NCBI RefSeq assembly: GCF_037975245.1 | Contig: NC_092572.1 | Coordinates: 1,215,501-1,279,500, forward strand | DNA: 64,000 bases | Source of the DNA: Apostichopus japonicus | Lineage: Eukaryota; Echinodermata; Holothuroidea; Aspidochirotida; Stichopodidae | Direction of reading: 5' to 3' | Part shown: piece after piece, positions 1 to 64,000 of the stretch | Position numbering within the stretch: position 1 is the first letter of the stretch | Layout: each line of letters opens with the position of its first letter | Program-made: the position numbers and the translations under genes | Notes under the pieces: generated by a model | The model's input: the letters and a program-made list of their open reading frames with translations, nothing else | The model's database searches: none | Told to the model about the DNA's origin: nothing

Positions 1-1042
1 TTATCTTATCTCGTTAATTGGACATGTTTTTGGCAAAATGTTCAATTGTTCACTTCATCCCAATTGAGCACTTGTAAAATTGTCTGCAAAATGTTTAATT
101 GGCAACTTATCGTATCTCGTCAACTCAACATTTTTCTGCAAAATGTTTAACTAATCACTTCATTCCCAATGCTCAGTTGGAATGAAGTGAACAATTTAAT
201 TTTTTTCATGTGAGTGATAAATAGCCCCCCCCCCCCCAAGAAAATAATATTAAATTAAGCGCGCTAGGAAAAAGCACTGTATTTTGGGGTAGTTCACTAT
301 GTCTTCGAATATAATTTGTTGAAAAAGAAAACTTTTCCCCTTTGTTACATTAACATAGCTTTTTTAGTTCGTAGTCTATGTAGCCTATCAAGCTGATAAC
401 TTATACTCATTGCTTACTCGCTAACCAGAGTGATTAATAAATTTGTGAAGTGAGGGCCAGTGGTACAAATGTACCAAAAAAACAAAAGTGCAGTCGCGAA
501 AGATGGAGTGTCTGACTGACTGACTGACACTGACTCTATCGTTGACGAGTAGGGTGTGGGGGGGGGGGCTGCGGGTTACAAGGCAGCAGTCGGAATTTTC
601 TGGCTCCAAATCCCATCCAGTTGGAATTTCAGCCACTAAATCTCTCCCCCCCCCACCCACTCTCAATCATCAGGCCTTAGTTACGTCCCTGTGTATAATA
701 CGTATAAACGACGTTCATTACTGTTTAGTTTTTACGGAAATGTCGAAAATAATTTATATCGCTTGAGGAAATAAGCATTATGCCAAAAAATTGGCATATT
801 CACGTGTGGTGTTTGTAAAAATCACGCACCTATATGCAAATATATAATAGCTAAGATTGTCCTGTGTCCGTTATATAATTCCATTAAAGAAATGCATACC
901 TGAGACACGGAAGTATTATCCTGTGAGGGTACCGTAATACATTCATGCTTGAGACACATGCAAGTCTTAAATAAACAGAATAGCAAGTCCCAAACATATA
1001 GACCTTCCTTACCGGTTTCGAACCTATGGACATACAATCAGC
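1..1042. other. No gene recognised; short degenerate repeats
   Basis: The first 200 bases repeat variants of CAAAATGTTTAA(T/C) TGG with ATCTCGT about every 100 bp (two or three degenerate units). G, C and GACTGACTGACT runs lie at 500-660. Confidence 0.45.
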
Positions 1043-3195
<2,153 letters not shown>

Positions 3196-4543
3196 TTGCA
3201 AAGAGCATTCAAAATGGACGATTCCGGCTTCCGTGGTTTATTGCAGAAGTAACAGAAAGCTCCGTGGAAGCAAGGTTGCCAGTTTATAAAAGTACACTTT
3301 CAATTCGATCGGTCGCTGGTTTTTAATGATGTTCCGCAGGAAAATGTCTTTTTGTGTATTGGAAAAAGACAAAAACATTTAGAAGCAGCGACAGTTGGAA
3401 CTACCGCGGCAGTATGCACATGTTGTGACAGAAAGCTCGATGCAAACATTTGAAGGAAGAATTAAAGGCACTCCGAGCACTACTGGCTGAGAAGGAACAA
3501 CTTCTTTCGGAAAAAAAAACGAAAACGAAGTTCTCTGTGCTACTGGATTGTTCGGTACGTAACACTAGGCCAAGACTTATTAATGTAATTTTTCAATCAC
3601 TAAAAGTCACCGTTATATAAACCCTAGACCTGTACAGGCATTCGCTCATTTAAAAACGATAAATTAAAAGAGTTAAAATATGACAGTGAGAGAAATAATA
3701 TAATAATCTCCTTTTAGATATCTGTAAAATGTTTCATGCACAATTTGCCAGGGTATACTGTTATTGATACATTCACGTTCTAACCTTGTGATGGTGAACG
3801 TCACCCGACCACGTACCCCCTACCTCCCCCAACCCATAAACAAATCTGCTTTGTAAACCGTTGAAACATACAGTGGCGTAGGAAGGTACATTTGAGTAGG
3901 GGGGTTGAAGACTGATGGCCGGCCCGGGGGAGGGGTCTAAGGGGAGTTTTTGCATTTCCAGGTGGCCTCAGATGCAATTTGGTGCAATAAAGCACACTTC
4001 AACACCCACCCCATTTTGTAAACTTAATTTTGTATTTTCACCTGGCCTTAGATGCAATTTGGTGCTCCAAATGAGATTTTTTTTTCTCATTTGGAAAAAG
4101 GGGTTTTTCTGACTTGCGAAGCGGGGGGGGGGGGGGGCGGAATGATACTTCCGCGCCTCCACATTTTTCACTGGGGGGGGGGGCTGGAGATATTGACAGT
4201 TGGAGCTAATATATTTTTCGACAAAAGTAAACTATATGCCAACTGGTCTTTATATATGTCTAATTCATACTTATTCTTGTGTCTTTGTTTACAGAAACTT
4301 CAGTGTAGATTGAGCGCAATGAAGAACATAGACTGGTCAGAGGAGAGAAAAGACAGACTGTACAGTGATGTCAACTGATTATATGTCATCCGAGGAATCT
4401 GACATGGAGAGCGAACGAGCTAGGGTACCGTAGTGCAGGAGTTCACTTGGGAATCGGAAAGACTGAACAAAATGAGGCTGGACTCATTCTATAAGGACGT
4501 TCTCCTTAGCGAAAAGTCCAGAAAAAAGGATACCCACCGTTAG
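3196..4543 (+). pseudogene. Frameshifted gene remnant: CxxC, coiled coil and YMSSEESD
   Basis: Exon 1 ends at 3554 (TTCG|GTACGT). Its end reads VCTCCDRKLDAN and, after a frame change near 3447, HLKEELKALRALLAEKEQLL with SEKKTKTKFSVLLDCS, a probable coiled coil. Exon 2 (4295-4543, acceptor TTTACAG) reads KLQCRLSAMKNIDWSEERKD with RLYSDV, then after an extra base TDYMSSEESDMESERARV, and after another shift VQEFTWESERLNKMRLDSFY and on to a TAG. The two parts together look like one small protein with several indels. I do not recognise the family. Confidence 0.42.
3874..4200 (+). repeat. Dispersed GTGGCGTAGGAAGG repeat, copy A
   Basis: From CAGTGGCGTAGGAAGG to GGAATGATACTTCCGC plus a G-run. It shares long stretches with 23218-23515, such as GGTGGCCTCAGA, CACACTTCAACACCCAC and CACCTGGCCTTAGATG. 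Internally it is a near-duplicate of itself: CAATTTGGTGC occurs twice. It lies inside the pseudogene intron (3555-4294). The CAG-type end suggests a hAT-like non-autonomous element, without proof. Confidence 0.65.
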
Positions 4544-7159
4544 GAAAGGAGACGTATCTTTAAAATGCGTACCGACTGACGCCCCAACTTGGGCTGTTAA
4601 TTAGGCTGAACAATAACAATGAAGGTATGACCCCCCTCCAAATGGTGAAAATGGTCATTGTTTGATGTGCCGGATTAAGCTTGTGGGAGGCCCGTGGCAA
4701 ACAGTTTATTGGAGCTTCCATAGAGATACATTGGTACCGGATAACGCCGGATGTATAGCTCACAAAAGACATCTATTTGACCACGGTGGTTATGATACGT
4801 ACATTAAAACATCACATAAAAACAGTCATTGATCAACAGCGTAAAGACTGCATATCGAAATCCATTTCGTTTGACTTCTTTGAACTTTTTGTACCATATA
4901 CAACGTAGAATAATGTAACGTTATAACAATATTTCTTTGAATTTTTTACCCAACGTTTAAACTCGTGCCCCAGTTGCACTTGGATAATCCTGTCCTGAGC
5001 ATTTGTTGATTAATGAGGCACCAGGACCACACAGCAAACGCCGTTGTTTCGGATACAAACAAGTTGCAGTTGACGATTTTGTATAATAAAGAAGAGTTTT
5101 CTCTAATTTAACATTTGGTGTAATTACATGGTACCTTTAAAAAGAAATCCTGCCTGAGATAAATGCAACAAGGAAGAAAGAATATGCCCATAATAATAGA
5201 TATCAGATTAATTATTATTTTCTTGTTAGTCTTTTGCTTTAATGGAAGCCTTTTTTTTTAAATTTCCCTTCACAGCTAATATATTCCATCAAGGGATTAA
5301 ATGTAAAGGATTAAGTTATCCTTAAAATATTTTCAGGAAACAAAAGCCAAGAAAAAAGCACGATTCTATTAATTGTTAATGAATCATTTAGTAAATCATA
5401 TTTTAAAATAAGACATAGCTATAGAGCATGGGCCTAATAATTTGTCGAAATGTTGTTGTACTTTTACGTTTGTCTTTTATTATTCATGCATGGCTAATTC
5501 CAGACTTTCAGGGTAAAAAAATTAGAGATCTTGTTTGGGCTATCATTGCATTGTATATCAAAATATATGTTAATAACAATAAAATGTAAAGCAGCAACAA
5601 AATATTAAGCGTGCTACGAAATGAGGCAGGAAGTGGTGTTCTGTATCAAGTTCGTTCCACATAAAAGAGGCTGATACCGTTTCCGGGCCTGGGTGGAGGG
5701 GGGGGGTCGAGGGGCCGATAACCATCATGGAAGAAGTGCCTAGGCGTTTATATCATCTGAGGATAAACACACCGAATTTTAAACATAAATTTGTTTGGTT
5801 TAATTTAACTGCTGATATGTTAAGTTACTTCAAGAGGGTAGCTGGTTTTCAGAGGTTTTGATTCAAAACTAGTAACTAAAAATAGAAACATTCCATATTT
5901 ACTTGTTTTTTTCCTTCTTTCACCTGGCATTAAAACCGTTGCATGTGTATATATATGCCACAATGTAAGTAGAGTAATATTTGGGCATCAAAAAACATTC
6001 TCCGGACAATAATGCATGTTTTGAAATTTGAAAAGGAAAATGGCTTCTCGAGGTTTCTCGAGGTTTGTATTCAAAAAGCTGAATATTCAACACTATGATG
6101 TAAAGCAATATTGAGTTGCATTTAGATGTATTTACACATTAGAAGTGGTATTTCGTTCATTTACATAATTTTTGTATAAGTGTAATAATAACAAATAAAC
6201 GTTTACGATGCGATATGAGGTGCATATAAATAAAAAAGTGGAAAATCAAACGAGTGTGATTTTATATTTATTATTTTTAATTTTCTTTAAATCAAATGTA
6301 ATATTTGATAGAGGTGGTCCGTGTATTTCTCAGCCTAATCAACCCGATTAAGACTCCCTAAACGTGGCGAATAAGCCCAGCCCCTGTATTGGTCGTAAGT
6401 AATGTGTTTACGATGACCACGTTTCTCCGTATATATTGGTGTAATCATGGCGTTTACGATGATCAATGCGAGAAGTTTACTGCTGGATTCAAACGTAAAC
6501 TCCAGATTAACGGTCATGTTTAAGGTAGCGAATCTGTTGTAATTGTGACCGGAAACGTAAAGATTACCCTTCCCTGAAACCGCACGATTAAGTGAGCTTC
6601 ACCGTATTTGGATGACACTTGGCGTTTACGGTCACCGCGTACTCGGTAAGTAAGTCATCGCGAAAGCGGAAAACTCACGCGTTTAAGTTGGGTCGTAAGC
6701 TTACCTTAATCACTAGTTTCAGGAGTGGAAACGTAACGGAAACAGGCTGGAACTCGGAATTTACGTCGCAATTACAGACCGAAAACGGCGATTTAAACGC
6801 GGGTTTTTTTCCCGTGTTGCCTGCAAATACAACAGACGGGTGAAATGACTTCCATAACAAAGTTTAGCGTTATCTTACCAGATGTACACTCCGTATGACT
6901 GTTATCGTGCAACGTGAACGAAAATACGTGACTACTTAAGGCTCATCACCAAGTGTTTCGTTCCGTAGTGTTTACTTCTTACGTGATTTAAATTGTCCGG
7001 GAAAACATCAGATATTTATACGATCTCTAACTGTCCTTTCCGTAAGATGTTGCCTTTAAGCACAATATTCATATCAAGCATAAACAATGACTTCAATGCT
7101 ATATTCAAACCTTCTATGAATGTAGGGTCACTGTATATATAAGATACACAATAACTTAC
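4544..7159. other. No gene supported; CpG-rich patch inside
   Basis: This is where the 3' end of the copy-1 Ig-NACHT gene should lie. Homology to copy 2 fades at about 7060, and I see no match to the copy-2 exon at 39025-39212. A CpG-rich patch at about 6180-6860 is described separately. The remainder is AT-rich with no convincing exon. Confidence 0.5.
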
Positions 7160-7326
7160 TGAATCGTTACGTTAATCTTTGTAGCGATGTACGTTGCGAT
7201 CTCAAGTATGTCGTTGTCTTCAAGTTTCTTCTTACTAATCACAACACGTTCAGCATTTGGTAATGGTACTTTCGTGAGAAACTGTACAGAGAAGTCCCCC
7301 TCAAAGACGAATGTCCCGTTAGGAAG
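7160..7326 (-). CDS. Exon after the NACHT exon, copy 1
   Basis: A 167-nt exon from CAATAG to CA|GTAAGT, reading LPNGTFVFEGDFSVQFLTKV and on to LEDNDILEIATYIATKINVT. It is open, in phase 0 with the NACHT exon, and conserved at 39664-39830. It looks like the start of a degenerate LRR-like region, but no LRR consensus is clear. It ends in phase 2, so the gene continues. Confidence 0.7.
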
Positions 7327-10300
7327 CTATTGAAACATTAAGAGGAAATAATATTTATTTTTTATCTCTTCATTAAGCATGAACACGAGGAGCAGAATCC
7401 CATGTCCACACACGGGCCTACACACAAACACAAGTACATACATTACTGCTTGATCCCACATCATAATGTGAAGTCGACTCCATATTATTGTGCAAACCTA
7501 TGATACCTCCGATTAAGTCAGACCAATCCACCTAGTTTTAGTTCAGTACCCCAAGGGTGTGAGGTGGGCAATAATTGTAGCACAACATTTAGTAAAAGTG
7601 TTCGATAGAGTACAGTATATAATTCCCAGTACGCTATGTTATGGATGAGATCATTATAACCGTATTTCCTACTACGTATTCAATGGAATAGAGACAACGT
7701 TCATCGGTACAGTTATATCTATGGATTATTTATGTGGAGTACTCATTTAACAAGTTGATGTTGTTAATTCCTTTAAGGGAAATACGTATTTTTAGTTGAT
7801 TTGGACAGTGGCTGAATTTGTTTCATTAATTTACCATATATGCAACTCGTAAAACACGTAAAACAAAACAATCTAAGACTTACATTTTCCTTTCTACAGA
7901 AAGTGAGAAAGTCTTCAATATTATGTTGATGATATGGGATCTCCGTCTTTGTAATGGTAATCTCTTCCTTCTTATTTATGGTATTAATTATTCGTTGTCT
8001 TACTGGAAGGTCAACTTCATGAAAGCAATCAATAAAGACATTCCACATTTCCTGTTTTTTAAGTGCATTAAGAATTTTTGTTTGCTGAGTTTCATCGTCG
8101 CTTAAACCAGAAGCGAACATTACGGCTGAATTGAAATCATCATTCATCGATTTAGTCTGGCAGGATAACATATTTCCTGGTAGCTCCGGCAGCAAATAAT
8201 GTCCCAAAAAGAATTTCTTAAAAAATGGGGACGCAGCATTGACACAATTGTCAGGAATCACTGTACTAAGATTCGCCTTTGAATGGTATGAGTCTACATT
8301 GTTTGAATCTACTTTAAGGAGTCCAATTGACAAAGCCTCTTGGAAAAAATAGCTCCGACTTTCTTCTTGCCAATACTCGATTGATCTCCTTCCTTTATAG
8401 AACGCTTCTCCAATGGTCTTTCGCAGGGCTAAAAATTCAGACTTGTCGCAATGTTTTTTGTTACCCTTTGTAACATAATGTCTTTCCATGCTATTGACGT
8501 GTGCTTCCAGGATCTTTGATAGACGACAATGATCGCCATGTTCATTGCCCTGTTTCGTTACTTCCATGGCGTTTAAATACAACCTTGTAGTAACGAATAA
8601 TGGAACCTTATACAACTCTTTCAAGAATTCTTTTGAATAACTGAGCGAATAAATCATTTTCTTTACGATGCTGTCGTCTGTCTTTCTATTGTGTTCGTTC
8701 TGACACGAGTATGACTGCATGCTCATGACTGTCTTGTCAAGTTCACCGGTACCACTTTCATCATCTATAGTGTTACTTTCGTTATTACAGTCCCCATGAT
8801 CAGTGCTTGGCTCTGGGCTATCCAAAAGAGAACTATTTTCCGTGATTGGTTGCTTATTTCTGTCCTTGTGATATACAGTTCTCGATCGATCATGGTATAA
8901 ATACATTTTCGCACATAAGTCCTTAACTTGGTTCTCGTTGAATCCTCTCAACTCAATCGTGAGGAATTCATCGGTATATGAGAAATTTAAGTTACGTGAT
9001 GCTACCCACATTCTCATTTTGTGATATTGCTGTACTGTTGTTGTTAATTGAGCGAGATGCTTATATTCATTTTCTTTAGTGTCCAATTGAGTCCCCGAAG
9101 TGCTTGCTTTAGTTAGGTGTTCTTCCTTCTGCATTTTGTTCCTTTGTTGAACATTTATTGCACTGCACAAGTCACTCAATCCGTCAATAAGAACAATTAC
9201 AGGTTGATCTGACAAGATTTTCTTCACGTCGATAGTTTCTATTCCTGAGTCATCGGGAATGTCAGTCATTATTATATCAACGAGACACATCTGATTATTA
9301 CTGTCAGTCAGATGTATGTAAATCAAAACGAAAGTTTTTTCGTCTTGTTGGATCCATTGGCTTAACATCTTCAGAATCAATGTTGTTTTCCCAAATCCTA
9401 GACCAGCCGTCAACGCCACCAATTTTTCTGTTGGTGGATTTTTATACAGCGTTTGTGTAGATACTTCGTATTGGCCTTTGTTTTTCGGTCTTTTAACTAT
9501 ACACTGGCTGTCCACGTAGATGGTATCAATATCAACGGGTACCGTTTCATGGTGAAAGATGTTGATATAAAGGTGTTTAGCATAACTATCACAAAGACAA
9601 GAAATGAACCTTGATAGATTCTTATCTTTTTCTGCAAAATAAAAAAGAAAACAAACTCGCTTTATAAAAAAGGCATAAGTCGATTCGTAATTTTACAGAG
9701 AAAACTTTCAAAATCTTCTATAATGTCTTTCCTTCCCTAAATATTAATTAGGTTTCCTTTCATATTACCTTTATTCCTAATTCGACAGTTGACTAACAAC
9801 CTTTTTCACATCCTGCACACCTCTGATCGTTTCAAAGGGCCATTCTTGACAAGCCAAGACCTACCTAGAGACACCAATATAACCTGCTGGATTTTTTTAG
9901 CTTATGGTACTGTATCAGGATTAACGTCAAACCCCACCTCTGTCCAGCATGGTACTATAAAATGTTTCCTTCCCTCCAGGTAGATTGTCTGCAAAGTTCA
10001 CCTCTCGGAATCAGATTCTTTCCCCAGTCACAGTATACACGCAAACAAAGTGTTACATCACTCGAACTATCTCAAGGTTTTCCTTCCTTATCCTCTTTTT
10101 TACCTCCATTACTAATTACTTCATTTTGCTACTTCCCTCAGATTTTATCTCCCCCTGAGTCCTCTCATTGCATATTCCTATCATATGACTTGATGTATTT
10201 ATTGTTGTCATAATCATTGCTCACTCCCCCAGTTTATTTACATGTCCATTTGTGTGTCTTTTTATGTTCTTAGTTTTTATTCGTTTAACTTAGCTCAGAA

Positions 10301-13300
10301 GATCCTGCTGGTATCGAAAGGTCAGACCCTCTAAATTGTACACATTTATATATATTTTCCGTTTTTTTTAGCAGTAGACAAGCAGTTTGCTACCATGATT
10401 GCCCTTTTAACAAATTTGATATCAACAATCAAACATCCAACTTACTATTAAGTGATCTCTGTTTCTGCGATTTGGTGTTGAAGTTTTCCATTTTTTCATG
10501 TGACCCTTCCTGAAAAAGTTAAGCATAGTAAATTATCACAATTATATTTTACGGAGTTGTGTAAGGCTACATTTTTATCTTTGAATATCCGAAAATTTGA
10601 AGAATATATTACATTTAAATACATTTACAGCTACCTCTCTAATATGCAAATGTCAAGTTTAAGAATTATAATGCAGACATCATAAAGACTTTATTAACAA
10701 TAGACCAACAAATATTACTATTAAAAATTAATTCGGACCTTACCTGTTCACTCATTGCAATGGTAACTCCATCGCTTTTTGCACGCTCACCTCCTAAAAA
10801 TAAAATAAAACTTTCTTGGTAATAACGTCAATTAAAGAGATTATGTATTAGTCGTTTTTGCAGCCTATGTTCTCAGTCGTTACGTCGCAGACTCGGTTGA
10901 TCATATACATTTATTTATGTTGAAGTGTATATTTTGATATAATATAAGTGTACATTATGATATAATAATATAATATACACTGAAGTGTATGTTGTGATAT
11001 TTACTATCAACCCTTAAAAGTATCTAACCAGACTTTTTTATAATTCTTTTTTATAATTTAATTTTAAAACTTTTTATTCGCACTTTATATGTGACTCTTA
11101 CTTGTGATTAAGTGTGAAGGATGTATTGTAAAGTATATATCATGATATAAATTAGCAAGCCCAAAAAAATATCTTACCGTACTTTTTCGTTTCTTGCCTT
11201 CCATTAGTCTTCTTTCGTACATAACAAGTCAGGAGAATTAGAGAAACTACAAAAATCACCCCGACGAGAGATATCACTACCCACAACAACCATGGTGGAT
11301 TATGCAATTGTGGAGATACTGTAGAAGTAATTTCAACAGCTGGCTCTCCTGTTAGACAGGGATCTAAATATATAAAATCAAACAGTTTAAAACTATACAT
11401 TTTACAACACAACAAGTGTACAATCTGACAATACTTGGATCATACTTGTTTACTTGAGTGAATGCCTACTGCTTATAATTTGCATATATTTCAAACCGTT
11501 GGTGTGACTTACGTGCACCACGTAGACTGTTGGACACCTAGTATTTCTATAATAATCCTAGACGTTATCGTTGTGAAACTGTTTCTTCTATGATTTTTAT
11601 TTGTTTTTGTTTTGTTTCTGGTTTCTTATTATCGCTTGTTTTGCATATTGCTATGTATACGCTACATGCTTTAAAAGAACATATCTTTTTTATATTACTT
11701 AACTGGAAGTAAACCACTATCATGTCGTTCTATTGAACATTCATTAATTTATGCTCTGGAAAAAATTTAAATGACTATAGTCGGTCAACATAAACATAGG
11801 CATGTATATTACATTACAGTCACAATTATAAAGAAAGATCTAACGAATAGACGTGTTTACTGACACTTAATTTGTACTAACCAGAGGTTACCCTGACGTA
11901 ACTGTCTTTACGGTGCAAAAGGTTGATGTCATCTTGTGCCAGACATCTTATATCAGCAAAGCCTCCGCATGCGTCGAACGAGTATTTGGCAGATGTAGAT
12001 GTGTCCCATGTGCCCAGCTTTTCATTTTTCTTTGAAATAGATTCGCCTGTAGTAAACTGGAGATGCTCGCTATGTTTAATCTCCAATCGAAGCGGTACTT
12101 TTGGTCGGGATGCAGTAACAGAACATTGTAACTGGCCCGTTCGGTTTATTTGTAGTGAACAACTCAAACATGACGAACACTTAGCAATCAGTGGACATCC
12201 CTGTCGTGGACTGACTGGAAAAAAATATATGCAATTTATATTGGCTGTTTTTTGCAGTAAACGAAAAGTTGCATTCCAAATTCTATGTTTTAATCAACTA
12301 TTGCTCTCTGGGCTGTTTGAACACGTTCTTCACCTAGGCGAACAATAGGTAGGTCGATACGACACGTGAAAATTATTTTCAAAGTAAAGAAAAAAATCTT
12401 TATTTTACAGGAAGATTTTTTAAGTAAACAATACTTTAAGTAATGAATGCAATGTATACTGCTTAATTACTTACAGAATAATTAGATAAGGAGACATACT
12501 GAAAACGATTTCAGACTTTGAACTAAGACATACACTAATACGAAAATATAAAATCACCATCCATCAAAAAATGTCATCAAAGGCTTCATATTTAAGTACT
12601 TTGCAAGGTTCTGTATAGAGTTGTGGTTGTATCTACAAATAATTACTATAAAAATGACAAGATACCTTTTATGCTGACAGTAATGCTTTCTGTTTCGTAA
12701 TTTCCTGTTGCAAAGAATGCTACCACGGTATATACAGCCTCATCTTCAAGTTGGGCGTTCGAAATGATTACATCGCCGTTTGATGTGATGTCAAATCTAC
12801 TGCTGTCATAAAGAGTTCCTGATTTGATGTTGTTCTCCAAAGCAAGGATAGGACTTGTACTAGATGTCGATCCAATGTACCATAGCACCTCTGTTGGAGG
12901 TTCAGATGTATTACATCCGATCGTTGCATTGTGTCCCTTCTCGATTATAATATTTGACGGACAGTTGAGCTGCACACCTATGAAGAATTAAAGATGATTA
13001 ATAATTTGCTATTAATTTACATGCATCTTTTTACTTGTATTTTGTTCATAATAGTACAGTCCATACTGCGTAGTTATTTTACCTTGCTAGATTTCATTTA
13101 AGTAGTTCAGTGGCTGTCAAAAAACAAACGAAACTATAATTATCTAATTTCCCATTTTATGGATAAACTGCTAACATAAGTAACAAATATTTCTGATGAT
13201 GAAGAACGTTATCCATGGGTGGATCTAGGTTTACCAACATTTGTTTGAACGTTCAGAGCAACGATGATCAACGATGAAATAGGTAAACATAAGAAAGCTG

Positions 13301-14112
13301 TACCAGACAAAGTGTGGAAGCGACAGCATATCTTACTCTTGGGAAGATTCGCCATTTGAAGATTTTTAAGTTTGATGATACAGTTGTGTGGGTGTTTACA
13401 TTATGTTATTATGTGTTAATAAGACGTTTTCTAATTTCATATCTTGAATCGAAATCAATAGGCCGGGTACCAATAGACTGCAAATTGTAGTTATTTCGGT
13501 TTAGTTGTCGGCTGCTGTGGCTGACTGAAAATTTGAAATATAGTAACTAACTACCTCGTGTTGTGTTAGTTTAATATCTGCATCAATTAATTTTCGGACG
13601 AAAGCAGTATCTACTATGTATGTTATTTTGCACCTGATTTATGCATTAATTTGTATCTTTGGTAAAACAAGCAGGCGGCATTTCTCCTCTTATCTTATAA
13701 TCCTCTCCTCCTTTCGTGCCCTCCCATCATTAGTTGGAATTCGATAAGCAAATCTATTTAAACAATTACCCAATATCTTGTCATATCATGCTCCCACCAT
13801 CCCCCACCCCCCCCCCCACATCTCTTCTTTGTGATTAAGAGAGAAGCAGTCAGTCAGTAAGTTTCCGCAGTGATGGTGGTTTATTTTCTATATCTGTGTG
13901 TGTAAATCGTACTACCGGTAAGCAAAAGTGTAAAATTTTGTGGATTATATTAATTACGCTACTGCTTAACCAGTCAAACAGACAACGTGCAAACCCTGGC
14001 CTATTTGTATTATTATGTTACAGAGTTACGTGTAACAATCATACTTACCTGTGAAAGCACTAGATGCAAAAACGAGGACAAGCCAAGCCGAGGTTATGAC
14101 AGGCACCACCAT
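7160..14112 (-). CDS. Ig-Ig-TM-NACHT receptor gene, copy 1 (8 exons seen, 3' end not found)
   Basis: Eight exons join in phase on the minus strand: 14112-14049, 12977-12666, 12214-11882, 11363-11178, 10793-10744, 10509-10446, 9631-7884 and 7326-7160. They give about 975 residues without a stop: signal peptide (1-22), Ig-like domain (22-126), second Ig-like domain (126-237), membrane helix (about 259-282), two short cytosolic segments (to 337), NACHT region (337-919) and a further piece (920-975). The NACHT family is known as the STAND ATPase of NLR immune receptors; here it would hang from a plasma-membrane Ig receptor. The last exon ends on a GT donor in phase 2, so at least one more exon should exist, but I do not find it between 1 and 7160. 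The start is uncertain because in-frame ATGs lie upstream; the one at 14112 gives the cleanest signal peptide. Architecture is well supported; ligand and signalling are unknown. Confidence 0.82.
7884..9631 (-). CDS. NACHT ATPase exon, copy 1
   Basis: A single 1748-nt exon (582 codons) entirely open. A Walker A loop (TAGLGFGKTTLILKML, Lys near residue 419 of the model) is followed by Walker B (PVIVLIDGLSDL), a sensor-1-like segment (MRMWVASRNLN) and the LRGFNENQVKDLC segment typical of NACHT domains. A helical part with FFLGHYLLPELPG and MWNVFIDCFHEVD follows, like the NLR winged-helix/HD region. Against the family consensus, the first Walker A Gly is Ala and the acidic pair of DGxDE reads SD. 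A long acidic insert rich in Ser/Asn/Asp lies between sensor 1 and the helical part. Acceptor TTTTGCAG; donor AAAAT|GTAAG at phase 0. NACHT call strong. Confidence 0.9.
10015..10367. mobile_element. Insertion specific to unit 1
   Basis: The sequence between CGGAATCA(G/A) and GCAG(T/A)...CAGTTTGCTA is about 350 bp longer here than at 42546-42560 in unit 2. It ends with AGAAGATCCTGCTGGTATCG and a T-rich run, reminiscent of a retroelement 3' end. It lies in the intron before the NACHT exon. Family unknown. Confidence 0.45.
10446..10509 (-). CDS. Short juxtamembrane exon B, copy 1
   Basis: A 64-nt exon between TTTTTCAG and GTAAGT, reading EGSHEKMENFNTKSQKQRSL then N. It is conserved at 42635-42698 and leaves phase 1, which fits the start of the NACHT exon. 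Charged and polar; function unknown. Confidence 0.73.
10744..10793 (-). CDS. Short juxtamembrane exon A, copy 1
   Basis: A 50-nt exon between TAG and GTAAGG. Joined to the TM exon it reads GGERAKSDGVTIAMSEQ. It is too short for an ORF scan but is conserved at 42966-43015 (GERAKNDEVTIGMSVQ), and the phases match on both sides. No known motif. Confidence 0.75.
11178..11363 (-). CDS. Stalk and transmembrane exon, copy 1
   Basis: A 62-codon exon, phase 1-1. A Ser/Thr-rich stalk (VEITSTVSPQ) is followed by the hydrophobic helix WLLWVVISLVGVIFVVSLIL and a stop-transfer segment YVRKKTNGRQETKK. This places the Ig domains outside and the NACHT exon inside the cell. Copy 2 (43229-43414) keeps the same layout. 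Confidence 0.85.
11882..12214 (-). CDS. Second Ig-like exon, copy 1
   Basis: A 111-codon exon, phase 1-1, with an AG acceptor (TTCCAG) and a GTTAGT donor. It is cysteine-rich at the start (CPLIAKCSSCLSC) and carries LQCSVTASRP as a strand-B type Cys and ADIRCLAQDD as a strand-F type Cys, consistent with a C2-like Ig fold with extra disulfides. No equivalent exon lies in copy 2, where the interval is about 640 bp shorter. Ig assignment is by pattern only. Confidence 0.68.
12666..12977 (-). CDS. First (V-like) Ig exon, copy 1
   Basis: A 104-codon exon flanked by AG and GT, phase 1 on both sides. It shows strand-B Cys (ATIGCNTS), strand-C Trp (EVLWYIGS), and the strand-F region DEAVYTVV. The usual DxAxYxC cysteine is Val, so the canonical intradomain disulfide cannot form. 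Copy 2 has the same substitution, so it is not a recent error. Several N-x-S/T sites are present. Confidence 0.8.
14049..14112 (-). CDS. Signal-peptide exon of the Ig-NACHT gene, copy 1
   Basis: Reads MVVPVITSAWLVLVFASSAF then TG, a short hydrophobic leader ending with small residues suited to signal peptidase. The donor CACAG|GTAAG leaves phase 1, which matches the Ig exon that follows. The same exon in copy 2 is split by a LINE. Further ATGs lie in frame upstream (up to 14208), so the true start could be longer; the leader is hydrophobic only from 14112. Confidence 0.75.
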
Positions 14113-14795
14113 GATGCAATGTGCGCTATTGAAAACAAAAACAGTCTGAAAACATGCATGGCTTCCTGAAGTCGTCTGATGCACTTTGAACATGAGCATC
14201 TCATACACATGATAAAATATAGTTTTCTCTTTCGATGCCAGTAGTGCACTTACTACTAGACAAATAGAAGATAGTAAGTATTGAGAAAGGCGTGGATTAA
14301 ACAGAAAGTATATATTATGTCTTAGAATAGTAATGACACGTTAGAATACAACTATGTCAACCAATTTATTTGCTTAAAGTAGGAACAATGAACATCTTGG
14401 AGCAATCATATTTAGTGACACGTTTAGCTATCAGTTTCATTACCAACATGAAGCGTTGGACAGAAAAAAATATGATGGTTAAATTGAGTGAGCCTTATGA
14501 AAAATGCTGTGATATATCACAACTCATTCAAAACGTCTCAGTTCTGATCGTCTGTCAAGTAGTCAAAATTACAGTCCAAATGTTTGTATTACAGTTGGTG
14601 AACATTGACGCCTTTGTATTTGCAGTAATGAACGACACACATTTCCGAGCGTTCCTTCTAGGTAGCCGTAGATGAATGATACTTTCTTTTACCTCGACCC
14701 ACAACATAGTATATCCGATCAACCTTCCTGTCCAACTTTCATTTATATATGTGTATTTCTTTTTCTCAGTCGGAGTTAAATAGTAATCGAGTGAT
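14113..14795. promoter_or_regulatory. Shared divergent promoter region
   Basis: The 683 bp between the two opposed start codons must hold both promoters unless non-coding first exons exist. On the plus strand TTATATAT at 14743 lies about 25 bp before TCAGTC (A at 14768), a TATA-plus-initiator spacing, with the ATG at 14796. On the minus strand a TATATA run at about 14318-14325 is a weaker candidate. Copy 2 has lost the plus-strand half of this region. This is inference from motifs alone. Confidence 0.4.
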
Positions 14796-14847
14796 ATGAT
14801 TCTGTGGTGTCAGATCGCATTGCTCTCTTTGTTCACAATTGCTAAAG
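14796..14847 (+). CDS. Signal-peptide exon of the ITIM-like receptor, copy 1
   Basis: Reads [17 protein letters not shown] with donor AAAG|GTAAAT, phase 1. The hydrophobic leader is directly followed by the Ig 1 exon in phase. Copy 2 has no equivalent. Confidence 0.75.
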
Positions 14848-17788
14848 GTAAATATTTGCTATTAATTTACAGATCAACCATAGTATGTTGTGTACTAATA
14901 TTAATGGGGATATCTAATTCCTTTTCATCTTTCAGGAGAGCGGCGATTTGACCGTGAGTGTAACTATGGGAATACTTCGACCAGTTCTCAGCATGTGAAC
15001 TGCATATGCTCGCGAAATTCGTCGATCTGTTTAATTTGCAATGTATCGAAAAGTAGCCACAATCTTACTTGGTACAACGACATCACCAACCTTATCTTAG
15101 CCAGACAATCATTCAAGAAAACAAATACTGAAAGCTTCGAAGTAGATCGATGCAATTCTTCAAATTATTCCATTCTGCTCCTTACGCCTTGCAGTAAAGT
15201 AAATCAAGCGAACTACTCATGTCTTCAAGGAGAGACTAAGCTAATGACATTCATCTTGACATTGCAAGGTAAATTTCTCAAATATTACAACAAGATATTA
15301 CTACCATATGAACATATTTTAATTATGATACATGTGACATGTAGACAAGTTTGTAATTATATATCAAATTACTTGGAGTTATACGTTATATTTTAACTTT
15401 ATTTGTTAATCATTTAATTTCTTTAATAACTACATAAGTATTAATAAATCATAAATAGGAAGTATTGTGTAAACGTTTGCTATTTGAAGAGTTGTTAATT
15501 ATTACTCAATTTAGTTTTCCTTGGTTCACTTTATTTTAAAGCATTAGTAATTATCAACTTTTTCTCTCATATATCAGTGACGCCAATTGTTATTATAAAT
15601 GGAACCAACTTTATCAGAGGTAATTCATTGTCTGTGAAGTCAGATAAGATTATAACATTTGAATGTATTGTGATGGAAGCAATTTTACCAATTACAACTA
15701 CATGGTACACAACAAATGGAATGGAAACGAACAATGTCACAGAAGTTTTCAACAACGCAACAGTCGCAATTTCGTACTATACTGTGCGTGTCACCTCAAA
15801 TTTTAAGTTGTATTGTTCTGCGGAAGGTCCTTATATAGCGAAGCGAACGACGTCCTTGTCAGTAACTGTTGAACAGACTGATGGTAAGTGGGTCACTTAT
15901 ACTTCAATTAAGGCTGCTTTTTGAATTGACCTTGCTAAGACACTGCTAAATGAAAGGTAGAGTTCTTCAAAACAAAATCAGGCAAATTGTCCATTACCTT
16001 TAATTCGGTATACAATATTTCTGTATTGTAAAATAGGTTTTTCAAAGCAGATATCGGCACATTATTAGGACACGTTTTAAATAATGTTGTTACGTTAATT
16101 AACGAACAGAAAAGTATGTACTAAGATTTATGTTGAAGCACACAGTGGTAAAGCTTACAAGCGGTTAGATCCATTCACAGTGCAGTAAAGTTTTCTTAAA
16201 TGGAAGATGAAATAAGTTTTCGGGACGATTGTAGGAATTTTCCCCTTTACAAAAAAAAATGAACAAACTGATGGTAAGTTGGTCACTTGTACTTCAATTA
16301 AAGCTGCTTTTTGAATTAAACTTGTTAACACACTGCTTAATTAAAAGCTAGAGTTCTTCAAAGCAAAATCAGGCAAATTGTCCATTACCTTAAATTCGGT
16401 ATAAAACATTTCTGTATTGTAAAATAGGTTTTTTTTCAAAGCAGATATCAGCACATTATTCGGACAAGTTTTAATTAATGTTGTCACGTTAATTAATGAA
16501 CAACAAAAGTATGTACTAAGATTTATGTTGAAAGCACACAGTGGAAAAGCTTACAAGCAATTGGATCCATTCACAGTGCAGTGAACTTCTCATATGGAAG
16601 ATGAAATATTTTTCGGGACGATTGTGGAAATTTTCCTCTTTACAATTTACCACCACATTGTCCAAAAGATGAAAGGGTTTTAAGAGTACCATAAGTATGG
16701 AGAGCGGTTGATACTTAAATAAATCAATACTGAGAGTTCTCTGTAGGGTTCACACACTTTTTTCATTAGTTGTTTTGATATTCTCAATGCTTTTCATTCC
16801 TTAAGTTAACTGCAATTATATTTACGCCTGGAAATATACTTAAAGTTCAGAGTTTAGTAAACTGTCATTTTAAAGGGTTGGTGTTGTGGAGAAATTATAT
16901 TCTCGCATATGAATACCAAAAGAAACGATAAGTATTTCTTAAAGATGAATATAAATATGGAAGGTAACTCGCAAAGTAGCAGCAAACATGTATCGGGTCT
17001 GGATATGCTCCTACAGTTTTTGTTTATGTCTACTAATTATTCACATTTTAAAATGAGTGATAAGTATAATGTTTAAGTTTTCATGTGGATATGTTTTCAC
17101 TTGTAATTCTACCATTTCTTATATATTAATGTATACCATTCTAAGTTTTACCACTGCAAATATTTATAGTTCAAATTGTAATGAGAATTAACAGATACAG
17201 ATGTTCATTTGCAGAAAATAACTCGGTGTTCAGGAACGAGATATCGATTGCTTTAGCTTTTATATCAACTCTCCTTGGCATATTAGTGATATTGTTTCTT
17301 CTCCACAACATGAAGATAATACGTGAGTATCAGCAGTAGAGCGGTTGTAAAATGTGGTATGTATATGAACTTCAACTGGTATATCCCAATATCATTAGAA
17401 TACTCGCAAATCTTAATACTTTGAAGCCAAAAAGCGGATCGATCGGGTGCAGAACATTAATACAATTCTACAATAGTCTTGCTTTGTACACTTTATACAT
17501 ATCTTATAAATTTACAAATTACAAATTTACACTATTTGAAAACGGCATAAAACTATTTTGGTTTCTTTCAGCATTACTACAGCAACGGTGTGCACGAAGG
17601 TAAGATCCCAGTAACAGTATGTAAATTGTTTATTTCCACAGTGTAACCGAAAAAACAAACAAATATATATATATATATATTAAATATATATATATTAAAT
17701 ATATATATATATATGTATGTATATATATATATACATAAATATATATATATATATATATAAATAAATATATGTATGTATATTTATATAT

Positions 17789-17857
<69 letters not shown>

Positions 17858-18191
17858 TTTGGCTAATATGTTACCAATAAATATTTTAAATAGTTTTGTA
17901 TAGTCATGATGAATGAGTCTAACAAGTAATCTAAATGTAGTTCAATGTCATGACAAGATTCGCAAGAATTATGTTACATGTTTAAATGGCTGACTCATTT
18001 ACAAGCAGTGCTTACATTCTTCAACATTCGTATATTTTATCTCATTACACATATTTTTTTTCTGGTAATAATCTTTTCAAAGTCAATTCGGAAGACAACC
18101 TCATAGTGCTGGTTCACCAGCTACCGAAGAAAGTATCTACAACGTGTGTTATGAAAGCAGCGACCTCGGATATGCTCCAATACCTCACTAA
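14796..18191 (+). CDS. Two-Ig receptor with ITIM-like tail, copy 1 (complete, 311 aa)
   Basis: Six exons join in phase: 14796-14847 (signal peptide [17 protein letters not shown]), 14936-15268 (Ig 1), 15578-15883 (Ig 2), 17215-17322 (membrane helix), 17572-17599 (28 nt) and 18083-18191 (tail and stop). The total is exactly 312 codons. Ig 1 has several Cys and LTWYND; Ig 2 is canonical, with ITFECIV, TTTWYT and LYCSAEG. The helix is [20 protein letters not shown]. The tail holds three tyrosines (295, 299, 306); LGYAPI fits the ITIM pattern [SIVL]xYxx[IVL], which in known receptors recruits SH2 phosphatases when phosphorylated. No ATPase, kinase or death domain is present. It lies head to head with the Ig-NACHT gene, so co-regulation is plausible. 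The polyadenylation signal AATAAA is at 18360. Inhibitory function is inference. Confidence 0.83.
14936..15268 (+). CDS. Ig domain 1 exon, ITIM-like receptor copy 1
   Basis: A 111-codon exon from CTTTCAG to CAAG|GTAAAT. The motifs are [16 protein letters not shown] and [10 protein letters not shown], giving the Cys-Trp-Cys Ig core; the extra C.C pair near the start (NCICSRN) suggests a further disulfide. Several N-glycosylation sequons are present. Confidence 0.8.
15578..15883 (+). CDS. Ig domain 2 exon, ITIM-like receptor copy 1
   Basis: A 102-codon exon from ATATCAG to GATG|GTAAGTG, phase 1-1. It carries ITFECIV, TTTWYT and KLYCSAEG, the standard C2-type Ig core, then strand G (SLSVTVEQ). 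The last 13 exon bases and the donor are duplicated 390 bp downstream. Confidence 0.85.
15871..16650 (+). repeat. 390-bp tandem duplication across a splice donor
   Basis: Two adjacent copies with a period of 390 bp (15871-16260 and 16261-about 16650), each starting GAACA(G/A)ACTGATGGTAAG. The unit includes the end of the Ig 2 exon and its GTAAG donor, so a second donor-like site sits inside the intron. The copies differ at scattered sites. Confidence 0.85.
17215..17322 (+). CDS. Transmembrane exon, ITIM-like receptor copy 1
   Basis: A 108-nt exon from TTTGCAG to ATAC|GTGAGT. It reads ENNSVFRNE, then the helix [20 protein letters not shown] and LHNMKII. Copy 2 keeps the helix but has lost the acceptor AG. 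Confidence 0.82.
17572..17599 (+). CDS. 28-nt cytosolic micro-exon, ITIM-like receptor copy 1
   Basis: Found by phase: TTTCTTTCAG, 28 nt, then GTAAGA. It reads PLLQQRCAR, a basic stretch after the helix. It is the only piece that takes phase 1 from the TM exon to phase 2 for the tail exon. Confidence 0.6.
17662..17854. repeat. (AT)n tract, interrupted
   Basis: AT repeats broken by TAAAT and ATGTATGT, in the last intron of the ITIM-like receptor, between 17599 and 18083. Confidence 0.95.
18083..18191 (+). CDS. Tyrosine-motif tail exon with stop, ITIM-like receptor copy 1
   Basis: Acceptor TTTTCAAAG, then a 36-codon tail ending at TAA 18189-18191. It holds [25 protein letters not shown] matches the ITIM pattern; YNVC and YESS are other possible SH2 sites. 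The tail is retained in copy 2 at 51819-51934 as TYNVCYESRDHGYASIPG, where Y-x-x-I survives. Confidence 0.75.
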
Positions 18192-18359
18192 CTTGACGAA
18201 AACTACGAAATCAAAGTAACACCAACTTGATTGCTGTCTTTATAGTTACTTGTTTGGAGTATACGTATTCACTTTGGTTATAAAATCGTTATAAAATATC
18301 ATCCAGATGTCGCAATATTGAACTTAGTTTATGATTTAACTATCTATATTTAGATTATG

Positions 18360-18365
18360 AATAAA
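18360..18365 (+). terminator. Polyadenylation signal AATAAA
   Basis: AATAAA lies 169 bp after the stop of the ITIM-like receptor on the same strand. It is the first such hexamer after the stop. The matching site in copy 2 is mutated. Confidence 0.5.
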
Positions 18366-21300
18366 CATAAACACTTTAATAAATCAAGGTGTGTATAACA
18401 GATAGAATGAACGATTTCCATGATAGTTGTACATTTCATGGGATGTTCTACCTGCAACGAAACCGTAAGTGCAGTATGTAGTCTCCACGGCAACACTATT
18501 GACTTGTAGTTATTGTTCTTTATCAAGTAACGCACATGTAATAACTAAATGCAGGCTTCTGCATTTTCACTTTCCATTGTCTGTATGAACCGCTAAATGG
18601 ATACAAGTATTTCAAAGCGAATGAGGAACTTGGTTATTGATTCAACTCAAATTGGGACACTAGTCAAACGTACTTATTATATGTTTGTTTCACACTGTTG
18701 TCGCTTACACTCCAAGTCTTATTGATATACGAACATATTTTGCTTTCTTATTCGATATTATTTCATTTTCTATTTGTACAGGGAAGTAATCGACATGTCT
18801 GTGTCATTACTGTGTTGATTGAAATATTCAAAGTATACATTTACCTGGATGATCTGACTAAAACTGAATGATTAGTGCTATGTTTATTTCACTTCCAATA
18901 TCATATCTTTGACACCCTTTGCAACAGTCAAGCATTTAAATAAGCATTTTAAGCAGTCTTGCAGTATTTTAGCACATTTATGTCAAGTTCTTATATTAAC
19001 TAAATGTTTGTTTACTAAGATACTTCAAGGACTATAGGTAACAAAATATATGCACTCGGAAAATGATAATTGACTTTTTTGCCAGTATTTTTTAAATCAA
19101 ATGAACAGATTGAGCAATCAAGCAACGTCCGTGGCTGTCATTAATACTGAATTGTAGGGAGAGGGAGGGTCATATAGTTTCGTCGGCTTCTTTCATGTTG
19201 TCAGAGTAATCATTCTTACTATGCACTTATACCTATCGTCATAAAGTTAACGTGTTTACATCTCAAAGAAAAAAACAAAGGAATGTGTGGCTAGAAGGAG
19301 ATTACACACCTAAGGCTCTACAAGTTGAGCTACCCAGCCCCATGTTCTTGACGCTCCCCATATACACGTATGCTTTGTCAGAAACCACTGTATACAACCT
19401 AGAAAGCGGCATTTAATTGATTTTAAGATAACCTTTTCATTTGTATGCATTTAATAAAAAATATCAATGTTGCTCCTATCACAGACTTTCGTACATTCTA
19501 CCCAGTAATTGGATATAAAACAATCTTTGTCTAGCAAAGGATATTGTATCTAATTTAAAACCATATGGTATTATTAACCGTGTAATCTAATGTTGTTGCA
19601 ATACGAAAACACCAGACAGTAACTGATCTTGAAAAAATGATACAAATCATGCACTATTTTAATATACTTACTAATTTTACGTAACTGTGTGTTCTAGACT
19701 TGTATCGCAACAACAGCACCATAACGTATGCAAAGGGTGCTTATCTCACTGTTCATGTTTGCACAGAGAGGACATATCAATATTTAAATTTCTATTCAGG
19801 TAAGGTTGTAGCTGCAACGTCATGCTTAAGTATTGGTCAAGTTAAAGAACCAGCTCGACGTCTGTATTGGGTTCCAACTTGAAATAAAAGGTTTCTAATG
19901 TTTAACAATAATCTTACTGTGAAACCTTTATTTAGTTCAATTGTTAGTCAGTACAAACATGCCGGTATAAATCGTGCTTCGGCCAGACATGTTTGTGATT
20001 GTCAAAACGCAATGACGTTTCGGAGCTGAATTCAAAGTCAAATCTTTCTAAATGCGAGTTACTCCGGAAATAACATCTCTTTTACGTCATTAGGTCAACA
20101 TTCAAGGTGGATAGCTACTTTAAGGCTTGATCATGTTAGAACTAAAAATAAATTAAGATGTAAGACTGGTGATCAGTTTGATTGGTCTGTTTTGTCGAAA
20201 AAGACTATTTTAGTAATGTGCTGTCAATGTGCTGAAGAAAATTGCAATCATTTGCTTATATCGATACATTATCACCACACAACCAATGTGGTAAATGACA
20301 TTCGGAAGATCTTTTAATCAGAAATAATCCTGTTTTTATTTGATATCATTTGAACTAAGTTTACAATGATCATATTGTGACACACAACACAAAACAGGCG
20401 CAGGCAATGAATGTGTACAACACTGTATACAAATTTCTATTCCATTTTTGTCGCCTTCACATGGACATACAACTGCAACAACTATATATAGAGTATGTAA
20501 CGTTTATTATATATTTCGTAACATAGGTCAATGTCAAAAGAGCTTACATACTACACATAGGCCATGTTATTTACATAGACCTAGTTGTGAACAGATGTGA
20601 ACTGTGAACAAAGTTATGTCATAAGTTTACCGTATCATACGACTACCTACGCTGTGTTAATACCTTTAGGCAGAAGGAAGTCAACCTAAACTTGAGGCAC
20701 AAACCAGAATAAATAAGCCAAACGAGTTGACATTTTGCAAAAAAAAAAGTATCAGCAACTGGTTGATGTTAACACATGATACTATTTAAAGCAAAGAAAA
20801 TGCTGAAAAAGAAAATACTTTTTTCCCCTCAAAATGTAAACAAAATGGTGGCTATGTTGGCAATATTGAGTCAGACTGGCTAATTGACCACCATGTTATT
20901 TGCCGGTTTATGTTATACTTACATATGGCCTCACCGTATTGTCCACAACTGAGTTTGAAAATCTTCTTCACGTTGGTTAGTTTGTTATTGATTCAACCGA
21001 ATTGAAACTGGATTCAGACTAACTGTAACTCTCGGTTGTCATTGTAGGCCACGTACTAATGTTTAATGTGTTGAGCCATAGGGCTAGATGCTCGTTATAC
21101 ATAGCATTGGGTAATTCCAATCACGTCATATTCAAATTCAATAGAACCAGTTGGTATACCAATATAAACAAGTACAGTGAATAGCATTTCCATGGTCTAC
21201 AAAGAAATGACTACAGCGGTTCTACAACTACAATAAGTTTACCTATGCAGAAATCGTTACAATCTTAACAGACGTGCATAAGTACAATACAATGGAATTA

Positions 21301-23217
21301 AGCTCTTTTGTTAGCAAGGAACAAAATTGGCTATGAAAATTGTTATGTTGTACTCCATATATGCCATAGCCAAGCATATTTAGGGTGATAGTATATGCCG
21401 AGTGGGTGGATATACGTATGCGTCAGGCATTGGCGTAACTAGCGGGAGTGGAGGTGAGGGAGCCCAGTCTCACCTCTGGCCCCATCCACCCAAATGATAT
21501 GGAGGGCAAAAACTTTGGACGAAAATGATAAATGCATTGAAAGGCTCAGTTAAACCAGTTGTAACCTTCAAATAGTAACAGATATCAAGGTCTTATTATG
21601 AACAACGTTAAGTCTAACTGTCTTTCAGTTGAAGCTGTCGTCACTCAAGATTCCATACTTGTGTCCGACCTTTTTATCATCTTTTTTGACGCTCTTTCAC
21701 GCCAGTTATTTATTTTTTGCTGACGATGTCAAAATTACAACTTTTCTTTTCACGGCTAGATAATGTTTGCAGAACTCACCACGATGCGCTGATAATATGC
21801 TACTTAATGTTGAAAATTGGTATTTTTTCATACAATGTTGTGAATTGTCAGGTCTGAAGCTTTTTTAATACATTCCAGACAGTGATCATGTATGATCAAG
21901 TATTATGATTTGCTAGCAAATACACAGTCCAATATATCACATGGTTTAAATGTAATCACTAGCAAGCACTATGAGTCTTTCTATATGTTTCTACTTTAAC
22001 ACATCTCTTTTACCACATCTTGTATATTCATGAGAGCAGAGAAAGGAGTGCTGATGTTATGTGGCGTTGAATGAGAGCCCGTAATACTAACCATGTGAAT
22101 GTATCAGAACTCACCGCCTCTTTGTATAGTATACTAAAAGACGGTCTCTTTTGCGTTCATATGCGATTAAAGTGTTGTTTTATTGATGGAACAGAACAAT
22201 AATGATAATAATAATATTGAAAATAGCAACACACATAGTTCCAAAGGCTCACTATCTCGTTGTTTCTCAATATCTAACACCTATAATACCCGCATTAAGT
22301 TGCATAGTTGGACATATTTGATCCATAACAAAATAGATGGGCAGGGTGAATTAATGCAAGGGGAGTTCTGAACCATAAATTTGCCAAACTGCAGTGTACT
22401 ACTAAGCATTTGGCTGAATCAATCACGATTTAGCAGGCTAAATGTTCATCGGTACTGTTAACATAGCTTTTAAAGTCATATTTGAGTTGATGATACAGAA
22501 AAGGGCGACGATATAGAAGTTGTCTGTAACTAGGATAGTTGGGTTAGTATAAGGGTCTTCTGCAATACAGTCTACTGACCATTGGTTTCGTAGAAAACGT
22601 AAATAATAATTAAATCCCCCAGTTATATAATACATAAATATATACATTATGTATAACGAACATTGTGCTTGTCATTTAACTACGGGTTTTCATTATATAT
22701 CATCCTCCCTTATTACTAACATTAGTATAAACATCAACGGCAAATCTTTACCGTAGGTATATATTACGCCATTTTTCAAATACCTAAGGTATGTCAAATA
22801 AGTAGCTTGCTATGAATAATACGTTAACCTCGTAAGGTATATTGTCGTATATACGTAAGGTTTATTGTCGTTAAATATGGCATAACGCTCGTCTTTGAAA
22901 GAAACCTAGCTTTTAACAGCTACTCATGTATGTCATGTTTGATATAGCGCATGCCGTTTTTTACTTTACAAAACAGTAACAAAGAAAACCCCAATAGGCA
23001 TAGACCAACCTTAAACAAACATTTAAACAAACCGGTGAGGGTGAATTTTCAGCCTCGTGTTTACGCTCAACTGAAGAAAAACGTTTATGATTTATACTTA
23101 ACACAAATAAAGTAAAAAATATGCTTTCTTTGCCCCTATATAAAGGAATAGGGGCAAAAAAATGATGTCAAAGTAAGCATACACCAAGCAGGAGTCACAT
23201 GTTATATGGCAGGGGAA
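18366..23217. other. 3' flank of unit 1 and unique sequence, no gene
   Basis: To about 21340 it matches unit 2. A stretch at 19700-19800 (YRNNSTITYAKGAYLTVHV) resembles the last strand of an Ig domain and ends at TTCAG|GTAAG, but has no partner. 21340-23217 is unique and AT-rich, with a piece beginning CATTGGCGTAACTAGCGGG (21428) that looks like another truncated TIR element. Confidence 0.45.
19281..19343 (-). mobile_element. tRNA-derived SINE relic, unit 1
   Basis: The minus strand reads GGGCTGGGTAGCTCAACTTG, then TAGAGCCTTAGGTGTGTAAT, like the D-arm and anticodon arm of a tRNA with A box. The B box is degraded. Confidence 0.5.
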
Positions 23218-23515
23218 GTGGCGTAGGAAGGTACTTTGAGTGGGGAGTCTGAAGACTGATGGACGGCCTGGGGAGGGGTCTAAGGGGACGGGGTTTCCCC
23301 CTCCCCTTTGGAATTTTTGTGCATTTCCAGGTGGCCTCAGAAGCAATTTGGTGCAATATAGCACACTTCAACACCCACTCCATTTTGTAAATAATTTTGC
23401 ATTTTCACCTGGCCTTAGATGTAATTTGGTGCTCCAAATGAGATTTTTTTCTCATTTGGAAATAAAAAAGGGGTTTTCTGACATGCGGAGCAGGGGGGCG
23501 GAATGATACTTCCGC
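23218..23515 (+). repeat. Dispersed GTGGCGTAGGAAGG repeat, copy B
   Basis: Second copy of the repeat at 3874, running straight into the hAT-rich block that follows. Confidence 0.65.
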
Positions 23516-25247
23516 CCCGGGGGTGCGAATTACTATCTAAGCGGAGTGCCACCATCGGTTGGCGCGGAGCGTACAAGAACATTTCTGGTTTTGATACCCC
23601 CCAGATCACCGGAAATGGCACTTCTCGGGCTTGACAAAGACCAACCAGATGTACACTTTTGCCTGAGAAGCAAGTATTTCCCAATAGTTTTGTTTTCATC
23701 CATAACCTTTTTGAAGATTGTCACCAGTCACACATCATGTTCGACCTCATCGCATGTCCTGTGGATCATTGCTTTTGTATAGGTGATTCTACGTCGCGGC
23801 CCACAATACCCGAAAGCCCCACTTTTCAAGGTTTTAAACCCATTATTTGTTAAGAATGTTGGTCAGGAAATTTTTGAAAATTCAGACACAGTTAATTTAT
23901 TGGTGTAGAAATATTAAAACCTCTTATAACGGCTATTATAAAACTTGGTTGAAGGAAATGAAAAATACCAGAAATTTCCGATATCAGATTTCAGTTATTT
24001 TGAAACCGAACACTACACGCAATGGCGTAGGAGGCGGGGCTACAGCCCCCCCCCCCCAACCAAATTTGTTTTCCCTGAAAATTCGGGCAATATGCTGAGA
24101 ACTTTTCGGGCACCTACTGAAAGAAAAATAAATTGCAATGATGGAAATGAATAGTTTAAAAATTATCTCCTTGGTAATTAAAATAAAGTTCTAAGCTTGT
24201 CCGACTAATTCGCCATTACTAATGTAAAAGAGAGTTTTGACATAATTGCATCTCTATGCTTTTTCTCCATCTACATAGGACAATCGTTGTTTACATCAGC
24301 ATCCGGTGGTATACTGCGCAACTTTTACGGACCGTACGGTACACGCTGGCATGCGATGTTATAACCGATGCTTGCATGATATTGCCATGAATATGCTGAA
24401 CGCGCGCGCGCGAAGCGCGCGAAAAATTTCGGTTATATTTTGCGGGCAAGTCGTTACAGCCCCCAAATCAAATTGGGATCCTACGCCTTTGACTACACTC
24501 ATAGGCAGTTTTGAGGCTGATATGATGTGATATCTGCTCTTTGCTTTACAAATTCGAACAGGCGTGTATCGAGTAATTTGCCAAGGGAGGGAGGGCGAAG
24601 TCTGTAGGCAAACTATCTAAGCGTAGCGCCACAACCACAAGTTGGCGCGAAGCGTACAAGAACATTTTGGCCGAAAATGCATCCCAGATCGCTGGAAATG
24701 ACACTTCTCAGGCCTTGTAAGTTGCATCTAAGCATTTTCTATTTTGAAAATTACTAGCGATATCATAAAGAAAATTTGCTCTGGGGGGGGGGGCGGTCGC
24801 CCCCTTCCCGAATTGCGTCATGTTACCGACGACTCGGTCGAGTTCAAGACCAGCCACAATTGGTTATGATAGACCATATATAGCATATATATATAGATTC
24901 ATTAGTGAGAGAGGAAAAATGGAAACGTCAAAAATGTGTATCGGTGTAAGGATTAGGGTGAGGCGCACGTCCCCTCTGTAATCCTCGATCTGTCACTGGC
25001 TACCCTGTGTATATAATAGGGATCAGCGCTGTAATTATGACTGTTCCTCTTTCTCTTCCCGGTGTCTTGGCGTTTATCTTCTACTCCCTCCTTTTCTCCT
25101 TTATCTCTCTTTCTTCTTTTTCTTTTCCCTTCCTTCCTCTACTCCTTTTCTTTTCCCCTCTTTTTTCCCTTTTTCTTCTCTTTTTTCTCTCCTCTTTTTC
25201 TTACCCGGGGGGCGCGCGCCCCCAACGCCCCCCTGGATACGCGCCTG
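23516..25247 (+). mobile_element. hAT-rich composite block, copy A
   Basis: It aligns with 31670-33572 over about 1.7 kb. It contains the hairpin motif twice (about 23534 and 24613), a nested 472-bp TIR element (24020-24491), a polypyrimidine tract (25040-25200) and ends in CTGGATACGCGCCTG. An inner element may run 24559-25247: CAGGCGTGTATCGAG at the left pairs with CAGGCGCGTATCCAG (reverse) at the right. No transposase ORF. Confidence 0.65.
24020..24491. mobile_element. Nested non-autonomous hAT element, copy A
   Basis: Inverted ends CAATGGCGTAGGA and CAAAGGCGTAGGA (read inward), flanked by ACTACACG and ACTACACT, an 8-bp target duplication with one change. 8-bp duplications and CA-GG-type ends are hAT hallmarks. 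No ORF. Confidence 0.7.
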
Positions 25248-28200
25248 TATGGTTAAGTTAATAGCTATTAAATATTATTGAATGGCGGTTCATTTGATTC
25301 CTTTCTAGTCAAATAACAATTACCGTACTAATTGATAATTGCATGGTTTAGCCATTTATAAAGTTAAGTAGGTGTATGTAGGAAATTACAGAGTTGAAAG
25401 GCAATCCTGTAATAGTGTAGGTCTACTGTAATTCCGTACATGACACTTCCTCCACAGCCGTAATACGTATTCCACCATCACTCACAACCCTGACTCTATG
25501 ATCCTGTACGTTAAATTTGAGTGAAAACAATGATATAGCATATTAACTGTTTATCCCAAGAATAACCCTCATGTGTTGATCTGTTTATAGAATAAATCAA
25601 AGAAATAAATACACATGTAAAATTTGTTACCTACAATAACTGCATTAAAAATAAGGTATAATTCCAAAAAAAAATAAAAATGGTAGTTCATGGAATTGCA
25701 GGTTTCATTTCAAATGTTTGTTATATGACAACTATGACGTCACGACAAGCTTTTTCGCACACATTTCCAAGTTCAACTGACTACGTAATATATGATGTTG
25801 TCCATTAATCAATCAAAGTTATTGTTTATACTTTGATATCTTAGCTAAATGGTACTAATGATATCGGCCATATTCTCATGTTAAAAATGTTTTGTTGTTA
25901 TTTGTCATAAATCGTAGAGTAACTAGATCTTTTGTTTAGCTGTATATGGCATTGTCCCGTACAATTTTGTATTACATATTGATGCTTCTCTTATGATTTA
26001 GTTTTTTCAAACAACCCCCACTGCCTGCAGGGTCCTTCAGTCGTTAAAATAGTGTCAATAACATCTCACTTACCAACTGTATCTAACTAGGGCAGAATAT
26101 TCGAAACACTTATGTTTACGGCGTGATCGCAATCGATCGTAAAGCTAGCCTTTTTCTTCAGTTAACAAACTTGGTGGCGGAGTGAAACAAACAACGACGT
26201 TACACAACGACATGACAGTTAGGAGGAAATGTGCGACAATCTTTGTAAGCTCTCTCCCACACGCCCCACACACACATCTCACACACACGCACCTCTCACA
26301 AACGGCCACGTTGAATTACTTGCCACCCTTCTCTCCAACCTCAAAATGGAATCTTGGTCAAACTATTACTGTCTCACCACCATAGACCTTTCTGAACTTT
26401 CCACACAATACATTTCATGACAACTGTTGCCATGGTAAACGATAGAATTTCAATATCATGCAACAGCCTTACAACAATACCATATCCCTCGTGTACATTA
26501 CAGGTTGGGTGCACGGATTAATTAACTTCAGGCCTACCTTATAGCAAAATAGCGAACGAAAAATTTATCGTACTTACAAACTAAACATAACGTTAAATAA
26601 TGTTTTAATTGATCTTTTCCAAAGTATTATTTAACTTTACCGCCAAGCAGTCGTTCCTTTCAAAGCAATCTCCATAGGAAGAAGAATTGGCTCGAGGCGA
26701 TTTATTCAATCACATTAAATAATATTATTAAATTATTAAAAGTATTATTTATTAAATATTACTGTTGGGCATATTACACATATACTCCTTTCGGAAATTC
26801 GAGACGTAACGGAACAAAACGTTCGACAATGATCTTTTGTGAAATCGGTATTGCAATTATTAGTTGTAGACAATCCCATTCCAGTTTTTGTATAAGTCTG
26901 CCTCTGAAAGGTCATGCTATTATCGAGTTGTTACGATTAGAAATTTCGTTTCCTGCTATTATCTCTCTGCGGTAACAATGACCTCAAAGTGAAAGTCAAA
27001 GTGAAAGCTCTTGTATCGTTTATATGTTATTACTTAAATTATGCTTCAGTTCTATTATATTACTCTCTCAATACAACATAAGGGGAAATAATGAACTAAC
27101 ATTCTGAAGTCATTGCACTATACGATAATGATGTAAAAGTGTTTTAATCTTCCTACGAGAGAACAATACATCTCTGAAACACTGCGGATACACCCCCTCC
27201 CCACCACAAACCCAATATATATAGTGCTGAGATATATTCCAAGGTTTACAAGTGGAGTAATTGCCATTTATGTGTGCTTCAGATTGCTAAGAGGCAACCA
27301 GCTGAAAGTGTTGGAATCTCGGGAACTTTCTCGTTGTTGTCCCAGCTAACAATTTACACCATTGAAATACTTCATACACGTAAAGAGTTCTAAGTTATAC
27401 AGTTATAAAAGCAAATTTTACTTTTTAAGAAAGATGAATCGAACAGTCACTGCATTCGATCTTTAAGAGCTCAGCGGTATCGAAAGCGACGTTACTATGT
27501 CAATGCAGCCGGTACCGACAAAGAAAAACACCCACTCACTGATGCCGACCCAATAAAAGAAATATATAAAATCTCTCCGCCAAACTGGAAATTGAAAGGA
27601 AATTCTTTTCCATGCGTCCAGGGTGTCAAATATAAAGCATAATCACCAAAGGTCAAACAAAGGTTGGACTTGATGATTATGGTTTCACTTTTAAGGGTCA
27701 TATTACATTGCAACACTGAGGTTTAAAACAAGGAAGTTTGGGAATGTGCTATGCAAGTTAACCTTATTATCCATGGATTGGACTACCTCACAATTTATGT
27801 AGGCATTACATACTACACTGCTTTACTGATATACGGTGATAAATAAATATAAGGACATCGATTCTGAAACATTTGCAGTTCGTTTGAAGAAGTTGTAAAG
27901 GAAAGTCGAAAGTGAACGGTATGGCAGGTTTCCATAGTAGATGTGGTTAGATGTGTGTATTAGCGCTGTGAAAGTGCGACACGCGATCTTGTGATGCCCG
28001 CCTGTTGATATATTGCAACATTGTAAATCCATTCGTGGTACGTCGTCGGTTAATCGTTTATCATAGCATGCTCGTCAGAAACATACATGGTGTTTTATTC
28101 AGTATTCTCCTTAAACTATGCAAACAATGTCACTAAACGGATAAAGGGTTACCATTTCTCAAGATCTAAAATACACCTGTGTGACATAGTAAAAGCTTTC

Positions 28201-28756
28201 TCTTTGCCCACCAGAACTTTTACAATATTCTCGTAAAGGAAATATTGTTTCTCACATGGATGCTTTGGTTTCAAGGAGGCACATGTTATAAACATGTAAG
28301 CAATATTGGTGCCCCTCATAAATTATCGGTGCCCCTCCAACTCGGAGTAACTGCTTCCCAAGGGCCCACACATTTCTGTAAAGCCGTCTCCCCAACATTT
28401 CGGTCTTATCCATGCCAGCATGGTGAAAAATATTGACGGCTTGGCTTCGTGGGTAAGTGACTAACGTAAGATTGTACAACATTTGCAAACATGCTAGGAA
28501 TTCCAATTTTTTGTGCAAATTGAAAAACAAAGTTACAGCTGTGTAAGTTGCGGCTAAAATCCAGTGAGTTGTAATCCATTACAACTACATTTTTTCACAC
28601 AAAATTCGAGCTAATATGCTGCATCAAGTGTTTCTATATTTGAAAATGAAAATATTTTGACAATAAGATTAGGATTTTGTCGAAACCTGGTTGATATAAC
28701 GTAGGCACACTTGCGCGTGTCCTTGTTTTGCGTGTCATAAGAGTGCGCTAGTGACA
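25248..28756. other. No gene recognised
   Basis: AT-rich, unique. It holds a (CA)n patch at 26260-26300 and a pair AAAGTGAAAGTC/AAAGTGAAAGCT at 26986-27010. No exon with both splice sites and a recognisable motif was found. Confidence 0.45.
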
Positions 28757-31480
28757 TTTCTTCTTCTTCAGCCGTTGTCGATCCACTGCTGGATGAAGGC
28801 CTCAGCATGATATCCCCAACTCTCTCTCTCCCTTGCATGTGTGTACCAATTGGTTTCATTCCAGAATTTCTGTATTTCATCTCTCCATCTCTTCCTTTGC
28901 CTGCCTCTGTTCCTTTTCCCGCCAAGCGGTGTCCATACAGTGGTTAGCGTGCTCCATCTTCCATCTCCCCTTCTAGTGACATGGCCGGCCCATGTCCATT
29001 TACGATGTTTGATTACTTCCATTATATCCTGTACCTTTGTCTGTTCCCTTATCCACTTACTGGTTTTGTGATCTGTGTATGTTATGTTAAGCATACTCCT
29101 CTCCATGTTATGTTGTGCGGCTGCTAACTTTCTTTCCATTTTAATTGTTAGTGTCCATGTTTCTGATGCATATGTCATTGATGGGAGAATGCATTGGTCA
29201 TACACTTTCCTTTTTAAGCATAATGGTAGATTGCCCTTCATGATGTGGCTGTATCTGCCAAATGCTTGCCACCCTGCTTTGATCCTCCTCCTTATTTCAT
29301 TATCTTGATTCCTTTCGGTGAGAGTGAACCTTTGTCCCAGGTAAATGTATTCAGATGCATGTTCCAATTCTGTTCCATTAATGATGATTGGTTTGTGTTT
29401 AACTGATTGGTCTGCCATTACTTTGGTCTTCTTCGTATTCATTTTCAGTCCTCTTTTCCTGCTTGCTATGTCCAAGTCCTGTAGCATGCTCTCCATTTCG
29501 TTGAAGTTGTTAGCTATGATGACTATATCATCAGCAAAACGGAGGTGGTTGAACTTCTCCCCATTCACATTGATACCTTTATCTTCCCAATTGATGTCTT
29601 TGAAGATGTGTTCTAAGCATGCAGTAAAGAGCTTTGGAGATATGGTATCTCCCTGCCTCACTCCTTTCCTTATTGGTATTTTGTTGCTTTCTTTGTGTAA
29701 CTTAACAGTAATTGTGCTGCCAGTATAGATGTCTTTGATTACTTTGATGTAGTTAGGGTTGATGTCTTGCTCTTTCAGTGCCTCGAGAACTGCCCAGGTT
29801 TCAACGGAATCGAAAGCTTTCTCATAGTCTACGAAAGCGACACATACAGGTATATTGAACTCCTGACATTTTTCCTTCAGTTGGTTGAGGGTGTGAATGT
29901 GATCTATTGTTGAGAAATTTCTTCTGAATCCCGCCTGCTCCATTGGTTGGTTGTCGTCTAGAAGTCTTTCCAATCTGTTTGTCAGAATCTTTGTAAAAAG
30001 CTTGTATATATTGGATAGAAGGCTAATGGGCCGGTAGTTCTTCAAGTCCCTTTTGTCTCCTTTTTTGTGCAATATTATCATGTTGGCATCTTTCCACTTT
30101 TGAGGCACCTTCCCTTGGTGAAGACAAGCTGTGAAGAGCTTTGCCAGTTCCTTATCAACTGCATCCCCTGCTTCTTTTAGTGTGTCGATCATTATGTTGT
30201 CCTGTCCAGGGGCCTTGCCCCGTTTCATTTGGCTTAAAGCATATTCTACTTCCCAGCATTCAACTTTGGGTACTTCCTCCTGAGAATCATCTATGTCTCC
30301 GGTTTGCTGATTGCTTTGGTATAGTTCTTCATAAAATTTCTCTATTCTCCGCAGAATATCATCCTGGTCTGTTATTTCCTGCCAATTTGAGTCCAGAAGT
30401 TTAGTGATTTTCTTTGTTCCCTGGCCAAGCTTCTTGTTGGTTTTCTTAATACTCCTGTTGTTTTCTATTGTGTCATGTATCATTCTGGTGTTGTAGTTTC
30501 TGACATCCTCACGTATCTTCTTCCTGATAGTTTTGCAGGTTTCACTGTACTCTCTGTTGTCAGTACCTTGACTGTCCATATTCATCTGTCTACGTTTTTC
30601 AATCAGTTTCCTTGTGCTGTCTGATAGTTTGCTAATTCTGTCTTTGGGTTTCCTGCCTGCTACATTGAGTGCAGTTTATTGAATGATGTCTATTGTCTCT
30701 TGGTTCCATGTGTCTAGATCTTGCTCTCTCCACTCGTCGTTAAGTGTACCAAACTTGTTTGCTAGTTCCAGTTGGAATTCATGGTTTCTTTCTGTGAGTT
30801 TGTCTAGGTTAATGTTGCTATACTTTGGTCTAAGTAGCTTCTGTCTCTCTAACTTAGTGTTGATTGGAAACTTCCCAATTTTCATTCTGTGGTCGCTGCC
30901 TATGTTGACTTTGTTGAGAACATTTACGTCCTTGACAATGTTTAGATCTGATGAAAGAATGAAATCAATTTCATTCTTTGTCGCTCTGTCTGGACTTATC
31001 CAAGTCCACTTCCTGTTTGCTTTTTTCTTGAAAAATGTATTCAGGATTTTTAACTTGCTGCTGATGGCAAATTCGACTAGTCCGTCTCCCCTGTCATTGC
31101 GCTGTCCATATCCAAAATTTCCAATCACTGATTCTTCCCCATCTTCCTTCTTTCCGACCTTTGCATTTAGATCTGCCATCATTATAGTAAAGTGTGTCTT
31201 GTTGTTTTGAAGCAGTTCATTGATTTCCTCATACAGTTTATCTACCTCTTCATCATCATAACTGCTGGTGGGTGCATATACTTGAATGATTTTGAGCCAG
31301 CGCCCTTAAGACAGATCTTGTTTTTTAGTTCTATCAGGGTGTCCAACCACCCTCCTCACTAGTCTAGATGGAGATGACTAGTGGGGTTGCCGGTTTAGTC
31401 ACCGACGGCCCGACCCTGAAACAGGTAGTACTGGCTTACAGGATACCAGTAGCAGGTAGTAGAAAATGACCTGACATTTG
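28757..31480 (-). mobile_element. RTE-clade LINE, internally deleted
   Basis: Minus strand. An endonuclease C-terminal half (VYAPTSS from about 31290, then MMADLNAKVG and GSDHRMKIGKF) is followed by one in-frame TAA at 30676-30678 and a 605-codon RT ORF (30585-28768). RT motifs are RGKAPGQDNI, YRPISLLSNIYKLF, VDYEKAFDSV, GVRQGDTISPKLFT and HLRFADDIVII. The C-terminal part has HRKWTWAGHV and GRQRKRWRDE, typical of the RTE family. The 3' end is a short UTR with GAAGAAGAAG, as in RTEs. The upstream GC-richer 31305-31480 may be the 5' UTR, which would mean the endonuclease start was deleted internally. Confidence 0.9.
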
Positions 31481-31669
31481 TATCGCTGCAAAGCGTATTG
31501 TTCTTTACAGGTGTGATATGACTTATATGTTTAAATGTCTGTGTCACATGTACCTACAGGGTTTACTTACAATGTACTCTGCAGTCAAGAACACTATGAA
31601 TATTCAATTGTAACACAAAAATCACTATATAAATAGTTATAATTTTCCATTTTTATTGAGGTCTGGATC

Positions 31670-33572
31670 CAGGGGCGTATCCAGGATTTTCTAACCCGGG
31701 GGCGCGAATTACTATCTAAGCGGAGCGCCACCATCGGTTGGCGCGGAGCGTACAAGAACATTTCTGGTTTTACCCCCCAGATCACCGGAAATGGCACTTC
31801 CCAATAGTTTTTTTTTTCCAATCCATAACTTTTGAAGGTTGTCACCAGTCGCACATCATGTTCGACCTCATTGCATGTCCTGTGGATCATTCATTGCTTT
31901 TGTAGGTGATTCTACGTCACGGCCCACAATACCCGACAGCCCCACTTTTCAAGGTTTTAAGCCCATTATTTTGTTCAGAATTTGAAAATTCACATTTCTC
32001 GTGAATAAACTCACTTCAAAACATACCCATAATGTTGCACAAAATTCAATCTATGGCCAATTAATATAGAAAAACCTCCTTCAACCCCTAACAGACTGGT
32101 CAAAATGACACGAGTAGAGGGAAGTATGATGAAGAATGTTGGTCAGGAAATTTTCGAAAATTCAGACACAGTTAATTTATTGGTGTAGAAATATTAAAAC
32201 CTCGTATAACGGCTATTATAAAACTTCGTTGAAGGAAATGAAAAATAGCAGATATTTCCGATATCAGATATTTCGAAACCGAACACTACACACATAGGCG
32301 TAGGAGGCGGGGCTGCAGCCCACCCCCCCCCCCTCTCCAACCAATTTTTCCCCCTGAAAATTCGGGCAATATGCTGAGAATTTTTCGGGCACCTCCTGAA
32401 AGTAAAATAAATAGCAATGATGCAGCTTAAGGAAATGAATAGTTAAAAAATTATCTCCTTGGTAATTAAAATAAAGTTCTAAGCTTGGCCGACTAATTCG
32501 CCATTACTACTGTAAAAAGAGCGTTTTGACATAATTGGATCTGTATGCTTTTTCTCCATCTACATAAGACATTTCGTTGTTTACATTAGCAACCGGCGGT
32601 ATACTGCGCAACTTTCACGGACCGTACGGCACACGATGCCATGCGATGTAGTGACCGATGCTTGCTTATATGATATTGACATTAACATGTTGAACGCGCG
32701 CGAAAAATTTTGGTTATATTTTTCGGGTAAGTCGTTACAGCCCCCAAATCCAATTTGGCTCCAACGCCTTTGACTACACACATAGGCAGTTTTGAGGCTG
32801 TTCATCCTGGAACATGCATTTTCATGATCACTGGTATGATGTGATATCTGCTCTTTGCTTTACAAATTCGAACAGGCGTGTAGCGAGTAATTAGCCAAGG
32901 GAGGGGCAAAGCCTGTAGGCAAACTATCTAAGCGCAGCGCCACCATGAGTTGGCACGAAGCGTACAAGAAAATTTTGGCCGAAAATGCCTCCCAGATCGC
33001 TGGAAATGACACTTCCCATGCCTTGTAAGTTGCATCTAATCATTGTCTATTTTGAAATTACTAGCGATATCATAAAGGCGGTCGCCTCCTTCCCGAAATG
33101 CGTCATGTTCCCCGACGACTCGGTCGACTCGGTCAAGACCAGCCACAGTTGGTTCCATAGCACAATTGTACAATTGTTTAAGGCGTCCATACACACACAC
33201 GCGTTATGATAGACCATATGTAGTATATATATAGAGGCATTAGTGAGAGAGGAAAAATGGAACGTCAAAAATGGAGCTGTTGGTGTAATGGGTAGGGTGA
33301 GGCCCACGTCCCCTCCGTAATCCTCGATCTGTCACTGGCTACCCTGTGTATATTATAGGGATCAGCGCTGTAATTATGACTGTTCCCCTTTCTCTTCCCG
33401 AGGTCTTCTGCTCCCTCTTTTTCTCCTTGTTCTCTCTTTCTTCTTTTTCTTTTCCCTTCCTCTCCTCCTTTTCTTCCCCCCCCCTCTTTTTCCCTTTTCT
33501 TCTCTTTTTTGCTCTCCTCTTATCCTTACCCGGGGGGCGCACGCCCCCAACGCCCCCCTGGATACGCGCCTG
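31670..33572 (+). mobile_element. hAT-rich composite block, copy B
   Basis: Starts CAGGGGCGTATCCAGG and ends with the inverse of CAGGCGCGTATCCAGG. The same internal order as copy A: hairpin motif, nested element, second hairpin motif, polypyrimidine tract. No clear 8-bp target duplication at the outer ends. Confidence 0.7.
32293..32772. mobile_element. Nested non-autonomous hAT element, copy B
   Basis: Inverted ends CATAGGCGTAGGAGG and CAAAGGCGTTGGAGC, flanked by a perfect 8-bp duplication ACTACACA (32285-32292 and 32773-32780). It holds the same position in the block as copy A. Confidence 0.78.
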
Positions 33573-36500
33573 GGATCGATTATACTTTAAAAGGTATATG
33601 TATTATAGCCATGTAAGCAGTGTACTTGCGATTATGATTTTTCGACCAAACCACCTTTGTCATAGTAAAAGAAAGCAGAAAGTTAAAGCTTATATTGCAC
33701 GCCTCTTGATGGAATTGGGAGGAAGTGGGAGTGGTAGGAGAGGGATAGGAAGTAGTAGGAAGGGCTAGGGAGGGTATATACAAACCTAAAAGGTAACCAA
33801 ACACCAAGGTTAATTCGCGGTGGGCAAATGAATTCCAAAATAGGAACTGCACGTCAGCTGGGCTTCTCCTGGGGGATGTGGTATTTAGGTTAAAGTATGA
33901 TCCCCGCAATGAGCAACATCATTCCAAACGGTAACCTCTTGAAACCAAGCTGTACTTTATGACCACCATTGCATGGTCATTAAAACAGGGATGGGTGACG
34001 TTTAATTGCTAGAAGATTCTGTCTGACACAAATTTCGGCTCCAAAAAAATTTCAAATACAAAATTATGTACACCCCAACGCTATCGCAAGAACATTTGGG
34101 CAACTTATTTTGAGATTGCATACACCATGAAAGAACTTCATTTTTCTTTTCTTAGATTGGTTAAATACCAATAGACCTGTGTTTGCTGCAGTATTGTAGT
34201 ACTCAAGAAGTGTTGAGTGTTTAGTTACCAAGTAGTACTCAGTACTAGCACGTGATCTAAAGTACTCAGACATTACAGTACTCGTACTCATCAGTGAAAA
34301 CTCATATTCGGATGCAAAAATACTCTTACTTGAACTCAATTTAAAGCATATGGTTCTCGATTATGATGAGTACTTAAATAGTACTTGAGAGTACAAGATG
34401 AAAAGAGGGCTATGTTCTTTTGAAGTAATAACAAGAAGCCGCAGAATGTTCGATTATTTACATATGAATTACGGTATAGTTTTACTACATTACTTCTCTC
34501 ATGCACCTATACCCCAGCAGAATATAATTTACATGCCTACTAATACATTACACAATATACATGAGCGATGTTTGTCGAACAGTTGTTAGTACACACGTTT
34601 TAGCCAACAATCTTGCATCTTTTCCATTGACACCAGCAAATGTTTGATGATATTGACACCTTATGAATTTTGAGAGCAATATCAAGGTCCGAGCAATGTC
34701 GTCATATTAAATATTACATTATTTGACTACAAGGACTTCATAAGGGAGCAGAAGTTTCTAAAATATTACACAAAAAATACTACAAAAGTATCGCATGAAA
34801 AGAACACCTAGTTAGTATTCGGCTTCTAAAATGTTGAACTTAGACACTGTTACTCGTCACTCGGATCCTAAAGTGTAGTATGGTACTTGGTCGTGGGAAC
34901 CACAAACACTCGGAAGTACTCGATAATCACAGGCATGTCCTCATCCACCACTGGTTTAGTGTGCCTCAAATGTATGCCCATCTTGATGTTTTAATGCTGT
35001 GACTTTAATGGTAAGGGAATAAACCACAGAATCACCTGAATACTTCTGTAATTTCTGTAATTCTTAGGATGCAATATTTTTAGACTGTAATATTTTTAAG
35101 CTGTAACATTGTTTAAGTTGTATCATTTTATGCGTTTCTGTGAAGCTGCTTTGAGATCATTCTTTTGATGTAAAGCGCTATATAAGAATAAACTATTATT
35201 ATTATTATTACTTCTCAACAAGAATATAACCTCTGTGATTTTTGTAGCGAAACTTCCTGTTCTAATATGAATGTCTTTCATCAAACCACACGTTTTATTC
35301 AGGCTACTTCGTTTTAAAAAAAGTCAACGCATGGGCACCTTTTAAGAACATTTGTCTCGTTACTCGCAAAATGGGTACTTTTCAAATAATAAAAGGCCAC
35401 AATTTATTTACACTACTTTAAAAGGGGTACTACAAATATGCATGTTATGCAAATACCTGAAAATACACGCCTTTGAATGAATCAAACTTACACCATCGAC
35501 ATCCCACACACTAAGTTGTGGACAGAGAGATGTCAGTTGTGATTAAGTATTAGTAAACCAAAATGTAGTACATAAAACAATCAGAAACGTGTTGAGTTCC
35601 CTTAATATCTTATAAATAGTAACACTTCAAATACTATCAAACAAATTGAGTCTGTAACTGATATTGTGCCTGTGTACCAGTGCTTAACAAGCTGAAGGCC
35701 TAGACCTAAATGCACTATTCCTGGATCACGTAGATAATACTAATACCCCATTTATATCTCTCGTGAGCTATCTCTACTATGAGTTTCCTCACTATGGACC
35801 TATGCTCGAATTAAAAATTGGTCTTTCATGTAAAAGCTAGAGAGGGTTGTCATTTTAAAGAATCCAAGTAACAGAATCATGTTCCACGTAAAGAAGTAAG
35901 CTAATAACACAGATTCAGATTCGGATTTGTTTGAAATGATGTCATCATAATTTTTTTTGGCGATTTTATATTCAATACTGTTATGTGCGAAGCTGTAAGT
36001 TACCTCAGATGTCCCACTCTTTTGAAGAGTGAAGTGCTAGATCAGGTAGTGACAGAAACAAACCTTCATGTATATTCATTTGGTATTCTTCCTGAACTTT
36101 AAATAGTCCACGCAATGATGATAACGTTTGTATATAGCGACGCGTTTGTTTCTTTTAGACTTTAAATCCGATGACTCATAACGTACGTGGTGGCTTAACG
36201 TTTATACTTGGAATGAGGATTCATCATCGTTATCTTGTAGTGAGGGTCACTCTAAGCTGTTGTTAAGTACAGAATCTAGGTTTATATAATCCCACACCCT
36301 CCGCCTGACTAAAAGAGAAATGACATCCCGTTTCAGTTGTATTCGGTCTACATTACGTCTACATTAGTGTTTGGAAGATCTAACATGGACAGTTGCTCTG
36401 CAGTGGCTACTTTGTAATGTGACAGTCGCAATTTTCTGAACAGACTATATAAAACAACGGCGCCTATTGTTAATTTCTCGTCAACTTTATATTCAGATGA

Positions 36501-38109
36501 GTTCTATTGGCGCTTTCAAATAAGCTGACTCGTACAGATTGTCTACGACTTCTTACGTTATCGTGAGAATCGCTGTAAGATGACTCCGAACGTTATCGCG
36601 ATGTGGTCTTTTGTACCTTCATAACTTCATATACCTGTATTGCAAAACTATGTAATTCCAAAGTATCAATCAAGTATGTTCGATTGGAAATGTCAACGAC
36701 GCAGCTTTCCGTTAGTTGCGACGTAGTTTTTTAGAGTATAGATGAAAGGCTAAACAAAATAAAGTGAGCGATATATCGTTAGGTTAAAAAGAAGTAAGAT
36801 GTTATCGATAGAAAATCTTACATAGAAGAGTATTCTGAAAGAGAGAGGATCAAATAAAAGCCAATTCCTAGTACATGTTTATTCACAGAGTATATCTTAT
36901 ACAATTTAGCAATCTACATTCGAGTAAGTTAACGTTTTTTTTTATCGAAAACAAAGCCCACCCGACCATTAAAAGCATTGAGCAAGAATACAAGCGTCCA
37001 GCTACCCTTACTAGTAATAAAGTCTTAAGATGGCATATATATTTGTAGTTTTTGAATGTTCTCGAAGCAGTTTTGGCAAAATTACATGATTAAATCATTT
37101 GCATTTAAAATATTATCACACAAAGTTGATTCCTCATTTTTATGTCATTTAAAACTAATAAAGGTGATATTCATGTCGTGTCAAATACTGTTACACTCAG
37201 ATTAAAATAAAACAAATATTGAAAATTGGCAGATAAAAAGATAGAGCCAACTGTATTAAATTCTTAAAACAATGGAAAAACAAAACGATTAAAACAAATG
37301 TGTTAGATCTTCAAATAATGGAAAAAACACGATTTGTGGAAGCATGTGGTAAACACATTCGTACAACACCAGGGATAACAGCAATGTCACAATTCATAAT
37401 ATGTGAGATGTTTTTTGTAGCTACTGATAGAGTTAAGCTTAGCCTCAAGAAGAGGTTGCCGTCTTCTGATTTATTTCTCAAACACTTTTAGCATGCTTAA
37501 GAATGATTTAATTCATACATTTCTTGCATTCCGACACTTCATCAAGCAATGAATAGAAACCACACACACGCTGCATAACATAGATTAATAACACTTTCAG
37601 AATACGTTGATGAATGGCATATTAACTTGTTTAACTAAATAATACATGTTGTCTTACGAAGCAACCTGATCATCATACACACCACGATACTTCTGCGAGA
37701 GTTTTCGAGACACATTCGACCCTGTCAGTAATAATTACTTCATGGAGTACATAGTTACACTTCCTAAAATCAATTAACATCTGTTTCGTCTTCTTCATAT
37801 TAAGAAAGTTATTAAGAATATTAACACAATATTATTAGACGAAACAATGTATTTGAGCTTAATAAATGTTACCAAATATAAATTTCATTCATGAACTGCA
37901 TGTGTAGTCGACATAATGAATTTTAAAGGATTAAAACATTATTAAACGAAATAAAACTGGAATATGTAAGCCAATCAAGTGTTGGGACTCATCTATAAGA
38001 TAATGTAATACTCATCAAATGAAATTATTTTGATAGAAACAGGAAACATATAGGAACGTTCTACATTGCAGGAATTTGTTTGTCATAAAGAAAATATAAA
38101 AATAGCCAT
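33573..38109. other. No gene recognised; AGTACT-rich patch and retroposon tail
   Basis: 34180-34400 and 34850-34930 are dense in AGTACTC/GTACTCG words. 35060-35210 is a retroposon end. The rest is AT-rich unique sequence. Confidence 0.45.
35060..35210 (+). mobile_element. Retroposon 3' end with (ATT)n tail
   Basis: TGTAAAGCGCTATATAAGAA followed by TAAACTATTATTATTATTATT-type repeats. This end is shared by many L2/CR1-type LINEs and their SINEs in animals. Three TGTAA(T/C)ATT-type repeats lie just before it. Confidence 0.6.
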
Positions 38110-38240
38110 TCAATTGTTAGTGAGTTGGTTGGCACAATATTCCAGAACTTTTATTGAAAGTTGGTCTAGACCGGTCGCTTTCGAGACATTTAAAGTAAAA
38201 TATTCCCGGTAAACATCATCTCCCGTTAGTGATCGAAAGA
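38110..38240 (-). mobile_element. Short LINE RT fragment
   Basis: The minus strand reads SLTGDDVYREYFTLNVSKAT and GLDQLSIKVLEYCANQLTNN. LNVSKATGLD is the start of the RT domain in CR1/Jockey-type LINEs (compare LDISKSTGLDGIPGRF in the 45-48 kb element). Nothing else of the element remains. Confidence 0.6.
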
Positions 38241-38578
38241 TTTGACATTCATAACATTAAGCATACATAGGGAATTTCGGTGACGTTCAACCTGCTTCGA
38301 GAAGTCATAGCAATCAATTCGATTGTAGAACTTAATGAGCTAAACAACCATCAATATTATGTCCCTACCTCATGATATGGGTGGTTTTTGGAATAACATT
38401 GATAAACAATGCAATGAATGTTTAGCTCACTTGATGTGATACATCAATTATGCTGATGTTACCAGATGCATTCACAAAGATATCACTAAAATAAAATATA
38501 TATTTACAAAATGAGGATGGTATTGCGATATACATATTCAAGACTGGGTGACTTTCTCAAACGTTGCTTTCTGATATG

Positions 38579-38752
38579 TTAAACGTAATCTGAAGTGTTT
38601 GCCAAAAGGAACATAACCTCCAGCAATTTGGGTAAAGCTTGAAACTCTGGAAAACCATTATTGGTATTCTTTCCTTTCATCCCGAGTTCCATGTTCAAAG
38701 TTACAGATCGTCCGGGTGTCAATATTCTTCCAAGATTCGCCTGTTGAGTATA
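38579..38752 (-). pseudogene. Possible terminal exon of copy 2
   Basis: A stretch open on the minus strand after a TCAACAG acceptor-like site. The frame that matches the upstream phase reads SESWKNIDTRTICNFEHGTR and stops soon after. Another frame stays open longer (FPEFQALPKLLEVMFLLA). I cannot choose between them. Confidence 0.25.
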
Positions 38753-39024
38753 CAACTGCAAAATATAAGAAATACCAACCACTATTTAGCTATCACATTC
38801 TTCGACTAACATTTCGACGGACAGAGTTGTTACTGAACGACGACAGCAAACAATATGATATTATATTTCAGCTCATGCAGGAACAAATTCAGCTTTACGA
38901 AGCTGAGTGGGTTGACAGCTATCGGATTGATAAAGAATATCATATTACTGCAAGTTAATATTCTTCGGTTTTAAAAACAAGTAACCTTTTAATTTGAAAA
39001 TAAACGTGTTTTTTTGTTACTTAC

Positions 39025-39212
39025 TTGTAAATTGTTTCTGCCTCTTTACAATGTTACCAAGCTTAGTAATAGTTTCTTGAGAAAATGTATCCATAGCGCA
39101 ATTGTGAAACCTAAGAAAAGGTATGAAAATACATTTATTTATTTGGCACATAAACTGTCTAATATATGCGTGATCGCCATCTGAAAGACTTTCATGTTTT
39201 AAAACTTCATAT
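39025..39212 (-). pseudogene. LRR-like exon of copy 2
   Basis: 188 nt from TTTTCAG to ACAA|GTAAGT, continuing the previous exon in phase: YEVLKHESLSDGDHAYIRQF and on to FLRFHNCAMDTFSQETITKL. FLRFHNCAM has the LxxLxxCxL look of an LRR unit. A second AG (CTTTTCTTAG) inside could be an alternative acceptor. No copy-1 match was seen. Confidence 0.5.
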
Positions 39213-39663
39213 CTGAAAATGAGGAAACAGTTACGTTATAGTTAACCAGCTTACACATGAATTAATGAATAATGTGTTAGTCGTTCAAAAAGGTAACTCG
39301 AACATCAATGATAGTGTAGACCAATTGGATTTCCCAACGTGCAATGTACAATCTGTTTCAAGAAAACATTCCATTTTGCCTGTTTGTTTAACACGAATAA
39401 AAACTCAAGTTTATTAACAGTCATTTTGTCGGAACACTGTCCCCTTGCAAATAATGGAAGCTTGTGAGTATAACTTCCATGTCACTCCTGAGAAACACAT
39501 TTAAAGACGTATGATTGGTTAAACTTTGATCTGAAATGACCTTGAATTTATTAACTTGATAAACACCATTCATAACAAGCACGGACAATGACTGCAAATA
39601 CTATTTTCAAACCTTCTACAAATGTATAAGGTCACTGTAAAAGATAGATACAAAATAACTTAC

Positions 39664-39830
39664 TGAAGCTCTACTTCAATCTTTTTAGCGATGTACAATG
39701 CTATATTAAGTATGTCTTTGTCTTCGAGTTTATTCTTACTTATCACAAATCGTTCAGCATTTGGTAATGATAAGTTCGTGAGAAACTGTACAGAGAAGTC
39801 CCCATCAAAAACGAATGTCCCACGAGGATA
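39664..39830 (-). pseudogene. Exon after NACHT, copy 2
   Basis: 167 nt, intact splice sites, reading YPRGTFVFDGDFSVQFLTNL and on to LEDKDILNIALYIAKKIEVE. It is the match of 7160-7326. Open, phase 0 to phase 2. Confidence 0.68.
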
Positions 39831-40123
39831 CTATTGAAATATTAAGAGAAAACAATACTTAATTAATGTTCTCCATTAAGCATGAACACGAGGAGCAAAA
39901 TCCCATGTCCACACAAGGGCACACACACACACTTACACACATATCCACTTCAAAAAAGTTAAGTCGACTCCATGTTATTATGCCAACCTATGTTACCTAC
40001 GATTATGTCAGAACAATCCACCCATTTTCAGTTCACTACCTCATGGGTGTGAGATGGGCAGCAATTGTAGCGCAAATTTAGTACCAAATTACGAGGTGCC
40101 ATGATAATAGTTCATCGGTGCAG

Positions 40124-40230
<107 letters not shown>

Positions 40231-40418
40231 ATGTTTAGCACTCACTTAACAAGTTGATGTTGTTCATGTCTCAAAGATAATGACGCATTTTACTAGTAGT
40301 CGATTTGAACAGCGGATGAATTTGTTCCATAATTTTAATGTATCTGTAAGTCTTAACTATGGCTAAATTCGTTATAAAATTTATATGTATACCATCATGT
40401 AATGCGAAGAAAACTTAC

Positions 40419-42165
40419 ATGTTCACTGCTACAAAAAGTGAGAAAGTCTTCAACATTATGTTGCTGATACGGGATTTCCGTCTTTTTAATAGTAATCTCT
40501 GCCTTAATATTCATACGACGAATCATTCGTTTTCTTACTAGAAGGTCAACTTCATGAAAGCAATCGATATAGACATTCCACATTCCTTGTTTTTGAAGTG
40601 AATCAAGAATTTGTGTTTGCTGAGTGTCATCGTCGCTTAAACCTGAAACGAACATTAAGGCTAAACTGAAATCATCATTTGTCAATTTACTTTGACAGGA
40701 TAAAATATTTCCTGTTAGGTCCGGCAGCAAATAATGTCCCAAAAAAATTCCTTAAAAGATGGATACGCTGCAACGACACAATTGTCAGGACTCACTGTAC
40801 TAAGAGTCGCATTTGAATGGTATGAATCTACATTGTTTGAATCTACTTTAAGGAGTCCAATTGACAAAGCCGCTTGAAAAGATACAATCCGACTTTCTTC
40901 TTGCCAATACTCGATTGATCTCCTTCCTTTATAGAACGCTTCTCCAATGGTCTTTCGCAGGGCTAAAAACTCAGACTTTTCGCAATGTTTGTTGTTACCC
41001 TTTGTGACATAATGTCTTTCCATGCTATTGATGTGTGCTTCCATGATCTTTGGCATACGACAATGATCGCCATGTTCATTGCCCTGTTTCGTTTCTTCCA
41101 CGGCGTTTAAATACAACCTTGTTGTAACGAATAATGGAACCTTATACAACTCTTTCAAGAATTCTTTTGAATAACTGAGGGAATAAATCATTTTCTTTAC
41201 GATGTTTTTATGTACCATTCTATCGTGTTCCTTCTGACACGAGTATGACTGCATTCTCAAGACTATCTTATCAAGTTCACCGGTACCACTTTCATCATTT
41301 ATATGTTTACTGTTGATAATATAGTCCCCAGGACCAGTGCTTCGCTCTGATCTAGCCAAAACAGAACTATTTTCCGTTATTGGTTGCTTATTTTCTTCCT
41401 CGTGATCTACATTTCTTGATCGATCATGGTATAAATACATTTTTTCACATAAGTCCTTCATTTGGTTCTCATTGAATCCCCTCAACTCAATCGTGAGGAA
41501 TTCATCGGGATATGACAAATTTAGGTTACGCGATGCTACCCACATTCTCATTTTGTGATTTTGCTGTACTGTTCTTGTTAATTGAGCAAGTAGCTTATAT
41601 TCATTTTCTTTAATGTCCAATTGTGCACCCGAAGCGCTTGCTTTAGTTAGGTGTTCTTCCTTTTGCATTTTGTTACATTCGTGGAAATTTATTGTACTGT
41701 ACAAGTCACTCAATCCGTCAATAAGAACAATTACAGGTTGATCTAACAAGATTTTCTTCACGTCGTTAGTTCCTATTCCTGAGTCATCGGGCATGTCAGT
41801 CATTATTAAATCAACGAGACTCATATGATAATTACTGTCAGTCAAATGTATGTAAATCAAAACGTAAGTTTTTACGTCTTGTTGGATCCATTGGCTTAAC
41901 ATCTTCAGAATCAATGTAGTTTTCCCAAATCCTAGACCAGCCGTCAAAGACACCCATTTTTCTGTTGGTGGGTTTGAATACAGTGTTTCTGTAGATACTT
42001 CGTGATGTCTCTTGTCTTTCGGTCTTTTAACTATACACTGGCTGTCCACGTAGATGGTATCAATATCAACAGATACCGTTTCATGGTGAAAGAGGTTGAT
42101 ATAAAGGTGTTTAGCATAACAATCACAAAGAAAATAAATGAACCTTGATAGATTCTTCTCTTTTT
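40419..42165 (-). pseudogene. NACHT exon of copy 2, frameshifted
   Basis: It is open from 42165 to about 40740 with the same motifs as copy 1 (LTAGLGFGKTT, PVIVLIDGLSDL, MRMWVASRNLNLSY). It then shifts frame after FKEFFW and continues in another frame as GHYLLPDLTGN, with homology to the end of the exon. Donor ACAT|GTAAG is intact. Confidence 0.85.
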
Positions 42166-42634
42166 CTGCAAAATAAAAAGAAAACAAACTCGCTTTATAA
42201 AAAAGGCATAAGTTGATTCGTAATATTACAGAGAATAAGCTCTTGTCGAAATCTTCTATAATGTCTCTCCTTCCCTAAATATCAATGAGGTTTCATTTCT
42301 TAATACCTTTATTCCTAACTCGTCAAATGACTAAAAACCATTTTCACATCCTGGACATCTCTGATCGTTTCAAAGGTCCATTCTTGACAAGCCAAGACCT
42401 ACCTAGAGACACCAACATAACCTGCTGGAATTGTTAGTTCTTGCAACTGTACCAGGATTAACGTCCAACTCCACCCCTTTCCAGCATGGTACTTTCAAAT
42501 GTTCCCTTCTCTCAAGGTAAATTGTCTGCAAGGTCTACCTCTCGGAATCAAGTTTTGTAGCAGTGGTCAGGCAGTTTGCTAACATTTTTGCCGTTTGTTT
42601 TACAAACTTGATATCAATGAATCAGACAACTTAC

Positions 42635-43015
42635 TATTAAGTGATCTATGTTTCTGCGATCTGGTGTTGAATTTTTCAACTTTTTCATGTGCCCCCTCCT
42701 GAAAAAATTAAGCAAAATAAATTCTCACATTATTATTTTACGAAGTTGTGTTAGGCTACATTATTATCTTTGATCGAACATTTCCGAAGAAAAATAAAGA
42801 ATATAATACATTTATATATATATACATTACGAAATAAATTTACAGCTACCTCTCTCATATGCCAATGTCAAGTATTACTTTATAATGCTGACATCATATA
42901 GGCTTTAGTAATTTAACACAAATCAAAATCAAAATATTACTGTTGAAAATTCATTCGGACCTTACCTGTACACTCATTCCAATGGTAACTTCATCGTTCT
43001 TTGCACGCTCACCTC
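42635..43015 (-). pseudogene. Two juxtamembrane exons of copy 2
   Basis: Exons 43015-42966 (GERAKNDEVTIGMSVQ) and 42698-42635 (EGAHEKVEKFNTRSQKHRSL). Lengths of 50 and 64 nt, phases and splice sites equal those of copy 1. Confidence 0.7.
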
Positions 43016-43228
43016 CTAAAAAGTAAATACAACTTTCTTGGTTATATCGTCAATTTAAGAGCTAATGCATTATTCATTTTTGAAGCCTATATACTCAGTT
43101 TTTGCATCGCAGACTCGGTGGTGCATACTCATTATTTATGTTGAAGTGACAGTTTAATATATAAGTGTGAAGGATGTATACTAAAGTGTATATTATGATA
43201 CTTACTATCAACCCTAAAAGTATCTCAC

Positions 43229-43414
43229 CATACTTTTTCGTTTCTTGCCTTCCATTAGTCTTCTTTCGTATATAATAAATCAGGAGAATTAGAGAAACTA
43301 CTAAGATCACCCCGACGAGAGATATAACCACCCACAACAACCATGATGGATTATGCAATTGTGGAGATATTGTAGAAGTAATTTCAACATATGGCTCTCC
43401 TCCTGGACAGGGAT
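43229..43414 (-). pseudogene. Stalk and TM exon of copy 2
   Basis: 186 nt, intact sites. Helix WLLWVVISLVGVILVVSLIL, then YYIRKKTNGRQETKK. Matches copy 1 11178-11363. Confidence 0.8.
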
Positions 43415-44077
43415 CTGCACAGATGAAATAAAACAGTTTACAAGAAAAACGTTATGTAATCAACTAAACATTTAATAACAAAACAAGTGTACAATTTGGA
43501 CAATACTTGCACCACGTGTACTTGAGTAAATGCCTACTGCTAATCACTTGAGTGCATTTCAAACCGTTGTTTGACTTACAGACACCACGTAGACTGCTAG
43601 ACACCTAGTAGTTCTCTAAAAATCCTAAACGAACGTTAACGGTCTCAAACTGTTACTCTTTGTTTGTGTTTGGTTTATTATGATTATCGCTTGTTTTGCG
43701 AATTTCTATGTATGCGTTAAAGCTTTAAAAGAACATTTCCTGGAAGAAATGTAATTGACTATAGACGCTCAACATAAACATATACATGTATGTTACAAAC
43801 ACGGTCACATATATATAATAAAGAAACATCAATTATATATACACGCTAAAAAACCTATTCATCATTTGTTGGCTTGACTAATTACAAAATAATCAGATAA
43901 AGTGACATATTGAAAAACTATTTCACATACGGACATACAATAATAACAAAAGTAAGTTATCATTTTTTCTTTTATCAAATGCTTTATATTTAAGTATTTG
44001 GCAAGATTTCGTATAGATGTGTCGTTGTATCTACAAGTGATAACTGTAAAAGTGACAAGTAAATGAATATGAGGTAC

Positions 44078-44389
44078 CTTTAAAGCTAACGGTAATATTT
44101 TCTACTTCGAAATTTCCGGTTGCAAAGAATGCTACCACGGTATATACATCCTCATCCTCAAGTTGAGCGTTCAAAATTATCACATCGCCGTTTGAATTGA
44201 TGTCAAATCTACTGCTGCCATACAGAGTTCCTGATTTGAGGTTGTTCTCCAAAGAAAGGATAGGACTTGTCCTGGATGGCGATCCAACGTACCAAAACAC
44301 ATCTGTTGGAGGTCCAGATGTATTGCATCCGATCGTTGCATTGTGTCCCTTCTCGATAACAATATTTGACGGACAGCTAAGCTGCACAC
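44078..44389 (-). pseudogene. Ig 1 exon of copy 2
   Basis: 312 nt, phase 1-1, intact sites and open. It shows ATIGCNTSGP, VFWYVGS and DEDVYTVVAFF; as in copy 1 the second Ig Cys is Val. The differences from copy 1 cluster in the middle of the domain (GSTSSTS against GSPSRTS), a region that would face ligand. Confidence 0.78.
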
Positions 44390-45267
44390 CTATGTTCATT
44401 TAAAGATCATTAATGTTGTGGAACCTGTTGGCAGGCAACCATTTATTGGTATATAATTGGTAAATAATATGATTGTTAATATTGCGCAGTTATTATACAT
44501 TACTAGATTTCATTTCAATATTTCAGTGGTTGTCAAAAACGAAAACAAAATTGACATCATCTAGATTCCTTTTTTTTTTTTTGTAAACTGCTAACATAAG
44601 TAGGAACTGTTTCTTATGGTGGAGATCGTGATCCATTAGTGGATCTGTTTCACATGTTTTGAACGTTTAATGCAGCGTTGATCAACGGAAATCCCACAAA
44701 CAAAAAATAGTATGGCATACTATGTCATTTGACGACTCGTTTGCTAATACAGTTGCGTGGGAGTTTACATTTTGTTGTAATGTGTTAAAATGTAGTTTTT
44801 TTATTATTAACCTTTTCCCTTTCATCCACTTTTCCTTACCTCCCCTTCCCCTCTTGAGTTAGAATTCGATATGCAAATATATTTCAACAATTACCCAATA
44901 TGCTTCCACATCATATCTATCCCAATATGTTTTTACATCATACTCTGCCCTCCCCCCCCCCCCACCCACCTCCTCCTTCTTTGTGATTAAGAAAAAAACA
45001 GTTAGGCGCATTCATATTCTGTCAGTAAATTTCCTCAGTGATGACGTGGTTTTATTTTCTATATTTGTGGATGAAACGCCTTACCCCAGAACCATTAGTG
45101 TTTAAATTGTGTGCATCATATTGATTACGCTACTCATTAAAACTGAATAAGTCAACGTGTAGAAGCCCTGGCCCATGCTTATTACAATGTTACGGAGTAA
45201 ATTTTAACAATCATACTTACCTGTGAAAGCACTAGGTGCAAAAACGAGGACAAGCCAAGCCGAGGTT

Positions 45268-48129
45268 GATTTGATTTGATTTGATTTTATTCTGCAAGAT
45301 ATCATTCTTCATCTACATACAAACAAAAATTGCACATAAAGATAAACATTTAAAATACAAGATGGGAATATACTTAAATGCATCAAAAAAAAAGAGAGAA
45401 AATAACATGCCAAGGATAGCCCTTTAAGGTAAAAGCTTATTTCCAAAGGGGTCCTTATAACCATAAAAATACAAAAGATAAGAAATCAACTACTAAAACA
45501 TCTAAAACATGCATACAAACACTGTAAAAAAGAAAGATATTTACAAGCTAGACATTCATATGATTTAAAGGTAGGCTTTGGCATCTTTTTAAAAATTGTA
45601 TTTCAGCAGGATGGATTTTATGTTTTCAGGTAGCCTGTTCCAGTTTTTAATTGCATTGTAATAAAAAGACTGCACTGTGCGTTTTAATTTTGGGAAGTTG
45701 AACATTAAAAATACTACCTCTTGTGTTATGGCTATGAACAATATTTACTCTAATAAAACTCTCCCTCATATAAACTGGACAGGTACCATGGAAAACATTA
45801 AACACATGATTAAGACGAAGCTGTTCAGCCCTGGTGTTGATGTTCAAAATACCAAGAGTTTTAAAGTCAGCATGGTTAATGTGATAATAAAAATCTTTAC
45901 CCAGAATGAATCTGATAACTTTGTTCTGGGCACATTGTAATCTACGAGCGCGGTACTTAGATATACCTCCATACCAAGATGAGATGGAATAATCGAACAG
46001 ACAAAGAACAAGGGCTGTACAGATGGTCTTTTTCACATTTTGATTAAAATAATTAGCTTGCCTGTAGAGGAATTTGAGTCGAGAATTTGTTTTACTAATA
46101 ATGCCAAGGACAAGTTGTTCGCCATCAAGGTATTGGTTTAACTCCAGACCGAGGTAAACAACAGAATGTTTGGCCTTAATCAGTTGACCATCACAAACAA
46201 TTGAGAAGTCAGTATACTGACCAAGTTTACGTTTCGTCCCAAGCAAAATCAACTCGGTCTTACCCATGTGTAACGACAATTTGTTTTCAATGAGCCATTT
46301 ATTGCCACTCTCCAGGTTAGATGAAAGATTTTTGCCAATATTGTTAGGATCTTTGTCAGAGTAAATTAAAGCACTGTCATCGGGATATTGTAAAAGCAAG
46401 CAATTGATGGAGTTTGGCATATCATTTACATAGCAAAGAAATAAAATGGGGCCCAATATACTGCCTTGAGGCACCCCGCAAGTGATGGTCAGAGGATCAG
46501 ATTCAACTCTATTTATGCTAACAACTTGCCGTCTACCAGAAAGATAAGATTGGAACCAGTCAGTTGATGTACTGTGGACACCCAATGCGGACAGCTTATT
46601 ACACAAAATGTGATGGTCTACACTGTCGAACGCCTTCTGGATATCCAATAAGATCATGCCGGTATAATTACCAGCGGCAGTTTGTTTCCTGATATGATCT
46701 TGCAGATGAATAAGGCAAGTGTCGGTTGAATATGATCCTCTAAAACCAGATTGGAATTGGTAAATGAGATTATTGTTAACCAGATAATCGTTCAGTTGAT
46801 GGAAAACAGCTTTCTCTAAGAATTTTGACACAACAGAGAAGATGCTCACTGGTCTATAGTTTCCAGCTTCAAGCTTACTCTTCTTTTTATGAAGAGGAAT
46901 GACTTTTGCGATTTTCATGTCATTAAGAACAACACCACATCTTAAAGAATCATTAATAATATGTGTGATGGGGCCTGTAATAACCTCAGCAGCATCTTTA
47001 ATAAAACGCCCTGGGATACCATCGAGACCAGTACTTTTACTTATGTCAAGACTATGGACCTCATTCAGGACAAATTCCTCATTAATTTCTTGAAGCTGGA
47101 AAGAATCTGGAACAGCACTCTTATACTGATTTTTAAAAACAGGTGAGTCCACATCGTACAAGTTAAACTCTTGCTTTGGAAGTTGATTCACAAGATCTGA
47201 TGCAACATGAGTAAAAAAATGATTGAAATGATCAGCAACATCCTTTTATCATGGCATTTTTCGCCATTCACATCTAAAACAGTATTTGATGATGCATTAG
47301 ACTTTGATTGGTAGCCAAGAGTCTTGAGATGTTTCCATAACTCTTTAGGCTTGTCTTTGTATTCGTCTATTTTTTCAATCATGTAATGACGTTTGGCGTT
47401 TCTTATGTCATTATGAACTTTGTTGTGCATCTTACGGTACATTTGGTAATTTTCAGATGAGTGGGTATCCCCCCGGGACTTACGTAACCAACTGTACCGT
47501 TCACGAATACTCTCGAGAATCTCAGCTGAAATCCAGGGATCAGACTGATTTTTGATCCTAACTTCCTTAACTGGATCCACAGAATCAAGAACAGTGGTAA
47601 ACACACCCCGGAAACATACCCACGATTCGTCAACATTATCAGACATATAAACAGAAGACCAGTCAACATTTTTCAGCTCATCAACAAAATATTCCTTATT
47701 GTACTTTTTTGGGGACCTAATCTGAATCCCTTTATGGGAATCAAACTTGGTTTTGATGTTACCCCTTGTACAATAAACAATGTAATGGTCGCTTATACCA
47801 TATGGAATGACCCCATATTGCTGGATTTTTTTCATATTGTTACATATAACATGATCAATGGCTGAGGATGATGTGTCAGTGACTCTTGTAGGAGTATATA
47901 TCAACTGCTTGAAACCAGACATATTCAAAATATTTTGGTAGTTCTTATACTTATCATCTGCCTTGATACTACACATGTTGATATCACCGAGATAACATCA
48001 AATTCATTAGGAAGTTTAGTCAGAACATGCTCCAACTTATTGGTGAAATCAGATTCTAGATGGGTTTGAGACCGATAACATATACCAATAATAATGGGTT
48101 TTGACATTGGTAGAAGAATCTCTACCCAA
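45268..48129 (-). mobile_element. CR1/Jockey-superfamily LINE, 5'-truncated, in the copy-2 leader exon
   Basis: The minus strand encodes the end of an AP-like endonuclease (47976 back to about 47600, SDHYIVYC) and reverse transcriptase (47191-45647). RT motifs are YRPVSIFSVVSKFLEK, FDSVDHHILCNKL and CGVPQGSILGPILFL, with an active site of QYPDDSAL, where Pro replaces the usual Ala of YADD. Frames change at about 47960-48000 and at about 47235, and the 5' end is cut. The 3' tail is a short (AAATC)n array at 45268-45290. AGGTT flanks both ends (45263-45267 and 48130-48134) and is probably the target-site duplication. The element is dead. Confidence 0.9.
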
Positions 48130-48727
48130 AGGTTATGACAGGCACCACCATTATGCATGTGTGCTTTACAAAAAAAAAAACAGTATGAGATAACATGCTT
48201 GGTTTGCTGGTTGTCTGATGCAAATATTTGTTCGGACCATTGTATAAATTTGTCAATTTTGGAGTTCACCACAGCATTGTACAAAGATGATTTTAGTGTA
48301 TCATAATTATGGAAAGCGGTTAAAATTTACAATGTCAAAGTAACAAGAGCTCTTTAGAGAGTTGGCACCCTTTTTAACTAGTTGTGGTGATAATCTGTAT
48401 GCTTTTAAAATCTTTAAATGTATAGCTGGTGGTTTTTCGACATCCTTTAAAACCGTTCGGATGTATGTTAAGTTGAATATTCACACTTTCCATTGACGTG
48501 TGACTCATTGTATGGTTTTCCTATGGAACTCGGTAAAACTTGATCAAACCTAGCACGTTTGGACAAAGAAAGTCCTCTTTTTGAAACAGATTCTAAGCTC
48601 GCACGTTACAACAGATCACCCCGTGACGTAATGTGCGGAGTCGCTTGAGGAAAACATTCTATCAAGCTATTCATTTCAGCACTAACACTTGGCCAATACG
48701 ACATTCTGTCATATTGTTAATATCAAA

Positions 48728-48870
48728 ATGCCAATGAATTGTGTATAAGTAGGTTGCAAAAACACATCTGAAAACCGAAATCTCTGTTTCTTTACGTTTC
48801 CCAGTCACCAAACGGATGAAAAAGGTCGCAGGTTTGGATTAACTTTGTAAGGGTTTTCCCATCGCCTGCA
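48728..48870 (+). pseudogene. THAP-domain-like fragment
   Basis: A frame from ATG 48728 reads MPMNCV, stop, VGCKNTSENRNLCFFTFPSH and QTDEKGRRFGLTL. The spacing C-x-x-x-GCxN and the FxxFP element are typical of the start of THAP zinc fingers, known from P-element-type transposases and host proteins. One in-frame TAA breaks it. It occupies the place where the copy-2 signal exon should be. Confidence 0.5.
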
Positions 48871-48885
48871 CGCAAATGTTGGTAT

Positions 48886-51800
48886 ATGATTCCTTCCCAT
48901 CTTTTAGAAGAGCTGCGATTTGACCGTGAGTGTAACAATGGTAACAGGTCGACCAGAAATCAGCATGTAAAGTGCATATGGTCGCGTAAATCTTCGATGT
49001 GTTTAATTTTTAATGTATCCACAAATAGCAGAGACCTTAATTGGTATAACGACATCAGCAACATGACCCTAGCCAAACATTCATTCAAGAAATTAAATAA
49101 TGGAAATCACGCAGTACATCAAATCATTCAATTATTCTCCTTACGCCTTGCGTTCAAAAAGAAATAAGTTGAATACTTATGTCGTCAAGGAAAAACTAAG
49201 CTTATGACATTCATCTTGACATAACAAGGTAAATTTTTCAATATTACGATAATATGTTACTGCCATATTAAGATATTTTAATTATGGTTTTTTGGCATGT
49301 AGACAAGCTTGTATTCAAATATATAAAAACTTCGATTACTAAATTGGAGTTGAAGTCCAGTTATAAGTTACATTGTAAAATCATCTTTTAATCAATTCGT
49401 TTCACTAATAACGAAATAAGTATAAACAATGTATAAATATAAATACATTTGAAAATGTATTAATTATGAGAATTCAACTTAGTTGTCAGTCGTTCTGCTC
49501 TTTGCTGGTTAATAATCATTTACCTTTTTTCTAATATCTCAGTGACGCTAATTGTTAATATAAATGGAAGCAAATTGAGCACAGAGATTCATTATCTGTT
49601 AAGTCAGATAAGAATATAACATTTGAATGTATTGTGATTGAAACAGTTTTACTGGTTGCAACTACATGGTTCACATACAATGGAATGGAAACAAACAATT
49701 TCACAGCAGTCTTCAACAACGCAACACTCGCAATTTCATATTACACTGTGAGTGCCACCTCAAATTTTAAAATGTATTGTTCTGCGGAAGGTCCTTTTAT
49801 ATCGGAGTAAACAACGTCCGATATCAGCACATTCCTTTGACATGTTTTAATGACTTGTGTTACATTGTGGTGATGAAATAAAAAAGTATGTATAAGGATC
49901 TAATCGTAAGCACAAAATGTGGAAAAGCTAACAATCAATTATATCCATTTACAGTACAGTTATAATATGTGCAGTTCGAATATGAACTATTTTGGGGGAA
50001 ATTTGTATGAATTTGCGTTTTCCAGTTACCAAACGGATGAAAAAGTTCGAAAGTTTGGATTAATTTTGTAAGTGGTTTCCCACCGTCTGGACGCAAACAC
50101 GTATACAGTAGGCAGTATAGTCTACGCAAAGGCCATCTAAAGGTAGTTTCTCTAACTTTTGGGTTTCATATATGCCCAAACGCTTTAGCAACAATTTCTT
50201 TGTTGTTCTAATGTACACTCTCAATTGTTCACATTCAGCCGTGATTAACCCCATATGTGCAGGGTTAACAGATAAGGTTACTTAAGAGGGGGTATACACT
50301 GCTACACAATAGGCCATGCACGACTTAGTTCTCCGAGATGTCGACATATTACACAAGGTATTAAGCACTTCAATTGCGGCAAGACCTCGATATCTTACAG
50401 CACAGTATGTATAGTGGCCTAAAACAGCAACGAATCTTACGAAATATGACCAGACGTTGGGGCAGTCTTTTAACTATAACTTACTTTTTACTGATCAATT
50501 GCCATCTACAATGGGTTAACAAAGGTGTGAGCAATTCTAACAATCATTTCTTTCTCTTGTAGCTGCATGTTTATTGGAAGAGCGCAGTTAATAAAAAGGT
50601 TCACTTCCTTACGAGAGGTACGTGGAAAGCCTATCGTTATTGTTTCGCGTTCGCGGTCCACTCCATACAGATACGTCACAGGATTACCTGTACGCAGTTG
50701 ATCTTTTACGCATCAAGTTTCTAGTCAGTAAGAATCTGCTAACTTTGACATCTAATTTCTTTGAATTACCGTCTCTTTTGACTAAACGGGGTCCATAGTA
50801 TCGTTGTTGTACTGAAATACTTTCGGATGAGCCCCCCCCCCCAAAAAAAAAAAAAAATACTCCTCAAGCTATGCATTTTAAGTTGATCGCAATTATATTG
50901 ACGCATTGGAATTCTACTTAAGGCTCAGAGTTAGTGAACTGTCATTTTACAAACTTGATATTGTCAAAAACAGAACTCTTACGTATTAGTTCCAGACATA
51001 AATGATATGTATTTCATTAAAAATAAATAGAAACATAGAAGCTAACTTGCAAAATAGCACCTTACATTTGTCTGGTGCTGGATATGCTCTTACGGTTTCT
51101 GGTTATACCTACTAATTATTCATTTGAAAGTTTAATATGAGTGTAAGGTATGTTAGTTAGGTTGTCATACGTATATTTTTGCATTGTAATTCGAAAATTT
51201 CTGACACATACCAGTATTCCATTCTGAGTTTCATCATTGCAAATATTATGGCTCAAATTGTAATTAGAGTGAACATATATATACATCTGTTCATTTGCTG
51301 AAAATAAATCGGTAGTCAGGAAAGATATATCGATTGCTTTTGCTATTATATCTACTCTCCTTGGCATATTAGTGACTTTGGTTCTTCTCCACAACATGAA
51401 AATAATAAGTGAGTACCAGCAGTAAAGCGATTTTTAAATGTAATATTTAAATGAAATTAAACTGGTGGATCCTTATACCATACTTAGACTGGCGAACCTC
51501 ATTAACTTAATGCCAATACACGGATCGATTAATACGACTCTGCAAATAGTCTTTGCTTTGTATATCTTATAACAGTTCTGCATGAACACTATTTGGAAAC
51601 GGTGTGAAACTTTTTTAGGTTTCTTTCAGCTTAAATAGTTTTGTGTAGTCATGATAATAAACCATTTAAATGTATTTCAATTTCATTACATGACACCTAA
51701 GAATAATGTTACAAGTCTAAACAGCTGATTCATTTGCAAGCAGTGGTTTCATTTTTAAATATTCATATATTTTATATTATTACACGCCTCCGTTTTTCTG

Positions 51801-51934
51801 GTAATAATCTCTCCAAAGTCGATACGGAAGTCGATACACAACTTCATAGAGCTGGTTCACCAACTACCGAAGAAAATACCTACAACGTGTGTTATGAAAG
51901 CAGAGACCACGGATATGCTTCAATACCTGGCTAA
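48886..51934 (+). pseudogene. ITIM-like Ig receptor, copy 2 (pseudogene)
   Basis: Ig 1 remnant at about 48907-49228 starts well (LRFDRECNNGN, DLNWYND) but shifts frame after FKKLNNGN. Ig 2 at about 49543-49810 has a one-base loss near its start, and it ends at a stop where a deletion has removed the exon end, the donor and following intron (copy 1 about 15848-16053). The TM exon at about 51304-51408 keeps its helix, but its acceptor is CTG instead of CAG. The tail exon at 51819-51934 has a 7-base duplication (TCGATAC) yet keeps TYNVCYESRDHGYASIPG. No signal-peptide exon exists. With this many lesions it is not functional. Confidence 0.85.
50018..50105 (+). pseudogene. Second THAP-like piece
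   Basis: It repeats 48796-48886 with changes (ACCAAACGGATGAAAAAG in both). The coding reading is YQTDEKVRKFGLIL. Only the distal part is present. Confidence 0.35.
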
Positions 51935-54900
51935 CTTGACGAAAACTACGAAATCAAAGTAACAACCACTCGATTGCTGTCTTTTTAGTTACTTGTTTGG
52001 AGTAAACATATTCATTTTTGATTATAAAATATCGTCCTGATGTCGCAATATTGAACTGAGTCTATGATTTAACTATCTGTATTTAGATTAAGAATCGACA
52101 TAACACTTTGATAAGTCAAGGTTTGTATATAACAGCTATATTGAACTATTTCCATGATAGGTATATATTTAATGGGATGTTCTACCTGAAACGAAACCGT
52201 AAGTGCAGTATGTAGTCTCCACGGCAACACTATTGAATTGTGTTTATTGTTCTTAATGGAGTAGCGCACAGTCAGGCTTCTGCCTTTTCACTTTTCATCG
52301 TCTGTTTGAACCGCTAAATAGAAACAAGTATCTCAAAGCGAATGAGGAACTTGGTTATTGATTTGATTAAAATTGGGACAAGAGTCAAACGAACTTATTA
52401 GATCTTTGACTCATATTGTTGTCACTTTCACACTTAGTCCTATTAATATACTAGAATGTATTTACAAAGAATAGCTGGCTAAAACTGAATGATTAGTACT
52501 ATGTTTACCTTATTTCCAATTTATTTTTGCAGTCTTTTAACACACTTATGCCAATTTCTTAAACTAACATTAACTAAATGTATGTTTGCCAAGATACTTC
52601 ACGGACTACGCACAACCGAAAAATATACAATCAAAATTGATAACTGGCTAGTTCGCCATCTTTGTTTAATCATGTAGACATGCTGAACAATCAAGCAACG
52701 TCCATAACGTTATTAATACCGAGTTTTATGGGAAAGGAAGGGTCATATAGCTACTGTCAGAGTAATCATTCGTACCTGTTGTGATCAATCTAAATTATTT
52801 TGTTCTAAATGAATAGGGCAACGAAATTCATGACTGGAACGAGATATGTGGCCGTGACTTCTGGATTACACACCCAGTGCTCTACAAACTGAGCTACATA
52901 GCCCTTTGCTCGTGGCGATCTCTATATACATGTATACCTTGTTAAAAACACTGAATACCCTGTATACACGGTAACCGGTGATCACGTCCATGTTTCTTTC
53001 GATACAATCTAGGAAGTTATTTCAAGATAACTTTACATTTTTATGCATTTAAAAACAAATTATCAATGTTTCTGCTATCACAGACTTCCGTAAATTTTTC
53101 AATAAATACAGTAACTGATCTTCAATAAACGATATAAACCTTCCAATATGTTAACAAATGTTTTACGTAGCTGTGTGTTGTAATCTTGTATCGCAACGAC
53201 AGGAATAGAACGTATACATGGCCCAGTATGTCAGTTACATAATGTTATATCGTGTTATTATACTGAAGTATCATTCACTTTATTAATAATGCTTATGTTA
53301 CTGTTCTTATTTGCACAGAGAGGATTAACCGATACATATTTTAATTTCTATTCAGATAAGGTTGTAGCTGCAACGTCAAGGTGTAATATTGGTTTAGATA
53401 ACGAATAAGCTTAAAATCGGTATTGGGTACCTACTTGAAATATAATGTTTCTAATTTTTAACAACAGTTTTTTTGTTAGACCCTATACTATTGATAGTTC
53501 AGTCACCACTTAACATGGAATTATTAATCGTGCATTCACCAGACATGTTAATAATTGTCACAAGGCAATGATATTTCGGAACTGAATTTAGAGTCAAATC
53601 TTTCAGTTTGAAAAGTAACTCCAAAAGTAACATCTCTATTACTTCATTGCAGGTCAGTATTCGAGTTGGAGGGCCACTTTACGGCTTTATACTACTATAA
53701 CTATAACTCAGTTAAAATGTAAGGCTGGTGTTCAGTTTGACTGGTCTATTTTGTCGAAGACTACTTTAGCCATTTGCTGTCTTTCGAAGAAAATTGCAAT
53801 CATTCGGTTATATTTGTATATGGTCACCACAGGATAAATGTAGTCATGACATTCGGCATGTAGGCATGACACACAATACAGCGGCAAGGTATGAACGTTT
53901 ACACCACTGTGTACAATTTCCCATTGCATATATATCAACTGCACGACTATATGTAAGGTATCAAACGATTATATTATATGTCGTAACCCTGGATCAACCT
54001 CGAGACAGTTTCTATACAATACAAAGGCCATGTTATTTACATAGACCTAGCTGTGTGAACAGTTGTTTCCCAGCCATACGTTTACCGTAGGACTTCCCAC
54101 GCTAAGTTGAAACCTAAGTCAGAGGTAATTAATCTTAAACTTGAGCCACAAACCAGAATAAAAAAGCAGAAAAGGTTGGCATTTTACAAAGTAAAGTGTT
54201 AACCACTGTTTTTTAGTGAACACATTATACTATTAAAAGCGAAGAAAATGTTGTTGGCAATATTGAGTCAGATTGGCTAATTAACCAACATGATACGTTC
54301 CGGCAGTAATATATGATTTGTCCACTTCACTTTGAAAGGTAGAATACAACATATTTATTAGCAAAAACATGCTTTACATCAATTAAAATTGTCCAATTCA
54401 TATCACTGGAACATATTATTTGGCCAAATATAAATTAAACATAACTAAGTTCCCTTAATGAATGGATTGATCGAAGGGCACATTAGTTAGTGCTACCGAT
54501 AAGCAGTGCTACTTGTGCATTCACAATGACTTGAAAACACATGTTTATAAAAGAACATTGTGGGGTATTTGATGTCAAATTCAGTTATAAAAAATTAAGA
54601 AATATTATAGTTAACCTACAAAGACTGATGTCTTAGGCATAAACAAAGATGTCGGAGCAGCAGTAGTATCTCCACGTATTACTAAGACCATTCAGAATAT
54701 CAAATCAATCAATTACAATGAAGCATATCTGAACGTAGACTATGTTATACTTACATATGGCCCCACCGTATTGTCCACAAATGAGAATGGTATTCTTTTT
54801 TTACGTTGGTTTTTTTTTTATTGATTAAAACAAGTAGAAACTGGATTCGATTCACTGTAACTCTTGGTTATTATTGTAGGCTATGTACTAACGCTGAGTC

Positions 54901-55530
54901 ATAGGGCGCCACGCTCGTTATATATAACATTGGGTAACTCCAGACAGGTCATGGGGAATTCCAACTCAATAGAACCACACATATGTCAGTTGTTATACCT
55001 ATAAATAGGTACTCTAGCATTTCAACGTTGTACAAGGAATGAATACAGCGGTTATACATTCACAGTAAGTTTACCTTCACAACAATCGTCAAAAGTATTA
55101 CAAATATGCATATATACAATACAATGGAATTATAGCTCTTTTGTCGGAAACGAAGAAAAGTGACAATACGCACATGAAAGAGACAATTAGTTAGTCAGTT
55201 GGAAAGCTGACCCGGGGGTCACCGGAATTTTAATAAGCTTTGCTGACGTCACAGCATTTGGATTTGAAAAGGTAATCGTTCACTGAGACGCGATGAATAA
55301 ATGTGTGTTGTTTTCTTTACAACCTAATTCTGAGGTCTACTTTACCTTTAAAAAACTAAGAAAAATAGGTGTCTGACTTACCACTAGCAATGAATTCGAA
55401 CAGAATGACTCAAAGGAAAGCCTAAAAACTCTCTGTTGTTATTGTATGTACTATGTACTAATGCTTAACGTGTTCCATTTGGCGCAGATCAGTCTTGGAT
55501 AATGGTGGGGACGCGTGTCTGTTCTCTGAT
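51935..55530. other. 3' flank of unit 2, no gene
   Basis: Matches the flank of unit 1 until about 55170 with many small gaps. It includes the SINE relic. No exon supported. Confidence 0.5.
52815..52906 (-). mobile_element. tRNA-derived SINE relic, unit 2
   Basis: The minus strand reads GGGCTATGTAGCTCAGTTTG, TAGAGCACTGGGTGTGTAAT, then a degraded B box and CGTTCCAGTCATGAATTTCG. It holds the same place as 19281 in unit 1, so it was inserted before the duplication. Confidence 0.55.
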
Positions 55531-55615
55531 ACTACTAAAGCGGAGCGCGACCAGGGGTTCGCGCGTAGCGTACAAGAATTGTTTGGGCAAATATACCCCC
55601 CAGATCGTCGGAAAT
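55531..55615 (+). repeat. Single copy of the hairpin motif
   Basis: CTAAAGCGGAGCGCGACC, then GGGGTTCGCGCG, then CCCAGATCGTCGG. The motif matches the hAT-block copies but carries a matched change on both hairpin arms. Confidence 0.6.
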
Positions 55616-55640
55616 AACACTTCCCAGACCCAATGATGCT

Positions 55641-55810
55641 GATGATGATGAAAGAAGGGAAATGCATGGGCGTCTGCAGGAAACAAATCAGGGGACAAAT
55701 ATTCCAAGTAGACTTTGTATACGATGGGTCTGGGGTCCTCTCCCAGAAAACAATTATAGACTGCCGTTCTTTTATTTAATGACAGATGCAGTGCCTGTAA
55801 CAACTGGTAA
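55641..55810 (+). other. Unassigned open stretch with a donor-like end
   Basis: An open frame reads MHGRLQETNQGTNIPSRLCI and RWVWGPLPENNYRLPFFYLM before an AACTG|GTAAGC site. It lies just before the kinase-like gene, but its phase does not fit the TM exon and it directly follows a repeat. It could be a lost extracellular exon or chance. Confidence 0.2.
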
Positions 55811-56211
55811 GCAGAGTTGTATATTTCATTTCAAGTTTGTCTAACTAGCCATACAATTCCAAGCTCAACAGGAAGTATCCTTAACAATATGATTCTATAT
55901 ATTTTATGAACATAATTCTACGAAAGAGTTTGATCAAGTTCTAACTATGAATGAATAGATTTAGCCAAGTTAATGCATGCATTTTCGTAGGTTTTCCCTC
56001 ATTTAGTAACAGGAGGTCAATATTAAATTGTTCTTTTGTTACGAGAACAATAAGAATGAGGTAATCAAACTCGGTATTAAAACATAAGTTCTTGATATGT
56101 TCATACCGTATGGCAGACGATAGCTAGTGCATGCAGTCGTAATACCAATAAGGCCCACATTTTACAGTCATTAACGAAACGGGCACTTGTATCTCCCATG
56201 GTTATTTGCAG

Positions 56212-56377
56212 GAACGCTTTCTTTCCATGTCCACAGAGACTCTAAATACAACACAAAAATCAGAAGGGCGACAACCACGGCAATTAGAAAACACATGGGT
56301 GATAGTAGCTGGTGCATTCGTGTTGATTTCCAGTTGCATGTTGGTCTGTGGGTGTATCGCAGTCAGGAAATTTAGAT
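56212..56377 (+). pseudogene. TM exon of the kinase-like gene
   Basis: From ATTTGCAG to AGAT|GTATGT. Polar stalk (STETLNTTQKSEGRQPRQLE), then helix WVIVAGAFVLISSCMLVCGC and IAVRKFRC. This frame, and not the longer ATG-initiated one, carries the helix and fits the next exon. Confidence 0.7.
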
Positions 56378-56552
56378 GTATGTAAAAGTGTTGTCGATAC
56401 CTTTGATATTTAAAGTTAAGGAACAGAAATATTAAAGCAATTTGTATGATATATATATATATATAGACTTACGATGCCAAATAATGTCGTATTGAGTCAA
56501 ATACGATACAAAAACAATATTGAAACAAGGCGTGGAAGCATTATCCAGGGGT

Positions 56553-56708
56553 CACCATGAATTAGTCAATGCGAGGTGATTTGTTATTTGTTGTAAAAAA
56601 GTATCTTTTCCTCCGTACTTTTAGCAAATGACGCACCATGAATTAGGCAATGCGAGGTGATTTGTTATTTGTTGTAAAAAAGTATCTTTTCCTCCGTACT
56701 TTTAGCAA
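56553..56708. repeat. 81-bp tandem duplication
   Basis: Two copies starting CACCATGAATTAG at 56553 and 56634, nearly identical, each ending CCGTACTTTTAGCAA. Within an intron of the kinase-like gene. Confidence 0.9.
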
Positions 56709-57604
56709 TCTTATGTTAAATCAGGGTGTATTGATTACCCATAAACTATAAACTTTTCAATAGTTATATTATAATAAATTCACTTGGCCTCTCAATGACT
56801 TGAGATCACTAGCATAGGGGTCCTTAACACAACTAGGTTTTCTAATTTGATTAATAATTATGTTCACAAAAAGGGAATAGTAATCAACGTCTGCGTTACT
56901 TACCCTCACTGTGGACGGATTAATCCAAACATACATTCTATCTCTGTCCGTGTACAGTTTCAGTAACAAAAAAACCGCCAAGGGTGAGTATTATTTAACA
57001 CATTATATTGCAAATTGTTCACCCCTCCCCCTGTCACTGTTATAGTTTACTCTCGAAATACTGTATTATATTTGTTTATTTTGCTGTGGCACGCAGTCAA
57101 ATTACCATTAACGTTGATGATACAATCCAAAAGTTATACTATGCTTTTCATTCATTATTTTCCGTTTGGTTTAGAAATATCAACTCAAGTCATCAAATGA
57201 AGGCACTCGATAAAGACGAAGTAAGATATATTTTCATGTCATGTCATTTTCTGAATTCGATTAAGGGATATTGAGAATCTTATGAACGTTGATTTTATTT
57301 TAAGCACGAATCCATATCCAATAAATAGGACACAACTTTACAACTTTACATGTGGCTGCAATCTTGTTCACATGCAACAATTCAACAATGAATACCGGTG
57401 CCCTCCAAAGTAAACAAAAATATGCATTCCTTTGTAAATTGTTAACAAATTGATGATTTTTGCTGGATTTCTTATGTAGATTAACACATTATTTCAATAT
57501 CATGTATCACATACTTTTTTTCACCATGACTACAATTTAAATACATATGAAATAAAAACTAATGCAGTTGTATGAGATAAAACATGTACTTTATTATGTT
57601 TTAG

Positions 57605-57919
57605 TTAATCGAAATGAGAGACTCACAGAAAGGAAGTAAGCTATGTTCTTAATGTTCTTTACATCTTTATAACGGAACCGCCAAGCTTTAAACTAATGTA
57701 CATACTAAATATTAAAGTTTATTATAGTTACGATAATTACAGATAATTTGCATTGCTATATTAATAGGTTATGACATGTGTTATTTTGATACGAGAAGAG
57801 TATTCGTGTAACTTCACTGGTTATCGATACTGATTTCTGTAGCAGGAAAGAATTACCAAAGATACCTGTTGACGAGGAAAACTCACAAAACTCCCACGAT
57901 TCTGGAGGAAGTGAACCTA
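57605..57919 (+). pseudogene. Two juxtamembrane exons of the kinase-like gene
   Basis: 57605-57635 (31 nt, FNRNERLTER) and 57846-57919 (74 nt, KKELPKIPVDEENSQNSHDS then GGSEP). Both have AG/GT borders, and the phases run 1, 2, 1 as needed by their neighbours. They are too short for ORF scans. Confidence 0.6.
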
Positions 57920-58264
57920 GTAAGTTTAGTCAATACAACGATAAGTAATTTAAATGAATCAATTAAACAGATTCATATCATTTATTACACACTGTCAGCA
58001 CTCAAAAGAGATACAGATAAAGCTTGTCAAGATTATGATCTCCCCAATATCTATAGAAGGAAATGAATACGACTGTTTGATACTTATGCCATTGTGTTAT
58101 ACAGTCCAACAAGAATAAATTGACACTGAGGGTTATATGGAGCCACTGTGTATTCATAAATACTGAGTAATTACAAGAGATAGACTCCAATAGGTTATTT
58201 GTAGAACTATTTCGTGTGTAATTTGTATTTTTTTCTTGGTTTAGGACATTTTCCTCTTTCGCAG

Positions 58265-58435
58265 ATTATTATTCTACAGCAGATGTAATTTCAGGAAAAG
58301 ATCCCCAGATTTTGAATGAAAATGATATTTCCATCATTATGAATATCAAGATGGGAGAAATTAACAAAAGATGGATGGGATCTATTAATCTTTCTAATGA
58401 GACCAATAAGTTTGTTGTAGTAACAACTCTAACAG
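58265..58435 (+). pseudogene. Kinase N-lobe exon (strands 1-3)
   Basis: Reads NYYSTADVISGKDPQILNEN, DISIIMNIKMGEINKRWMGS and INLSNETNKFVVVTTLT. The place of the glycine loop is KMGEINKRWMG and the VAIK Lys position is Thr. The donor is ACAG|GCTAGT, a GC in place of GT; phase fits the next exon only if this is used. Confidence 0.62.
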
Positions 58436-58658
58436 GCTAGTCACATTATGATATGCACTTATTGTACTTTTTCAGTTTCAAGGCCACGGTCAGATATTAT
58501 ATAATACAATGTCTGTATCGAGCTTTTGTGCAACAACGGTGAATTGTTGGCAATGGTGTTCCTTTTACACATCATTTAACGATGAGAGGGGATAAATCGA
58601 TTTGTGTAACAATCTGAACTATATATTAATTTGTGACTGTTTATGGTTCTGTTTTTAG

Positions 58659-58769
58659 AAAAGCTATTTATAAAGAAAGAAATTCATTGGGAGGTTTTCA
58701 GCAGAAAATGTCTCGAATTACCAGCATCGAACCATCTAGCGAAGATTGAAGCAATATCTATCCAAAGCA
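58659..58769 (+). pseudogene. Kinase C-helix exon
   Basis: TTTTTAG to AGCA|GTGAG: EKLFIKKEIHWEVFSRKCLE and LPASNHLAKIEAISIQS. The W-x-x-F/K-L-x-L-P-x-S-x-H-L-x-K-I pattern is like RTK C-helix and strand-4 regions. Confidence 0.68.
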
Positions 58770-59196
58770 GTGAGTTATTATTGTCCATTTATTATAGATA
58801 AAGTTATAGTATATTGTTAACCTATATTTAGGTTTAAAAAATAAACAAAATTATGTCCATTCACCCATATTTGTACTGTTTTTATCTGCAAACTTTCCCA
58901 AACCCCCGAGTGTGATATGCCCGCCAAATAGTATAGAAAGGAATGGAATAGATCAAGGAGCTGATATGATCTTCTGGTCATAATAAATATATGAGAAAGA
59001 ACCTGAACTATTCATAACCATCCAAATTAGCTGCTGAGCGATTCCAGAATTGTAGTAATTATATATTATAATTATAAGGTTTCTTACGCTACAATACTTA
59101 TTACATGCAGGACATTTCAACATATGAAAACTTATTTATTATGAACACGTTTTCTTTAACTTAGTTTTTGTTCTTTTTATTTCTTGTCTTGTTCAG

Positions 59197-59300
59197 ATAA
59201 ACTGTTTCTTATCAGTGAGCACTTCGTCTGTGAAAATATGCACAAAGTCTTGTCACGTGACACTAAAGATGAAAAAAGACTACTATTGTTGTAGTTCATT
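59197..59300 (+). pseudogene. Kinase hinge exon with in-frame stop
   Basis: TTGTTCAG to CATT|GTAAGT. It reads NKLFLISEHFVCENMHKVLS and RDTKDEKRLLLL, then TAG at 59292-59294 two codons before the donor. The exon length fits phase 0. Confidence 0.65.
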
Positions 59301-59484
59301 GTAAGTTCCTGACGTCATCAAACACATAGCAGGAGTTTTGGAAGGAATGGACGATATAAATACGTTCGGGGTCAGTAATGATAGAAACCTTTGCACTCAA
59401 AACGTAACAACATTAACAACGTTTTTTTTCCATATAGCTGTCTGATTATTGAGTATTATCGTCAACTTTTTTTGTTATAAACTT

Positions 59485-60379
59485 AGAAGTTTGCTGATGA
59501 CACCAAATTGTACTCTGAGGTCTCTTCCAAAAGCGATTCTGATAAGTTTCAAACGGATTTGGATAAGGTTTTTTCCTGGTCTCAGGGGTGGCAAATGCTT
59601 TTTAATATTGATAAATGCAAGGTAATGCACATTGGTAGTAGTAACCAAAAGTGTACATACAATCTTAATGGTGTGGAGCTACAGGAGGTCTCTGTTGAAA
59701 GAGACCTAGGTATCTACATTGACTCATCTCTGCAACCTTCTAAACATTGTCTTGAAGCTGCTAAAAGAGGTAATAGGGTTTTAGATATGATCAAGAGCAA
59801 CTTCAGTTTTCTGAAAGAGGACATCGTAGTTAGGCTTTATAAGCAGTTGGTTAGGCCTCATCTGGAGTATGCTTTGCAGGCTTGGAACCCATATTTTGCT
59901 AAGGATAAGGAAGTACTTGAAAAGGTCCAGAGGAGGGCTACTAGGATAATTACTTCCTTAAAGAGTGTTCCTTTTTATAGGCGGTTACAACTGTTGAATC
60001 TCACCACACTGGAGCTTAGGAGGTTACGAAGGGACTTGATCCAGGTTTTCAAGATTGTGTATGGTTTCGTCAATTTTTCCTTTACCGACTTTTTCATGTT
60101 TGCTAACAGTAGTTGTACCAGAGGTCATTGTCTTAAACTCCAAAAGTCGCGTAGTAGGATTAATATTCGGCATAACTTTTTTTCTAATAGGGTTGTGAAT
60201 GAGTGGAATGGTTTGCCTGAGATGGGTTTAAGAATGCTTTGGACAAGCACTTTAAGCATTGTAATCGGATCTGAGTGTTTGTGTCTTCAGTTTTTTTTTC
60301 TCTCTCTATAGGGTACTTGATGGGGACTGAAGTGTCCCTCCTGATCCTTTTTTTTCTACTAAACTAAACTAAACTTATC
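59485..60379 (+). mobile_element. CR1-type LINE, strongly 5'-truncated
   Basis: It begins right at the RT active-site motif KFADDTKLYSEV and runs through CKVMHIGSSNQK, ERDLGIYIDSSL, LVRPHLEYALQAWNP and VQRRATRIITSLK, the usual CR1 C-terminal half. After VVNEWNGLPE a deletion shifts the frame; another frame then reads GFKNALDKHFKHCNRI and stops. The tail is (AAACT)n at about 60357-60376. TAAACTTA occurs at both borders and may be the target-site duplication. It sits within the decayed kinase-like gene. Confidence 0.88.
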
Positions 60380-60498
60380 TTGATTTCGTAAATAATTTCT
60401 AAGTGAACAACGTGTTAACACTTTGTCTCATATTACTCATTTGTGCTTCTCCACACATGAATCAAACTTATTGTTTTTCATCTTTGTTTATTTCCTTC

Positions 60499-60590
60499 AC
60501 CCTGGCCTCGAAGGACAGGTCAAATTATTTGACTTCTGTCTGGCTCGCGATGCACCGAAAATAGCTACTCTTAAAAAAGAAAATATAGAA
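60499..60590 (+). pseudogene. Kinase DFG-region piece
   Basis: HPGLEGQVKLFDFCLARDAP and KIATLKKE. KLFDFCLA aligns with KLxDFGLA, so Gly of DFG is Cys. No clean acceptor or donor is visible; the frame extends upstream to about 60440 without a stop. The catalytic HRD loop was not found before it. Confidence 0.58.
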
Positions 60591-61231
60591 TAAAAATGTT
60601 TAATTTGAATATTAATTACAAGATTAAGAAAAAATGTTTTCTTCAATCAACTTATTCGTTATTCCGTAATAAATCTTCCAATCACTCATTGATTTAATCG
60701 ACCGAAATATTAAAATCAGCATAATCTTCCGGTAAAAATAATATATCCGAAACCGATAAACCTGTACATATAAACTGACTGCGGCTCTTCTTTGGTATAG
60801 TACTACACGTTATAGGCTTGTATGGTCAAAGTTGATATCGATTTTTTAGATAGTTTTTTTTAAAACCATTTAACAATTATCTGTGTCATATGAAATGTAT
60901 TAAAGAAATAACAAGGTCTAGGATGTACTTATATCACAGAGGACAACAAAAACACGTTAACTAAACATTCAGTGTGATTGCTTTTTATTTCAAAAGTTTA
61001 GATTATATTGGATAGTAGTTTACAATTTCATACATGACATGTTTGCGTTTTTTAACTAATGCAGTTATAGCATTACCGTATATGAGATACATTTCTCCAC
61101 GCTCGTTTTAACAATGTTGTCATTGATATTTTAAGAGAAATAAAACAGTCGCCATTTTCCCGTGTAGCTAACTGAAACGGTGGCTAATAACAATATTTCT
61201 ATTGAAATTAAATATTTACTTTTTGCATCAG

Positions 61232-61346
61232 ATTCGTTCCGTGACTTTGAATCAATTTCCACCTGAAATGTTCATGTTGAATCAGTATACAGAATCCAGT
61301 GACGTGTGGTCTACAGCAGAAGTAATATAGGAGATTATGAAAGCGG
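61232..61346 (+). pseudogene. Kinase subdomain VIII-IX exon with TGG-to-TAG stop
   Basis: Acceptor GCATCAG. It reads IRSVTLNQFPPEMFMLNQYT and ESSDVWSTAEVI, then TAG (61328-61330), then EIMKAG. Kinases have W-E at this point, so the stop is a likely Trp codon change. Confidence 0.7.
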
Positions 61347-61429
61347 GTAAAGCAAACTAAGTTCTATCAAACTTAAGGCAGTTGCATAAATTATTAAGTA
61401 TTTGTAGTATATTACTCAATTACTTACAG

Positions 61430-61511
61430 GGATAAAATCTTGTTCGATTGTTGTAATTATAACTGTTCTCTTCGACCTTCCATTCATCAATTGAGAGCAA
61501 CATTCGTAGCT
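61430..61511 (+). pseudogene. Kinase subdomain XI exon
   Basis: TACTTACAG to AGCT|GTAAGT. It reads DKILFDCCNYNCSLRPSIHQ and LRATFVA, which matches the C-W-x(6)-R-P pattern with Cys for Trp. The end phase fits the tail exon; the start phase does not fit 61346, so an exon is missing. Confidence 0.6.
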
Positions 61512-61566
61512 GTAAGTATTCATTACTCATCTTTAGAACAAAATTTCAAAAATCAGTCCATAGTCA

Positions 61567-62112
61567 ATGGCGGAACGAGGGTTATTGGTCAAGGGGGCGA
61601 GAATGGTCTGTATGGGCGCTTTCGACACTATCTAAGCGGAGCGCCACCACAGGTTGGCGCGGAGCATACAGATAATTTTGAGTTAAGATACACCCTAGAT
61701 CGCCGGAAATGACCCTTTCCGGGACTTTCTAATTTGCAGATAAACGAAGAATAAATAGGTATCATCGCCATTTCTGATAACTCGGAAGTTTAAATGGGTG
61801 TTGGAAGTACATGTGCTTCATCACAATCCCTGTGGTATCTTTGTGGGTGCTCATGTTTCCGTAGCCCTGGTACAATGCCTGTTGTGCCTATTAGGTATTT
61901 TGGACCTGTAAATGCCAACAAAACCACATCTTGTCAGAAAATTATACACCAACAAAATGTGACAAATGTTAATAGGTAGATGAGAGCGCAAAAAAAGTCA
62001 ATAATCGCGAATAAGTAAAAAGTGGTAAAAAGCTGAAAAGGGCGCCAGCAGTCCATTTGAGTCCGTCGGGGGGGGGGGGGCATCCGCCCCTGACTGTATG
62101 GACGCTCCGCCA
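61567..62112. mobile_element. TIR element within the kinase-like gene
   Basis: Inner ends ATGGCGGAACG and, reversed, ATGGCGGAGCG. About 60 bp inside the left end lies the same hairpin motif as in the 23-33 kb blocks. A G-run and CATCCGCCCC lie near the right end. Non-coding. It sits in the intron between 61511 and 62292. Confidence 0.6.
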
Positions 62113-62291
62113 TACTTTGACATATAGTCTGCTTTGCTCTTTGAAATATTTCAACTCAGGCTTTTCTTGCAAAAACGTATAATGAACTAACAAGGCACTT
62201 TAGCTAATAGTTACTTAAAAGTTAATGCTAATTCTACTATGTTTATCCTGATTTTATATCTACAGTACGTACTGATATTATCCCTTAACAG

Positions 62292-62417
62292 ATATTTGAG
62301 AAACTCATCACGGACAGTTCTTACGAGATACCGATACCTACGACGTATTTACCTATGAGAGCCCGTGATACCGCTCAACCTACCTATGTAGAGCAAATCT
62401 ACCATGCTGGAATGTGA
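62292..62417 (+). pseudogene. Tyrosine-rich tail exon of the kinase-like gene
   Basis: Acceptor CTTAACAG, then 41 codons and TGA at 62415-62417: IFEKLITDSSYEIPIPTTYL, PMRARDTAQPTYVEQIYHAG, M. YLPM matches YxxM, the known SH2 site of PI3-kinase p85; YEIP, YVEQ and YHAG are further possible sites. Open and in phase 0 after 61511. Confidence 0.55.
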
Positions 62418-63447
62418 ACTGGGTGTTGCAGGGCTCTGATATTGGATGTCATTGCTGGACGGTGCGGTATCTGGGGAGCCCCGGATGCTGCTGGAAACTG
62501 GAAACCAACCTTTTGGGGATATGAAACTAGTCATTATTCATTCTTATAAAGTCTGAGACGTTATTTGTGGTGCGAAATGAAATTGAAACTAAGCTGCATG
62601 TGCATGACGTACAGTGCACCGTTATATGAACATATCCAACAAAATAGCCAGCTGCAATTAGGTCATTTAACTGTAAAGTTAATCATCGAAATGTATCCTA
62701 TGGGAGTAGCAGTGCGGCCAGTCGATCAGTAGGTGGGTTTTCATTCTCTCATAGGAGAGAATGATGGTGGTGGGAGCGAAGCATTGGAAAAGAGTAGGCC
62801 ATTTTGAATATACTTTAATTGATTGTTGAAAGAAAATATAGACGTACTTAATATTGTTATACAGGATATAACGTTATCTGAAGCTGCTTGGAATAAACAA
62901 CACGATTAACATAATATGACATGTGACATGTAAATTACCAATAATGGATTCCGTGTCTGATTTAACATAAATATGTCACATGCAAAGCGTTCACACCAAA
63001 AAGGCTATCAGACGAAAACCTGTCATTCTAAAAAGAGATCGTGATCAAAAGCGACCGTTCAAGACACCATCGTTATAAAAGCTGTCACAATAACAATTAA
63101 CGAACCAAAAGGTGTATTTTATATTTGTTGTGATCATTTTACTTCATACGAAATTAACTTTATCTGATTATTACAAATAAACAAGCACTGCTTATCCTTA
63201 ATAAGACGGCAATTACTAACAATAAAATTACCAGGAGTCTGTTAGTTCCTATAGTAATAGTAAGAATTAAGAAGAACGTTATTACAGCTGCTACTCGGTG
63301 CAAATTCTCTCAATACAACACAAACGTATACTAATTGTCGTATATGTTTTATTATATACATTTTATCAACAGACTAGAAACTAATAAAGGTTAGGGGGAA
63401 ATTAATATGTTAATTATAATAATCGTTAATAGCCACAGAAACAACAA
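62418..63447. other. No gene recognised
   Basis: AT-rich sequence. A small inverted repeat, TTCTCTCATAGGAGAGAATG, lies at about 62743. Minus-strand polyadenylation-like AATAAA near 63345 could serve the exon at 63448. Confidence 0.4.
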
Positions 63448-63557
63448 TTACACAGCGGTGCTTTGAACTAAGAACGTCGTTTCGTCCTGTTTACTCTTTA
63501 TCCACTTTCCTTCTTCAAAGTGTAGGTTGAAGGTCTCATCATCTTTTCTGCGATTGA
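63448..63557 (-). CDS. Possible terminal exon of an off-window gene
   Basis: Minus strand. Acceptor TTATTTCGCAG, then NRRKDDETFNLHFEEGKWIK and SKQDETTFLVQSTAV and a TAA at 63448-63450, with AATAAA about 100 bp further on. Splice site, stop and polyadenylation signal are in the right order, but I do not recognise the protein and the upstream exons would lie beyond 63557. Confidence 0.3.
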
Positions 63558-64000
63558 CTGCGAAATAAATGACAACCATGTTTACATTTATTATTATCCT
63601 CTCACCATGTACATATTTAGTTTGATGTTCCAGTCGTGAATATATTAGCGTATAGACCATCGGTGAATTTAAAAATGTGTCTTTCATTAACATTTTAACC
63701 TTTAACGGTTTACTTTGAAATTAGGTGACAGGCACATCTATCGTGACAGTAGTATGAATACAAGTGTTTCTGAGTATTTTGTTTTATCTGATTTGAACCC
63801 TATCTTTGGTCTCACTCATCTCGTGATCGTGAAATGGCCTAAACACTAAATTCATCAGTAACAGAAAAAAAACAGATGAAACACCAAGATATAGATTTAT
63901 CGTGCTTAACGTACGTTATTCGTCATTCTGTAGTTGAAATATCCTTACCCGAGAAAAAAACGGCAAAGTGCAAATTTATTCTGAAGCTGTGGTTACATGA

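Follow-up and report, generated by a model that had tools for sequence, protein, structure and literature searches.

The window analysed here, a 64,000-nucleotide stretch of Apostichopus japonicus DNA, carries eight exons of a gene on its minus strand, at 14112..7160, with GT/AG borders at all seven introns and an open joined frame. The sequence-only reading had proposed eight exons linked in phase on this strand, which is borne out by the splice sites (7/7 introns GT..AG), and the junctions that it named (12666/12214, 11178/10793 and 10446/9631) agree with the exon borders in the genomic sequence. The 974 residues of the spliced model match, without a single difference, residues 1-974 of P0001, a protein of 1035 aa annotated by NCBI for Apostichopus japonicus, and chance adjacency of the exons is ruled out by the splice model together with this identity. 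The encoded layout runs from a signal peptide through a V-type Ig, a second Ig and one membrane helix to a NACHT core and a possible LRR-like tail.

Exon structure and domain content

All exons are given on the minus strand. Exon 1 (14049..14112), which is identical to P0001 and ends at a gtaagt donor, supplies the start codon and the signal peptide, with hydrophobic residues 2-20. The two Ig-like domains are each encoded by a phase 1-1 exon: exon 2 (12666..12977), delimited by its splice borders, codes for an Ig1 of V-set type, scored by Pfam in P0001 at 35.2 bits (cut-off 26), and exon 3 (11882..12214) for a C-type Ig-like Ig2 with the cysteine motif CPx4CxxCxxC, which in P0001 went unrecognised by Pfam. 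Splice borders, hydropathy and charge define exon 4 (11178..11363) as stalk, single membrane helix and basic stop-transfer, with a hydropathy peak at residues 262-280 (mean 3.03) and a flanking charge of -2 before and +5 after the helix. Two juxtamembrane exons placed by their splice borders, exon 5 (10744..10793) and exon 6 (10446..10509), connect the TM exon in frame to the NACHT NTPase of exon 7 (7884..9631), which was recognised by its motifs (AGLGFGKT, IVLIDGLSD), Pfam and fold matches and also encodes a helical C-terminal part. Exon 8 (7160..7326), part of the possible LRR-like tail, has a GTAAGT donor as its 3' border, with the stop at 7157 sitting behind it, and P0001 runs on for 61 residues beyond it, so that the earlier placement of the gene end at 7160 was wrong. 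No credible match to these last 61 residues was found in window positions 1-7160; the 3' end of P0001 lies beyond the window.

The NACHT assignment is marginal by Pfam in the protein itself (26.6 bits for P0001 and 26.7 for the spliced model, with a cut-off of 26.7) and higher in relatives (30.0 bits for P0002, 36.8-44.4 for six B-type rows), while for P0009 no NACHT match was listed with an E-value of 0.01 or better. NCBIfam gave only weak matches, far under the cut-offs, in five proteins. With alignment A2 as query, a sequence profile search of the PDB at an E-value limit of 0.1 returned 33 sequences, all of them Ig-type chains and none an NLR; the location of the NACHT domain therefore relies solely on Pfam, motifs and fold. 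In the fold comparison, the 50 matches listed comprised 15 NLR entries (13 named as such and two oocyte-complex entries that we took as NLRP chains), 17 Ig receptors and 18 other AAA+ proteins, and those of exon 7 included NLRC4, NAIP5, NOD2 and NLRP3. Both structure models were of low confidence (mean pLDDT 39.3 and 48.5), and NLR matches spanning several domains had rmsd values of about 19-27. For the first model (from 7 sequences), quality was insufficient except at the C-terminus; its top Foldseek match, and the only one below 0.001, was NLRC4 (E 4.6e-4). A weak fold match suggests a possible LRR remnant in proteins that have been described as LRR-less; among Pfam matches with E-values as high as 10, three C-terminal pieces showed no LRR family, only DUF6258 below cut-off. 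At an E-value limit of 0.01, Pfam detected no CARD, death or TIR domain and no death-fold family in the 10 proteins scanned.

The usual Walker A and Walker B motifs, with the first glycine of the former and the acidic residues of the latter, served as a yardstick for the NTPase. Wherever the aligned rows cover these positions, they retain GK[ST] in Walker A and the first aspartate in Walker B. The first Walker A glycine is replaced by alanine in branch A of the family (AGLGFGKT), and the later acidic residues of Walker B are changed, reading DGLSD in branch A and DGISN or DGVSN in most of branch B. Because of these two departures, hydrolysis may be weak.

Paralogues and a dead duplicate

Protein searches recovered a family of 22 distinct proteins, all from Apostichopus japonicus. 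No relatives from beyond this species were among them, where only the best 7997-8000 word-sharing candidates were scored; since the candidate pool was so limited and V-set NLRs have been published in another holothuroid, this absence means little. The query is matched over 100% of its length by P0002 (85% identity) and P0003 (82%), both annotated on other scaffolds, and over 99% by P0009 (35%). An ectodomain of more than 180 residues together with a cytosolic part of more than 300 is present in 15 of the 22 proteins, all 15 with a hydropathy peak of at least 1.6 between the two; they come from two assemblies, and the annotations of the two scaffold sets agree. The NACHT domains fall into two branches, A and B, which are only about 20% identical and share the same layout and one ectodomain type, the branch profiles (built without P0010, P0013 and P0020-P0022) aligning at E 5e-31 in the ectodomain and 9e-15 in NACHT. 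Together with the 974-residue identity to P0001, the paralogues P0002, P0003 and P0009 and a second NACHT branch of equal layout lend good support to the proposal that this is one gene, predicted to encode a membrane-anchored Ig-Ig-TM-NACHT protein.

Other members depart from this layout. Given the NACHT-only models P0006, P0007, P0008, P0011 and P0021, some genes may be truncated or some isoforms cytosolic, and annotated models in tandem arrays are possibly chained or cut. P0010, which joins an A-type ectodomain to a B-type TM-NACHT part, has the appearance of a mosaic with its join at the Ig2/TM border, or of a chained gene model. Equal contig sizes (34,621,101 and 969,843 bases) suggest that some members lie on common contigs.

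A second copy on the minus strand of the window is dead. Its exon 1 is split into two pieces (48151-48130 and 45267-45221, within 45221..48151) with a reverse-transcriptase element between them, no Ig2 exon was found between 44079 and 43424, and its NACHT exon (40416..42166) carries a frameshift near 40745. The Ig1 exon (44079..44390), the TM exon (43239..43421) and exon 8 (39663..39827) survive, as do exons 9 (39109-39026) and 10 (ending at 38661), together at 38661..39109, for which no counterparts were found beside the first copy. The same exon order, which the sequence-only reading had offered as proof of the layout, holds for the surviving exons only; because the copy is dead, we rejected it as proof and used it solely to indicate the order of exons prior to duplication. 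For the same reason, the dN/dS ratios between the copies are uninformative (Ig1 0.35; TM 1.28, from 3 synonymous changes only; exon 8 0.88; NACHT exon 0.74 up to the frameshift and 0.77 after).

Topology, known relatives and alternative explanations

Vertebrate NLRs are cytosolic and combine CARD or PYD domains with long LRRs, and we know of none with Ig domains or a signal peptide; by fold, NLRC4, NOD2 and NLRP3 appear to share with the present protein the NACHT core and possibly an LRR-like end. One of the closest described systems is AjNLRC4 (MN607598) of the same species, reported to be located at the coelomocyte membrane with Ig outside, to bind microbes through its Ig part, to dimerise, and to bind actin through its intracellular part, driving Arp2/3-dependent phagocytosis (PMC8699970). 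After internalisation, its Ig part reportedly binds caspase-1 ahead of MLKL-mediated death (PMC11932488). As described, it has the same order of Ig-like, Ig, membrane helix and NACHT and likewise no CARD, and the nectins on which its Ig part was threaded, 3alp and 4fom (PMC11932488), also match the present ectodomain. The reported ectodomain of AjNLRC4, however, ends at residue 482 (TM 483-503), compared with about 261 here, and its NACHT spans residues 600-757 rather than 414-578; a second helix is reported at 776-795, whereas none of our 22 proteins, some of them truncated, has a hydropathy peak of at least 1.6 after NACHT. The AjNLRC4 sequence was not identified among these 22 protein-search matches, and by layout we judge the present protein a paralogue. 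Other similar systems are known from published descriptions: holothuroid NACHT proteins of Chiridota heheva include six with other domains, among them Ig V-set, in an account that, in the text available, mentions no membrane helix (PMC8913654), and sponge 'putative membrane-bound NLRs' likewise have NACHT and predicted membrane helices, with no Ig ectodomain mentioned in the available text (PMC12909245).

The 15 layout-keeping proteins indicate how the receptor is probably oriented. Their ectodomains hold 75 N-glycosylation sequons where 38 (20-51, 200 shuffles) are expected, their cytosolic parts 61 where 67 (48-90, 200 shuffles) are expected, and net charge is -3 to +1 before the helix and +2 to +6 after it; both are indirect signs of Ig outside and NACHT inside. 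The opposite orientation was reported in 2026 for AjNLR-new (PIK48001.1; 1197 aa, longer), an Ig, TM and NACHT protein of the same species that was screened from several such genes and resembles ours by description; in its favour, the recombinant NACHT part is reported to show surface binding and a TM-NACHT piece to be at the membrane in 293T cells (PMC13133943). For the present family we regard an inverted topology as very unlikely, as the sequon excess is confined to the Ig part, basic residues directly follow the helix, P0001 has an N-terminal hydrophobic stretch of signal-peptide type, and the membrane segment placed ahead of the Ig domains in PMC13133943 corresponds to the signal-peptide position here. 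We infer that counting the signal peptide as a membrane segment caused the inverted call.

An origin of the model by chaining of two neighbouring genes, Ig-TM and NACHT, both in gene prediction and in the sequence-only reading, would account for the NACHT-only models, could yield P0010, and fits with the last P0001 residues not being coded beside exon 8; we nevertheless give it very little credence, because the layout recurs in 15 proteins from two branches so different in NACHT, annotations of two scaffold sets concur, and the juxtamembrane exons keep the frame from the TM exon to NACHT. Rather unlikely as well is a real gene for an inhibitory or decoy receptor that clusters without signalling, its NACHT switch being catalytically impaired: the Walker deviations of both branches and the lack of a death-fold domain in the 10 scanned proteins speak for it, yet GK[ST] and the first Walker B aspartate are retained, and AjNLRC4, likewise without CARD, is reported to promote phagocytosis (PMC8699970).

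A probable membrane receptor with a STAND switch

We consider it probable (roughly 0.7) that the locus is a type I membrane receptor gene of the AjNLRC4-like, Ig-TM-NACHT kind, acting as follows. The V-C ectodomain would bind either another Ig molecule or a ligand on the microbial surface, and receptor clustering would crowd the cytosolic NACHT domains, which would bind nucleotide and associate with one another; since no CARD, death or TIR domain was found, NACHT and tail may themselves be the docking platform. Carrying the AjNLRC4 outcomes, phagocytosis and caspase-1/MLKL death, over to this paralogue would be an extrapolation. The early suggestion that extracellular recognition might be coupled to a STAND ATPase is in keeping with what has been published on AjNLRC4, and the novelty of the family, which had been left open, is settled: striking though it is, the design has been known since its publication for A. 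japonicus in 2021.

What is new here is the set of 15 layout-keeping annotated proteins, the two NACHT branches sharing an ectodomain type and a possible exon-exchange point, together with a topology prediction in conflict with one published model and a possible LRR remnant. More tentatively, sea cucumbers might possess a clustered membrane-NLR repertoire, in which a single type of V-C ectodomain would be combined with different NACHT tails via symmetric phase-1 exons, by germline exon exchange or by splicing between tandem neighbours; the result would be diversified surface receptors that signal through a STAND ATPase retaining a residual LRR. Two characterised sea cucumber membrane NLRs, so far a published curiosity, are now tied to a genomic anatomy, and the driving of a STAND switch from outside the cell becomes testable.

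The receptor gene and its duplicate

The eight minus-strand exons that the sequence-only reading had assigned to a membrane-anchored Ig-Ig-TM-NACHT receptor (14112..7160) were recovered with their splice borders: all introns start with GT and end with AG, the spliced frame is open throughout, and the 974 complete codons yield a protein 100% identical to residues 1-974 of P0001, a 1035-residue Apostichopus japonicus entry named 'uncharacterized protein' at NCBI; on this basis the window is assigned to that sea cucumber. The exons encoding Ig1, Ig2 and TM are each symmetric (phase 1-1). The end proposed at 7160 has to be abandoned, as GTAAGT directly follows the last base of exon 8, the stop was reached by reading through it, and P0001 has 61 further residues, the first of which is split by an intron. 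These residues found no credible match within 1-7160 (the top hit, on the opposite strand and interrupted by stops, reached 28% over 50), and the DNA similarity between the two copies ends at ~7067. Counterparts of the tail lie on the minus strand within about 1 kb of exon 8 of copy 2, as exon 9 (39109-39026) and exon 10 (ending at 38661). Copy 1 thus lacks such exons nearby, and therefore the annotated tail of P0001 is either more than 7 kb away or part of a neighbour.

Copy 2 (minus strand, ~48151..38661) is dead. Matching pieces of 65-87% identity, simple repeats excluded, connect 7067-21329 with 39568-55162, and the exon order claimed for the duplicate is indeed kept among the surviving exons, but the Ig2 exon was searched for in copy 2 and not found, the NACHT frame shifts near 40745, and exon 1, which encodes the signal peptide, is broken after 22 bases into 48151-48130 and 45267-45221. 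A minus-strand reverse-transcriptase element (45650-48326; RVT_1 E 1e-34 in 45650-47245), terminating in AAATC repeats, is inserted in this exon, with a five-base repeat at the junction.

A pair of Ig-looking ORFs on the plus strand (14905-15921 and again 48875-49819) stands head-to-head with each receptor copy, ~0.7-0.8 kb from its start codon, and this region was duplicated along with the receptor gene. The first ORF has no Pfam match and the second an Ig_3 hit under the cut-off (E 0.009); a possible membrane segment was noted with them by eye at 17145-17336, plus strand. A second reverse-transcriptase element, with an endonuclease ORF, occupies 28771-31305 on the minus strand (RVT_1 E 8e-36; Exo_endo_phos_2 E 4e-10), and simple-sequence tracts (1163-1288, 17650-17860, 40126-40225) produce most rows of the window self-comparison.

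Domains and membrane orientation

Pfam recognizes a V-set in P0001 (35.2 bits, cut-off 26) and scores its NACHT at 26.6 bits, against a cut-off of 26.7; the Walker motifs read AGLGFGKT and IVLIDGLSD. In all 13 family rows shown in the alignment, Ig1 carries a cysteine near the domain start and YT[VFY] at the position where the usual Ig pattern is YxC, and Ig2 opens with CPx4CxxCxxC. Pfam does not recognize Ig2 of P0001; that of the paralogue P0018 reaches 21.3 bits as C1-set (cut-off 21). One strong hydropathy peak (residues 262-280) lies C-terminal to the Ig part of P0001.

Across 15 proteins, which are paralogues and hence give non-independent counts, the ectodomains hold 75 N-glycosylation sequons, with 38 expected from 200 shuffles (20-51), and in the cytosolic parts 61 were counted for an expected 67 (48-90). 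Net charge is +2 to +6 behind the helix and -3 to +1 ahead of it. These features point one way, to a predicted topology with Ig outside and NACHT inside. The published topology of AjNLRC4 agrees, whereas that of AjNLR-new is inverted in PMC13133943, where a membrane segment is counted N-terminal to the Ig domains; this segment sits where the window-gene family has its signal peptide.

A family with two NACHT branches

Sequence searches returned 22 distinct proteins, all named A. japonicus. Fifteen combine an ectodomain of >180 residues and a cytosolic part of >300 with a hydropathy peak between them; ten are listed on a 34,621,101-base contig and the other five belong to a second contig set, so that some may represent one gene in two assemblies. 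The C-terminus is incomplete in P0004 and P0005. Five of the remaining seven are NACHT-only (P0006, P0007, P0008, P0011, P0021), and P0020 is TM-NACHT without Ig. P0022 is an Ig-Ig-NACHT model with no membrane peak between Ig and NACHT, its TM exon being skipped or missing. P0011, annotated 'isoform X2', starts in the juxtamembrane part, without Ig or membrane segment, and is possibly a cytosolic form.

Two branches, each with 100/100 support, appear in both the ectodomain tree (16 rows, most inner forks lacking resolution) and the cytosolic tree (21 rows, with a long-branch warning). Branch A contains the window gene; most branch B rows show GEPGIGKS and DGISN or DGVSN, P0020 deviating. P0001 shares 41-44% identity with branch B rows in Ig1, 25-29% in Ig2 and 19-22% in NACHT (P0010 excluded), and the profiles of the two branches still align (ectodomain E 5e-31, NACHT E 9e-15).

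P0010 looks like a mosaic by these comparisons, resembling P0001 in Ig1 (83% identity) and Ig2 (80%), whereas its TM part and NACHT share 20% and 19% with P0001 and 87% and 79% with P0012, respectively; the changeover lies close to the boundary between the Ig2 and TM exons. The same pattern could result from a chained gene model.

Published design and proposed mechanism

The Ig-TM-NACHT design is already published, since the combination is named for A. japonicus in PMC8699970, PMC11932488 and PMC13133943, the last of which reports several genes sharing it, and V-set NLRs are counted in Chiridota heheva in PMC8913654. No mention of the two NACHT branches, the apparent mosaic or the possible LRR-like tail was found in the open-access abstracts and excerpts available, a scope that takes in few subscription journals.

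The Ig part of AjNLRC4 is reported to bind microbes, with dimerisation and internalisation, its intracellular part to bind actin, and phagocytosis to be Arp2/3-dependent (PMC8699970); a caspase-1/MLKL death pathway is also described where, once the receptor has been internalised, its Ig part is bound by caspase-1 (PMC11932488). For the window gene we propose a mechanism in which the receptor would most likely be clustered from outside by a microbial ligand or another Ig molecule, NACHT domains would be brought together inside the cell, nucleotide binding and self-association would follow, and the NACHT domains may recruit partners directly.
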